From positions 22,483,792 through 22,547,791 of the forward strand of contig OZ038456.1 of assembly GCA_964036195.1 (NCBI GenBank): 64,000 nucleotides of DNA. The letters run 5' to 3'. The stretch is from Sphaerolaimus hirsutus (lineage: Eukaryota; Nematoda; Chromadorea; Monhysterida; Sphaerolaimidae). The position numbers were made by a program, and so were the translations under genes. The notes under the pieces were generated by a model, which made no database searches, was not told the origin of the DNA, and saw only the letters and a program-made list of their open reading frames with translations. Shown here piece after piece: positions 1-64,000 of this stretch (positions within the stretch are counted from its first letter, which is position 1; each line of letters begins with the position of its first letter).

Positions 1-262
1 ATGTGCATTCAAAAACCACTGGGAGTGTATGTTTTTATTGGTTTGATGAATTCTTTCAAATGCACAATCACTTAAGAAGTCATAGTAAGAATTTTGTCAG
101 TAAGGTTTCTTTTTGGATTTTGCCATAACGAAAAAAATAGCCCAATTAAAGTTTATGTGTTTTGTGTGAGTTGAAAATGTTTTTATGGTTTCACATAGGA
201 TACATACATCTATACATATATTTTCAACATTTATACCTACATTTTGTCAAAAAATTCCGCAG
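1..262. other. AT-rich non-coding edge
   Basis: No coding exon or repeat family seen elsewhere in the window is visible here. The sequence ends in a short pyrimidine-containing stretch and a CAG at 260-262, which I read as the 3' splice site of the exon that follows. It is probably intronic. Confidence 0.4.
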
Positions 263-520
263 AAAACTGATGAAAAAATACTCATCTCAAAAGAGTTCTC
301 AATTCCCTCCACTCTGAGCACTGAAGAATGTCAAAGCGTCGGCAAAAATGATGAATCGACCGGCAAAAATGGAGAATCGACCGGAAAAATGTCCAATCAA
401 CCATACAATCCGTTGACAAGTTTGAGTGCCTCCACAAGTCAGAGTACCAACTTGCAAGCGGACTCTTGCATGAGTGAAATGAGTAAATTGACTGAATTAA
501 CTCATGTTGTCAATGAATGG
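263..520 (+). CDS. Putative internal coding exon, serine/threonine-rich, gene unknown
   Basis: This open stretch is preceded by TTCCGCAG and followed by GTAGGT. It is exactly 86 codons, phase 0 at both ends. It encodes a Ser/Thr/Gln-rich, low-hydrophobicity peptide with a short repeat of the type GKNxESTGK, then a segment ending in LTELTHVVNEW. I do not recognise a domain. The phase-0 end is compatible with splicing to the phase-0 start I infer for the taranis-like gene at about 22108, which would need an intron of about 21.6 kb. It could equally be the last visible exon of an unrelated upstream gene. Composition and flanking splice sites argue that it is real coding, but there is no homology proof. 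Confidence 0.4.
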
Positions 521-718
521 GTAGGTGGTCACTGTAATTCTGAGTGATCTGAATTTTGAGTTGAAACTTTTGTTGTTGCATCAAGTTCAAGTGACAGCTT
601 TATGTAAAATAGTATGTAATGTAAAACTTAGAATCTTTGTTTAAAATACAAGACATAAGAATGAATGAAGATATGGCTGTGCAATTTGTCTTGAAACAAC
701 TAAACCATTATGCTCATA

Positions 719-1112
719 CCGTATTTCTTCTAGTAGTCATTTTTTCGTATTTTTTAATGTAAAAAAAACATTACTTTTTCGTCAAATTTTTTACCTGTCG
801 TTCTATTGGAGGTGCCGTTCTATTGGAGGTGCCGTTATATTGGAGGCTGCCGTTCTATTTCTTTCACCAATCTTTTTCACAAATTTTTCATCTGGACATA
901 GTATTTTCAATGAACCATCAGCAACATTTGAATATCAAAGCATCGATTCAAACAAAACCAAATGTGAAAACAACCATAGTTCTAAACACCTTAGCTTAGA
1001 TGTTCTCACCATCTACTTTCAAACATTTTTGTGTTTTGACACCCTTCCAGTATAATTTATACCTACCGTTTACTGAAGGTGGCATTTTATTGGAGGTATG
1101 CCGTTCTATTAA
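719..1112. mobile_element. MITE of the TACCGTATTTCTTCT family (decayed)
   Basis: It starts with ATACCGTATTTCTTCT and contains repeats of the phrase GCCGTTCTATTGGAGGT before a degraded right end (AAGAAATAGGTA). Related copies lie at 2216-2583, 18870-18972, 32835-32940 and 44035-44110. There is no coding capacity. Confidence 0.6.
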
Positions 1113-1465
1113 AAGAAATAGGTAATGTCTAAAAATACAGTCTGGATGCTCTACTAAATATTTCCAAAGATATTGACTTTTTAAGTGATTGTAGTCAATG
1201 TAAACTTTATCTTTAACCGTTCCTATACTTTACTTCAAAGGAGAATTTCGCATCACATTGATTCTATTTACTTTTCGCCGCAACTTATACTTTAACTGTG
1301 CTAGGGTATTTTTGGAAAATTTACATTTGCTCCATTGCCCCCGTTATCAGAGTAAAAAAGTTTGCTTAGTTCTTCGCTACAACACTCTAAAATAATGTGA
1401 TATTGCAGTGCGTCTAAATACATTCACTTCCCGCGTAGCTGAATACATACTTAAATAATTATCAT

Positions 1466-1561
1466 ATTTCCTCGAAATACCCCCCTCGTTTAACCCCCCC
1501 CCCTCAAAATTTCCACTATGAAAAAATAAACCTCCTGGGAGTATCTCGAGGAAATACGGTA
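1466..1561. mobile_element. 95-bp hairpin MITE, TACCGTATTTCCTCGA termini
   Basis: The ends are inverted copies of (TACCG)TATTTCCTCGA, with a C-tract and TTTCCACTATGAAAA in the middle. A near-identical copy lies at 34341-34435. The left end has lost the first bases. Confidence 0.7.
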
Positions 1562-1603
1562 TGCACAGTTAGGTACTAGGTAGTATTTATATGAAAAGCG
1601 CTG

Positions 1604-1850
1604 AGGGCAACCCGTTTTTAAAACTGTAAAATTTCAAATGTAATGCAAAGTGTCAAAAGTCATGTAAAATTTCCTGTCAAATGTCAAATGTCATGAAAAG
1701 TATCAAAAGTTATCTAAAATTTCAAATTTCCAGTTAAGCAAAATGAAATAAAGTTTCACATTGAACAGGGCATTTTACACGACGTTTGAAATGTTACAGG
1801 GCACTTTACATGACTTTTGACATTTTACAGTCCCTTGTGCTTTTCATGGG
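1604..1850. mobile_element. Family-1 MITE (TGACATTTTACA arms)
   Basis: The left arm is built from the phrase TGTAAAATGTCAAATGTCATG and the right arm is its reverse complement. This is the most numerous family in the window (more than 20 copies or fragments) and carries no ORF. Confidence 0.6.
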
Positions 1851-2215
1851 TATGACATTAAACGGAAAACTCCACTAGTATTTATTTACATTAATACATG
1901 GCTACGCAAGTAGTAAATAGAGATACCTACACCACAGAATTTATCCAGGCAATTCTATAGAATGAAATATGATAAAATGAATTCGCATGAGAAATGGAAT
2001 CATGGTTAGCGTTCCAAAAATGGGTGTTTTAACGAAAATATAAATAACTAAACATAATCTCAGAGAATTTCTGAAATTATAAAACACAATTAAATCTTAC
2101 TGATAAAAAAACGAAGTGAAATATAAAAAACAAATGAGATATTTTTTTATATTTTTCCTCCAATATTAAATACAATTCAATCTCTCCGGAAAACAAACAG
2201 GAGTAAGTATAAATA

Positions 2216-2583
2216 CCGAATTTCTTCTATGAGAAGAGCGCCGTTCTATTCGTCAACCTTTTCATCTGCTGCTCTGTTGGAGGTGCCGTTCTATTGGAGG
2301 CTGCTCGTACTTTTTCCCCAATTTTTCACACATTTTCAAATTTTATGAAACTTGAGCAACAATTTTATATCAGAGCATCAATTTGTAATGTAGTATCAAT
2401 ATTTGAATGCGCTGAATGTTTTCACTGTCCATTTTTATGTTTGTATGTGTTCTGGCACCATTCCAATTTATTATCTACCTGCCATTCTATCGAGGTGCCG
2501 TTCTATTGGTAAATGCCGTTCTATTGATTTCGTGAGTGCAAATAAGAGCCAAAACCTGCCGTTCTATTAGAAGAAATACGGTA
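2216..2583. mobile_element. MITE of the TACCGTATTTCTTCT family
   Basis: Left end ATACCGAATTTCTTCT, right end AGAAGAAATACGGTA, with internal repeats of GCCGTTCTATTGG. It is a better preserved relative of the copy at 719-1112. Confidence 0.65.
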
Positions 2584-2995
2584 AATAAAAGGATTTTTAA
2601 TATTTTCTTAATATTAAAAAATAAAAATTGCCCGACATTTTTGCAACGCTACCCACGGTGCAATATATTTTGCCCCCCCCCCCTCTCCCGGGTGCAATGG
2701 AACCAGGGCGCAATGATTGTGTATTATTTATTTATTTATTTCCCTTTGTCCCTGAAAATCATGGACTATACGTGAACATGGATCGAGTATATTTCATCCT
2801 AAAATGAGGCACCGTGAATCGTGATTCATCGTGTTTTGTATTTATTTATGTCGCCCGCAATTTTTGATTATTTTCATTATTTTCATTGTAAATATTTGCC
2901 CCATCATTAGAGTGTGATTCAGAAAACACTACGACAAAGTCGCTTCATAAAGTCAACAACAAATATCGCATATTGTTCTATTTATTTTTATACGC

Positions 2996-3255
2996 CGGGT
3001 GCCAATCCCAGGCCCTGTAAAATGTCAAATGTCATTCATGCTAATTGTCAAAAGTGATGTAAAATGCCCTGCAAAATGGCAAAATGGCAACTCGGTTGCC
3101 ATTTTGCAGGGCATTTTACATCACTTTTGACACTTTGCGTGACATCAGACATTTTACAGGGTCTGAGACTGTTGCCATTTTACAGAGCATTTTCCATGAC
3201 TTTTGACAGTTTGCATGACATTTGACATTTTACAGGGTCTGGGACTGTCCCCAGT
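2996..3255. mobile_element. Family-1 MITE, well preserved
   Basis: It starts GGTGCCAATCCCAGGCCCTG and ends GGGTCTGGGACTGTCCCCAG. Between them are inverted arms of TGACATTTGACATTTTACAGG. The right arm is present twice in tandem, so this copy has an internal duplication. Confidence 0.75.
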
Positions 3256-4469
3256 GCCGGGACATAAACCGACGACACAATGGGGGGCCCAGCTAAATAT
3301 GAGATGCGAAAATAAAAATATACAAAGGGAAGAACCACAATAAAACTGGACGATGTTTTTCTATTTCACGCAAAAATACAAAGGGTCGTGCAAAATGTTT
3401 TATGAGATACCGTAGTTTCTTGAAAAGGCCCCCTTCGAATAACACCCCCACCTCTTGAATAACTCCTTTGTGGACGTAAACCTGGAAAAAAGGTAAATAC
3501 AATATGCCAAAAACAACAGAAGTACAATATGAAAGAAATATAAATAATTTAAGTTGACATTTTACATTTACTATGACATTTAAAAAGTAATGAGATGACA
3601 CCTGGATTACAAGGTCACGCACAGTGTAAACTGCCATGATAATATTGTAAAACTCATCCACAATGTCGATCACAAAAAAAGAAGAGTACTTTATTAATTA
3701 CATATATTGCTGACTTTCGATATTTTTCATGACATATGACATTAAAAATATGTGCGACATTTTACATGACATTGGACACTTAAAAACTTTGCAGGTTGCG
3801 GGACTGCCTCCTGATCTGCAGCCGAAAATCACTCCTAGAAAATAACCACCCATGGGACTTATTCAAGGTTTAACGGTGGTTAAAAATAAAATCACGAGGA
3901 AAAGCGGGCCCAGATTTTTGGCAAAAACCGCCAAATTCCTAGGTATTTCCTGTTTGGAAATTAGAAAACACGTGACGTTAAATGGAAATGCGAAACAACT
4001 GGCACTTTTAAGTGCAAAATTGTCAGCGAGATAAGATTTATGCCGCAATTTTTTTTTGTTTTTATTTTTACAACACCCTTCATTTTGGAACATTCGATAC
4101 GAAGATTTATCTATAATCTTAGGTGTTTTTTCAAATATACATTTTATCATGAAATTTCAAATGACTAATTTAGAATTCGAATCAGTGGAAATTTATAATT
4201 CACTCGAAAATTTAACTGAAATTATATTCACGTAGTTTCGTGGTTACTGGAGCGACTGCACAATTTGCGCTCTAATCTACCATAATTCTTTGCATAATTG
4301 ACCAAAAATATATTTTCCTCACAATAAATACAAATAATCTTCAAAATTGGGTGATATAGCACATAATTCATGGCGTGACTTTAATCACGAAATTATGGTA
4401 ACATCATGTGCAAAAGTGCGCGGTGCACTTATCACACATAATCTAATCATTTTTGATGTATTGTGCCTA

Positions 4470-4704
4470 CACACACTAGTTTTCAGCGTGACTTCGGTGA
4501 AAACTGAATTTTTTTCAAATGCAGTTTAATCAACACAGTTGAATGATTCAAATTAATTTAAATGTGAATTTTAATTGATGAAGATTGAAATTTAAAAATT
4601 TGAAAACTAAAACATATATTTATAGCATACAATGAAAGTAGGCTGTATGTCGCCATGTCGCAATTTATGTTTTCATAGAAGTCACAGTGAAAAGTAGTGT
4701 GTGT
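4470..4704. mobile_element. MITE with ACACACTAGTTTTC termini
   Basis: Inverted ends read ACACACTAGTTTTCAGCGTG on the left, and the reverse complement of the right end is closely similar. A second copy is at 42166-42399. No ORF. Confidence 0.65.
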
Positions 4705-5091
4705 CGGGCCATTGAATCGGGCAGCCCGACAAAAAAGCGTGTCGGGTAAATTGAACATTTCCCCAGAAAAGATGAAAACCAGGTTTAAAATCCACAAACC
4801 AAGTCTGCGCTCGTGAAAACTCCAAATTGAACCTCTGATGGATTTCTTAACGTCGACACCACGTGATGACCTACTCCCAGATTTTATATTGCCCCCTTAT
4901 TTTCAAGATTTTCTATCTTTCAACACATGTAATATATAATCCTTTATCACATAGGATATGCATCTCAGATCCCACCCCAGTTACTTTTGGACATTTTCAC
5001 ATTTCCCGGGCACAAAAAATTGATAATTCGATTGAAAATGGCGAAATTTCTAAATCGCGTGTGGAAATCGTGAATAAAATATTTCCATGCA

Positions 5092-5447
5092 GGTGCCAGT
5101 GGCACCGTGCCACTCCCAGACACTGAAAATTTCCTGTAACGTGTCAAAATCCATGTAAAGTGTCAAAAGTCAAGTAAAATTCCCTGTCAAATATGAAATG
5201 TCATGCAAAGTGTCAAAAGTCAAGTAAAATGCCCTTTAAAACGTCAAATGCCATGCAAAGTGTCAAAAGACATTGAGAAATTCCCTGGGAAATGGTAGAA
5301 ATACGTTTGACATTTAACATAGTACTTTACATGACTTTATTCACTTTCCATGACATTTGATATTTTCCAGGGCATTATAGGTACGTGTTTTTGGACACTT
5401 TGCTTGACATTTGACATTTTACAGGGTGCAGAACCGCCCCCAGATCC
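5092..5447. mobile_element. Family-1 MITE
   Basis: It starts GGTGCCAGTGGCACC and ends CCGCCCCCAG. The arms consist of repeated TGTCAAAAGTCAAGTAAAAT phrases on the left and their complement on the right. Confidence 0.65.
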
Positions 5448-5450
5448 GGC

Positions 5451-8400
5451 CAGAGCGTGGGGCAGGAATAAATAAAAAGCGGGTTTTCTGTCGCTTCACA
5501 AACGTGATGGATTAGGCCGCCGGCCGCCGCGGCAGCAGTGCATAAAATAAATTTCGCTCAATTTACACGTAGGGCCGCCTTGTTTACCGAGGCGCCATGT
5601 TTTGCGTGGGTTGCCTTTTAGAAATGGGAATGGCGCCATGGCGCCATGGCGCTGGCGCCATTTGTGTGTACTTAAGGGAACAACACCATGGTGATTCTAC
5701 ATTGGCGCTGCGCACTCTAATTAACTGCTAGTTAAGGCGGTGTTTACAGTATATTTAGTGACGATGCGACCGTTTCTTTTAAAGTGTCATATCTCAATGG
5801 AAAAGTTCCGTATTTTCGTGAAAAGGCAGTGAACTATCATGGAAAATACAAGTCATAAGTGGTAGGCAATTTAGGTCATGATTCATGTTGCAAGTGTTAG
5901 TCTAATTGATGAGTCACAAGCAATTTTACAAGTGCCTCGGGCAGTGAAATCAACAGAAAATAACAACACAATGGGTATATGCAAAATATCACTGATTTGG
6001 CACTGTTTCAGAACATTCTCACAATGATGCAACATTTACAATATTTTATTTTATTTTCACTTATTGTCGCGTACCAAATACTTTGGTATCACTTACCAAA
6101 TACTTTTAGTTCACTGTCATTACTTGGCTTACAACTTATGAATTTACTTGCTAAAAATAAACTCATATTTTCACATTTTTACTCATGGAGTTGGCACCAG
6201 GTAAACTCGGCAGACGTATCGCCCTACAAACATTTGCTTAAATCTCTCCAGTGGAGAGTGCATGACGGCATTAGGTATTGTGACACAATATTTTAACGAT
6301 TGGAATAGATCGGGTCACGTATGAAAACTTAACCCTTATCCCAGTTACCGGTTGCGTTTTATACAAATGAGAGTGAAAACTGAAAGTTAGCCAAAAATCG
6401 TTAAAATTTGCTTCGCTTTGCCAATTTCCACCTTCATAATCGCTATTTTTGTTTATATACATGGTTATATAGCTATTGTGAGCCTATTTTATTCATATTT
6501 ATAGCGGATTTCGAAATTTTGGCCGGCTGCCAAATTCTCTTATGTTGGAACAGAGCCAATGAAGGAAAAATAAAATAAAAACAACTTCGTTGTTCGCTCT
6601 ATTCACGAGCGAATTCTAACTCTCCGATTTTGTAGGGTGAAATGTCCGCCGACTTTATGTAAAAATTGGTGTATTCACAATGGCGCTAGCGCCATGGTCA
6701 TGGCGCATTAACCAGCACCAGTCAAGCCAATGTGCATTGGCAGAGAAATAAATAGTAATACACATGTGCACCCTTGCAATTTATTATACATCCCACCGTC
6801 CATTTCAATAACTTCCCTCTTGTGACTCTGAATTCAATGTGAATACACGACAACAAATTGGTCACATGACATGCAAATTTGTGTGCATCACATCCTATGG
6901 CAGTTTTCAATTTGACTTGCCTGGCTGAATTTTGATTCCACACCAACATGTGTGTGGTTTGTGGATTAAATTTGGCCCATTATCAGAGTGTGAAAATTGT
7001 TGATATATTCAGATTTATCCCTATGGATTGGCACACACTACACTAGTTTTCTGTTGAATTTTTGAAAAATTTGGAAAACTCTTAAATGGGCTTTCAATGG
7101 ATTTTAGTTTGCCAGAATGAAGTGTCTGTCAACTGAATTCATTTCAGTAAACTCAAATGCATTCAAGGCTGATTTATGAGTCTCGAAATTTTTCAAACTT
7201 TTGGTAGAAAACTAGTGTGTGCAGGCACAATGAACCCACATTGGTATAAAACACATTAGAATGGAATCCAACTAAATCCCATCTGAATAAAAATTGAAAA
7301 AAATTTAATAAATATATTGTTCTCGCATTGAGTGCATTTGGCGCACAATTTTACATGTGTCTTTGTTGATAAGAATATGGTAACGTTTGTAAAGGATTCA
7401 GTCCAATCAGTTTTAACAAACTGAATTGGCGCTAATTTTATTGCAGATATTCCATAGTTGCTCTTGTAAATATTTCAGTTGACGATACAATGGAAAGAAT
7501 AAATATTGCAGATGGGTAGATAAAAAATTCAGTTGAGTGTTCTGCATTGTAAACTAATATTTCAAGTGCCGGCCAATGTAGAAGATGCAAATAGAAAATT
7601 GGCCCCGTGCATTTTACGTGCACAAAAACATTTCCAACAAACCAAAATGGGTGCACGTCTTTAGTTCACATTGAAAATACATACACATAAAATACTAATG
7701 TGTATTTATATGCCTTTTGGTGACTGCATCAGCATAACAACATCACGTGCATGTAAAATTAGAAAAGCAGACAAATGTGCCCACATGACAGCAGTGGGGT
7801 CATTAAAATTACACACATGTCCGCTTTTTGGTGCCAACTGGTGGCAAAAAGGAGTGAAAATGGCGTTTGAGTGAGATGAAATGGCGCTGCCATGTTTACC
7901 CAGGGGCCAGTTCCAAGAGAGGCAAAGTAAAATGACAAATAATAAAAGCTAAGTAGTTTGACAAATGTCAAGTTAAGGAAGGGATAATAGTTAAGGGACC
8001 AATAATGGCAACTGATAATGTTTTTTTTAAATGTCATAAAAGGTGAAAAATTGGTGCATCCTGCTCAAAATTCTCATGATCATCATTGGAATAATGGTTT
8101 CTAGATTTGAATTAATATTTACTTTTTAATAACATTTTTATGTAATATGTATTACATTGCAATTTGTCAAATAAAATGGCTTTTGTCATTTGTCATTTGT
8201 CATTGCCCCTTGTAGAATGTGCCACAGTGCCCTAGTAGTCCCATGCCCAACACCCACATCAGTGCACCCACTTTGGGATTGGGTGTTTCACATGACTCAC
8301 TCAAGGGTGCTTAATATGATTATATTTAGTGGTTGATTGAACACAGAATGTATGTACAGAGATATTGCATTAGATTTATAGTGTAAGTTGGGTTTTCTGG

Positions 8401-8860
8401 AAAATATTTATTCTACTTCTTAGTGAGTACTTTGAAACTAATATCATTAAAAATATATTCATGAAACTAAAATCATGTAATTGAACATACTCAAATGTAC
8501 TTTCATTAAAAATATCAACTTATTAAGTGTGCTTTCCATAAATAAATACACCATACTTTTTGGAGTAAATAGCAACACTTACCCAAACACCATTTTCCCA
8601 CCAACCCAACATCCCACCCATTATTTACCATGTGGCAAAAAAATATGACACCGCTTTTTTACACAGGCACAAAAAAAGATGCGCGCGTATTCCATTCAAC
8701 AGAAAGGACGCAAAAACCAGCTAAACCCATGCGAATGCAAAAGCGTCACATGACCTGTCAGAATATTCACCTGCCCCATCAGTCAGGCTCGTATATAGCG
8801 CGGCCCCCCAATGTAAATATATTCCTGCCCAAGCCCTGTGCAAAGCGCTCCGCGGACCCC
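5451..8860. other. Non-coding stretch with short palindromes
   Basis: No exon could be supported. It holds GC-rich palindromes of the TGGCGCCATGGCGCTGGCGCC type near 5621-5660, 6680-6700 and 7868-7890. It also holds one palindromic MITE (7034-7245) and otherwise AT-rich DNA with only chance ORFs. Confidence 0.5.
7034..7245. mobile_element. MITE with CACTAGTTTTCT / AGAAAACTAGTG termini
   Basis: The ends are inverted (CTACACTAGTTTTCTG and AGAAAACTAGTGTGTG). The centre holds an inverted pair around a CAAATGCATTCA / TGAGTTTACT phrase. Diverged relatives with the AGTAAACTCAAATG core occur near 11010-11160, 16815-16985, 19270-19500, 19880-20070, 23020-23200, 41130-41310, 52080-52160 and 60640-60770. 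Confidence 0.6.
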
Positions 8861-8863
8861 GAC

Positions 8864-9368
8864 TAGAGGTGTTAAAATGTATTTACGTTTTCTTGAAAAA
8901 TACACATACTCGAGTACTTTGTGAATAGATATACCTATAGTTTAAAAGGTTCCCTTGTTCGTCTTTACGCGTACTTTTGAAATGTACATGTGTACAGAAA
9001 ATGTATTTTTTCAAATTTCAAATTGCAATTTTTTGTTGCTAAAAGAAAGAAACCTTGAAGCATTCATATATTTATCCCATAGAAGTAGTAGATAATCATA
9101 AAAATGACTTATGTGATCTCTTCCAGTGTAATACGCAGTTTTGACATGTAAAAAAATAGTCACCTTTACATTTTCCATTAAAAAGTACCCACTTTTATAT
9201 TTTCCATGAAAAAAGTACCCACTTTTACATATTCTATGAAGAAAAGTACTCACTTTTACATTTTCAATAGAAAAAAGTATTTTACATTTTCTGTACTCGG
9301 GGGTGAGTAAAAAAGTATTTTACATATACAGTTACTTTGAAAAAAGCTCAGTAATTTGAACAACTCTG
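8864..9368. mobile_element. hAT-like MITE, TAGAGGTGTT...CAACTCTG
   Basis: The left end TAGAGGTGTTAAAATGTA mirrors the right end TTTGAACAACTCTG. The interior has repeats of CACTTTTACATTTTC. The flanking 8-mers ACCCCGAC and GCCCCAAC match at six positions, compatible with an aged 8-bp target duplication. It is the same family as 17190-17508, which has a perfect duplication. Confidence 0.6.
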
Positions 9369-9369
9369 G

Positions 9370-12300
9370 CCCCAACCAAAACGTAAACAACACAATACAG
9401 CGCATTTACATTTCACTCGTGGGGGCCCCCGGTATTCCATTCAATCTTACGGTAGCCCACAAAGACGACTACGGTAATCTACCGTAACCGGGCCAATCCG
9501 CCGGTTACGGTAGCCCCGCGCCCGATGGAAGGGCGCAACGTTCTCGCCGCGCAGCACGCACTCACGCACAAGCGACCAAACATAAAGGCCTCTGTATGAA
9601 AGGGGGGGGAGGGGTGCGGCAAAATCAATACCGCTGGGTGGCGGTTGGACGATTTTGGGACGATTAGGGTGTTTACTGGGTTGGAAAAAGTGGCACGTGC
9701 TTTTGCGTATGTTTGTGTGATGGGTAAAATTGACAGAAAAAATATGAAAATATACATGATCAAACATTCTGAACAGGTAAATATGAAAATGTACATGCTG
9801 ATGTAATATTCATGATTGGCATTTTCTCGCAAAAGCTTCACTGTGAAGGATGGTAAATAAGTATTCTCAAACAAAAGTACAAAAAGTCCAGTGATGACAA
9901 TTTAAAAACAGTTTTAACATAGGCTGAAGTTGTAAACATGTAGTACCAAAGAAAATATTTTAATGAAGATAAAAATAAAAGTGCATAAATTTAAAAATCA
10001 TTGAAAAATGTGCAAGGCATATTTGTTTCTTGTGATGCTTATGATGGCACATAAGCTTACATATCTCAAGATCATAGTCAACACGTTCATTTGGCAGGTT
10101 GGAACTGTTTTGCAACAAAAAACATAAACTTTATATGAGCATTTTCTTTGGGCAAGAAACTAAATATGATGGGGGTCCAAAATTATGAGTGAAAGCAGTT
10201 TCACAAATAACATTTACAGCGTATTGACATATCACATAAATATGTCAAATCCAAACAAAATTTCACGACACTCCAAATAGCAAAAATAAGCACCAATCTA
10301 AACCCAAAATCATCCAAACATTGTCCAAACGCTACCCCACTCTGAAAACGCGGCCCGAAAACCCCAGCAAAAGGAGTGGGGGGGGGGGTACATCAATACA
10401 CAACCAGCCCCCCCCCCCGTGCAAACAGAGCGGTGAAAAGAAATGGGGCTGCGTCTATACATAGAGATGGCAATTATACCGACTATGTATACGTGACGCC
10501 AAGCGCCCAACCAATTTACATACACTGGCGTCACCCCCCCCCCCCCTTTCGGCCGCGCAGAAGGACACTAATGCGTGTATTCATGTGTATTGCGTACGCG
10601 CGTATACACTCCACCCACTCAGTATGCGGTCGCGGTTGAGTTACCGTAAGATTTTGAATGATTGTGGATGTCGGGGGAGATTTTTGGCGTTGCCACCGTC
10701 CAATAGTGGGATTAATATAGCATTTTTGCGTGTTTGAAAACTTGGTTTGAAATTGGTTTCACACGTGTAGTAAATTTATAAAAGTACCGCGGATAAAAAT
10801 TTTCTATAGGCACATAATGAGGGTATTACATTTCAAACCATACGGTATGCATCTGCCCGTGGGGAGGCCGCGATTTGCTTTGGTGGAAAATGTTGACAGC
10901 ACCTAATAAATGCAATGTTTTTAAAATACATTGAAACAACCAGTAAATGTAATGTACACATAAATACCATTTTGCCACCAAAATTTTAAAAAATAAAAAA
11001 TCAGCTCTGAATACATTTGAGTTTACTAGAGTGGATCAACAGTAGTTCACAGACACCTCATTCTGGTCAACTCAAATGTGTTTAAGCTGATTTATGATTT
11101 TGAAAAACTTCAGTAATAAACTAGTGTGTGTAGGGCTAGTTTGTGTAGGGCTAGTGCAAAATTTTCTTTCAAACCATACCATTCACTTGTCCAAGAATTA
11201 TTCAACTGTGATAGCATATCACGAAATTTGCCACCATGCCCAAATGTTTTTGAATGAGTCATTGCACATGCATAAACAAGAACATGAATGAAGGATAAAA
11301 ATTGGGTAAACACGCAAACTGTGAAATAATTCAAATTCCTTCAAACTTTCTGTAATTTGCATCTCATCTTTTTGACAATCTTTTTCAAAATGTGATTTCT
11401 GTGGAACAGATCAAAAAACATCTGGACCAGAATTTCCAATCAACAGTTAAGCAATCCCTCTCTACCACACAATTCTCCTCCAAAACAACCATTCTCCTCC
11501 AAAACAACCCCTTCCCCCAAACCCCCCAAACTTCCCCACCAATGTCAAACGTGAAAATCGTCAGTGGGGGGGGGGGTAGATTCCTGTAAGGAATCTGCGC
11601 GTAAGGAATCCTCACTGTAAGGAACCCAATTGGGGTTCTTATCTGTACATGATAGGTTCTTTACAGTACACCCATTAGTTAGTGCAAAAAAGCATTTCCA
11701 GTTGTGTATCCAACAGACATACATACTAACAAACGTCAAGTTTGCGCTGTTCCACCAGAGTTGTTAAATTACTGAACTTTTTCTAAGTATATGTAAACGT
11801 ATGACTTTTTTACTCACCACAAAGTATAGAAAATGTGAAATACTTTTTTTACTCATACTCACACATAAATGTGAGTCAAATACTTTTTCACCAGGAAAAT
11901 GTAAAATCCACTACTCCTTTACATGTTATATTGCACCATCTTATATTTCACGTAAATGCCAATTAAATGTTGATAAGTATAAATATTTAGGTTTACTATG
12001 CACACACGCGAATTTTCTAGTTCTTCCATTTCACTTAAATGCACATCTATCTATTTTTATTAAACATTGAATACATTATATGAAGGATTGTCAAGTTACA
12101 ATTGCACTTACTTGAACTTTCTCATCCCCCAATATTTGATCTAACTGCCTGCACACTTCCGGTTACGGTTACACACATGGAGGTAGGATACGGATAGGTA
12201 CATTCGGGATTCCTATCGCTACATTGAAAGTTTTCCGTGTCCCGCAAAGTGGATACGGACAGGTACATGAATAAGGATACGTTACGCGGAGATACGTTAC

Positions 12301-13600
12301 AGTATCCTCCCGGGGGGGGGAGGGGGGGTCACTGCCCGCGTACATTCACATCACATATATACAAATACGCATACTCGAGTACATGTACCCGCCTATACAA
12401 CGAGTACATTTCTATACGGCGGCGCGGCGTGTCAGTGTGCGTCAGTCGGGCGGGCCCGCTCCCCACTGAAATGGCCGCTATCGACGTCGGGGTTTTTACT
12501 CGGAAAAAGGCAGGTTTCTATTTATCTATCTACTTTTATGCGTTGTCGACGTCGATCTATTGAGGTCGATGTCGATTGTCGATGCGGCGATTTTTTCTCG
12601 GTCGCTTTTTCGCTTGTTTTCGCAGTCGATTTGAAAGCTGCGCGCGATTTTGTTGAATGGGGGTTATTATTTATATTTTTATATATATTTACGTGCGTAC
12701 GCGATTTTATATTTCAATGCCCGCTTTATATTGTGGGGATTTTGGAGAAATCGCCCCCCCCCCGTGTTTCGGTTTGGAGTTGATTTTTTGATTTGTCGAT
12801 GGACGTTTTTAATTTTTGACAATGGTGCCTTTTTGGCTAGCGAAAATCTGCTCTAGTCTATTCTTTGCCTATTCTGATAGCTGATATTTTTTCTAAAAAT
12901 TTTGTGCAAAACAAACTGCAGTAGTGCGGCTTGAAATATTTTACACCAATCCCGAATCCCGTTATGTGACTTCAGACAAAGTTTACTATTCTAGTGATGA
13001 CAAATTGTTAATGATCAGTGCATACCCTTTTAAGTGACAGCTGCATTTTCTGCAAATCTGATGTCAGAGAAAATACATTTGGAACATTGTCCAAAATTTG
13101 TCATTTAGCAGAGCATTTTTATTATCAACATCTAGTGGCTGCAATCAAAGATCGCCCATCACAAAAAAATCACATTTCCAATAAAAAATTAATTCACAGA
13201 CATTACCTTATTAAAAATTCAAATCATCCCCAGAGAAAGTCACTTGGAAAGTCAAGCTGCGTGCGTGCATTAATCTTATTCATGTAAAGTGTGTCAAAAA
13301 AGAAATTTCGCCACATGACGCCACTTGGCATTACACCTGGCGTCAATTCGCCAGGTTCCAGGAGCCAGATCCAATTTTTGGAATGTAGGATACACATAAG
13401 GCGCCGAACACGCGAGTAAGGATTGAAATTGTGCGCAGCTATATATTTTTAGGTATTTTATTCCCATTTCTGCCTTCCACACCATGAAAAAGCCTAAATC
13501 ACAGAAAAAATGGGTTCGTGAAGCGTGTGGAAGCAGGCTGGACTGTAAACACGTGAAGCGGCCACTGTGAAGACACTTCCACAGGCTGCACAAAACTGTC
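9370..13600. other. Non-coding stretch with C/G tracts and short satellites
   Basis: No exon is supported. The stretch contains CGGTAAC-type repeats (9440-9520), several C or G homopolymers of 8-14 bases (10376-10550), GGATACG repeats (12180-12310) and a TCGATG-rich CpG cluster (12470-12640). A hAT-like terminus CAGAGTTGTTAAATTACT lies at 11756. Confidence 0.45.
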
Positions 13601-13618
13601 GGTGAAGTGTCTTTCACA

Positions 13619-14051
13619 CAGGGACGTATCCAGGATTTTTGAGCGGGGGGGGCTGCTTGTTTACGGAGGCCGGCGAGGGGGGGGGGCTCAGCCCCCCCCC
13701 TAAAATTTTAGCTACATAGTGGCGGAAAGGCGCCATGGCGCTGGCGCCATTAGTAGGCGCCACGCCATGGCGCCATTGGCGTTGGCGTCAGCGCCATGGA
13801 ATGCTGTATACGTATGTAAATATACATACAAAACAGCAAAAAGCACAACATTGAGTGTATTTATTATGATTTGTGGCCACATGAAGTAAATCCGATGATA
13901 ATACCTTATATCTGGTGAAGAATGCGCGCTTGCGCGCAAAATTTTTTACGCTGACGTTGAAAAAGTCGCATTTTCCGGTCACTTTTTGGTCTCGCCCCGG
14001 GAGGGGGGGGGGCTGCAGCCCCCCCCCGCCCCCCCCCTGGATACGGCCCTG
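13619..14051. mobile_element. hAT MITE, 433 bp, perfect 8-bp target duplication
   Basis: The termini are CAGGGACGTATCCAGG and CCTGGATACGGCCCTG. The element is flanked on both sides by CTTTCACA (13611-13618 and 14052-14059), the 8-bp duplication typical of hAT transposons. The subterminal regions are G- or C-homopolymer rich, and a GGCGCCATGG palindrome cluster sits inside. No ORF for a transposase. It has inserted into a second palindromic element made of CTTCAC/GTGAAG phrases (about 13480-14275). Confidence 0.85.
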
Positions 14052-14059
14052 CTTTCACA

Positions 14060-17000
14060 CACTTCACCTATCATCACGACAGCCTCAACTTTGTGAAGAG
14101 CACTTCTCAACGCTGCTGCTTCCCGACACATCAAACCGATGACAATGCAGTTTCGTAAAGTACGTCTGTGATGGGAAGTGTCTTCACGATGAATTTTGTG
14201 AAGGGCCGACTACCTTCGTGAAGTACCGGGAAACGCCACTATGAAGACACTTCACGACACATCACACACCCTGTTTCTGACGCATATATTTCATCGGGGG
14301 GGTCAAATATGATCAAAACAAAAACCCCAAAACAAAAAACATCAGTCAGCCATCTACCCTTGAGCGATTTAATTACTATCTGTCTGAACCCCCGCGGGGG
14401 GTCCCCAAATCTTCAAAGACCCCCTACTCGCGTGCCGCGCCTAAATGAATTTGAGCCCAGGGCCAATTTAGAGATTGCTATATTGCATTCACAGCGGGCG
14501 CCACAAAGTTCACGGGAGCGCAAATGGAAATGTCAAAAGTCTGTTCTGATGATAGGTGAAAAGTGGAAAATGGCAACCTTTCCCCCGTATTGGGGTGCCA
14601 ATTTCACGCCGTGACAAGTTTTTGATTAGTTTCAAATGTCATGTCAAGTGTCAAATATTATCTAGGTAAATTGACATCACTGGTACCCGTTCACTTACCT
14701 TTACTTATCGGCTAAGTGCCAGTACACTTTCTATGCACTTTTAATCACTTTGTGTTCGAAATTTGTCACTTCACAGATGGTTTTTGACATAATATGAGAC
14801 TGAGCCCAGTGTATTTTTATAAATAACTAAAATAACATCCCCATTCCGATTGGAAATTGTTTCTCACCGCGGCACATTTTCAGTTTACCAATTTTCAGCG
14901 CAATTTTTCAGCATTTTCACACATTTTCAGTCCATTTCAGTGCACCAAGTGTTTCTATTTGCACGATTATTCGGAAGGAAATAAAGAAAATAGGCACGAA
15001 AAATCGGGGCGGTCCGAAAAATTGTCTTTCATTTTTACTTTTGCGCAAAATTTGTCGCGCAGTAAAAGCGCCGCAAAAGCGGGGGACTACTAAAGCGGGC
15101 CCATTCATTTCACTTTGACGATGAGTTTTACAACTTTTACAAGGGACCGTCTCATAAAAACGGGAATTTTCGGTCCGGTCGCGCGGCGAGAAAAAGTTCT
15201 ATTTTCGGGCGACAAATGCGCTCAGGCCACTCGAAAATTGACGTTACGGTAGATTGGTGACAACATTTTTTTGTCGGTGATATTTGTCCAGAAATTGCCG
15301 CCGACACAAAAAAGTAAATAAAGTTTGTGCCGCCGACAAAACTATTTTTTTCTTTCCATAATTCCAGTTTACATTTTTATTTGATAAGCCGAATGTGAAA
15401 TGGCAAAATCGGCAACGGGTTTTTGACGTTTTGAAAATGCGAACTGATGTCATTTTTAATGGTATTTCAATTCGATTTATTTATTCCTTTATGTGCCGCC
15501 GCAATGCTGCCGACGCGCTATTAAAAATTTTAAGTCGATTTTGTGTTGACAATTTGTAAAAAAAGTTGGATATCTGTCGTAAAAATTTGGATATCTGTCG
15601 TAAAAATTTAATTTTGGTCAGATAAAGTGATTTGGAAAAATTTGCGATTAGCTCGTCAAAAAAGCCATAGCCTGTAACATTTCTAGAAAACAATGGTTTG
15701 TATTTTTGTCAGGTGACCAGAAAAGATATTTTACAAAGAACATGGAAAGCTGCTGGAAAAAGAGACAAACTTATTACTGAATTACCGTTTTTCAACAAGA
15801 GAAACCTTGAATAATTTCCCTTGTCTCTTGTAAAATTTGGCATGGACTCCTGGTGCCAATCACAGACCCTGTAAAAAGTCCTGTAAAATGTCAAATGTCA
15901 TGCAAAGTGTCACCTCGGTTGCCATTTTGCAGTGCATTTTCCATGACTTTTGACACTTTGCATAACATTTGACATTTTACAGGCCATTTTACAGGGTCTG
16001 GGAGTGCCCCCTGATAAGTCTATATGTCTGAGCACACTTTCAGAAAAAGCCTACAAATGAACCCATTTGAGATGTAATTAAAAAGTAAATAGTTTCTATG
16101 GATAAATCAGAATTTGCAATTGCAAAATTGAATGAACTAATACTCAATAATACCTACAAATTAACAATTACTAATACCTAATTGGCAGTGACGCAAACAT
16201 GCTAAAAAAAGTATTAACAATCTGCAAAACAATACTTATAAGATTTATGACGCGTGTTATTGAAAAGCGGTATGTATTGCTTTTCGATGTTGATTAAAAA
16301 CATATTAATTATATTTTTGCGTGACATCACGGCGGCATCTCAGTATATCAATGGCGAACCCTCTGAAGAAAACAAATTTCTGTCATTTTCAATTTCGATA
16401 TATCGAATTTTTGACATCATTCTTCAATTTTGGATTCAGATTCCGAATTTTCGAAATTAATCTACCTAGGTAAATTTTGAAAAAATCTCATCGCTTAGGA
16501 ACGGGTTCCAAGTTTTCAGAAACACATTTTCGGCGTTCGAATTTCTATTTTTGCTAAAGTGTGCGTGCAGCCCGATTTCAATTTTACACTGGCGTCAAAA
16601 ACTCGAAAAACAGACGCCTAAAATCCCCCCAAAAAAGTTCCCATCACGGATTACGGTAGACGTCGTAATCACTGCCATAAAAAATCGGGGCCACATGGGT
16701 GTACTTTTTGCGTTTGTGCTACCCAAAGTGATACGAAATTTAGGTATACCTAAATAGATTTATGAATAATTTGCACCCATATACGCTGTTCCGCGTGACC
16801 TGGCGCCGCGAAAACTAGTACACCAGTAAAATTTGGCCAACTCGTAAATCTGTTTTGAATACATGTGACTAGTTCACCAGAATGACGGATCTGTCAACTG
16901 CAGTTTACGGCGATCAAAAATCATCCATTCTGGTGAACTCAAATGCGTTCAAATTTCACCGGCGCACTGGCACATCGAATTAACGTTTTTTTCGTCGCAA

Positions 17001-17181
17001 AAATCGCATTCGTAAAAATCCCGCGTCCGAAACGAAACTGCGGCCCCGATAGAGTGTAAAATCAAAATCTCGCGTAATAAATCTAGAACTATAAAAGTTT
17101 ACCGCCCCCCCCCCCCCGATTCAATCGGATATAATATCAGAATAGGACCGCATTATGATAAGGTCCCGATTTGCATTTGAT
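14060..17181. other. Non-coding stretch
   Basis: Contains the right half of the CTTCAC/GTGAAG palindromic element (to about 14275), a Family-1 MITE at 15846-16012 and a CACTAGTT-type MITE relative near 16815-16985. I see no supportable exon in the rest. Confidence 0.45.
15846..16012. mobile_element. Family-1 MITE
   Basis: It starts TGGTGCCAATCACAGACCCTG and ends GGTCTGGGAGTGCCCCC. The arms are TGTCAAATGTCATGCAAAGT and its complement. Confidence 0.7.
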
Positions 17182-17189
17182 TTTGCATG

Positions 17190-17508
17190 CATAGTTGTTC
17201 AAACGTATTTACGTTTACTGAAAAAGTACGTATACTCGAGTACTGAGTGAATACGTTTAAGTATAATTTGAAAAAAGTACCTGTACTCGCTTACAAACGT
17301 ACAAAAATTAGTGATTTTTAGTGAAAATTGGGGCAGAATTCCAAAAATCTCATTTTACATTTTCTGGGGAAAAAGTATTTTACTCATATTTACACGAGTA
17401 AAAGTAAAAAAAAATTACTTTACGTTTTCTGTACTCAGGGGGTGAGTAAAAAATAAATACTTTACGTTTCGTATACTTTGAAAAAGTTCAGTACTTTTAA
17501 CAACTCTG
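17190..17508. mobile_element. hAT MITE, 319 bp, perfect 8-bp target duplication
   Basis: The termini CATAGTTGTTCAAACGTA and AGTACTTTTAACAACTCTG are imperfect inverted repeats. TTTGCATG flanks both sides (17182-17189 and 17509-17516). The interior carries GTACTCGAGTA and GAGTAAAA phrases. No transposase ORF. Confidence 0.8.
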
Positions 17509-17741
17509 TTTGCATGTGCATGATTATAAGCTCATTTGCGGCGGCGGCGGCACATTTGCCGTCAGCACAAATCACTCAGACCGCTGTTATTATGTCCAAT
17601 GTCCCCATTATGTTACAGATCTGTTCGGATCAACGTCAAAATTATGACATCGCCATACAGTGGAACCTTTTATGTAGATCGTGCATGCGTTACATTATGA
17701 TGTAGATTATTTGGAATAGGACTACCGTATTTGTGATAATA

Positions 17742-18870
17742 ACCACCTTCCCGGTGACGTCCGGCACCCTATTTTTGATCTTACTTGTGACACCCTATCT
17801 CCAGTTCTAGGGCGCGCCAGAAGCTGAAACTTGGGGTAGGTATTGGTGCAACCCCCCTCTACTTCGCATGAATTTTGGGGGTCGCGGCGACCCCTCTCTG
17901 GGTGCGTCGCCCAAAGTGCAAATTTTTTTTTGGCTTTTTTGGTGTCCCACAGCAGGTCCGGCACCCGCTGATTTCTGAGCTGTGGGAGGGGTATAAATCT
18001 AAAATTTTGGGGATGCGTTACCAACACCACTCCCCTACTATACACTATTCAATAATGTGAGATAAATGTGAAAAAGTTCTAAAAAATTCTCTTATTCTCT
18101 AAAAAAACACAACTCTCCAATAGATGGATGGCTAAAAAGTCACTTTTTGGAACTTTTTCATTAGACACTTGAAGAGCTGGTTTAGGATACTTTAAGGGGA
18201 AGGGTTTAATGTTTCAAGTTATGTAAAGAACCATACCTCTAAAATGCCTGCATCGCGAAATTTACTTAGGTTGAATTTTATGACATCATAATGACATCAT
18301 CGCAGGAACAAAAATTTACAAAATTTAAACTTTGAAATTCCCCCCAAGTAAATTTTGCAATGCAGGCATTTTAGAGGTATGGTTCTTTACATAACTTGAA
18401 ACATCAAACCATTCCCTTTACAGTATTGTAAACCAGCTCTTCAAGTGTCTAATAAAAAAGTTCCAAAAAGTGAATTTTTTGTCATCCATCTATTGGGGAG
18501 TGGTGTTTTTTAGAGAATAAGCGAATTTTTGAGAAATTTTTCACAATAATCTCACATTATTGAATAGTGTATAGTAGGGGAGTGGTGTTGGTAACACATC
18601 CCCAAAATTTTAGATTTATACTCCTCCCACAGCTCAGAAATCAGCGGGTGCCGGACCTGCTGTGGGACACCAAAAAAGCCACAAAAAATTTTTGCACTTA
18701 GGGTGACCCACCCTGAGAGGGGTCGCCGCGACCCCCCAAATTCATGCGAAGTAGAGGGGGGTTGCGCCAATATCTCCCCCAAGTTTTAGCCTTTAAGGCG
18801 CCCTAGAACTGGGGATAGGATATAAGAAGTAAAATAAAAAAATGGGTGCCGGACGTGACCGGGAAGGTGT
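17742..18870. repeat. Foldback of about 1.1 kb with arms of about 520 bp
   Basis: The left arm runs from ACCACCTTCCCGGTGACGTC to about 18262. The right arm, from about 18345, returns along its reverse complement to GACGTGACCGGGAAGGTG. Similarity runs along the whole arms with scattered substitutions. The loop of about 80 bp is at 18263-18345. ORFs on opposite strands (17875-18060 and 18552-18782) translate to similar peptides only because of the inverted repeat. The right side abuts a fragment of the TACCGTATTTCTTCT family, so the foldback may sit inside such an element. Confidence 0.85.
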
Positions 18871-18979
18871 TTAGAAGAGCGCCGTTGTATTTTTGGCGAT
18901 TTTTTGACCGGCCGTTCTATTGCAAGTGCCCTTCTATCGGAGGTATGTCGTTATATTAGAAGAAATACAGTATTTTTGA

Positions 18980-21900
18980 TATGTAACGGCGGCAGGGCAA
19001 AATAACACGGTGCCTTTTTGTGTTTTGTGGCCGTTTTTGTGCTTTTATTTTTGACATTTATTCGACATTACACTTTTAATGGGTTTTTGGTTTAAATATG
19101 ATGTGAACTGGAGCGTTTTTGATCAATTTGACAATTTTTCAATTCTGATGCTAGCTCGAAAGTCATTTTATTGAGAATCCAGAAACTTATTTAGATATTT
19201 ATTCATGCGCATATTTTCAAGTTGCTTGAAAGTTTCTAAAAGTGTGAAAGTGACAGCCAAATTGTTGTTGCACACACTACTTTACCGACTTATTTAATTT
19301 TGGAAATTTATTAGAAATTTAGTAAACTCATAAATAAGACTTGAACACACTTGATTTGACTGAAATGAGTTACTTTGACTTTCCGTCAACCGAAATTGAT
19401 GAACACTCAATTCCAGTAAACTCAAATGTCATCTAAAGTTAATTTATGAGTTTATTTAATTTTTTAGTTTACTGGCAATAAAATAGTCTGTGCAGCCACA
19501 TTTAAACCCAATAAAAAATTGTCATTTGCAGAAACCACGACAAAATTAAACGCAGACATGATAATTTTCGCCACTCCCGTCCCACAATTCCAAGTCCACA
19601 GTTTTCACATTCAAGTGAAGTAGTCACATGAATAGAAAAGTTACCCACGCAGCACTTTAAAGTTCCAAAGTTCTTCCTAACTCGTGTTTTTGAACTGATA
19701 AGAAAAGCGTGATATCACCATTTCCGCAGCGCTTGCAGACAGGGGGGCGCTCGCAAAAAAACTAAGGTATATTTTTAGAAAGCTTAGTTTTAAAAGCGGG
19801 TTGTTTTCAATAAGTTCTGTGTGGCAAAAGAAAATTCGCCATTGTATTTCTGTATTTATGCAATGTTTTCACTCTAGTTTACCAATGAAATTTGAAAAAA
19901 GTCACAGATCAATTTTGAACTCACTTTAGTTTACTAGAATGAGTTATTGCTACTCTCCGTCAACTGTACTTGACAAACACCAAATTCCAGTAAACTCAAA
20001 AGCCATTCAAAGTTAATTTATGAGTTACCAAATATTGAGTTTACTGGCAGTAAACTAGCATGCGCAGCGCCAATAAATGGCACATTTTATGGCGCCATTT
20101 CTCCAGCACTAAATAGTTTTGCGCTGCGGAAATCAGAATACCTAATTCAAGTAAATACACCTAAATACTTCAGATGGGCACCTTAACAAGGGGTCGCTTT
20201 TGAACCCTACTTATTCACTTCGACCTACATATCACACACCCTTGTAAATGAATATTTTTCGGCCCTACTTCCGGGCCGCCCGGAGATATTGCGCCCTTCC
20301 GCCCGGCACTTGAAAAGCGGAGATATTGCGCAATAACAAGTAAAATAAATTGCTACATGCGGGACCGAAATTGCCACTTGAAATGCCTGTGTTTAGTTCG
20401 AAACAGCTTCAAAACTCAATCGAAGCTTTCACGGCGCAAATAAAGGGTTACTGGCTGGCGTCATGGCGACCTGATAGTTTTTATGGTGTTGCCATGTGAG
20501 TGCTGATTTGTGTAATTAAGATTATGTAAAACAAAGAATGTCATGTAACAAGTAAAATGTCATGTAAAAAGTAAAATGTCATGTGAAATGTCGTGTATAA
20601 CGTGTAATTTTCAGTATAAAAATAAAATTTAACTGGGCATTTTACATTTTTACATGATATTTTTACACTTTACATCGCAATTTATACTTTTACATGACAT
20701 TCCACTTTTTACATGACATTTTATGTGTCCTTCTAATGATGATCTATGATCCTTAACTCGGTTGCTATTTTGCAGGACATTTTGCATGACTTTTGACACT
20801 TTACATGACATTTTACATTTTACAAGGTCTGGGACTGCCCCCAGGTCCCTTTGCGCCACACTAGGCATCGCTGACGCAAGTTATTAAGACTCGATTGAAG
20901 CGGGAGCTTACTGTAGCTAAGTTAAATATTGCCATATTGCCGCGCGCGCTCGCCTAGAAGAACTTCTAATCAACTTTGAACATGACACTTTCTAGAAGCA
21001 TGGATGTTTACAATAAATTTAGGTATATAGATCTTTGAATTATTGCTTTAAAGAGGCCTTGATTTCTGATTTTATCCATTATTTATTAACACCCGTTCCC
21101 ATTTTCAGACACATCTAAAGAAAGATCTTATTTCGTAAAAAAAGACTATAAAAATAGCAAGTGCCATTCGTTTTCACATGCACCCGCGATAACAAAAGTG
21201 TGTATCTATTTGATATCAAAACGATTTGATTCCAAAATTTTAATGATTGTTATTTTACGGCGATTTCGAGCTAGTTTGAAGCCTTCCACACGGGTACCCG
21301 CCACGCTGATTTTGCCAAGAATTCAATTGCGAAATGGCCGCCGTTTGCATAGCTACAGTATCGACGAATATGGTCAGTTTTGTCAACTGCGCACGCTGGG
21401 TGTCAACTAGTTGCCATGTCTATTCAGATTTTAGTTGACGGTTTGAGGGAGAGTCTAGTGCACACGCGGTAATGTGGGAAAAATTTGATGTTAGTATTAT
21501 ATTATGTGTGCATTTGACCCGTCAACTAAAGTCAGAATGGAAATCATTCGGTTCAGTTGACATTGTCAAGTAGTGTGTAGGGTTTTTGAGAAGTGGTAAA
21601 TTACACCGGTACCGCAGTCTTGCACTCTGTGAAGTGTGGAGTGCAAGGTAAATTTTTACCCGTCCACATTATCGAGCATTTGACAAATTCAACTGACATT
21701 TTACAGGGTGCGGGACTGGTCCTAGTTCAGTCAGAGAATGATACCAAATTTTAATGAAAAGCCTACAATAAATTGTACACCAAATTGACTGTTGTAATAG
21801 TGAAAGCAATGTAAATAACTTGATGTGACTCAAATTTAACCTGATGAGAAACAAAAACTTTTCGTCCACTATTCAGATGGGATATGATAGATGTCACTGA

Positions 21901-22107
21901 AAAATGTGCGGCCAGTACAGAAAAATGCTAATAAATGGTCCTGGAAATCGACCAGCCATAACCCAACTGAAAAATGAGCTAAAAATCAATTTTTTCACAA
22001 TAATTTGTCACAATTCCATTCCCAAAATTACGGTAGAATAATATCCCGCGTAAACCCCCCCCCCTCTCTTACCAAATAAATCACCCTTCAATCAAACACC
22101 CCCCAAG
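18980..22107. other. Non-coding stretch upstream of the SERTA gene
   Basis: Holds two diverged palindromic MITEs (19270-19500 and 19880-20070), Family-1 MITE material (20518-20845, 21668-21725) and a C-tract at 22055-22066. No exon could be supported, although an unseen 5' exon of the SERTA gene could lie here. Confidence 0.45.
20518..20845. mobile_element. Family-1 MITE (variant)
   Basis: Tandem phrases of GTCATGTAAAAAGTAAAAT make the left arm. The right arm ends CAAGGTCTGGGACTGCCCCCAG. Confidence 0.6.
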
Positions 22108-25100
22108 GCACCTCAAAGCCCGGCCCCATCAAACCCGTCAAGCTGTGCCACTCAGCACCAAAACTACCTGGCCAGCTGGCACCAACATCATCAAGAAACC
22201 TGTCAGCAACTCAACATGTACGGGCTGCCGGTGCACATGGACGAGAGAGACGCCTTGCCCAAGAAAATGGCAGATAGGTGGGTGGATTGGTGGGATGTGA
22301 AATGCATGGATCCTAGATCATGTAAAATGTCAAATGTCAAGTGTCAAAAGACATGTAAGATTCACTGGGAAATGTCAAATGTGTGGTGACTTAACACCAT
22401 TTTAGAGAGGAGTTTACTTGACGTTTGACATTTTACAGGGTTTTGGAGTGGCTCCAGGGCCAGATTCAATTGCAATGTAAGGTGCAGTGTAGGGTGGCAG
22501 ACGGCACGGCCTTAAATCCACAATCCACAAACATTACCCTCCAACACAAACAACCCACCACTTAAACACCCCCCCCCCCCCCTCCCGCAGATCGCTCAAA
22601 CCGCGCCCATCAGCCCAATCCGACTCCGATTCCGACACCTCATCCAATTCCGACTCGGACTCGGGCTTGGGCAGCGCGGGTACCGACGATCGGGACGACG
22701 TATCGAGCGAGGTGGGCAGCCCGCCGAAGCGATCGGAAATCGACTTGGACGAGTGCCAAGTCAAGTCGGATTGCGATCGGAAGTGCTTGGACGTGCTGGA
22801 GGAGGAGAAGAGCGTGGATGAGGATATCGTGGAGGTGGATGACGGGGTCGAGGTGCTCGAGGAGCAGTTTGTGAGGTGAGTATTTAAAGGGGGTCTTGGG
22901 GGGGGGGGGTTGGATTACCCTTTTTTAAGGGGTAGGTGATGATTTTAAAGTGATGAAATTGAGAATGATTCTGCAAAGTGACGTGGCTTTCTTTGGCCAA
23001 AATTGGGGGAAACTGGTGCCGCGGAAAAACTAGTACACTACCAAAATTTGGGGAACTTATAAATCGGTTTTGAACACATTTGAAGTTACCAGAATGAGGA
23101 GTTTGTCAACTATTGTTGAAGATCAAAAATCACTAATTCTGGTGAACTCAAATGTCTTAAAACCCTTTATGAGTTTCCAAAATTTACACGGCCACAAATT
23201 TTTAAGATTGTTAATGTTTTGTAAAAAAAAATTGTCAGCAAAAGCGGAAGAAGCAATAGAAAAACAACATGAAACATACAAAGACAAAATATTTACATTA
23301 CTTAAATCAAAATAAAAAAGTAAATAACATTTGTAAAATAATGTTTGCACTGATTGCGAATTTGATTATAATAATATGCACAAAAAATTTCTTTGAAAAT
23401 AATGAGGTAAAAACAAAAACAACACAATCTCACCAAAACACTATGTCGCTTCAACGCATGTCGCATGTCGAAGACACTTCACACCATCATAAATACAACA
23501 AAAAGCACCCCCTCCCCCAGCTCACCACCCCCGTCCCCCACCACGGATGGCGCCCTACCCCCATGGGGTACACCCCCCAAAATGGCCCCCAAGACCCCCC
23601 AAAACGTGGCGCCCACCAACTATACGCTCCATGAGCGCCGGCGCATGTTCGACGTGTCCATAAACAAACTGCAGCTTTTGGGTGTGCGGCCGGGGGGTTC
23701 GAATGGACTGAGGAAATCGGTGCTCGTGTACAATGTGATGCGGCAGTTGCAGGTGAGGGTTTTTTTGGGTGTGGGGGGGGGTTTGTAGTGATGGAAAAGT
23801 GAATGTGAAATGTGAATAAAAAGTCAAGTCTAATTTTTTGTTTCTCTGTTTTGATTCAAAATTCATGGTGAAAACACATGTTTTTATAACTTGTAAGATC
23901 AAAGGTGTGAAAACCCCCAATACATGTAAAATTTCATGTAGATGTAAAATGTCATGCAAAATGAAAAATGAACTGTAAAATGTGATGAAACACATCAAAT
24001 GCATTCAAAGTGAAAAATGGACAGTAAAATGTGATGAAAAACAAATTCCATCAAAAATCAACAAAGTAAAAACATTCTTCTTGACTTTACATGACATTTT
24101 ACATAGTCTGGCACTGCCCCCAGGCATCACACTAAAAAGTCCACCAAAAATCCAACCCCACCACCAAAACCACCCCCCTCAAACCCTCAAACAACCCCCC
24201 CCCCCACCACAGGACGAACTAGCAGTGTACAGCATGTCAGCTGCCACAGCCTACGCAGTGGCCAGCGCGCAACAACAACAACAACAACAGCACCAGGATT
24301 CTGGCTCTGGCATCGATTCATCCCAGGCAAACGCGGATGAGCGACCTGTCAGCAACGACCACCGCCAGCTGAGGCAGGATGATGACTGTGGTGATGATGA
24401 TTATGATGATGATGATTTGGATATTCAAGGTGGGTTGGGTTTGTGATTTGGCACGGTGCCATTTGGAACCATTTGGCAATGTTCCAAGTTAGGAGAATTT
24501 TGGTGGGTGATAAGTTAAGAGACAAGTGGTAATGGGTCAGTCAAGTGACCAGTAAAATTCTTAATGAAGGTTACTTGTTGCTTGCTTTACCATTTGGCTT
24601 ACCATCTCATTACTTGTTACTTGTCTACTTGCTAAATTGGCCTCTGGGCAGCTTTATATGGCAAATGGTTAGCTAGGGAGTAGAATTATCAAGACCACTC
24701 AATTCACACACCAAAAACAATCCAGGAATAATCGCCGGCGACGCGTTCACATTGCACATGGGCCCCAGCAGCACACCAGCCAACTTGGTGCCATCCACCA
24801 TCCGTGGCAACAGCAACATCATTTCTGACATGACTGAGAACAGTGAGGACAATGACCCCATGGCTCAGTGGTGGGCTGGCGCTGCCAAAGTGCCCGTGCA
24901 GCAGCCGAAAGTGACTGATATTTGGAAGATTGAGGTGGGTTCAGGGTTCAGTGGGTGAGGTGAATTGAGTAGACGATAGGTATCATTATTTGTGTTTGAT
25001 GGAGGAAATGATAAGTATAACAATGTTTTACTGGACATGACAACTATGGTGCCAATACCAGAGTGGACAAGTAAAATGATAAGACATTAGTGACAAATCA

Positions 25101-25555
25101 CAGGTCATAAGTGATAAGGTTATAATAAATTTACACTTAAAACTTGTGAGTTAGGATTTTTTGTCATTTTTAATTTACTTGTCATGTCATTTGACTTGTC
25201 CACTCTGGAATCGGCGGCACATAGACAACAAAAACCACACCCTCAAAAAAATCACAATCAAGAACTCAATGCCCCCTCCCAGGAGCCATCGAGCTACACC
25301 CAAGAACTGATGGACATGGACGACTGCCTGGGCTCCATGCTCATGTCCGGCACCAACTTCAACACCACCACGACCACTGCCACGACCAGCTACCAGCATC
25401 AATCCCCATGGGACCAATGCTACAATGGATCCGATAATATAGACAATAACACTGCCAATAGCTCGTTTTACGACCCCATGATGGGCAATGGTAGGCAATG
25501 CGTTGATGTGCTAGGCGTTCTGGGGCTCAATGGCTCTGCGCAATTTGGATTCTAA
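22108..25555 (+). CDS. tara: SERTA-domain transcriptional regulator, taranis/SERTAD-like (5' end not resolved)
   Basis: Six exons join in phase: 22108-22277, 22591-22875, 23521-23752, 24213-24429, 24726-24934 and 25283-25555 (TAA). They give 461 residues. The start of the first exon (after CCCCAAG) is uncertain and no initiator Met is assigned. The diagnostic part is at about 186-240: HERRRMFDVSINKLQ, then GLRKSVLVYNVMRQLQ, then DELAVYSM. This matches the SERTA signature of a helix with xLFxxSLxKL followed by LRxSVLxxNxxRxxQxEL. Before it is an acidic, serine-rich segment. After it come seven glutamines, a run of aspartates and a C-terminus with LMDMDDCLGSML. Family knowledge: SERTA proteins are nuclear co-regulators acting with E2F/DP, CBP and PHD-bromodomain factors, and Drosophila Taranis is a cell-cycle and trithorax-group modifier. 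The gene symbol rests on the single SERTA match, and paralogues are possible. Confidence 0.72.
22310..22462. mobile_element. Family-1 MITE in a SERTA-gene intron
   Basis: Left arm ATGTAAAATGTCAAATGTC, right end GACATTTTACAGGGTTTTGGA, then GTGGCTCCAGG. It lies between the first two assigned exons. Confidence 0.6.
23521..23752 (+). CDS. tara: Exon carrying most of the SERTA domain
   Basis: The 3' splice site is a C-tract ending CCCCCAG and the donor is CAG|GTGAGG. The exon begins by completing an AGC codon from the previous exon and ends in phase 0. It holds a Pro-rich lead and the body of the SERTA domain up to MRQLQ. The domain continues into the next exon as DELAVYS, so one intron splits it just before the conserved EL pair. 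Confidence 0.75.
23922..24124. mobile_element. Family-1 MITE in a SERTA-gene intron
   Basis: The right end reads ACATAGTCTGGCACTGCCCCCAG. The left arm is a degenerate series of ATGTAAAATTTCATG phrases. Confidence 0.55.
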
Positions 25556-27615
25556 GAGTTTTGTGGATGGGTGTTTGTTGAAGTGGAATGAAGTGATTTA
25601 TGTGGAATGGCAGTAATGTGTATATTATGTTAATATTGAAATGATGAATTGACAAAAAGATTGCTTCATTCCACTTTTCTGGCATGAATTTTAGTGCCTG
25701 TACCTGAATGCATTTACATAATATCAGCTTAGATACATCAAAGTTTTTGTCAGGTATAGACACTCTGTGTGGATTCAAATTGTGTGAAAGAGGGTGTTCA
25801 AAAACATTCTAATCAAGCAGCTCCAGCAGTTCATCACCTGCTTGACACAAACTTCAGTGGGTAAACTGTGGTCAGTGTACATGTCTAGGCTTCCCTGGTG
25901 CATTACCTGTTGTTTTCTCATTCATTCGATTGCAACCAATTTGGCGAGCATTTTCAAACCCAAAATCGGGTCATTTGCATATGGATAGTATGTGGGTCTG
26001 TGTTTATGTGTGCGCATATTTTATGTGTTTGTGTGCCCCGCGGCTGTGGCACTAGCTTTTTATAAGTTTCTTTTTTTGTGGCTTTCCATTTTTCAAGGGC
26101 ACTTTTGGCTAGAATGTGAGCAAAGTTTTCCAGTGTGTGTGTTCCCTTTGTATAGATTTGCGCATTGAGTGTTTACATGGTTGTTTGCAATTAAAATTCT
26201 AGCATGGGTAGTAAATATATTTACCATAATTTTACAATGTATCTAGCATCACTCACATAGCATTATCTGCAGTTGTCCATGTCACTACTGCTCATCACTT
26301 CATAAAACATTGTATAGTGTAATGGCTACACACTTTGCACTAAAATTTATGATATCCTCACTAAAAAAGGACTAAATTATATATTTTACATATATTATAA
26401 TATGTATATATGACACCTTTTTCATTATAATATGGTGAATTTCTGTGCAAAGTATGCAGTCCACTGAGTATATTCAGTCACTCTTGCAGGTTTTAGTGGC
26501 TATCATTGTTGTTTAGTACATACTCCCAGTTTGGTTCAGTGAAGCCACAAAAAGCTGCAACAAGATGAATTATGTATGTATGTGTATCAGAATTCTATAC
26601 ACTTATGCCATTCATATTGATCTAAACAGTGGTTTTGCTGATATAATGCTGTATTGCCACATACACTTTAACATGTAGAGAAAGTAGATTACTGTAAATA
26701 TGTTTGTGTCAGAATTTGTATTCTGCTTAATAAGTGCTTAAGCTTGAATTAATTATTTTGACACAAACAATCTTTTTTAAAATAGTCCATTTATTATGAA
26801 TCTGCCAGGAGGGAAAGTGCATTTCAACATTGAAATTTGGGTCATTTCTACCTTGATTTTATTCTTTTTTTGACTGTGACCTGTATTTTGAATAATCATT
26901 TGTTATATTCCATTAAAACTTTTTATTCTGCCTACAATTTTAATAACATATGTGCTGAAAGTCATTTTTTGCCTAATTTTCATTATTAAATGTTTTCATA
27001 TGAAATATGTAGTTTGCATACAAGGTATTTATCTTAGGTATAATGTATACCATAGAATATTTATGGCAAAAATAGACAACAAAATCACTACTGAAAAAAC
27101 ACAATGTTATGTGCTTACATATATAAGGTTTTTTCAGGAGTGTTGTATTTCATTTGATTCAGTGATAAGCTTGTAAATGTATTGGGTATTTGTAGGACCT
27201 TCACATCATGCTTTTGTTTCATGCAGCTGCTGTCCAATCCTTAACTTACTAGTTGTAAATGTTGAGCAAACCAGATTTCTCAACATTTCACATGTTACTA
27301 TGGGTATTGATTCTATATGTCTTTTTGTTTTTGTTAGTTGCCACTCAATGCAATTTGCACAGGTGCAACCTTCTGCAGCAGTTTGTAGATCAAAAAAAGT
27401 TTAACCAGAATTTCAAATCAAATTCTATATTCTGTATCACATTTCAGTTACAATTGGTATAAAACAGCTGCACAAGGTACACAAATGGTTCACATTTCAC
27501 ACTTCTCATCATTCAAGCCAAAGTTACCCCATACCAGTGTGCTGACAGCAGCGGGCAGCATGCCACACGACACCACAACTACCATGGATTCCAGTTGACA
27601 CCAAGAGATTTGGGT

Positions 27616-27710
27616 GGGCCACCCTGTATGCAATGAATGAGTTGTATAATTTGTGACTTAACTGCTCAAAGTTTCAAACAGATTTCTCATTCATTTTGTA
27701 CAGGGTGGGC
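27616..27710. repeat. Hairpin with 25-26 nt arms
   Basis: The left arm 27616-27641 (GGGCCACCCTGTATGCAATG followed by AATGAG) pairs with the right arm 27686-27710 (CTCATTCATTTTGTACAGGG followed by TGGGC), leaving a loop of 44 nt. CCACCCTGTA/TACAGGGTGG ends also resemble mariner-like termini. It may be a small MITE or a structured UTR element. Confidence 0.6.
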
Positions 27711-30700
27711 TGGTCAATGTTGTATTCAGGCATATATAGGCTGAACATTCTTAACTGTGACACTTTAATATGAAAAATTGGTGCAAAATGATTGTAGGCT
27801 TTTCACAACCAGTAATTGTCACAAACACAAAAATCATTTGAGTTAGTACACTATTTATCACCATTTAGTGCTATCATGATTTGTATTTCAAAAGCTTCGA
27901 ATGCCAGGGATTAGCATGCTCACTTTTTCCATTCAAATTTTTATATTTGTTTTACCTAAACCAAGGCTATACAATGATAAGTGTAGCTCATTTTTTCGCA
28001 TGGGTGTTTTTACATGTGCACTTGCTGTTTTGATGACACCGAATGTGTTTTCTGAAAAGTGATGTTACAAACAATATGCTACAGTGCTAAAGTGGCTCAT
28101 GATTAAGTTATGTGGAATTCATGTTCAAACTGTGAAATAAGAAGTATTGTTTTAATGGCTAAGGTAATTTGTATATGGCTATTTATGACCAAATTTGCTA
28201 GGCTGTATATAAGAACTTATGTATGTTATCATAACATATTTATTTTTATCATATTGACATGTCTGAACAGAAAATCTTGTGCTTAGGTCATTTCTGTTTT
28301 GAGCTGTTGCACATGTTTTCTTTTAGGCAAATTATGCTCATCCAGGATGCATATGGCTGACTGATCTATTCCAATTTCTGCCCCAGATGCACAGGCAATA
28401 TTCCCCATACATTATTGGCAGTGAATAGATTTATAAATAATAGTGTGGTTATGTGCCTGTGCAACTGTTGGGCAGTTTTTTATGTAAAAATTGGATGTTT
28501 TCTCAGGTTTTTGTAAGTTACAATGCTTGAGTTAAAGCACCAGTGAATATTATTAGGCATCTATGTATAGCTACCACAAAGTCTGGGTTTTGACCCCCAA
28601 ATGTTGTCTTGTCTTTGTAATCAGCACATCAATAGGTTTCTCAACTTTGTTTTGTCATGATAGGGACCCACATTTGACTGCACAATACACACCACAGTTG
28701 TTGTTTTTCTTTTGTAGCTTTTTTTACATTCTCTGTGACTGTATGATATCAACTCATGCCATGATTTCATAGGTCATCAGATAATAATTTTGTCACAACA
28801 ACATTTTGTTTCTTGATTTTAAGGCACATAATTATCGATTGAACAGTGATGAACAGCTCGTGCTTTATAAACTTAGGCTTTTCAACCACACATTGTGTTA
28901 CACTCTTCTCTTTACCCCAATATCGGGTCAGATTGAATGTCCATTGTCTATTTTATACCTATACAGAATTTTATCATTTTGAGTGTGTAGTCCTGATATG
29001 CACCAAATGTGGGTATTTTTATACATGTACTGTGTGTAGGATGAATAACTATACATACACTTAACATTGCACATACAGTGCATCTTGTATCTGATTATTC
29101 AGGTCAATACCACTTTCTCATTTGTTACACACACTGTGGTTTCCTTGAACAATGCCTGTTTTTGTGTCCAAATGTGGAGTGTGTAGATATGTCTTCCATT
29201 CCACCACTAGTCATTCTACTTTAATAATAGTGTAAGATTGTGTTTTTTATGTAAATTTCAAAACTGGAAATATTCAATGTGATCAGTGAAAATGTTAAGA
29301 AAACATTTGACCAAGGGGGGGGGGAGAACATTACTCAATTTTACTTGTCACATTGAAATGAATGCAATGACCTCAAGCAAAAGTGTAAAACTATTATCAT
29401 ATATATATCATAGGAAATTAAATATTTTTCCAAACATGTTTTTGTTTTGTTTTTAAATTGTTTATCATACATTCAACTCTAAATTAGGAACATGATTTTA
29501 TGATGTTATTTTAACTTGCAAGATTTTTCCTGTCTCATGTACTAGCCTACCCCAAAAGGCATGATCTCTACAACCAAAGGTTCAACAATTATTGTTGATT
29601 GATTAAGTGATTGATTTGTTTGTTTTGTATGTTGTTGTCATCCATAAGACATCTACCTACACAAACAAAAATGTGGGTGTTATGGCTTTTTCCAATATTT
29701 ACTTGTTCCAGTGGATGAGTCACCTTTCTTCTAAATGTTTACTATTCTGAATAATGTAATGGTAAATATATCATTCACAAAATGAGAAAAAGCCAAACAC
29801 ATCATTTTTATTCACCAACAAATACTATACTCCAGTGGTATCACTATGTTCAACAATTTCCATTCGTGACAGTGCCAGGAATGCTGTTGTGGCTTAATTT
29901 CCCCTTTTCATTTTTTTAAAAAACATTTGTAGTCCTCTTACCAAATTGTGGATGTGTACTGTGTGCTCTCATGTGCGCTCAACAGATGTACAATTGTGTG
30001 TGTACATTTTGCTAGTGACAAGTTTGAAGGGGTCAATACTTTACTATACATACTTATAAATAGAGCAATGTGAGTTAGAATCCACATTTGATTTGTGATT
30101 TGATTTAGACACTTACAAGTGCATTTTTAACATTTTCTCTGTGTAAATTTACTTAGACATTCAAGAGCTTGCATGATCTGTCAAAATTGAACTGAGTTAC
30201 TGAATGGACACTGGTGATTTCTATTGTCTTTTCAATATTTGGAAAGTCTATGGCTGTAAAAATTGCACCCTAAAGTACAATTCTGAGACAAAATTAGAAA
30301 TGCAAAAAAAATGGAAATAATAACAAACTGAAGGCAGTAATTTTTACAGTGCTTCGAGTACAGAAAAAGCATTTCCATAATTGTGATGCCTCACAAAGGC
30401 TGCTTTTTCATTCTACAACATTTTAACAGTAGATAAGAGTGCTGTATGAATTCCTCAGGTTACATTTTTAGACATCCAAAGGTATATATATATCACCTGA
30501 AATTTTCCAGCCATAGATTTAACTAGTGTTTAATATTAGCTACAACCATCATCTTTCCACTTCCAGCAGGTTTCCACAGTGAAAACCTTTCAAGTTTTGT
30601 ATATTTTTGTGTCTTAGGCATTTGCATTTCCATTTGTACTCTTTCTTTACTTAGGCTACATTTTGCTTTGCCACACACATAAGAAATTAATTACCTACAT

Positions 30701-31072
30701 AATTTTAGCAATATGGCGACCAGTGATATGGCTTCATGCTTTATTACATTCTAATAATATTTCTATTAAATATTTTAGGCTTATTTATGCTCTTTCCACT
30801 GGAATGTTATTTAAAGTGCTGACAACGATTTTGCAAGAAAATTCTGTGCATTCTCAGACAATTGTGAATCTTGGCAGCACTCCAAAAAACTGGGTAGATG
30901 GTTTATTCAAAGGCTGTTTTCATTTATTTTGTCTCTGTACACACCTGTATATCTTCCCGCTGGCGAAATTGTCTACTTTTCATGGTCAAATCGAACCTAC
31001 CTTCAGTCTTATATTTTTTACAAATATACGGTTTATACCACCCCCTATTGATGTGCGCAGTTTTTTTATACG

Positions 31073-31078
31073 AATAAA
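31073..31078 (+). terminator. AATAAA, candidate poly(A) signal of the SERTA transcript
   Basis: First canonical hexamer after the SERTA stop codon. It is followed by a GT/T-rich stretch (TATGTGCATTGATTTGGTTG). Two further AATAAA hexamers lie near 31315 and 31345. Confidence 0.35.
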
Positions 31079-31476
31079 GTATATGTGCATTGATTTGGTT
31101 GGCTGAAAATTGATATAGAAAGTTGATAAATGGAGCAAACAAGCATAAACGCATTGACAGAAATACATAAAGTATTTATCAAAGGTATTAGGATGCAATT
31201 GTAAATTAATGAAAATGGTCATAAGCACAACAAAAACGTGAAAAGTCAACATAAAACAAAACTCCCTTATCAAAATTATCATCAGACACAGACTTTTCCT
31301 ATAGAGAAACGGTCAATAAAAGCTACCTGTTATCATAAACAAACAATAAAACTATACCGCAATGTGCCCCAGAATACGAAAGTTTTTTTTGTCGCTTTTC
31401 TGTTTCCGTCTTATAACGTGAAAAACGCATTCTCTAATCGACAAAAATACCGCGGCAAAAAAACAACAACTGCGGA

Positions 31477-31539
31477 ATGGCACAAGTGAAAAATGGAGTT
31501 GTGAAGTTGGATTTAACGCGCCATACAGCGGATATAGAG
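31477..31539 (+). CDS. DPYD: DPYD first coding exon
   Basis: A 21-codon exon beginning MAQVKNGVV and ending TADIE, donor GAG|GTAAAT. It is too short for ordinary ORF calling. It was found because TADIE continues in phase 0 into DLLSLNPR at 32582, matching SADIESILALNPR of the vertebrate enzyme. Confidence 0.88.
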
Positions 31540-34500
31540 GTAAATTGATCATTTTTTGCATCCAACGTTGAAAGAAACTCACCCTTTTTCAGTTCCATTC
31601 ATCAGAATTATCGGCTGAAAGCGACTGTGGGACCTTGCATACGAATTTTCTCGTAAACATTTAGGTAGATTAAACGATCAGGGCCCAGTTCCGCAAATTC
31701 AGAAGTGAGAAGTAAAATGGCATATGCGAAGTTAAATTGAGAAGTGAGAAGTGAATTGAGAAGGAAATCGGCAAAAGCGAAAGGAAATTACTTTTTATTT
31801 TTTATTTTTTAACTTCGCTTTTGCCAATTTACTTACCATTTCAATTTGCTTTTGCCAATTTACTTGCCACTTCACTTTGCTTTTGCCAATTTCCCAGGGG
31901 TCTCCAAGATTTTGGCCCTCGCAGGGGCTGGATAGATTACAAATCGCTCCTCCGGAGGGATAGATAGCTGAAAAAAATTTCTGGGGGGGGGCTGGGGGGG
32001 GGGGCTTGGGGGGGGCTGGCGGGGGCACAATATATAGGCTTTTTCAAAGTTAAGAAGGCAGAAAGGCGAAAAAATCGCTAATAATCAGTTAAAAGTAGCC
32101 GAAAGTAGCTTTAAAATGGCTCAAAATAGGTATACAACCATGTATATAGCCGGAAAGCACGATTTTGAAGGTGAAAAACTATAAAAAGGTGCGAAAATTA
32201 GTGATTTTGAGCGAAAATTGGGGCAAAATTTCTCAAAAACCACTCCCGATAGATAGATAGCTGAGCGATTTGGTGGGGGGGGGGGGTCTTTTGGGGTAGT
32301 AGCCAAAAATTTTGCCTCGGGATAGATAGATAGCTGAGCGGCCTCCGGGATAGATAGATAGCTGGCCGATTTGGGGGGGGGGCAGCCCCCCCCCCAGCCC
32401 ACCCCTAGAAGACCCCTGCAATTTCCTTCTCAATTCACTTCTCACGTCTCAATTCAATTCGCATTTGCCATTTTACCTTCACTTCTCAATTTGCGGAACT
32501 GGCACCTGTACGACAAACCCGCGTGAATGACAATGTTAAACATGTATGCAAATCTGTTTATCTATATATCCAAACATTCAGGATCTACTATCCCTGAATC
32601 CACGGGTCAAAACCAACGCTACAGGGGTGCCAAGTGCGGAGACAAAAGCGGAGAAAAAACACTGGAAAAGGAACGCTGACAAAGCGTGTTCTGTGAGTTG
32701 CGGGGGGGGTTTAATTCGAGGTTATATTCAATTCATGGCGTCACTCAGTCGCCAACGATTTTTTCCTGTCTTGGCGCTGGGAAGGGATTCGTGTGAAAAG
32801 CACCGGGGGCCAATTCATCAAATTGACAGGGTGCAGTACCGTATTTCTTCTTATAGAACGGCATACCTCCAATAGAACGGCAGGTAAAAAAGTTGACGAA
32901 AAAATAGAACGGCGCTCTTCTACCAGAAGAAATACGGTAAGTGTTAAGCCGTGAACGGTATTCATACTCCAGTGACAAGTAAAATTATATGTGACTAGTA
33001 GATTTCTGAATAAAAATATTTTTTCACTGATATTCAGTGTACTTGTGAAATCTCTAACCACTCACTATTTCGTTTATCTACTACTTACCACTAGGGTTCA
33101 AACGGGACCGCGGTCCCGGTACATGGTTCGGCAAAAAGTCGGGAATGGGGCGGTCCCGGTCCCGGTCCCGGTCCCGACACCCCAGTCCCGGTCCCGGTCC
33201 CGGTCCCGACAATTAAAAAAAGCCAGTCCCGGTCCCGGTCCCGGTCCCGACCACCCAGTCCCGGTCCCGGTCCCGGTCCCGGAATTTCAAAGCGGTCCCG
33301 ACAAGGGATGGAAAAAACGTATCTTTCAAAAAATTTTGCCAGAAATGGCACTTTTCTAAAGCGATTTTGTAGGGACATCTAAAAATTTTTGCACGCAAGC
33401 GCGCAAATACCCAGCCAATGATTACTATGTATTTTTCCATAATGTGACAGCGTTAGAACGGTCCCCAACATGATTCTAGTACGAAATATAGGTATATATA
33501 GATACCTATATTATAGACATTGGCGCCAACGCCAGCGCCAATGCTGGCATGGCGTTGGCGCCTACAACTGGCGCCGCCCCCCCCCCTCCCAAAAAAATCC
33601 TGCGTACATTGCGTTTCATCATATATTCACAAGTTCAAGTGAAGATGGCAATGGAATACTGCTTGAATAATGTTATAAGAAAAGGCTAATACATTGAGAG
33701 TGGTCCTTCACACAGTGGAGGTGTGTGGAACAACATTGGCTGGATATTACATACCAATAAGGTTCAAACAATACCGCGGTGCCGGTACCTGGTTCGGCAA
33801 ATCCCAGTCCCGGTCCGGACCCCCCAGTCCCGGTCCCGGTCCCGGTCCCGACAATTGAAAAAAGCCAGTCCCGGTCCCGGTCCCGGTCCCGACCCCCCAG
33901 TCCCGGTCCCGGTCCCGGTCCCGACATTAGAAAATTTCTGGTCCCGGTCCCGGTCCCGGTCCGAAAAACTGGTCCCGTTTGAACCCTACTTACCACCTTT
34001 CATGTCACATTTTCACGGAACTTCAAATTAGACACTTCTACAATTGTGGAAGGCACTTCACGCATCAGAACACTTCCACACACATATTTACACATCTTGC
34101 TGCTAAAAATAAAGTGCGTGAAGTGTCTTTCTATAAAAACAAGCGTAAAGCACTTTTCAGCTACTTGAAGTCATCAATCAATAGTCATAAAAGGTGAAGT
34201 GAAGTGTTCATAAAAATACACTTCACAATACTTCACCACAAATAACAACAAAATATTTTATCTTTAACATATTCCTCAAACTTAAATACAATCACACTTT
34301 CCCAAAATCACCCATTTTTCACTGCAAAACACAGCCAAATACCGTATTTCCTCGAAATACCCCCCACGTTAACCCCCCCCCCTCAATATTTCCACTATGA
34401 AAAAAAACCCAAGGGTAATTCGAGGAAATACGGTAGCCCCCCCCCTCCACACAGACCTGCAAACCTCTCACAAATGACTTCACCGATGCAAAACACACAA

Positions 34501-37500
34501 CTTTGTCCGCCAGGGGGGCACTTAAAGAAGCGGCCAGATGTCTCAAATGTGCCGATGCACCCTGTCAGAAATCTTGCCCTACGAGATTGGATATCAAGGT
34601 TGTATTTTTGGAGGGGGTTTTATGAGTGTGGTCTTTTGACAACACAATTAGTGAAGTTTATACTCCGGTTACTTTACTCCTTGCATGCGTGGTTCCCGCT
34701 GGAAGTGTGCCAACGCTGGTTAACACATGCGAGTTTCATAAAAAAATGACAAAATTGATTGTTGTTATAATGTTATTCATAACCCTATTCACATCGATGA
34801 TTTTTTGTTCATTTTTACGGAAATCGCATGATTTAATAATTATTGGCACGCTTCCAACACGAGTCATAAATCAGTGCGAGGGCAGAGTATCATGTAAGCC
34901 GAGTATACTAGGTGCCACTGCACTGCCAGACCCTGGTAGGGTTCAAACGATATGACTTTTCGATATCGATATTCGATATTCGATATTTTTTCAAAATTTT
35001 CGATATCGATATTCGATATTCGATATTTTTTTCTGAAACTCGATATTCGATATCGATACGATATGGAACCTCGATATGGATATTCGATATTGAAAAATGG
35101 TCGATATTTGATATTCGATATTTCGATATTTTCGATATTCGATATTGTGATATGCTTTTGGTATAGCAAGGCATATTTCAAGTGGCATATTGTATTTTCA
35201 TGTGGTTGCACACATGTTTAATCATCTCTTTACTGAAATTTGAATGGTGCAAGTGATTTTAACAAGCTTTACATCACTCAATGGTAGAAAATAGAAGAAA
35301 AACATGATGAATCAAAGTGTATCAGACAAATAACAATTGGTAGATATTACAGTTCATCCTAACCTAATTGCTTAAGGGCATGTTGCAAAAAAGTACCTAT
35401 ATCAGCGTTTTCTGGCTTCAAATTTAGCACTCCAACAACAATGACATTACAAATACTGTACTTTTACTCATCAAATACAATACTATAAGCACATCAGATC
35501 AACCCTAAACATCTCAAAATGAAAATGAAAAGTAAATTTGGGGACACAATACAGGTTCGATATATCGAAAAAATGGTCGATATTCGATATCGATATTCGA
35601 TATTTTTTCAAAATTTTCGATATCGATATTCGATATTCGATATTTTTTCAAAATTTTCGATATCGATATTCGATATTCGATATTGAAAAATGGTCGATAT
35701 CCGATATTCGATACGATATATCGTTTGAACCCTAGACCCTGGTTAATGTCAAATGTCATACAAAGTGTGACAACTTGTGTAAAATGTCCTGTTAAATGTA
35801 AAATGTCAGGCAAAGTTTCAAAAAATATGTATAATGTCAAACATCCAACAAAATTTTTTAAAAACATTTTACAGGGCATTTTACTCAACTTGTGAAATAG
35901 TCTGGGTGTGGCACCTGATAAAGTTAATGGCATTTATCAATTTTTTATTGTCAGTATTGGTCAAATTTTCGTTTTTGCGGATCGGTAGCTAAGATACCTA
36001 CTAAGATTAAAAGAAAGTCGGCCTGTAAATACCTGTAAGTGAGCGATATCTTCAAAATGAAACTCAAAATTCGCCAAATGTCATGTCCTTCCAAAATTTC
36101 CTAAATCTCCTAGATTTTACCACCCCCAACCCCCCAAACCCCCCAGGCCTTCATAACATGCATCGGCAACGGGAACCCCTACGGCGCGGCCAAAATCATT
36201 CTCAGTGACAACCCCCTTGGTCTAAGTTGCGGCATGGTGTGCCCCACTTCGGATCTGTGCGCTGGGGGGTGCAATTTGCACGCCAGTGAAGAGGGGGCTA
36301 TTAATATTGGAGGGCTGCAGCAATGGGCTGTTGAGGTGGGGGGGGTATGGTATCGATATACCATATTTGCTTGAATAATTCCCCTGCCTTGAATAATTCC
36401 CACACTTGAATAGTCACACAGTGTTAGATGAGTGCAGAAAAATGACCCATCCTTAAATAATCCCCCTTTTAGGGATATGAACTTTTTGTTGTGTCGAATT
36501 TGAACAAATATGGCATGTTATTTTGTTGATTAAGCATATTTTTATTAGGTCTAAAAGTGATCAAAACCAACTCAAAAATAAAATTCCAGACATTCAAACA
36601 AATGAACATCGCCGCAAAAATGCAACCAGAAATTGTGGAAGCGACAAAATCGGATTCAAGTTATGATCAAAAAATTGCGCTAATTGGATGCGGGCCAGCC
36701 AGCGTTTCTTGTGGCACATTTTTGGCAAGATTAGGATACAGAAATGTGACGATTTTTGAGAAGAATGATGTCACAGGAGGATTGAGGTTGGTCAGAAAAA
36801 ATACGGGGGGGCTATTCAAGATTTGTAGAATACCTCATGTTCAAGTACATACCGTACCTCATGAAATTACCCCTGAAATATACCCAGGTGGCAGTCCCGC
36901 ACCCTGTAAAGTGTAAAGTAAAGCGTCAAATGACATGTGAAATGTCTTACTTTGTGCAATGTCATGCAAAATATTAAAAAGTTCGGAAGAAAATATTTTT
37001 ATTTTTTTATTTTAATAGACAGTTTACATGACATTTGTCACTTAAAGCTACCTCTTTGCCTTCAGGGTTAACAATAACCCTGTAAAATGTCATGCAATGT
37101 GTCAAAAGTCATGTAAAATGCCAACTTAATTTTATTTTTTACTGATCTTTTGACATTTTTACATGATTTTAGGCACTTTGCATGAAATTTGACATTTGAC
37201 AGGGTCTGGAAATGACAGGGTCAGAACGCATATTTTACACACAAAAATGTTACACTTTCAGCACAACGGAAATTCCGGAATTCCGGCTACCCTATGAAGC
37301 TGTGAATTTCGAGATACAGTTGATGAAAGATCTGGGCGTCAAGGTGAGACGAAAAATCATCGAAATGTGTAATATATATTAATACTTCAATATACCGTAT
37401 ATCCTCGAATAAGACCCCATGGGAGTTATTTTTTCGTCAGAGTCATTCAAGGGGAGGAGTTATTCGTGGGGGTCTTATTCGAGGATATACGGTACTCCAA

Positions 37501-40500
37501 GAAACTCGTCCAGTCAGTTTATGATAGAAAATGCGACTATTTTGAAAACTATATTTTCATTTAGGAGAGAAATTATTGTGACGAAAAAATTCCATTTGCA
37601 GATCGAAACCGGCCGGGCGCTGCACGAAAATGACGTCACTGTAGAAAAACTCCAGAAAGATGGCTTCAAGAGCATTTTCATTGGCATTGGTTTGTGAAAA
37701 AAATTTTACCGTATTTAGTTGAATCGATGTGAATTACGGCAAATCCTTGAATAAGACCCCCTCGAATAACCCCCCCCCCCTGTTGGCGAGGTGAGGAAAT
37801 AATCACCCCCCCCCCTCGAATAATTCCCCCCTCTCGATGAAAAGGATACAATACAAAAATACAAAAGAATATTAGCCTACAGCAGCGACAGCAGATACGT
37901 GATGTGTATGCAATGTGAACACTTATTTTTGTTGTTGTTGGACAGTTAAATACCTGAATTACATGAGTTGACAGACTGCGCCGAAGAACGAATTACATCC
38001 AAGTTTTCTGAGAAAAAATACCCCCCCCCTCGAATAACTCCTCGCTTGAATAACTCCCCCATCAAAAACTTCTGACTAACAAATAACTCCCATTCCCGTG
38101 GGTTCTTATTCGACGATTTAGGGTAGTCTAGGGGGGGGGGAATTATCATTTCATAAAAATTTTCAACTCATTTCACGTAATCATGCTTTATTTAAATCAA
38201 AACTAATTTTGTTCAAATAAAAGAACAACAAATTTATTTTATGCATAATGTTCACATTCAACGGCAGCAGCGGGGGAATTATTCAAGGGGAGGAATTATT
38301 CGAGTAAATACGGTAGTTCTCAACCACTAAAACCGAATAAAACCCCTATCCACATTCTTCACAGGCCTCCCAGAGCCGAAAATAATCCCCGCATTCGAAA
38401 ATCTGACCCGAGAAAACGGCTTTTGGACATCGAAATCATTTCTACCTCTGGTATCGAAAGCGACCAAAATCGGCTCTGAAAAATCGTGCGCGTGCAAAAT
38501 CGACGCGAAAAAGTTACCGAAATTATTGGGCCGCACCGTAGTTTTGGGCGCGGGGGACACCGCATTCGATTGCGCCACTAGCGCTTTGCGGTGCGGCGCG
38601 AAAAGAGTTACGGTGGCTTTTCGCAAGGGGTTTACCGGAATCAGACCGGTACCGGAAGAGGTCAGATTAACTATTTTTGTTTAAACGTCAACTTAAACGT
38701 TGTAATAGCATTTTTTTGTTTTTTTACTTCACAATACTCGCATGCGTTAGTTATTGCTGGCACGGTGCCAACGTGAACTGCGCATGAAACGCGCAATGTC
38801 AATTCCGAAAAATCCGTAAACAGGAAAGAAGCAAATTTCTATAAACATCAATCTGTCAACTAAAAGAAACCGTCAATTCAGATGGATCTCGCGAGGGAAG
38901 AAAAATGCGAATTTTTACCGTGCGTCGCTCCAAAACAGGTGATCGTCCAGGGCGGACGCATCGTAGCCATGGAATTTGTGCGCTACGAAGAGGTAAATTT
39001 TTTTACAGTTTTGAATTTATTTCAGCGAGTTCACCAGCGACCGCTGATTCAGTAAGTGGACAAGTGATAAGAAAAGTGGGAATTGTAAATAAAGTTGAGT
39101 ATTTCAATTGTAAGTGGCAACTTAATTTGCTAAATGATGCTAAATATGATACTAAATACAATGTCAATGTAGCCCAACGCTTATAACTTTTCTGTTGATG
39201 GTAGTAAATTACATTATTTGTCACTTGTACATTTAGTTGTCACTTTGCCTACAGTTTATGACTTTACTTACACTTTTCTTGTACTTGTCCACTTCTTGCG
39301 GAATTGCCACTTGTGGCCAGTTCCGCAAAATGAAAAGTGAGAAGTGAAATGGCAGAGGCGAAGTAAAAAAAAGAAAAAGTAATTTCTCTTCGCTTTTGCC
39401 AATTCACTTGCCGTTTCACTTGGCCTTTGCGCTTTTACTTCGCCTTTGCCATTTCACTTCTCACTTCTCATTTTGCGGAACTGGCAGCAGATCAATTTGT
39501 ACACGAGTCTCAACTTTACTGTAAACTCAAAAGACAACTTAGCATACTTGACATTTTTACTTGACATCAAACTTGACAAAACCAAAACAACAACAGAATG
39601 ACGATGGCTCGTGGGTGGAAGATGCGGAACAAACGGTGCGCATAAAATGCGACACAATTATCAGCGCATTCGGATCGAGTCTGTATGATGAAAAAGGTAA
39701 ATTCAGCCATGCAAATCAATTGACAGTCAACTGAAACAATGTATTTGAAAATCAGAGGCCATTTCAAGACAGTGTAAAATCCATGTAAAATGTAAAATTT
39801 TATTTTACTGGTTTACCTACCGGTCGTTTGACATTGTACAGGGCATTTTACATGACTCTTGATATTTTGCATGATATTTGACATTTTACAGTGTATTTTG
39901 CTGGGTCTTGGAGTGGCAGCAGACATTAACACAAAAGATACAGTGACTATGTCATCTCAAAGTGATTCAAACAACATTCAGTTGACAGCCATACCACCGT
40001 CAACTAAAGTAGCACCCCCTTTCAACCCCTGTCAACCCCCCAAATTCTCAGTAAAAACTGCCATGTCGCCCATCACCCTAACCCGGTCCGGTCTGCCGCA
40101 AGTGTCGCCCCAATCGCAACAGTCCATTTCGCACGCCCACGTTTTTGCGGGGGGTGACTGCGCGGGGGTGGCTGAGACCACTGTGGAAAGTGCGAATGAT
40201 GGAAAAATTGCAGCGTGGAATATGCATAGGTGCGTTGGGGGGGGAGTTTTTTAAAAAATATGGAAATTAGTGTGCATTTATCTGTTAACCAAGTTGCAGT
40301 GATACACCCTGTAAAGTGTAAAGTCACGTGTCGAATGTCATGTGAACTGACATACAAATTTGTCAAATTTTATTTCATTTTATTTTAATACTCATTTTAC
40401 ATGACATTTGACACTATACTTTACACTCCACAAGGTACGGGACTGCCCTCGGGTGACACTCCCAGATCTTGAAAAATGTCATGTAAAATGTCACATTTTC

Positions 40501-43500
40501 ATTTATTTTCTACCAGTCCTTTCACACTTCACGTCGTTTTACATGACGTTTGACACTTCGCATGTCATTTTACAGGAATTCAAAATTTCCCACCCCAAAA
40601 AATCGCAGATTTCTCCAAAATTCATCGGGCAACAACAGGCACTTCCCATCGGAACCCGAATTGCCAATGATGCACACCGCAATTGACGAAATTGATTTGA
40701 GCGTGAACATGTGCGGCTTGAAGTTCGAAAATCCATTTGGATTGGCAAGGTGCCAAGTTTTTGGATTTGTTTTTATGTGTGAATTTGGATAGGTAGAAGG
40801 TTCATTGTGCACACGGAAACTAATTAACGCGGCAATTGATGTCAGTTGTCAATCAAATTTATCATTGAAAGTGCCTCAAAATGTGAATTGTGTGCTAAAT
40901 AATACTGTAAAACCTCGAATAAGCCCTCAATTGACAACTGACATCAATTGACGCCGTCTAAAATAGTCTATTAAATGCCTTCATTGTAAAATTGGCAATT
41001 ATCCAAAAACATACCTAAATACCACATAACTTTCAGCGCGCCGCCCACCACAAGCGGACCAATGATAAGACGCGCATTTGAAGCCGGCTGGTCATTCGCA
41101 CTGACGAAAACATTCTCACTGGATAAGGTTTGTAACATTCGAAAACTCATAAATCAGCTTTGAACGCATTCGAGTTTACCGAAATGAGTTATTTTAAATC
41201 TTAATCAACTGACAATAAACGGCGATCTCATTCTGGTAAACTCAAATGTGTTCAAACAGATTTGTGAGTTTTCAAAAAATTTTAAACTAGTGTTTGTATA
41301 GCCAGTAAATAATTAATGGTAAAATATGTGAAAGTCTAAACCCCACTTACTACACCCCTCCAAATAAACCGTCAACTAAAAAATATCCCAGTCACAAACT
41401 CAAATAACCCCCCCCCCCCAGGACCTAGTCACAAACGTGTCCCCCAGAATTGTCAGGGGCACGACCAGCGGGCAGCACAATTACGGGCCCCAGCAGGTGC
41501 CAATTCCGCTAGTTGACAAGTGACGAGAAAGTGGTAAGTGGTAAGTGAAGTGACAAAGTGACAAGTGACCAAACAGTGACAATTTAGTAACAATCAGTGA
41601 TGGTATTGCGTCATTTGAGGGCGCCAAAGCGCTCTGCGCCATGCCACCATTTTCTCTGGCGCTTTTCCATCACTAGTGAATGGTTAACTTACGCTTGCCA
41701 TTTATAAGTTGTCTTGCAACCTGGTGGCAGTTCTGTTAGGTCGAATATCATGCAAAATGTCGCAAAAATTTGTAAAATTTCGTGTAAAATGTCAATAGTT
41801 TGGTGCTAAATTGTTTTTAAATTTTTTGACATATTTCATGACATTTAACACTTTAATTTACACTTGACAAGGTGCGGGACTGCCCCAGACTCAAATTCAC
41901 TTGTCACTTTTCTCACCACTTACCACTTTTCTCCTTACTTGTCCACCCGCGGAATTGAGCCCAGGGCGCATTTCTAAATATCGAATTGATTAGCGAAAAA
42001 ACTGCTGCTTATTGGTGTAGAACTGTGGAAGAATTGAAGAGGGATTTTCCGGAAAAGGTTTGCTGGCTTTTTGGATATTAGATTACGGTATTATGGTACC
42101 GTATATTCTTGAATATGGCCCCCGGAGTTATATGCGGGAGATATTGATGTGGAGTTAATGGCCCTACCCACACTAGTTTTCACCGTGACTTGTGTGAAAA
42201 CTGAAATGGCCACATCGCGATATTCATCCTACTCTTATCGTATGCTATATGTGTTTTAGTTTTCAAATTTTCAAACTTTAACTTTCATTAATTTAAATTC
42301 AAACTTGATTAAAATTGAATCATTCAACCGTGTTCATTAATTTGCATTTGAAAAAATTTCAGTTTTTACACGAAGTCACGGTGAAAACTAGTGTGTGTAG
42401 GCACATTGCACTATTTATTAGTGAGTAGAATGTTTGATAGAGAGGCCAGTATGGAAGCGCAAAAAAATGCCACAAAAAGTGTCACAAATACGCCAAGTGT
42501 CACGTAACTCAAAGTTCCCGGTAAAATCCCATTAAGTTTACATTTTCCCTGATACTTGACAAATTCCGCCACTGACATTTATCCGACATCTAACATGACA
42601 TTTGACAAATTTGCGTGACGTTCGACATTTTACTTGACACTCTACAGGGCGCGGGACTGGCACCAGGATACTTACAACCTACAAAATCGAGACAAAATAG
42701 CAATATTTCAAATACACATTCACAAAAACCTTCCAACACAGATTGTAATAGCGTCGATAATGTGCAGCTATGACAAATCTGACTGGATTGAATTGGCAAA
42801 AATGGCTGAGAAAGCTGGCTCAGATGCGCTCGAATTGAATTTGAGCTGCCCACATGGAATGGGTGGGTTTTGAAAAAAAAAAACATTTTTTTTTACTTTT
42901 TTGGTTTAATCAAATGAAATAGAAATCAAAAAGTGACTTTTTGAGGCAGTTTGAAATCAGTGAAAATCTAGGAACATGTAAAAAAGTAAAATCATTGAGC
43001 AAAAATCTTAATATGCCTGAAAATGAGAAAACGCATATAAAATGTAAAATGGCAAACAAAGTGCTGAAAGTCTCGTAAAATGTCATGAAAACTAGCAAAC
43101 TTACAGTGTAAAAATTGACATTTTTCAGAGCTTTTATATGACATTTGAAACATTTGACATTTTACAGGGTCAGGGAGTAGCCCAGCATCACATATTCAAA
43201 TATTGTACAGTTTTAACCAACACAAAAATAACCTGGTAGAATACAACAATAAAAAAGTTTCTCTTCACCCTACAGGAGAACGGGGCATGGGTTTGGCATG
43301 CGGCCAAGATCCGGAATTAGTCAGAAACATTTGCACCTGGGTCAGAGACGCGGTGAAAATACCATTTTTCGCAAAAATGACGCCAAATATTACGGATGTG
43401 ACGCAAATTGCCATGGCAGCAAAGGAAGGTAAAAATGGGACAGCGAAATACTTTTTTAAAAGTTTTTAGGAAATCATCTTCAAGTGACGATGAATGCGAA

Positions 43501-46500
43501 AAAAATATTATAAAAGTATGTTAATGTTAGATGAAATAGTTTTAAAGAAATTGAAAATAATATGAAAAAATGAGGGCCAGCCACACAATCATGTAATAAA
43601 AAATCGTAAGTAAATAAATGTAATAAAAATAATAAAATCATGTAATAAATAAACCATCAAGTTACTCTCAATTAAACATTAGCATCGAAAATGCTATTTG
43701 GCACAGCAAAACGCAAAAAATACATCAAAAAACACACACCCCTTCCAAAAACTCGCAGGAGGAGCCGATGGGGTGACAGCAACAAATACAGTGTCCGGTT
43801 TGATGTCCCTCAACGCAAAAGGTAATTTTTAGTGAACCTTGGGGGCAGTCACAGTCCCGTAAAATGCCCTGTAAAGTGTCAAAAGTCATGTAAAATGCCC
43901 GGTAAAATGGCAAAAGTACGTTTGCCTTTCTACCGGGCATTTTACACGACTTTTGACACATTGCATGACATTTGACACTTTACAGGGCATTTTACATAGT
44001 CTGGGACTGGCACTTGCATGTACATCTACCAATTTCTTCTAACAGAACGGCTTACCTCCATATAGAAGGGCACCTCCAATAATTGGGCAGGTAAAAAGCG
44101 ACGAAAAAATAGAACGGCGCCCTGCTATTATAAAAAATGTAAAAAAATACTTCATGGGCTGACTTGTCAACCAATAGAACGCCACTTCAAGGTGTAGAAA
44201 GCACAAGAGGCGAGAAGTTGCCATGAAAACTACCTATATATCTAGCTCAAACAAGCATGAAATAGGCAATAAGGTATAAAAAATTGCCATTTTAAAACTG
44301 AAAATACGCAAACGACCCAAAAAGAACCCCCCCCAAAAACCCCAGAAACCCCCCAACCCCCTCCCCACTCCAGGTCTCCCCTGGCCGCGAGTAGGCTCCC
44401 AATCCCGAACCACATTCGGGGGCGTGTCGGGCAACGCCATACGACCCATAGCCCTTCGCGCGGTGGCCGCTATCGCCCGACAAATGCCCGACTACCCTAT
44501 TTTGGCTACTGGAGGGGTGGAAAGTGCGGAGACTGGGCTCATGTTTTTGAGGGCTGGGGCCAGTGTGATACAGGTGATTTTTGGGGGTTGGGGGTTGTGA
44601 GGTTTTTTGGGGGTGGAAATATTTATGTGTGGTGGCCGACGGTGAGGTAAGGTAAATGGTGCGGTACGGTAAATTATGCTACAACATGTCTGTCCCCCTT
44701 GTGGTGATGTGTAAGTGAAGTGTCAAATGTCATGTACAACGTCAAACAAATTTGTCAAATGTCGTGAATTTTATGAAAATTTCAGTAATACAATATTTCC
44801 TTTATATTTCAATTGAAATTTTACATGACATTTGACACTTTGCACTTGACAGAGTGCGGGAAACCTCAACCAACTTAAACTTCAACCAAAACCTTTCAAT
44901 TCTCAAATTGCATTTTTGAAAACATTCATTATAAATTAAATGAAATTCATCTTCAAATTTCAATCCCCAAACTTCACAGATCTGCTCAGCGATTCAAAAC
45001 CAAGACTTCACTCTAATCGACGATTACTGTAGCGGCTTGCGCGCTTTATTGTATCTCAGTAAAGTGCCTAATTTGGAAAATTGGGATGGACAAATTCCCC
45101 CGGTGAGAAATCACCAGAAGGGAAAACCTTTGATTGCGCAGGGAAAGGTGAGGTGGTTTTTATTTTGCACAGATATTTTTACGCAGGGTTTTGCATGTGG
45201 AATTTCAGCACCAATGTATGAAAATTTGCGATTTTGAGCAAAAAGTATGGTTCAAACGGGATTGACTTTTCGGGATCCGGATCAGGATAGAGACCACTAA
45301 ATCCCGAAATTTTTCGGGATTCGGGATCAGGATCGGGATCGCGTTTGGACCCGAACCGAACCGCGGTTCCAAGTATATTTTGGAACCGAGAATTTTGAAA
45401 GCCCCAACAACCCTAACCCCCACCCCCCAACACCCCCATTGGAGACTCGTGTTGTAAAGTGTCTATTCAGCGATCTAAAACTAGACAACCAATTAGGGTT
45501 CAAACGGGATTGACTTTTCGGGATCGGGATTGGGACCACAAAATCCCAAATTTTTCGGGATTCGGGATCGGGATCGGGATCCCGTTTGAACCCTACAACC
45601 AATCCCCGCTCCCACAGTCTCTACCCGCGTTTGGTCCCTACAAAACCGCGCGCGAGCAATTCGAATCGGAAATGCTGCGGGAAAGTAATTATGAAGGCGG
45701 AGCCAACGATGCTGCAACGCGCCCGGCTTTTGAAGCTGTTGGCAAAGTGCCAAGTGTGAATGTAAGTTTGCGTGTGGTGTGATCGAGTTTACTTTTGTAG
45801 GTTTTGAGGGGGTTATAGGCAATGATAAATAGATAATGAGATTTAATATTAACATTATAGACCGCCCAATTGGTATTGCTTTACATTGCTCCAATTCAAG
45901 GCAATAAATATCATTTGTTATCATACAGTCATGCATTAAGAATTTTTAAAAAATTAAAAAATAAATTGATTATTTTCAAAACTATCAATACACAAAAAAA
46001 AACAATCAAAAACGCAGGAAATCGTCGCTTCAGCGGTGCAGCGCATCGGCACTTACGGAGATCTGGACAACACGAAACAAGTGGTCGCACTTGTCAACGA
46101 TGTGAGTACGGGGCGCACTTGACAAATCACTTGACAGGTGATTGAACAAGTCACTTGACAAGTCACTTGATAAGCTTCGAACTTCGATGACGACACTTTG
46201 CGGCGGAAAAAGTAGTTTCAAGTCCTAACCGAGCGCGCTGGGCCAGTTACGCAAATTGAGAAGTCAGAAGTAAAATGGCAAATGTTAAAAGATGAGAAGT
46301 GAATTGAGAAGGAAATTAACAAAAGCGAAGGGAAATTACTTTTTATTGTTTTATGTCGATTTTGCCAATTTACTTGATACTTCAATCCGCTTTTGCCAAT
46401 TTTCTTCTCAATTCGCTTCTCATTTTACTTCGCACTTGCCATTTTACATCTCACTTCTCAATTTGCGGAACTGGCACATGGTGCCGGTTCCGCAAGTGGA

Positions 46501-47886
46501 AAAGTTAAGAGTTAAGAGTTGAGTAAAATGATAAATGATAAGTTAAGAGTAAAGTTAAAAGTTAAGAGTTGAGTAAAATCATTTGTCGTTTTACTCAACT
46601 CTTCACTCTTAACTTTACTCATAACTTGTCATTTGTCATTTTACTGAACTCTCAAGTTTTAACTCTTAACTTTTTCCACTTGCGGAACTGGCCCCAGGTC
46701 AATGACTATGGCGAATCCTCTAAAAAATTCTTTAGTTTTTTTTGTAAAATAGCTTGTCGAATTTCGGATCTTTTTTAGAAATAGTTAGTTTTCGAATATT
46801 CGAATATGGCTAGAAAATTCAGTTTCCGTTTTTCTAGTGGTGGAATAAAAATTCGAAATTTCCAAAGATATTTTTAAAAATTCATTTATTTTCAAATTTG
46901 TGTTTGCCATCGTCACTTATCAATCAAAAAGAAATAGACTGAAAACGAAAAACAAATCAACTGAAGAAAAAACAAATTAAATGAAAATAAAAAGAAAATA
47001 AAAAGTAAATGAAAACCAAAAATAATAAATTCAACCCCACTCACCCCAGGACCTGTGCATAAATTGCGGCAAATGCTACATGACTTGCAACGATTCCGGA
47101 TACCAGGCGATCACATTCGATCGGAAGACACATTTGCCAAAGGTAAATTTATTAATCTCAAATAAATTTTGGTTTGATTTGATTTTCGCAGTGTGGGATG
47201 ATCCTGAGAGCAAAATAAATGAAATTTGTGAAACGGCGAATTCTAATTTTCACGTTAATTAATGATAAATTAAGCGTGAGCGTGTAATTACAGGGTTTTT
47301 GCTTACGGTAACAAATTGACGGTAAATGGTACGGGAAATTTTCGCTTTCGCAGTTGTCGGGAATAATAAATATTTAGGCTTTATTAAGGTGTAGAAGGCA
47401 GAAACGTGAGAGAAATCGCTATTTTGAAAATGGGGTAAAAAGTTTTGAAAATACGCAATTTTGAGCAAAACAATGGAACAACTTTCTCAAAAATCGCTCA
47501 AGTTAGCTTGGAATAATTTGCAAGGTGATTCAGGGATACTAATAGCCAAGTATCTTTACCTCGGTACAGACAGCTAAGCGGCGTCTTGGAAACTAGATAG
47601 CCAGCTAATTTTGGGGGTAACGCACCCCCCCCCCCCCCACTGGGGACCCCTTTACCCCCAAAAACCCCCCAACCCCCCCCCCCCCTACCCCCAGGTAACA
47701 GACGACTGCACCGGCTGCACTTTGTGCCACTCTGTGTGCCCCGTGCCCGACTGCATCACCATGGTGGACAAAAAGATTGAGCACGTGGTCAAAAGGGGTG
47801 TCGAGCCGAATATGCCCAGGAGGGGTAGCTTTTTGCCCGCGCAGGATAGCTCCTTGGAGGGCGGGGTTGGCCCTGAGGAGGGGTAG
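31477..47886 (+). CDS. DPYD: Dihydropyrimidine dehydrogenase (NADP+), complete, 24 exons
   Basis: Exons: 31477-31539, 32582-32692, 34455-34598, 36147-36335, 36590-36786, 37262-37343, 37602-37689, 38365-38660, 38882-38992, 39597-39696, 40052-40229, 40609-40749, 41037-41127, 41422-41496, 41965-42057, 42742-42862, 43276-43428, 43759-43821, 44374-44573, 44980-45147, 45618-45761, 46018-46101, 47050-47142, 47695-47886. All phases agree and give 1058 residues (human 1025). The enzyme reduces uracil and thymine with NADPH, the first and limiting step of pyrimidine breakdown, in the cytosol. Visible parts: N-terminal Fe-S cysteines C87, C90, C95, C99, C134, C138, C144, C148 and Q164; FAD loop GCGPAS; NADPH loop [20 protein letters not shown]/pyrimidine barrel with [17 protein letters not shown], catalytic Cys about 702; two C-terminal CxxCxxCxxxC clusters ([22 protein letters not shown]). 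The start ATG lies in GCGGAATGG and leads to [13 protein letters not shown], as in the human N-terminus. Nearly every intron contains MITEs. Confidence 0.96.
31681..32507. mobile_element. Family-3 MITE with nested G-rich element in DPYD intron 1
   Basis: The left end GGGCCCAGTTCCGCAAATTC and right end AATTTGCGGAACTGGCACC are inverted. Next to each are AGAAGTGAGAAGTAAAATGG-type phrases. The interior (about 31915-32400) holds G homopolymers and repeated GATAGATAGCTGAGCGG phrases, probably a second element inserted into the first. Confidence 0.65.
32835..32940. mobile_element. MITE of the TACCGTATTTCTTCT family, intact ends
   Basis: It starts TACCGTATTTCTTCTTATAG and ends with CAGAAGAAATACGGTA. 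The interior reads AGAACGGCATACCTCCAATA. It lies in DPYD intron 2. Confidence 0.75.
33092..33988. mobile_element. hAT-like element with GGTCCC arrays, 897 bp
   Basis: Inverted termini TAGGGTTCAAACG and CGTTTGAACCCTA are perfect over 13 bp. CTTACCAC flanks both sides (33084-33091 and 33989-33996). Each subterminal region is filled with tandem GGTCCC/CCCGGT units. A second partial terminus (AAGGTTCAAACAATACCG) lies inside at 33759, suggesting an element nested in its relative. No transposase ORF; the long Pro-Gly or Pro-Val frames here are artefacts of the repeat. Confidence 0.85.
34341..34435. mobile_element. 95-bp hairpin MITE, intact TACCGTATTTCCTCGAA ends
   Basis: Perfectly inverted TACCGTATTTCCTCGAA and TTCGAGGAAATACGGTA surround a C-tract and TTTCCACTATGAAAAA. 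It lies 20 bp upstream of DPYD exon 3, so its C-tract side may contribute to the pyrimidine-rich 3' end of intron 2. Confidence 0.8.
34659..34907. mobile_element. 249-bp MITE, TATACTCCGG...GAGTATA
   Basis: Imperfect long inverted ends (TATACTCCGGTTACTTTAC and the complement of ATCATGTAAGCCGAGTATA). The second copy is at 50072-50321, similar over the whole length. Confidence 0.75.
34937..35734. mobile_element. hAT-like element with CGATATT arrays, 798 bp
   Basis: Perfect 13-bp inverted termini TAGGGTTCAAACG and CGTTTGAACCCTA, flanked by GACCCTGG on both sides (34929-34936 and 35735-35742). It sits in a Family-1 MITE. The subterminal arrays are degenerate TCGATATCGATATT repeats, unlike the GGTCCC arrays of its neighbour at 33092. 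No transposase ORF. Confidence 0.88.
36888..37212. mobile_element. Family-1 MITE in DPYD intron 5
   Basis: Left end GTGGCAGTCCCGCACCCTG, right end GACATTTGACAGGGTCTGG, with an intervening duplicate arm that starts near 37077. Confidence 0.6.
37394..37493. mobile_element. Hairpin MITE with ACCGTATATCCTCGAATAAG ends
   Basis: Starts ACCGTATATCCTCGAATAAG and ends CTTATTCGAGGATATACGGT, a near-perfect palindrome of about 100 bp with GGAGTTATT phrases inside. It belongs to the wider TACCGTA-ended group, as do 36357-36475, 37720-38312, 49180-49303 and 49992-50362. Confidence 0.75.
39316..39491. mobile_element. Family-3 MITE in DPYD intron 9
   Basis: Left end GGCCAGTTCCGCAAAATG, right end CATTTTGCGGAACTGGCAG, with AAAGTGAGAAGTGAAATGGC arms and their complement. 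Confidence 0.7.
39755..39922. mobile_element. Family-1 MITE in DPYD intron 10 ending in CAG
   Basis: The right terminus GGGTCTTGGAGTGGCAGCAG ends at 39922 and leaves a frame-compatible 3' splice site (phase 1, open through 40229). Homology favours the downstream acceptor at 40051 instead. Using the MITE site would insert 43 residues. Confidence 0.6.
40452..40578. mobile_element. Family-1 MITE in DPYD intron 11
   Basis: Starts GGTGACACTCCCAGATCTTG and runs to GCATGTCATTTTACAGG. The TTTTACAG within its right arm at 40575 is another frame-compatible 3' splice site 33 bp before the acceptor I assign at 40608. Confidence 0.6.
41497..41964. mobile_element. MITE that coincides with DPYD intron 14 (candidate introner)
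   Basis: The intron starts GTGCCAATTCCGC, followed by TAGTTGACAAGTGACGAGAAA and GTGGTAAGTGG. It ends CCACTTACCACTTTTCTCC, then TTACTTGTCCACCCGCGGAATTGAGCCCAG. These ends are inverted repeats over about 45 bp, and the termini coincide with the splice sites. A Family-1 MITE (41722-41892) and a GGCGCC element (about 41605-41670) are nested inside. The exons join GPQQ to [10 protein letters not shown], in the middle of human exon 14 as I recall its boundaries. Confidence 0.75.
42166..42399. mobile_element. MITE with CACACTAGTTTTC termini, second copy
   Basis: Starts CACACTAGTTTTCACCGTGA and ends TCACGGTGAAAACTAGTGTG. Relative of 4470-4704. It lies in DPYD intron 15. Confidence 0.75.
42440..42666. 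mobile_element. Family-1 MITE in DPYD intron 15 ending in CAG
   Basis: The right terminus GCGCGGGACTGGCACCAG ends at 42666. The downstream sequence is open and in frame with exon 16 (25 extra codons), so this terminus could act as an alternative 3' splice site. Homology supports the acceptor at 42741. Confidence 0.6.
43276..43428 (+). CDS. DPYD: DPYD exon with the catalytic-loop cysteine
   Basis: Encodes [14 protein letters not shown], then [11 protein letters not shown]. The Cys of GLAC is the general acid that protonates C5 of the pyrimidine. All residues of the loop that I know to be conserved are present, so the enzyme should be active. Confidence 0.92.
43838..44012. mobile_element. Family-1 MITE in DPYD intron 18
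   Basis: Left end GGCAGTCACAGTCCCGTAAA, right end ACATAGTCTGGGACTGGCAC. Arms of GTGTCAAAAGTCATGTAAAAT and its complement. Confidence 0.65.
45494..45595. mobile_element. hAT-like element with GGGATC arrays, 102 bp
   Basis: TAGGGTTCAAACG and CGTTTGAACCCTA termini flank a core of TCGGGATC units. CAACCAAT is duplicated on both sides (45486-45493 and 45596-45603). An older diverged copy is at 45247-45352 and another relative at 56646-56782. It lies 22 bp upstream of DPYD exon 21. Confidence 0.88.
46247..46698. mobile_element. Two adjacent Family-3-type MITEs in DPYD intron 22
   Basis: The first (46247-46479) runs GGGCCAGTTACGCAAATTGA to AATTTGCGGAACTGGCAC. The second (46483-46698) runs GGTGCCGGTTCCGCAAGTGG to CCACTTGCGGAACTGGCCCC. 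The second has AGTTAAGAGT arms. They share termini but not arm sequence. Confidence 0.7.
47695..47886 (+). CDS. DPYD: DPYD last exon with C-terminal Fe-S cluster
   Basis: It follows a C-homopolymer tract ending CCCCCAG. It encodes [18 protein letters not shown] for the second C-terminal 4Fe-4S cluster. A tail with VKRGVEP resembles the vertebrate PKRGVPL end but continues about 28 residues further to a TAG at 47884. The tail extension is rich in Gly and Glu and looks lineage-specific. Confidence 0.9.
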
Positions 47887-50669
47887 GGTGTAGGGTTGGT
47901 TTGTAGGAAGTTTGTGGGGCTTGGGGCTGTAAAATGTCATGGAAAGTGTCGTGGGAGTCATGTAAAATGCCCTGAAAAAGGGTAAATGATTATTTGACAT
48001 TTTACAGTTAAAAATATTTGACATTTTACATGACTTAAAACACTTTGCATGACATTTGCCATCCTACAGGTTCAGAGTAGATTTGTCGATATCAGCTTTT
48101 TTTCAATTGATATTTTTGGGCGTTACAAGACAGTACTACAGCGTTTGGTCGTTTTATCTGTTCATATTTGAGCGATTTTGCATTTGATGATAGTTCGCAT
48201 TCAGGAAAATTGTCATTTCATGTGAAAAATCCGCAAGTGGACAAGTTAATATAATACAGGAAAATACATGAAAAGTACCAAAGTGATATGAAAAATTTAG
48301 TGGCGCGATAAGCAAAAACAGGTAAATTTGTTACTGAAAATCCGTCGTATTTAACCAGATTTAAGGTTTACCTACTTGAAACTTTTTGTTTCCAATATCA
48401 CTTGTCAACTTGAGGATTTGGCACCAGGCTATTCAGGACTACATTGATTTTTATTCATGATTAAATAGGTATTGTAGCTAACATTTGAATTGTCTGCTTT
48501 TTGTATAAATGTCTTAAATGGTTCATCCAACCCAATTCACTAGTGTTCTGCAATAGAAGTGTATACCAAATGATGTTATAGTAAAAATAGTTATTTTCTC
48601 GATTTTTTATGCACTTACATCCACCACAGGGACTGCCCTGCACCCTTTCAAGTGTCAAAAAGTGTTTCAGGTTACCAGAATGCAATTGCCAGACACTTGA
48701 ATCTGACACTTGACAGGTGTAGAGCACTTTACAGGGTTCGAAGTTGTGCCAACATTTCAGCTTAAATTGATACCACTATACCATTACCCAGGCACCAATG
48801 TTAGGATTAGTATGGACGTTAAGCAAACTGAATATATTTAAATGTATTTACATTGACACATTTTACATTTTAACAAAAAAATCATCCAATAATTTCTGTG
48901 AAAATGTTTATTTATATTTTATTGAAAAATAAACGGAAGGATAACACTTTGTAATGAATGCAATTATGTAATTTCATACGTAATTTATGAGACAATATCG
49001 AAAAAAAGCTTTGTGAAAGTCACCGCACTAAAACTATGGAAAACATCACGTAACAAAATTGAGGAAAAAATAAAGTTATTTGCATAATTTGACGTACAGA
49101 AAAACGCACGACCACTCAGTGGTCCAAATTGCATAGGAAAACGATTTTCAATAATAATTTTATCACTTCTAATTTCGTAACTGCTCGATTAAGCCCCCTC
49201 TTTGAAATTATTTTTTCGTATTTTTTAACTGTGGAATTATTCGAGGGAGTGTTTTTCTAGGAAGGGATTTATCAAAGGTTGGTTTATTCGAGCATTTACG
49301 GTATGTAGGTGCCGGATTAATTATGTACGACCACCGAAAAAAAAACAGCTTAGGTATAGTCATATTGGAAAATTATTTACATGAAATGAACATTACAAAG
49401 AACAAAAAATGGAGAAAAAATGAACCAGTTTCAGACTCTGTACAAAATTTGCATAGAGGCAAGTGTATCCAAAAATTTCAGCTGCCGTATTTGCATAAAT
49501 AAAATAAGTGAATGCATATAATGTCGACGCCACAGTCTCACAAGTGAATGCGCAATAATTTTGTCAAGGCATATATATACGTGATCAATGTTTTTGTCTC
49601 GAACGAAACGATGCATAGATATGTACTTTAAATTCATAACAGGATGATCAAAAAGCGATCAAAAATGCTATCTATAAAAAACGCTATAGGCACATCAGAG
49701 TAGGTTCAATTAGGTAAACAATATGCATAGGTAATAGTTCTATAGCAAGAGACAACGATGACAAAAAAACCCTCAAAAAACCTAGGTAGGTTACCGTATA
49801 CGGCGTAATAAAATTAGCATCGAAACTAAACGAATAATGGAATGGAATTGGAAAAGATTTCGGTGCAAGCGGCCGCGCTGAGATGAATATGGAATTCTCG
49901 TGAATTTTTTTATCGAAAACTCAATATAAATATATATACGTCAAAAATTTACAATTACGAAAACACTTACAAAGTTACGAACATTGAAAATACAGTAAAT
50001 TCTCGAATAAGTCTTTTTTCATACTTTATAGACTGAGGAGTTATTCAAGGGGTATTGTTCCTCACTGACAATATACTCCGGTTACTTTACACCCTGCACG
50101 TATGGTTTCCGCTGGAAGTGTGCCAAAGATGGTTAACGCGTGCGAGTTGCACAAAAAGATGACAAAATTGATTGTTGGAGTAATGTAATTCATAAACATA
50201 TTCACATCGATGAATTTTTTTCATCTTTTTATGGAAATCGCATGATTTGATAATCATTGGCACGCTTCCAACACGAGACATAAATCAGTGCGAGGGCAGA
50301 GTATCATGTACGCCGAGTATACCAGTGGCAATTATTCAAAAAGGTTATTCGAGAATTTACGGTATTAAAAGAAACGAAACTTAAAGAAATAGGCACCAGC
50401 AAATCTGGCGATTTAGAATAAATATCGTTACCATATCCAAAATGCTGAATATAAACAAAAATATACTGGAAAACATCAAAAAGGCAATAACACAGCACTT
50501 ATGCTAATTCAAGTGATCTCATGTGGTAGGCGTTTTCTGAATTTCTAATCGTAATTCGCAATCACGATTTCTAATTCATTCGAATATCATCTCCAGATCG
50601 ATAAAATCTAATTAATGCAAACTATAATTAATCTTCCAAAAAATGGAGAGAAAAAATAGTCGGCCAAAT
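47887..50669. other. Convergent 3' ends of DPYD and the zinc-finger gene
   Basis: DPYD 3' UTR (+) and zinc-finger 3' UTR (-) face each other here. The tract contains Family-1 MITEs (47925-48072, 48635-48745), a TACCGTA-type element (49180-49303) and a nested pair at 49992-50362. Candidate poly(A) signals are ATTAAA 48460-48465 (+), AATAAA 48928-48933 (+) and AATAAA on the minus strand at 48907-48912. No coding exon seen. Confidence 0.5.
49992..50362. mobile_element. TACCGTAAATTCTCGAATAA element interrupted by a second MITE
   Basis: The outer ends are ACAGTAAATTCTCGAATAAG and TTATTCGAGAATTTACGGTA. The inner insertion 50072-50321 is the second copy of the element at 34659-34907. Confidence 0.75.
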
Positions 50670-53600
50670 TTACAGCGCCGGTGATTCCGGCTGCTGGAGC
50701 AAATCTTCAATCAATGATTTCAGCCCGTCGTGTTGCATGATTGTCTGCGGAAAAAATAAAAGTGTGTTAATTTAATGAAAATAAAATTGAATTTTTGGAT
50801 TTTCAAATTTTTTCAAAAAAATTGATGTAAAATTTCGGATAGCGGATTGTCTGACATCAGGTGCCACTCCCAGACCATGTAAATTGCCCTATAAATTGTC
50901 AAAAGTACTGCTCGTTTGACATTTTTCACACATTTACATCAATCTTGACACTTTGCATGAACTTTGACATTTTACACTGCATTTCACCGCGCTGAGAGTG
51001 CCCCCGATGCAGAAAAATCGGGTTGCCAAAAAAAATGAGTCGGCAACTCAAAATCCATTCCAGTCAACTAAAAACAACTAAAAAAACCTCACCTCAGCAT
51101 CTCCCTGCATGCAACTGAGCGCCTTTTCTTGGCACCGTATCAATTTCGCTTCCAACTGGTCGACGTGGTCGCGCAAAAGTCGATGTTCGTGTTCGTACCG
51201 GCGGCCGGCCGTGTCCAAACCGGAAACTTGACCCTCCAGTCTGAGTGGGGAAATAGGGAACTTTAAATGGGGTGGATAAGGAACTTTATGGGGGTTTTGG
51301 GTGTGGGTTGCAATGGTTGGGTTTGTGTGGGTTGGGATGGATTTGCACTTTTTGCAGTGAAAATGTGTCTTTTCAAATTGTGCGAAACAAAACTGACACT
51401 CCGTCAATTGATGTCAAATTTCAATTGAATTCTTAATTCAAAGTGTGTAAAAATGTGAGTTAATTAATTAAAATTAATTAATCAACTTAAATTTTAGAAT
51501 AAATCAAAAACCCAAAAACCCTCTCACCTGCTAATCTTATTCTCCAAACTGCTAGTCTTCGACTCCAAAAACCGATTCCTACTCTCCGCCAGTGCCAACT
51601 TCCCAGCCAACATCGAACACTCAAAACACTTGGCACTATCCACCGCACTAGAATTCGCAGTCGCAGTCGCATTCGTGCCGCGCGGCAACTTATTGTCGCC
51701 GCCGCTGCACGTGCCGCTGAGATTGTGCGCGCCGCCAGCCGAACTGCTCGTGTGCGAGTCGCTTTGGCCGCCGGGGCTGTGCGTGTGTTGTTGATGCGCG
51801 GCGGGAGTTGTCGCCGCCGTGCCGCCCGAGGCTGATGCGGCACGTTGGTTGTGGCTCGTGGCTGCCTGTGGGGGTTGTTTGAGGGTGAGGGGGGTTGGGG
51901 GTGGGAAGAGGGTTTTTGGCGGTGTGCCAAAGATAGATAAGTTGCGAAATGAACGCGAGTTTGGTTTGCGATTTTTTATTCAGAAGTTTTTTAGTTTTTT
52001 TTCTGTCTCCTTTTTTTTGCGGACATCTTGGTCACTCAAACTATTTAGTTACACGACCAAAATGTCGATTTAAAACACATTTGGATTTACCAAAATGAAT
52101 CGATTCCTCATACCAGTAAACTCAAATACGTTAAACTGATTTCTCAGTTCACGGAATTTCGATCGTGAAAAAATAGGAAAAAAATCGCGATCTCAAAATC
52201 AAATCCAAAGTCAAAAAGAATCAAACCTGCGCATCAGCCGGTGAATCGCCCCTCAGCCCAGCACCTTTGCTCTTCAAAAACGCTTCCAAACTCTTCCCGG
52301 GGGTAGTAGCCAGCTTCTTATTGTACAACATATCCACAAGGGGGTGCAGCGAGGCGCCCGGGGGTGAACTGTTGGCGCCTTGCGCCTTACTGACGCCTGA
52401 CTGCGACTGGCGCAGGCGATTTGAGGCGGAGTTTAGGGAGGCGTCTATTGGCTGGTCGGGGTTGGAGGTGTCCATGCCGTTGTCGTCGGGCGTGGGCGTC
52501 TGAGATTTTTTAGAATATTATTTTTCGGGTTGTTTTTGGGGGGGGGTTTATGGATTTTGGGTGGGTGAGAGAGATTTGGGGAGAATTTTTGACTGGAGAA
52601 GGGGCAATAAATGTGGTTACTTAAGATGTAAACATGTCAAAAGTCTAGTGACAAGTATACTGGTAAGTGACATAATCATAGTGTACACTGTCACTGAACG
52701 AATTTACCCATAGGTTTCACCACTTCAAAATAAATCATTACATTTTCTGGAACCAAATCAACTACACCTCAAATCACCAGTCAAAGATCACCCCGGGGGT
52801 CTTATTCAACGAAATACGGTAACCCAAAACCCAATCCCACCTCCAATTTGCATCCACTCTCCACGCCAGTTCTCTCCTCCGGATTATTCTGGGCCCAGTT
52901 CCTATTTGCAAAGTTATTCTGCAGCCAACTATTAACCAAACTCTGCTGTCTGGGCGAGCCAGCGGCGCCATTGGCGCCAGCGCCAGAGTTTGGCGCCGCA
53001 GTCGCCGCGGCGCCATTCTGCATGCCGAACAGACTGGCGAACACGTTGTTGTGGAAGGCGGCCGCCGCCGCTATCATGGCCATGGGGTTGGCGTTGGCGT
53101 TGGCGCCGGCGCCAGTGTTTGGCGTTGAAGTCAGGTGTTGATTGGCGCCCAGAGTGGTTTGGCCCACCGCGGGGGAGGATAGGTGGTTGGAATTTGGGGA
53201 ACCTGGGTGTGGGGTTGGGGGGTTTTTGTGGGGGGTTTGTGTGAGGGTGTAGATTTGTGTATACTGATCGGATTGAGGGTTGTAGAAAGGGTGTTACCGT
53301 ATTTTGAGGAATAAGGTCATTAGGATTAGACTTGATAGATTATGGACAAATTGTCGCAAAAAAGGTGCCGATTTTTATCATATATTTTGAGATTGAGATT
53401 GAGAAAAAGATTGAGATATTTTATAATGCATTCCCAAATCTCAGCCCATGCGATCCAACAATTCAGAGGTCTAAAATCCAATAAAAAACTTGTTTTTAAC
53501 TCACTGGTCGGTTTGTCGAGAAGCTCCTCCTTCAAATTGAGTGCGGGAAAAATGCTTCCAGAAGCCACCAAATTTTCGCTCGAAGAATCGTCAGCACCAG

Positions 53601-56600
53601 GGCTGCAGTTCACTGATTCGTCCAAATGTTTGCTGTTCAGCAGTGATGGAGAAATTGTGCCCTGGAAAAAATGAGCGTTTTTCATTGTGAAGAAAGACGT
53701 AAAAATGTGAAAGAGAAGTAATTTGAGACGTGAAGTAAAAGTAAGTAAAAAAGTATAATAATTCTTTTGGCGTTTTCTTGTCACTTGCCATTTATCCTAC
53801 ATCCTTTGTCAAGAAAATGTGAAAACATGTCAAGGTGCTGAAAATGTGTCAAGCTTTGCAAGAAAATGTTAAAAAACGTTTTTGACTTTTTCTTGCCACT
53901 TCACTTCTCACTTAGTTAAGTTCACTTTTTTGAACTTTTTACTTCTCCCTTATCTTTTTTGGTTCCCCACCCTCAAAATCGCACCCAACCCCCCACCCCC
54001 CCCCCCCAAAAAAAAACAAGGCTCTCAACCCCCAAAACACCCCATTTACCTGCAACAGCGCACCCCCCTCAGTAGCACTCTTCGCCAGAATCTTCACATC
54101 GCCCGCGGTTCCAGATCTAGCCATCGACTGCATGTGAATGTGCAGGGAAGTTTTATCAGGGAAAGCCCAATTGCAACAGCGACACAGAAACATTCGGGAT
54201 ACTTGATGGGCCCTGAACATGTGCGAGCGCAGGGTTTCGTTGCCTGGAAAGGGGGGGTTGTTTGAGGGTGAGGGGTTGTTTGAGGGTGGGGGTTGTTTGA
54301 GGGTGAGAGGTTGTTTGAGGGAGAGGGTTGTTTGAGGGAGAGGGGTTGTTGGAGGGTGGGGGTTGTTTCAGGGTGAGGGGTTGTTTGAGGGTGGGGGTTG
54401 TTGGAGGGTGGGGGTTGTTGGAGGGTGGGGGTTGTTTCAGGGTGAGGGGTTGTTTGAGCGTGATGTGTTGTTTTGGGGGTTCGATTCCAGCCATGGTTGA
54501 TTGTTTCTGAATGTGTTTTTTATCTGTCTTTATTTTTGTTTTTATCTTTTTTCTGCTCGCTGAATGCTGGGCATTTAATTTCAAAGTGATAAGCAGTTTA
54601 TGCAGCAAAATGACAAGTAAATCTCTATGAAATTACTTTTCACTTGACACTTATCACTTATCGCCAATCACTTTCCTTGTCACTTTTCCGTCAGTGGAAT
54701 TAAGCATTGTAAATATTTAGTTGCAATGCCAACATTTATCAGGCGCTCTTATGAGCATGTGACCTTTTTTGAAACGCTACAAATGTCGCTACAATTCACA
54801 CGGGTTAAATATAACGATTAGCGGTACGTTTTTCTGTCCATTGGGGACAATTCAACAATTGGACAAGTGCCAAGAAAAGTGTAATAAGTAAAACTATGTG
54901 TCAAGCCGACTAGTAATTTTTAAGTGAATATTAAACTGCCAAGTGAAATTACATGTGACTTAGGTTCACTTGTCACTCGACTTTCCACTTCACTTATCAC
55001 TTAGCACTTTTCTTGTCACTTGCAGTATTGGCACTAGTAAGCTAAATATATCTGTTCAAAGCGACAAATAGCACCGACATTTTTCAAGCGGGGGGTGACT
55101 CATGAAACAAATGCCACTTTTACTACTGAACGGAACGCAAAAGGCAGCCGCCCAGAACAGAAATAAATTCACAATAAATAGATAGCCACAACTTGGCATT
55201 CCGGAGATATTTCTCACATAAATATAAATAGAAAATTGAACACGAGATAAGCGGGTATGAAAAAAAAGAAATGAATGTTTTAATGTAAAAAAATCAGTGT
55301 GATTTTTGCTTGAATCTTTTGAAGCCATTGAAGCTTTTTAACAAAAAGGATATTTTTCTATAATTATGGACAGCTACTATGATCCGGTCGCGAAGTATGA
55401 TTACTTTTTCAAGGTGAAAAGGCGACATTTTTTCTCATCAACGTACTAACAAACATTGAAAAAACTTTCATTTCGCACAGGTAATCTTGCTGGGCGACAA
55501 AACGTCCGACAACATAACGTTTATCGAACAAGCCGCGGGAATCAAACCGTACGAAATCAGCTGCCACCAACGTACAAACGTACAAACGTGCACTAAATCA
55601 GTGCGGACGAAAAACGGCCATGACGTTAAAGTGCTACTCTGCAGTGCATCCGCGGAACACTGTGAGTCACCATCAAACGTCTTTCACACGTTTAAACGTT
55701 CAGTTCAACACGTTGCCCACCCTGTTTTACTCAGTGCTGAACGGCTTCGCCGAGGACTTTGAGCTGACGGGCGCGCATGGCGCTGTTATTTTGACCAAAG
55801 ACGACTGTGGAAACGTTTGCGACACGTTTTGTGATAATATTTTGGCAAGACATTGCGATTTGGATGAAATTTGCGTTGTGAAGCTGAACATCGACAATGA
55901 TCAGTTAGTTTCATTGTTTTGTCTTTCGTGATAAAATTACCACTTGTTTCCACTTGTTACCATCAACAATTTTTTGTCACATAAATATGAACTGGTACAA
56001 ATTCCCAAATTACTTTGTAATCTCTTTACAGTGAAATTTCACAAAAAAATTCTGAAAAATTCACAGCGCCTTGGACTCCAGTAAAGTTGATGAAATTCTG
56101 AGAACTCTCTGCGATCGGATGGTGGACGCAAGAGTTTTGGCGAAGTGCCAATTAAAGAGAACACGGTGCAGTTTGAATACGGAATTTATGAGATCCAAAG
56201 CAGTTTGGTTGACTGAAAAGCCGAAACTTTGGTTCTGCGATTGAATTGAAAAGTGACATTGTATATAATTATTGTAAATAAGTTGTGCAGTGATATTATT
56301 TATCTTCTAAATATTTGTCATTTTTACTTTACCCCACCCACACATTTTACATTAAGCATTTGAGGCCTACACAATTGTAAATACAAGTCTATTTTACTTT
56401 TCGTATTTGATTTCAGCACGGGGAAAAATTCCGTCGACGACCAAATAATACGCTGCAAATAAATAGCGCGGTAGCGCAATTTTGAGGGCTACCATTTATG
56501 ACAACAGTATATAGCAACGGTACAAAATTTGCCGCGCTGCACAGAAATAGTTGTCGCTGCCGCACTCACGCTTCACGTGAAATTGCACGGTGTCACGACA

Positions 56601-59600
56601 AAACAAGTACATACTCAAAAATGAAATTTTGGAACCTTAAATAGCCTTCAAACGGAACTGTACTTTTGGGATCGGCACTGGGACTTAGGAAAGTCGGGAT
56701 CAGGATCGGGATCGGGATCAAGTTGTCGGGATCGGGATCAGATTCAAAGCTTGGAAATCGGGATCCCATTCGAACCGATTTCTCCCAAACACCGCACCAC
56801 ATGAGCTACATTGGTTATTTCCCACCAGCAGTCGGTGCCGGCACGCAATTACGCAGCGCCGAAAATCCGCTCACATGGCTTTATCTGAACCCCGCCGCTG
56901 CGATCGCATCATTTCCATGACGCAACGCATCCATGCATTTTGAGTTGACGCCGCCAGTTCACCGCGGTCGAACTCAAATCGAAACTACGATCTGATCAGA
57001 CGTTGAACCGAAAAGCGGCTCGCCTCTCTCATGACGCATATGGGCCGCATGAAGTAATTTTATACGTAATTTGGGGCGGCATTTATCAATGAAAAGCGAC
57101 GCGACATATGCGCATGAGATATAACTTTGAGATGAGAAAGTTTATCTGCCAGTTTAATTGCCCCACGGGGGGGTGCCGGGGGGTGACCTTCGAGATGACA
57201 TCACACGGGCATTATGACCCATTTGCACGGCTCTATGCTACCGTTTATGATCAGCCCATAGCTTCACATGTGGGGGGGGGGGGGGGCGGCCAACTACAAA
57301 GGGGTGCCCCACCTCTGCGCGTCAACGAGTCAAGCGACGCGAACGCACACAATTACAACACGCCGCCGCGCGGACCTTTTGTGCCGCGGCGAAAGCTTCA
57401 GCGGCGCTAATAAACGTTACTACAGTCGCACAGCGACACGATGCGACAACAATGCGAAAATGTACGTGTGGGGGGGGGGGGGCGCGCGGCACAAAGGCGC
57501 CGCGCCGCCGCTGCAACTCTCCAAGCCAAAGCACAATGCATGCGCTCAACAATGAGCACAGAAGTACTTAGCTGGACACACAGCCACGAGTGGGCCCATT
57601 ACAATGTGTATAGAGATGCGTAGATGAGCGGCTGAGACCTTTGAAGGCAGCCTGACGCTTTTGTCGCGTTAAAAAGCGTGAACGAGATGCTTCCATGCGG
57701 TCGCGCGCATCGCAATTAGATACATTATGCATGCATTCCCATGCGCGCGCGCGCGCGAAATATCCGTGCAATAAAAGCGGGCCATTGTGCGTGGATATCG
57801 AGTGTCACTGTCGGGATAAATGGCGTCACACGCTTTTGGCACCTTTTATGCATGCATCCGAGCGGCCTGTTGCGTTTGATGTATATACATTGTGAAGTGC
57901 GCTGCGCCGCACAACAAAGCGTGACGCGCGCGTCGCATGCACAATGGAAATTGCAAATTGACGCGGCTTTGTTGTGAGCACCTATTTTACGAGTGGATAG
58001 ATAGCTGGGCACTCGAATAAAGCCCCCCCCCCGAATCCAATGGCATCTCGATTCAACTATAAAATACATCCTTGATTAATGTCGCTTTTGATTCCGAGAC
58101 ACTCGGCGGCCGGGTCAAGGTAACACTCAAATCTCAATGTCATGAGTGTGCATGAATCTCGCAGCGGGCATGTCATAAGTCGAAAGTCTATGCGTGGATA
58201 GATAGATGCCTTTGCTGACAGCATGCTCAATGTCATATTTTAGCGTGAGTCGATAGATCGATAGATAGATCGATCAACACTCAACAGTGCAGCGATTCAA
58301 CGCGTGGCTACAGCCTAAATACAGCTACCGTAAGAAAACGGCTTACCGTATGCTAATGTGCTTCCGTTTTTTTCTATAAATATTCCACGATGAATGCTTT
58401 TATAAATCGCCCATGACCCATTAAGGGCATTTCTGCATGAATGATTTTCGATTTTTGGTAAGTTTACGATCTGCTTCCCACTGTGCGGAGATGCAACACT
58501 TTTCCTGTTACTTTCCATGAGATTTTTTGTTGGGGGACATAAAAGCACCATGTCTCATGAAATGGCTCTATAAAGTATACAGGGTGGTTCATTATGAAAT
58601 TGGTTGGTTGAACGTTCAATCAACGATGATAAGTTTGTCAGCGAGTGCAGCAAACATCAATTAGTGTGGCATCGGGAATATGATTTTACACACCCCCACA
58701 TAAAAATGCCATCCCAAAAGCCACTTTAGGGGTTCCACATGATAACATCACAAAAAATAAGTTTGATCGATCGTTCAGATTAAGACCACGGAACCCAGTC
58801 CAACAAAAAATGCAGAAAATGCACATAAATAAAAGTACCCATCCATTTTTACGACCCGACAGCGCACATGCAACAGGTAAATAGCTGCCGCAAAAGAATC
58901 AATCAATCCATGTGCACGTGCACATGCATTTCCAGGCGCGTCCCATTTTATCTGTGCGACGCAGCGCCGCATCCCCCAGAGGCCGTTCAACTTTTCACCC
59001 GAGATGCTGCACATTGAAACGTAAATGCAAACCTCGGGGCACTCAGAGATGGATGCCACAGGTCTGGAGCCCTGTTTAAATGGAGTGTAGGGCGCTGTAG
59101 GGCTCTGTAGGGTTAGAAAGCGCTGAAATTGTGCAGGGCGCCCTACGCGCGAGTAAGCGTGCACAAATTCTCGCGCTTATTAGCATGTCGGGCGCCCTAC
59201 AGCGCCCTACATCCAAAATAAACCCGACCCCTAGTCCAAATCAAAACGCAAATGAGAGATGAGAGAATCCACGACCTTGATAGCGATCAAACGCTCGCGC
59301 GCCTGGCACCAACCCGGGTTCGAGTGGCTGCGAGCGCGCGCCGCTACAACGTCCCGACTGCAGCTGCAGTCGCGGCGGCGCGGCGGTAATTACTGATAGC
59401 GTCTGGGCGGGCGGCCGCTTTACACCGGCCGCGCGGCAACCTTGGCCCATCCCAAGGCAGCATGGAAATTGAATGGCTGCTCGGTTTGACCTCGCCGCGC
59501 GGCAATTGCCGCCGCGCTGTAAACAGCTACTATGGCTGGACGGTTTTGATTGCGATCGCTACTGGGTCGATCGATCTAATTGCAGTGGGCGCGTGTGAAA

Positions 59601-62100
59601 GCATGACCCATTTGCGTGTGCATTTGCATGCAACTTGTGGCCTCGATAAGTGTATTCATAATGAGGTAGGTTGAGTGGCTGCAGAAATGGGCCGATGGCT
59701 ATTTAGATAGCCTCGATTCAATCTAATGCTTTACGTTCACGCAAGCGTGAGCAACAAGTATATACACGCATGCATGCGTTGACAAAAGAAACGTCGCATT
59801 ATTGTCATTTGTCATTGTCATTTCTGCAGTTCAACGTGCCCAAGCCGAAATTACGCAAGAAATTCGCCGCGTGAGACGCCGCGACAATCTTTTTTTGTCA
59901 ATGGGATGCATATTTTTTCTGCATCATGCTGAGCTAAAGAAATGCGCAAATGAAGCAACCAAATTGTGCCACGGACCAGTGGATAACAATGCATGAGTGC
60001 AAACAAACTCGTCAATACGATTTCTCCAATTAAAACGAAATTAATTACACAAGCCAAGCCGTTATTATAACGTCCAAATACCCCCCCCAAACAATTTTAG
60101 ACTACCTATTTTCACGGGCGAAAGAATAAAGTCCCCAAATTTTTTCAACGACAATTTTACAACGACCATAAGTGAAGGCTGTCTGCAAGCAAACGCGTGA
60201 TTCTGCAGTCAAACCGAACCCTGGGCCGAAATTCAATTTGAACGTAGGGCGCTCGTAAGGTGCCAGATAGGGGTTTAAGCACATGGAAATGGCCCTATAC
60301 AAACTAGTTGACAACGATACCAAACGTCAACTGGTTTCTATCCCAATTCAAAGCTTACTGACGTGCCGACGAACGATGTTCAAATGCAAAAGTGTGTACT
60401 AAGTTGCAAATGAAGCTCTGGGGCGCCCTACAAGCACCTTACGTTCAAATTGAATCCGGCACCTGCACTGGCAGCATGCACACGCGCCCCTCTGCTTATT
60501 TCTTTCTTTCATTTCTTTCACAACCGGCGCACAAAGACGCCCCGGCGGCGGAAAAGTATTTAGCTGGGAATAATTCGAGGTTATAGGGAACTTGATATAA
60601 TGACCAATCTAAAAAGTGACCAATTTTGAACTTTAATGGTTGAAAACTATGCACTTAGCTTGGACACATTTGAGTTTATAAGAATGATTAATTCTGGCGA
60701 ACTAAAATGAGTTTGAAACACACAATCAGTTCCCGAAATTTCAGCCGTCAACTAAAAAGCGCGTGTAGCCACAATGGAACCACAACAACCGACTTCACCA
60801 AACCTCCCCGCCCATGCAAACAACTACACTATATTTTTGCTTGCCGTCTCGCAGTAGCCGCGACGGGGCAAGTCATGCAGCCGCGCGACTGGTTTGCGTG
60901 CAGCGGCGTCACATGCACAACTGCGCAGCCGCCCACGCTAACCCAACCCCCATGCATGAGACATGATGCATGCATGCATGCCTCCGGCTGCAGAAGTGAA
61001 CTGAACTGTGTGTTTGGGTATTTTACACAGCGCGGAGGAATGAAGCCAAGATGCAGTGTGTATTTTGTTTAGCAGCGCGCAAACTGTTTTGAGATGCTGT
61101 AAACTTTAACTTTGCTGACTGAACTATTTACTTTTTTGAGCCGTTGAAATTATGAAATTTACGGAAATAAATTTGGCTAGGTGTACAGTGTGGTCCAAAG
61201 ATTGAGCATGAAACATTCATGATTCATAGCTGGCATGATTAAGCAGATTTGCTCACAGCAGCTTATGACGTCACAAACCCGGCAAAATGCACTCAAATTT
61301 CCTCCCCCAAACACCTATCAAAGACTTATTTCAAACCAAACAATTCAGCATCGATTCAGTTGAGTCACCCGCTATTAAAATAAAATTGCAGCCAAAACTT
61401 TAAGTATTCAAGTTCCCAACTGCAGCTGCCGCGCGTCACATGCTCTCAACAAAAGTGTCGCAGACAAAGTGCACCCAAGGCATGTGACATCACATCACAT
61501 GGAATATTGTCTACTGGATAGAAGAGTGATGCTTAAAAATATGTTTGTGCCGCGTTGTAAACAAGTGAATTTGAAGTTTGGCGTAAACAAGTTAAGCGTT
61601 GAGTTGACGGGAACGCGAATAAAAAGATGTACATAAACTTATCCGCGAAATTGCAAATCAACCATGGCGAAATCGAACCCAGTCATTTACAACAAAAACA
61701 CAAAAATCTACGATCCGAAAAACGCAAAATCCCAAACCCCCCAAAAATGCTGGCTCCAAATTCTGACGCCAAAAACCCCCCCAACCCCAAAATAAACTCA
61801 CTAGCGATTTCCTGGTCGCACAGCATGCACTGATAACTTTTGAAATGCGCTTGCATACGATGCCTCGAAAGGGAACTGCTGTGGCAGAACATCTTGCCGC
61901 AGACCGAGCACGGGAATTGCCCTGTGAAGTGGGGCGACACTTTAAATTAAGTGGCACTTTAGAGCACTTTACAGCATTAAAACGTGAGGAGCTACGTTAC
62001 GATTGAATATGGCTTTTAATCAATTTTAAATAATAAATTAATATTCATTTTGAAACATACCTTTCAAATCGGGCCGTTTCAGTTCCGTTCTGTAAGGCAT
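50670..62100 (-). CDS. C2H2 zinc-finger protein with C-terminal coiled coil, complete, nine exons
   Basis: Exons in transcript order: 62100-62061, 61921-61802, 54243-54050, 53661-53505, 53202-52841, 52499-52227, 51865-51528, 51240-51093, 50744-50670 (TAA). All phases agree and give 568 residues. The ATG lies in GCCGCCATG, a strong initiation context. Fingers: CSVC...HRMQAH (18-39), CMLC...HMFRAH (45-66), and CRCC...H90, whose final histidine is missing. The middle is low-complexity (Ser, Asn, Ala, Gly; an AAAAAFHNN segment). Residues about 465-545 form a charged coiled coil (LAESRNRFLESK ... HRLLRDHVDQLEAKLIRCQEK), ending LIEDLLQQPESPAL. The architecture suggests a nuclear DNA-binding factor that dimerises through its C-terminus. 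I do not recognise the family. The 7.6 kb second intron contains a Rab-like gene on the other strand. Confidence 0.85.
50860..51010. mobile_element. Family-1 MITE in the last intron of the zinc-finger gene
   Basis: Left end GGTGCCACTCCCAGACCATG, right end GCTGAGAGTGCCCCC. Short arms. Confidence 0.55.
51528..51865 (-). CDS. Zinc-finger gene exon 7, low complexity then coiled-coil start
   Basis: The frame set by phase 0 from exon 6 reads AATSHNQRAASASGGTAATT onward, then KCFECSMLAGKLALAESRNR. Longer open frames on the same strand (Arg/Ala-rich) are out of phase with the neighbouring exons and are shadows. Confidence 0.8.
54050..54243 (-). CDS. Zinc-finger exon 3 (rest of finger 2, finger 3)
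   Basis: Codes NETLRSHMFRAH, then MFLCRCCNWAFPDKTSLHIHM. The 3' splice site CCCTTTCCAG (minus strand) is preceded by a C-rich minisatellite (54250-54475) that forms an exceptionally long polypyrimidine-like tract. Confidence 0.85.
54250..54475. repeat. Minisatellite, about 18-20 bp unit, GTTGTTTGAGGGTGAGG
   Basis: About a dozen head-to-tail variants of GGTTGTTTGAGGGTGAGGG. On the minus strand it reads CCCTCAAACAACCCC and abuts the acceptor of zinc-finger exon 3. Single units of the same phrase precede other acceptors (24180-24210 on +, 51866-51900 on -), so the array may have expanded from an intron-end motif. Confidence 0.8.
55366..56244 (+). CDS. Degenerate Rab-like small GTPase (pseudo-GTPase), four exons
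   Basis: Exons 55366-55413, 55481-55661, 55735-55903, 56067-56244 (TGA) agree in phase and give 191 residues, a normal Rab length. The N-terminus KYDYFFKVILLGDKTSDN parallels the Rab1/Rab8 start YDYLFKLLLIGDSGVGKS, but the P-loop GK[ST] is replaced by DNI (26-28). DTAGQE is replaced by CSASAE (70-75). GAHGAVILTKDD (89-100) aligns with GAHGIIVVYDVTD. The NKxD region reads NIDND (128-132). The SAK region reads ALDSSKVDEIL (134-144). The end is KLWFCD, without the CC/CXC prenylation motif. Twelve of the cysteines are outside conserved Rab positions. I infer a protein that cannot bind GTP or attach to membranes like a Rab. It lies inside intron 2 of the opposite-strand zinc-finger gene. Confidence 0.75.
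56245..61801. other. CpG-rich intronic tract without recognised genes
   Basis: Part of intron 2 of the zinc-finger gene. From about 56.8 kb the sequence becomes CpG-rich with GCATGC, GCGCGC and GCCGCGCGGC words, and the dense MITE load stops. It holds a relative of the TAGGGTTCAAACG elements (56646-56782), G homopolymers (57270-57290, 57470-57482), GATAGATAG repeats (58195-58275), a TACAGGGTGG terminus at 58577 and foldbacks built from GTAGGGCGC (59090-59220, 60238-60450). No exon supported. Confidence 0.5.
61802..61921 (-). CDS. Zinc-finger exon 2 (finger 1 and start of finger 2)
   Basis: Codes QFPCSVCGKMF, then HRMQAH, then YQCMLCDQEIA. The donor is A|GTGAGT and the acceptor TTCACAG. Finger 2 is completed 7.6 kb away at 54243 through a split AGC codon, so the long intron interrupts a zinc finger. 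Confidence 0.85.
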
Positions 62101-63997
62101 GGCGGCGGAGTTTTTTTGGGTCAAATGAGTTGTCCAAAAATTATCGGCTGCCAACGAAGCGGGTACTCGGCTAACAAATCGAAATGGTATTAAATAATTT
62201 TGCCTGCGCATGCAACAATTGCCAGAATTAGTCGGTGATATTTTTTATATTAAAATGAACGCAAAAAGCATAATGTAACTCGAAAATGGGACCAGGGGCT
62301 TAATTTAATTGGACCTATATTTTTTTCATACAGCCCAATTATACGCAAGCGGCCAATTAGAACATGATTAAACAAAAATCCAGATAATCCACAGATTTCC
62401 AATGAATCGGGCAGCCCGACAAAAGGGCAAAAAGGGTAATTAAATCTGATCCCCGCAACGTGAACACAAAAAGTAGCGTAATCCCGTTCGGGATTTTAAA
62501 TTGACGCTGCATATAAAAATTGCGGGAACATTGTCGCAATGTGCAGCGAATTACTGGCTTAGAAATGAGTGCGTTCGAGCTGGAAAAAAATCCTTTTTTG
62601 CCGCCCGAAAAATGAGAATGCATAAGCGAACGTGTATTTACGCATTTCGCGTATTTACGGCGGCATTTGAATGGGGGCCCGGGAGATTTGAAAAAGCGCG
62701 CTTTCAAACTAAATAATGCGAACGCGCACGAACGTTGCAAATTTGGAATAAATATAATGAAATATAGCATGGCAGCGAACGGTGTGCTAATTTCGCCGTT
62801 CTAAAAAGCTTCGAAACCGCGCATATTAGCCCAATTCACGCTGAAAACCGGTCCAATAAGCTCAAATGCATCACGATTTCTACCGTAAACCATCAAATAA
62901 AACCCATGCGTCAATTAGCAGTCGAATAAAACAGACACAGCGCACAAAGTGCCAAAAGCAAATAAAAAGCTACTTAAACATTCGCACGCGGCGCGACTGC
63001 AAGTAAACCGAGTCGACCAAAGTATCGAAGCTGCGACTGCAACTCGCCGCGGCGACGCGAAATCCGTGTCAAGCTGCCGCCGCGGCGACGACGCAACTTC
63101 CATTCAGCCGGCAGCGGCGGCACTTAGCAAATAGACTGGCCACCAGAATGTAACGCGGCCGCGCTCATGCCTCGAGTGGGCCGCCGCCGCGCCGACTTAC
63201 TTGCGGCAGGTATATTTAGAGTGGAGAGCGGCCGCGCGGCACAAACCCGAGTGCGACTGCAACTGCGACTGCAGTCGGGTTCCCTCCGCAGCTAGGCGAC
63301 TGCCCCATTGGCCCCGCCCACCGGCACGCACGAACCAATATGCGGGGGGGGGGCGGCAGCTAGAACAGTGGCGCATGCGTGCAAATGCATGTGCACGTTG
63401 TAATGCGTGTGCACCCCCCGAAGACAGAAGCATGTGAAAGAGTGCGGAGATTGGATACACGGTGGGTCAGATAAGAGTGCAGGGTGACTTTGCGTTTAGA
63501 TGCGAGGTAAAGATTCCTCAGGTGACCTTCGGGTTTATGGGTGGCGTACGGCCAGGGAAGGTATTTATGTTGATGCATGTATTTATGTATTTGCCCGCCG
63601 ATCCCAATAACAACCGAATCTATATTCACTCAGCTCAGCTGAAATGCTTCCCTACACATTTATATCACGCGAATCGTGAGTAATGTAAATAACATGGAAA
63701 CAAGAGTGACGCATGAACGCAGATCTGTGTGCAGCTTTGGGCGATGTGACGCCGCGGCAGCGGCCGCACTTGTCGCGCTGATAATCCACACAACATGCGC
63801 ACACACATGCATAACACATACACACGTACACAACACATACAGAGGTAAAAATAGGTGCCGCTGATAATTGCGCGCGGCGGCGCCGGCGCCCCGCTGTTCA
63901 CACGCATTTCGAGGGGCGCCTCCAATTACCGGTAGCCAGCCGCAAAGCTGCAGCGGCGGTGCGGCGCGGCGGCACAAAGCGAGTTACACCATGGAAA
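62101..63997. promoter_or_regulatory. CpG-rich region upstream of the zinc-finger gene
   Basis: GC-rich words (GCCGCCGCGCC, GCCGCGCGGC, CGGCGCCGGCGCC) cluster at 62940-63350 and 63750-63970. On the minus strand a strong donor-like GCAA|GTAAGT lies at 63200-63195, and an acceptor-like TTCGTTGGCAG lies just 5' of the start codon (about 62155). A non-coding first exon above 63200 is therefore possible. The assignment as promoter is inference. Confidence 0.35.
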
Positions 63998-64000
63998 GCA

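Follow-up and report, generated by a model that had tools for sequence, protein, structure and literature searches.

The intron at 41497..41964 of a DPYD gene is very likely born of a transposon. Its donor and its CAG-flanked acceptor coincide, to the base, with the boundaries of a MITE, and we consider it highly probable from these ends and from the coding sequence around them that the element inserted at a coding-strand CAG within one DPYD exon and that conventional GT-AG splicing now excises it at its own termini. An origin by MITE insertion, as the original prediction had proposed, is strongly supported by both element ends lying on splice sites, by the exact rejoining of conserved residues, and by a human codon that is continuous at this place.

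The gene was recognized as DPYD by its match to pig DPD and by a homologue search, in which 7,987 candidates were scored and 2,755 homologues were found at E <=0.001. The best 120 of these 2,755 were 60-69% identical and therefore include no close relative. Our model covers 36147..47886 of the plus strand in the 64,000-nucleotide stretch of DNA analysed here (the window) and comprises 21 exons and 20 introns, supported by a junction scan, PDB matches and homologues; earlier exons, upstream of 36147 and with an ATG at 31477, were read by eye only. Exons were modelled with frame-compatible GT-AG pairs, and all of them are open. Two trees, which took in 45 and 43 of the best 120 homologues, place the protein beside six named nematode rows and one further row, with support of 100/99 in both and on a long branch (0.87 and 0.85). 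This nematode placement is a lead only. A larvacean origin, which came into question because larvaceans have MITE-born introns, is not supported. Rfam and tRNA scans of the whole window gave no matches.

The intron is 468 nt long, made up of the element and a last CAG, and splits an exon into halves at 41422..41496 and 41965..42057 of the plus strand. The first half lies on the D581 side of human exon 14, has its outer edge at mammal c.1740 and ends in CAG; the outer edge of the second is at mammal c.1905. The donor reads CAG/GTGCCAATTCCGC, with 41497 as the first base of the intron, and the acceptor GCGGAATTGAGCCCAG/, with its end at 41964, so that the junction context is ...CCCCAGCAG/GTGCCAATTCCGC ... 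GCGGAATTGAGCCCAG/GGCGCATTT.... Both the sequence and the coordinates of the intron were thus as first described. Near the exon edges, 41496/41965 is the sole frame-compatible GT-AG pair, giving YGPQQ/GAFLN, and among the 16 GT-AG pairs that keep the frame open over the block 41422-42057 it obtains the top score against pig DPD (218). The runner-up (203) uses an in-frame donor at 41512, inside the element, and would insert VPIPL. Since all three frames across the intron carry stops, the otherwise open DPYD gene needs the intron to be removed.

The two ends of the intron are inverted copies of each other far beyond chance. When the first 80 nt were aligned to the last 80 nt in reverse complement, a left arm at 41501-41561 and a right arm at 41897-41957, pyrimidine-rich in the transcript, matched at 83.9% identity over 62 columns. 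The alignment score was 70, compared with a mean of 16.1 and a maximum of 42 in 20,000 dinucleotide shuffles, none of which was as good, and with 12 to 26 for the 19 other introns of the modelled gene. Arm pairing begins 4 nt from the donor and 7 nt from the acceptor. The inverted repeat had been noticed from the outset, although its arms, given as about 45 bp, turn out to be longer. Taken alone, the 9-nt core CAATTCCGC shows no enrichment in the window, with 22 matches at <=1 mismatch vs 17.0 expected and as many in 16 of 100 shuffles.

A terminus profile trained on other elements locates the element boundaries. Eighteen elements in the window were paired by eye, and a 14-position profile was trained on the 34 termini of the 17 others, leaving out those of this intron. 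Its value was 18.6 at the donor end and 10.0 at the acceptor end, just ahead of the last CAG, both at offset 0, so that the splice sites fall on the element boundaries to the base; only 0.00005 and 0.00072 of window 14-mers, respectively, score as high. Window 14-mers scoring >=8 number 179, vs 70-94 in ten Markov resamplings, and many of the 179 are training termini while about 26 lie in GGTCCC arrays. The MITE accordingly occupies 41497..41961 on the plus strand (463-465 nt including a nested insert), from the first base G of GTGCC to the last base C of GAGCC, and the CAG at 41962-41964 is flank, outside the element. Arm alignment and profile thus agree with the proposal that the splice sites are the inverted ends of a MITE.

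By both measures this end signature occurs in one of the 20 modelled DPYD introns, that at 41497-41964: the best profile values of the 19 others are 4.5 and 2.6, and no second transposon-born DPYD intron was found among them. Two further places in the gene recall element ends. The intron at 40750-41036 (mammal c.1649), off the known human positions, begins GTGCCAAG and has profile values of 4.5 at the donor and -13.1 at the acceptor; it is possibly a decayed transposon-born case, or the likeness may be due to chance. Around the DPYD start codon (31477), the sequence at 31466-31483 is similar to an element right end, TGCGGAATGGCAC, with a profile value of 12.5 at 31483 on the minus strand.

The mechanism can be outlined as follows. 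Insertion into an exonic CAG would duplicate it, leaving the locus as CAG/GT...CAG/. The first bases of the element would then be the donor GT, one CAG copy (presumably 41494..41496) would be the exon end and the other (presumably 41962..41964) would supply the acceptor with its AG, while the pyrimidine-rich right arm would stand in for a polypyrimidine tract. Both CAGs agree with the CWG flank consensus of the family. However, this apparent duplication counts as no independent evidence of insertion, since splicing itself favours both CAGs: all 20 introns end in CAG, as against just two of the 20 upstream exons. A different MITE jumped into the first element later. This nested, F2-type element at 41724..41886 has termini with profile values of 16.3 and 12.3 and an interior resembling other F2 copies, and its presence means that the insertion is neither brand new nor the newest event at the locus.

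Was the intron gained, or is it ancestral? By alignment to a vole protein (P0018) it maps to mammal c.1812. By the human exon ends, 12 of the 20 DPYD introns lie at known human positions, one of them only within a codon, and the remaining eight, 41497-41964 included, lie off them. The seven other off-position introns are without MITE ends, whether judged by arms or by profile. Absence in human alone therefore neither dates the intron nor proves a recent gain; for the gain it is the element ends that count. Human DNA itself was described as uninterrupted here, within the 165-bp exon 14, and published data bear this out. Skipping of human exon 14 removes 165 bp, and the donor is c.1905+1 (PMC3547229), so that the exon spans c.1741-1905. 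The forward primer given there for a genomic exon-14 amplicon, TATGGCCCTGGACAAAGCTC, encodes Y-G-P-G-Q-S across the intron site; human DNA is thus continuous at that codon. The pattern GP-x-Q-x-x-[FY]LN is present in 103 of the best 120 of the 2,755 homologues, and of the 17 misses 15 keep the same spacing and two are unreadable. The exon halves rejoin conserved residues with no codon gained or lost, and this conserved spacing, together with the splice-pair scan, bears out the exon join GPQQ/GAFLN. Given exact rejoining and a continuous human exon, the intron was most likely gained, which is how we would grade the original "probably gained".

A different history would have an older intron at this codon take up the MITE and then lose its own sequence on both sides, leaving the MITE to fill it. 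With eight of the 20 introns, this one included, at positions not known in human, ancient introns that vertebrates have lost are conceivable, and MITEs are indeed present inside other introns. But this history needs two deletions, both ending exactly at the element boundaries (offset 0), and besides CAG no non-element intron sequence remains. We regard it as improbable, and insertion into an exon as the better account.

The splice signals of the intron are poor. Its acceptor score of -2.2 is the lowest of the 20 introns (median 12.0), since the outermost bases of the element come between the tract and the AG, and its donor is tied 18th. The right arm nevertheless ties for second place among the 20 introns in pyrimidine fraction (0.69 over 42 nt). 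Twelve F1 and F3 ends that were measured have pyrimidine fractions of 0.62-0.71 when read outward, and element orientation might therefore matter little. The intron ends are predicted to form a strong hairpin (-185.4 kcal/mol vs a shuffle mean of -121.7), which may hide the splice sites. Weak sites fit a young intron and equally fit poor splicing. The insertion could accordingly be a harmful or polymorphic allele, spliced poorly or not at all, in a damaged DPYD copy: the weakest acceptor of the gene, a weak donor, a hairpin at the intron ends and stops in all three frames are what such a copy would offer. Against this, the modelled exons are open, and arms diverged to 84% together with a nested second element indicate that the insert has persisted. 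We hold a damaged copy to be a little less probable even than an older intron. Chance likeness between intron ends full of short repeats, for which the AAGTGG/GACAAG repeats of the arms and the unenriched core might speak, can be practically dismissed, as no shuffle equalled the arms and both ends match, at offset 0, a profile trained on other elements.

When the 18 elements, this one included, are taken together, their 36 termini give the inward consensus CWG/GKGCCARTYCC. In the flank, C is found in 27, W in 29 and G in 29 of the 36 termini; in the element, base 1 is G in 29 and base 3 is G in 32, while base 2 is divided between T (20) and G (16). It had been suggested that the terminus already carries both the CAG and the GT needed for splicing. 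The GT does lie within the element, but the CAG belongs to the flank, and with T at base 2 in 20 of 36 termini only some ends landing in CAG would bring both signals. Identical flanking 3-mers occur in 5 of 18 pairs vs 2.99 in re-paired flanks, which is not significant (p 0.13); pair F2_15854 was scored as a miss in the fixed frame, and its CTG/CTG would match if the right end were shifted. Other duplication lengths were tried and set aside. A 4-bp duplication (CAGG, CTTG and similar) was seen in 5 of 18 pairs at no more than 1 nt from the assumed ends, vs 2.2 expected from mispaired flanks, and in 0 of 18 pairs in a fixed frame; it was rejected on account of the mirror symmetry of the CWG flank at the two ends. 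An 8-bp, hAT-like duplication gave no exact match in the 18 pairs in any of six frames tried.

Relatives of the arms, at 76-89%, lie at 32435-32508, 48398-48425, 54966-55022 and 24505-24559, and the window holds no recent sister copy. Of the "active source family" first proposed, the relatives stand, as related elements do sit inside other introns, but with best arm matches of 76-89% they do not demonstrate activity. A Pfam search of 1-14998 in two of six frames gave no match and thus no transposase, and among 20 chosen window ORFs there was one zinc-finger match and no transposase. The zinc-finger match, of C2H2 type, falls short of the Pfam cut-off (E 0.0012) and lies at 53942-54367 of the minus strand, in a further gene. 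At 39308-39316 and 46476-46483, neighbouring elements pair head to tail with 3 nt between them (TTG and ATG), as if one target copy were shared. The window also contains inverted termini GGGTTCAAACG...CGTTTGAACCC, with nine matches vs 1.1 expected and as many in 0 of 100 shuffles. Copies at 33094-33986, 34939-35732, 45248-45352 and 45496-45593 enclose differing simple-repeat arrays (GGTCCC, TCGATA, GGGATC), apparently forming an element family whose microsatellite interior varies by copy.

The NuwaI group of the PHIS (Harbinger-like) superfamily is recognized by CWG duplications and by TIRs whose first bases are usually GGG, and it is described as found only in animals (Han et al., 2015; PMC4482050). 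To judge from its termini, the chances that our element is of this Harbinger-like NuwaI type are about evenly balanced. It shares with the group CWG at the flanks and an animal host. NuwaI TIRs are 12-61 bp long, compared with arms of about 62 bp here, where the start is G-K-G. An autonomous NuwaI partner would carry a DDE transposase and a Myb/SANT protein; in the parts scanned here no transposase or Myb/SANT gene was found, and the CWG duplication is not significant. The hosts listed in PMC4482050 are fish, beetle, crustacean, mollusc and anthozoan, with no nematode, and its passages on the group report no intron role for NuwaI.

In the introners surveyed by Gozashti et al. (2022; PMC9860276), TSDs and/or TIRs have been described. 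As in those, a nonautonomous DNA element with TIRs fills the intron here and leaves mRNA length unchanged, with one splice signal coming from the element and the other from the target; Figures 2B and 2C of that paper show each signal arrangement, with 4-bp TSDs. In contrast to them, our case is a single intron, with a presumed 3-bp CWG target, in an animal host. An introner in the sense of the original prediction would belong to a family that gives rise to introns again and again; here one of the 20 introns examined bears the end signature, which makes it a candidate introner. The survey found introners in just two animal groups, animals and land plants making up 835 of its 3,325 genomes (PMC9860276). 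The introner elements of Amoebophrya (PMC7789003) likewise have inverted repeats at their ends and a potential hairpin joining the exon edges, and their short direct repeats across exon-intron boundaries can be likened to this intron. However, Amoebophrya is a dinoflagellate with largely non-canonical splice sites, whereas here the host is an animal and the splice sites are GT-AG. Intron gains in nematodes (PMC9169325) would share the broad host group if our tree placement is right, but for the Caenorhabditis gains that study reports no source sequence, whereas here the source is visible. The titles and abstract beginnings listed in searches of the openly licensed PMC literature name no Harbinger- or NuwaI-derived introner.

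Sources of new animal introns are rarely seen, and a transposon landing in an exon is a rarely documented route of gain. With element ends still on the splice sites and a human exon that is continuous, the DPYD intron most probably displays this step from transposon to intron. A broader and more tentative idea, which we rate as somewhat less than probable, is that Harbinger-like NuwaI MITEs are ready-made introns here and that a transposon group targeting CWG can seed introns genome-wide. If a GTG end inserts at a CAG within an exon, the outcome would be CAG/GT...CAG/, whichever way the element faces, provided that GT is kept at both ends. If so, animal introners would be tied to a named transposon group. 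If this type of element does duplicate CWG, target choice alone would explain how insertions arrive with splice signals.
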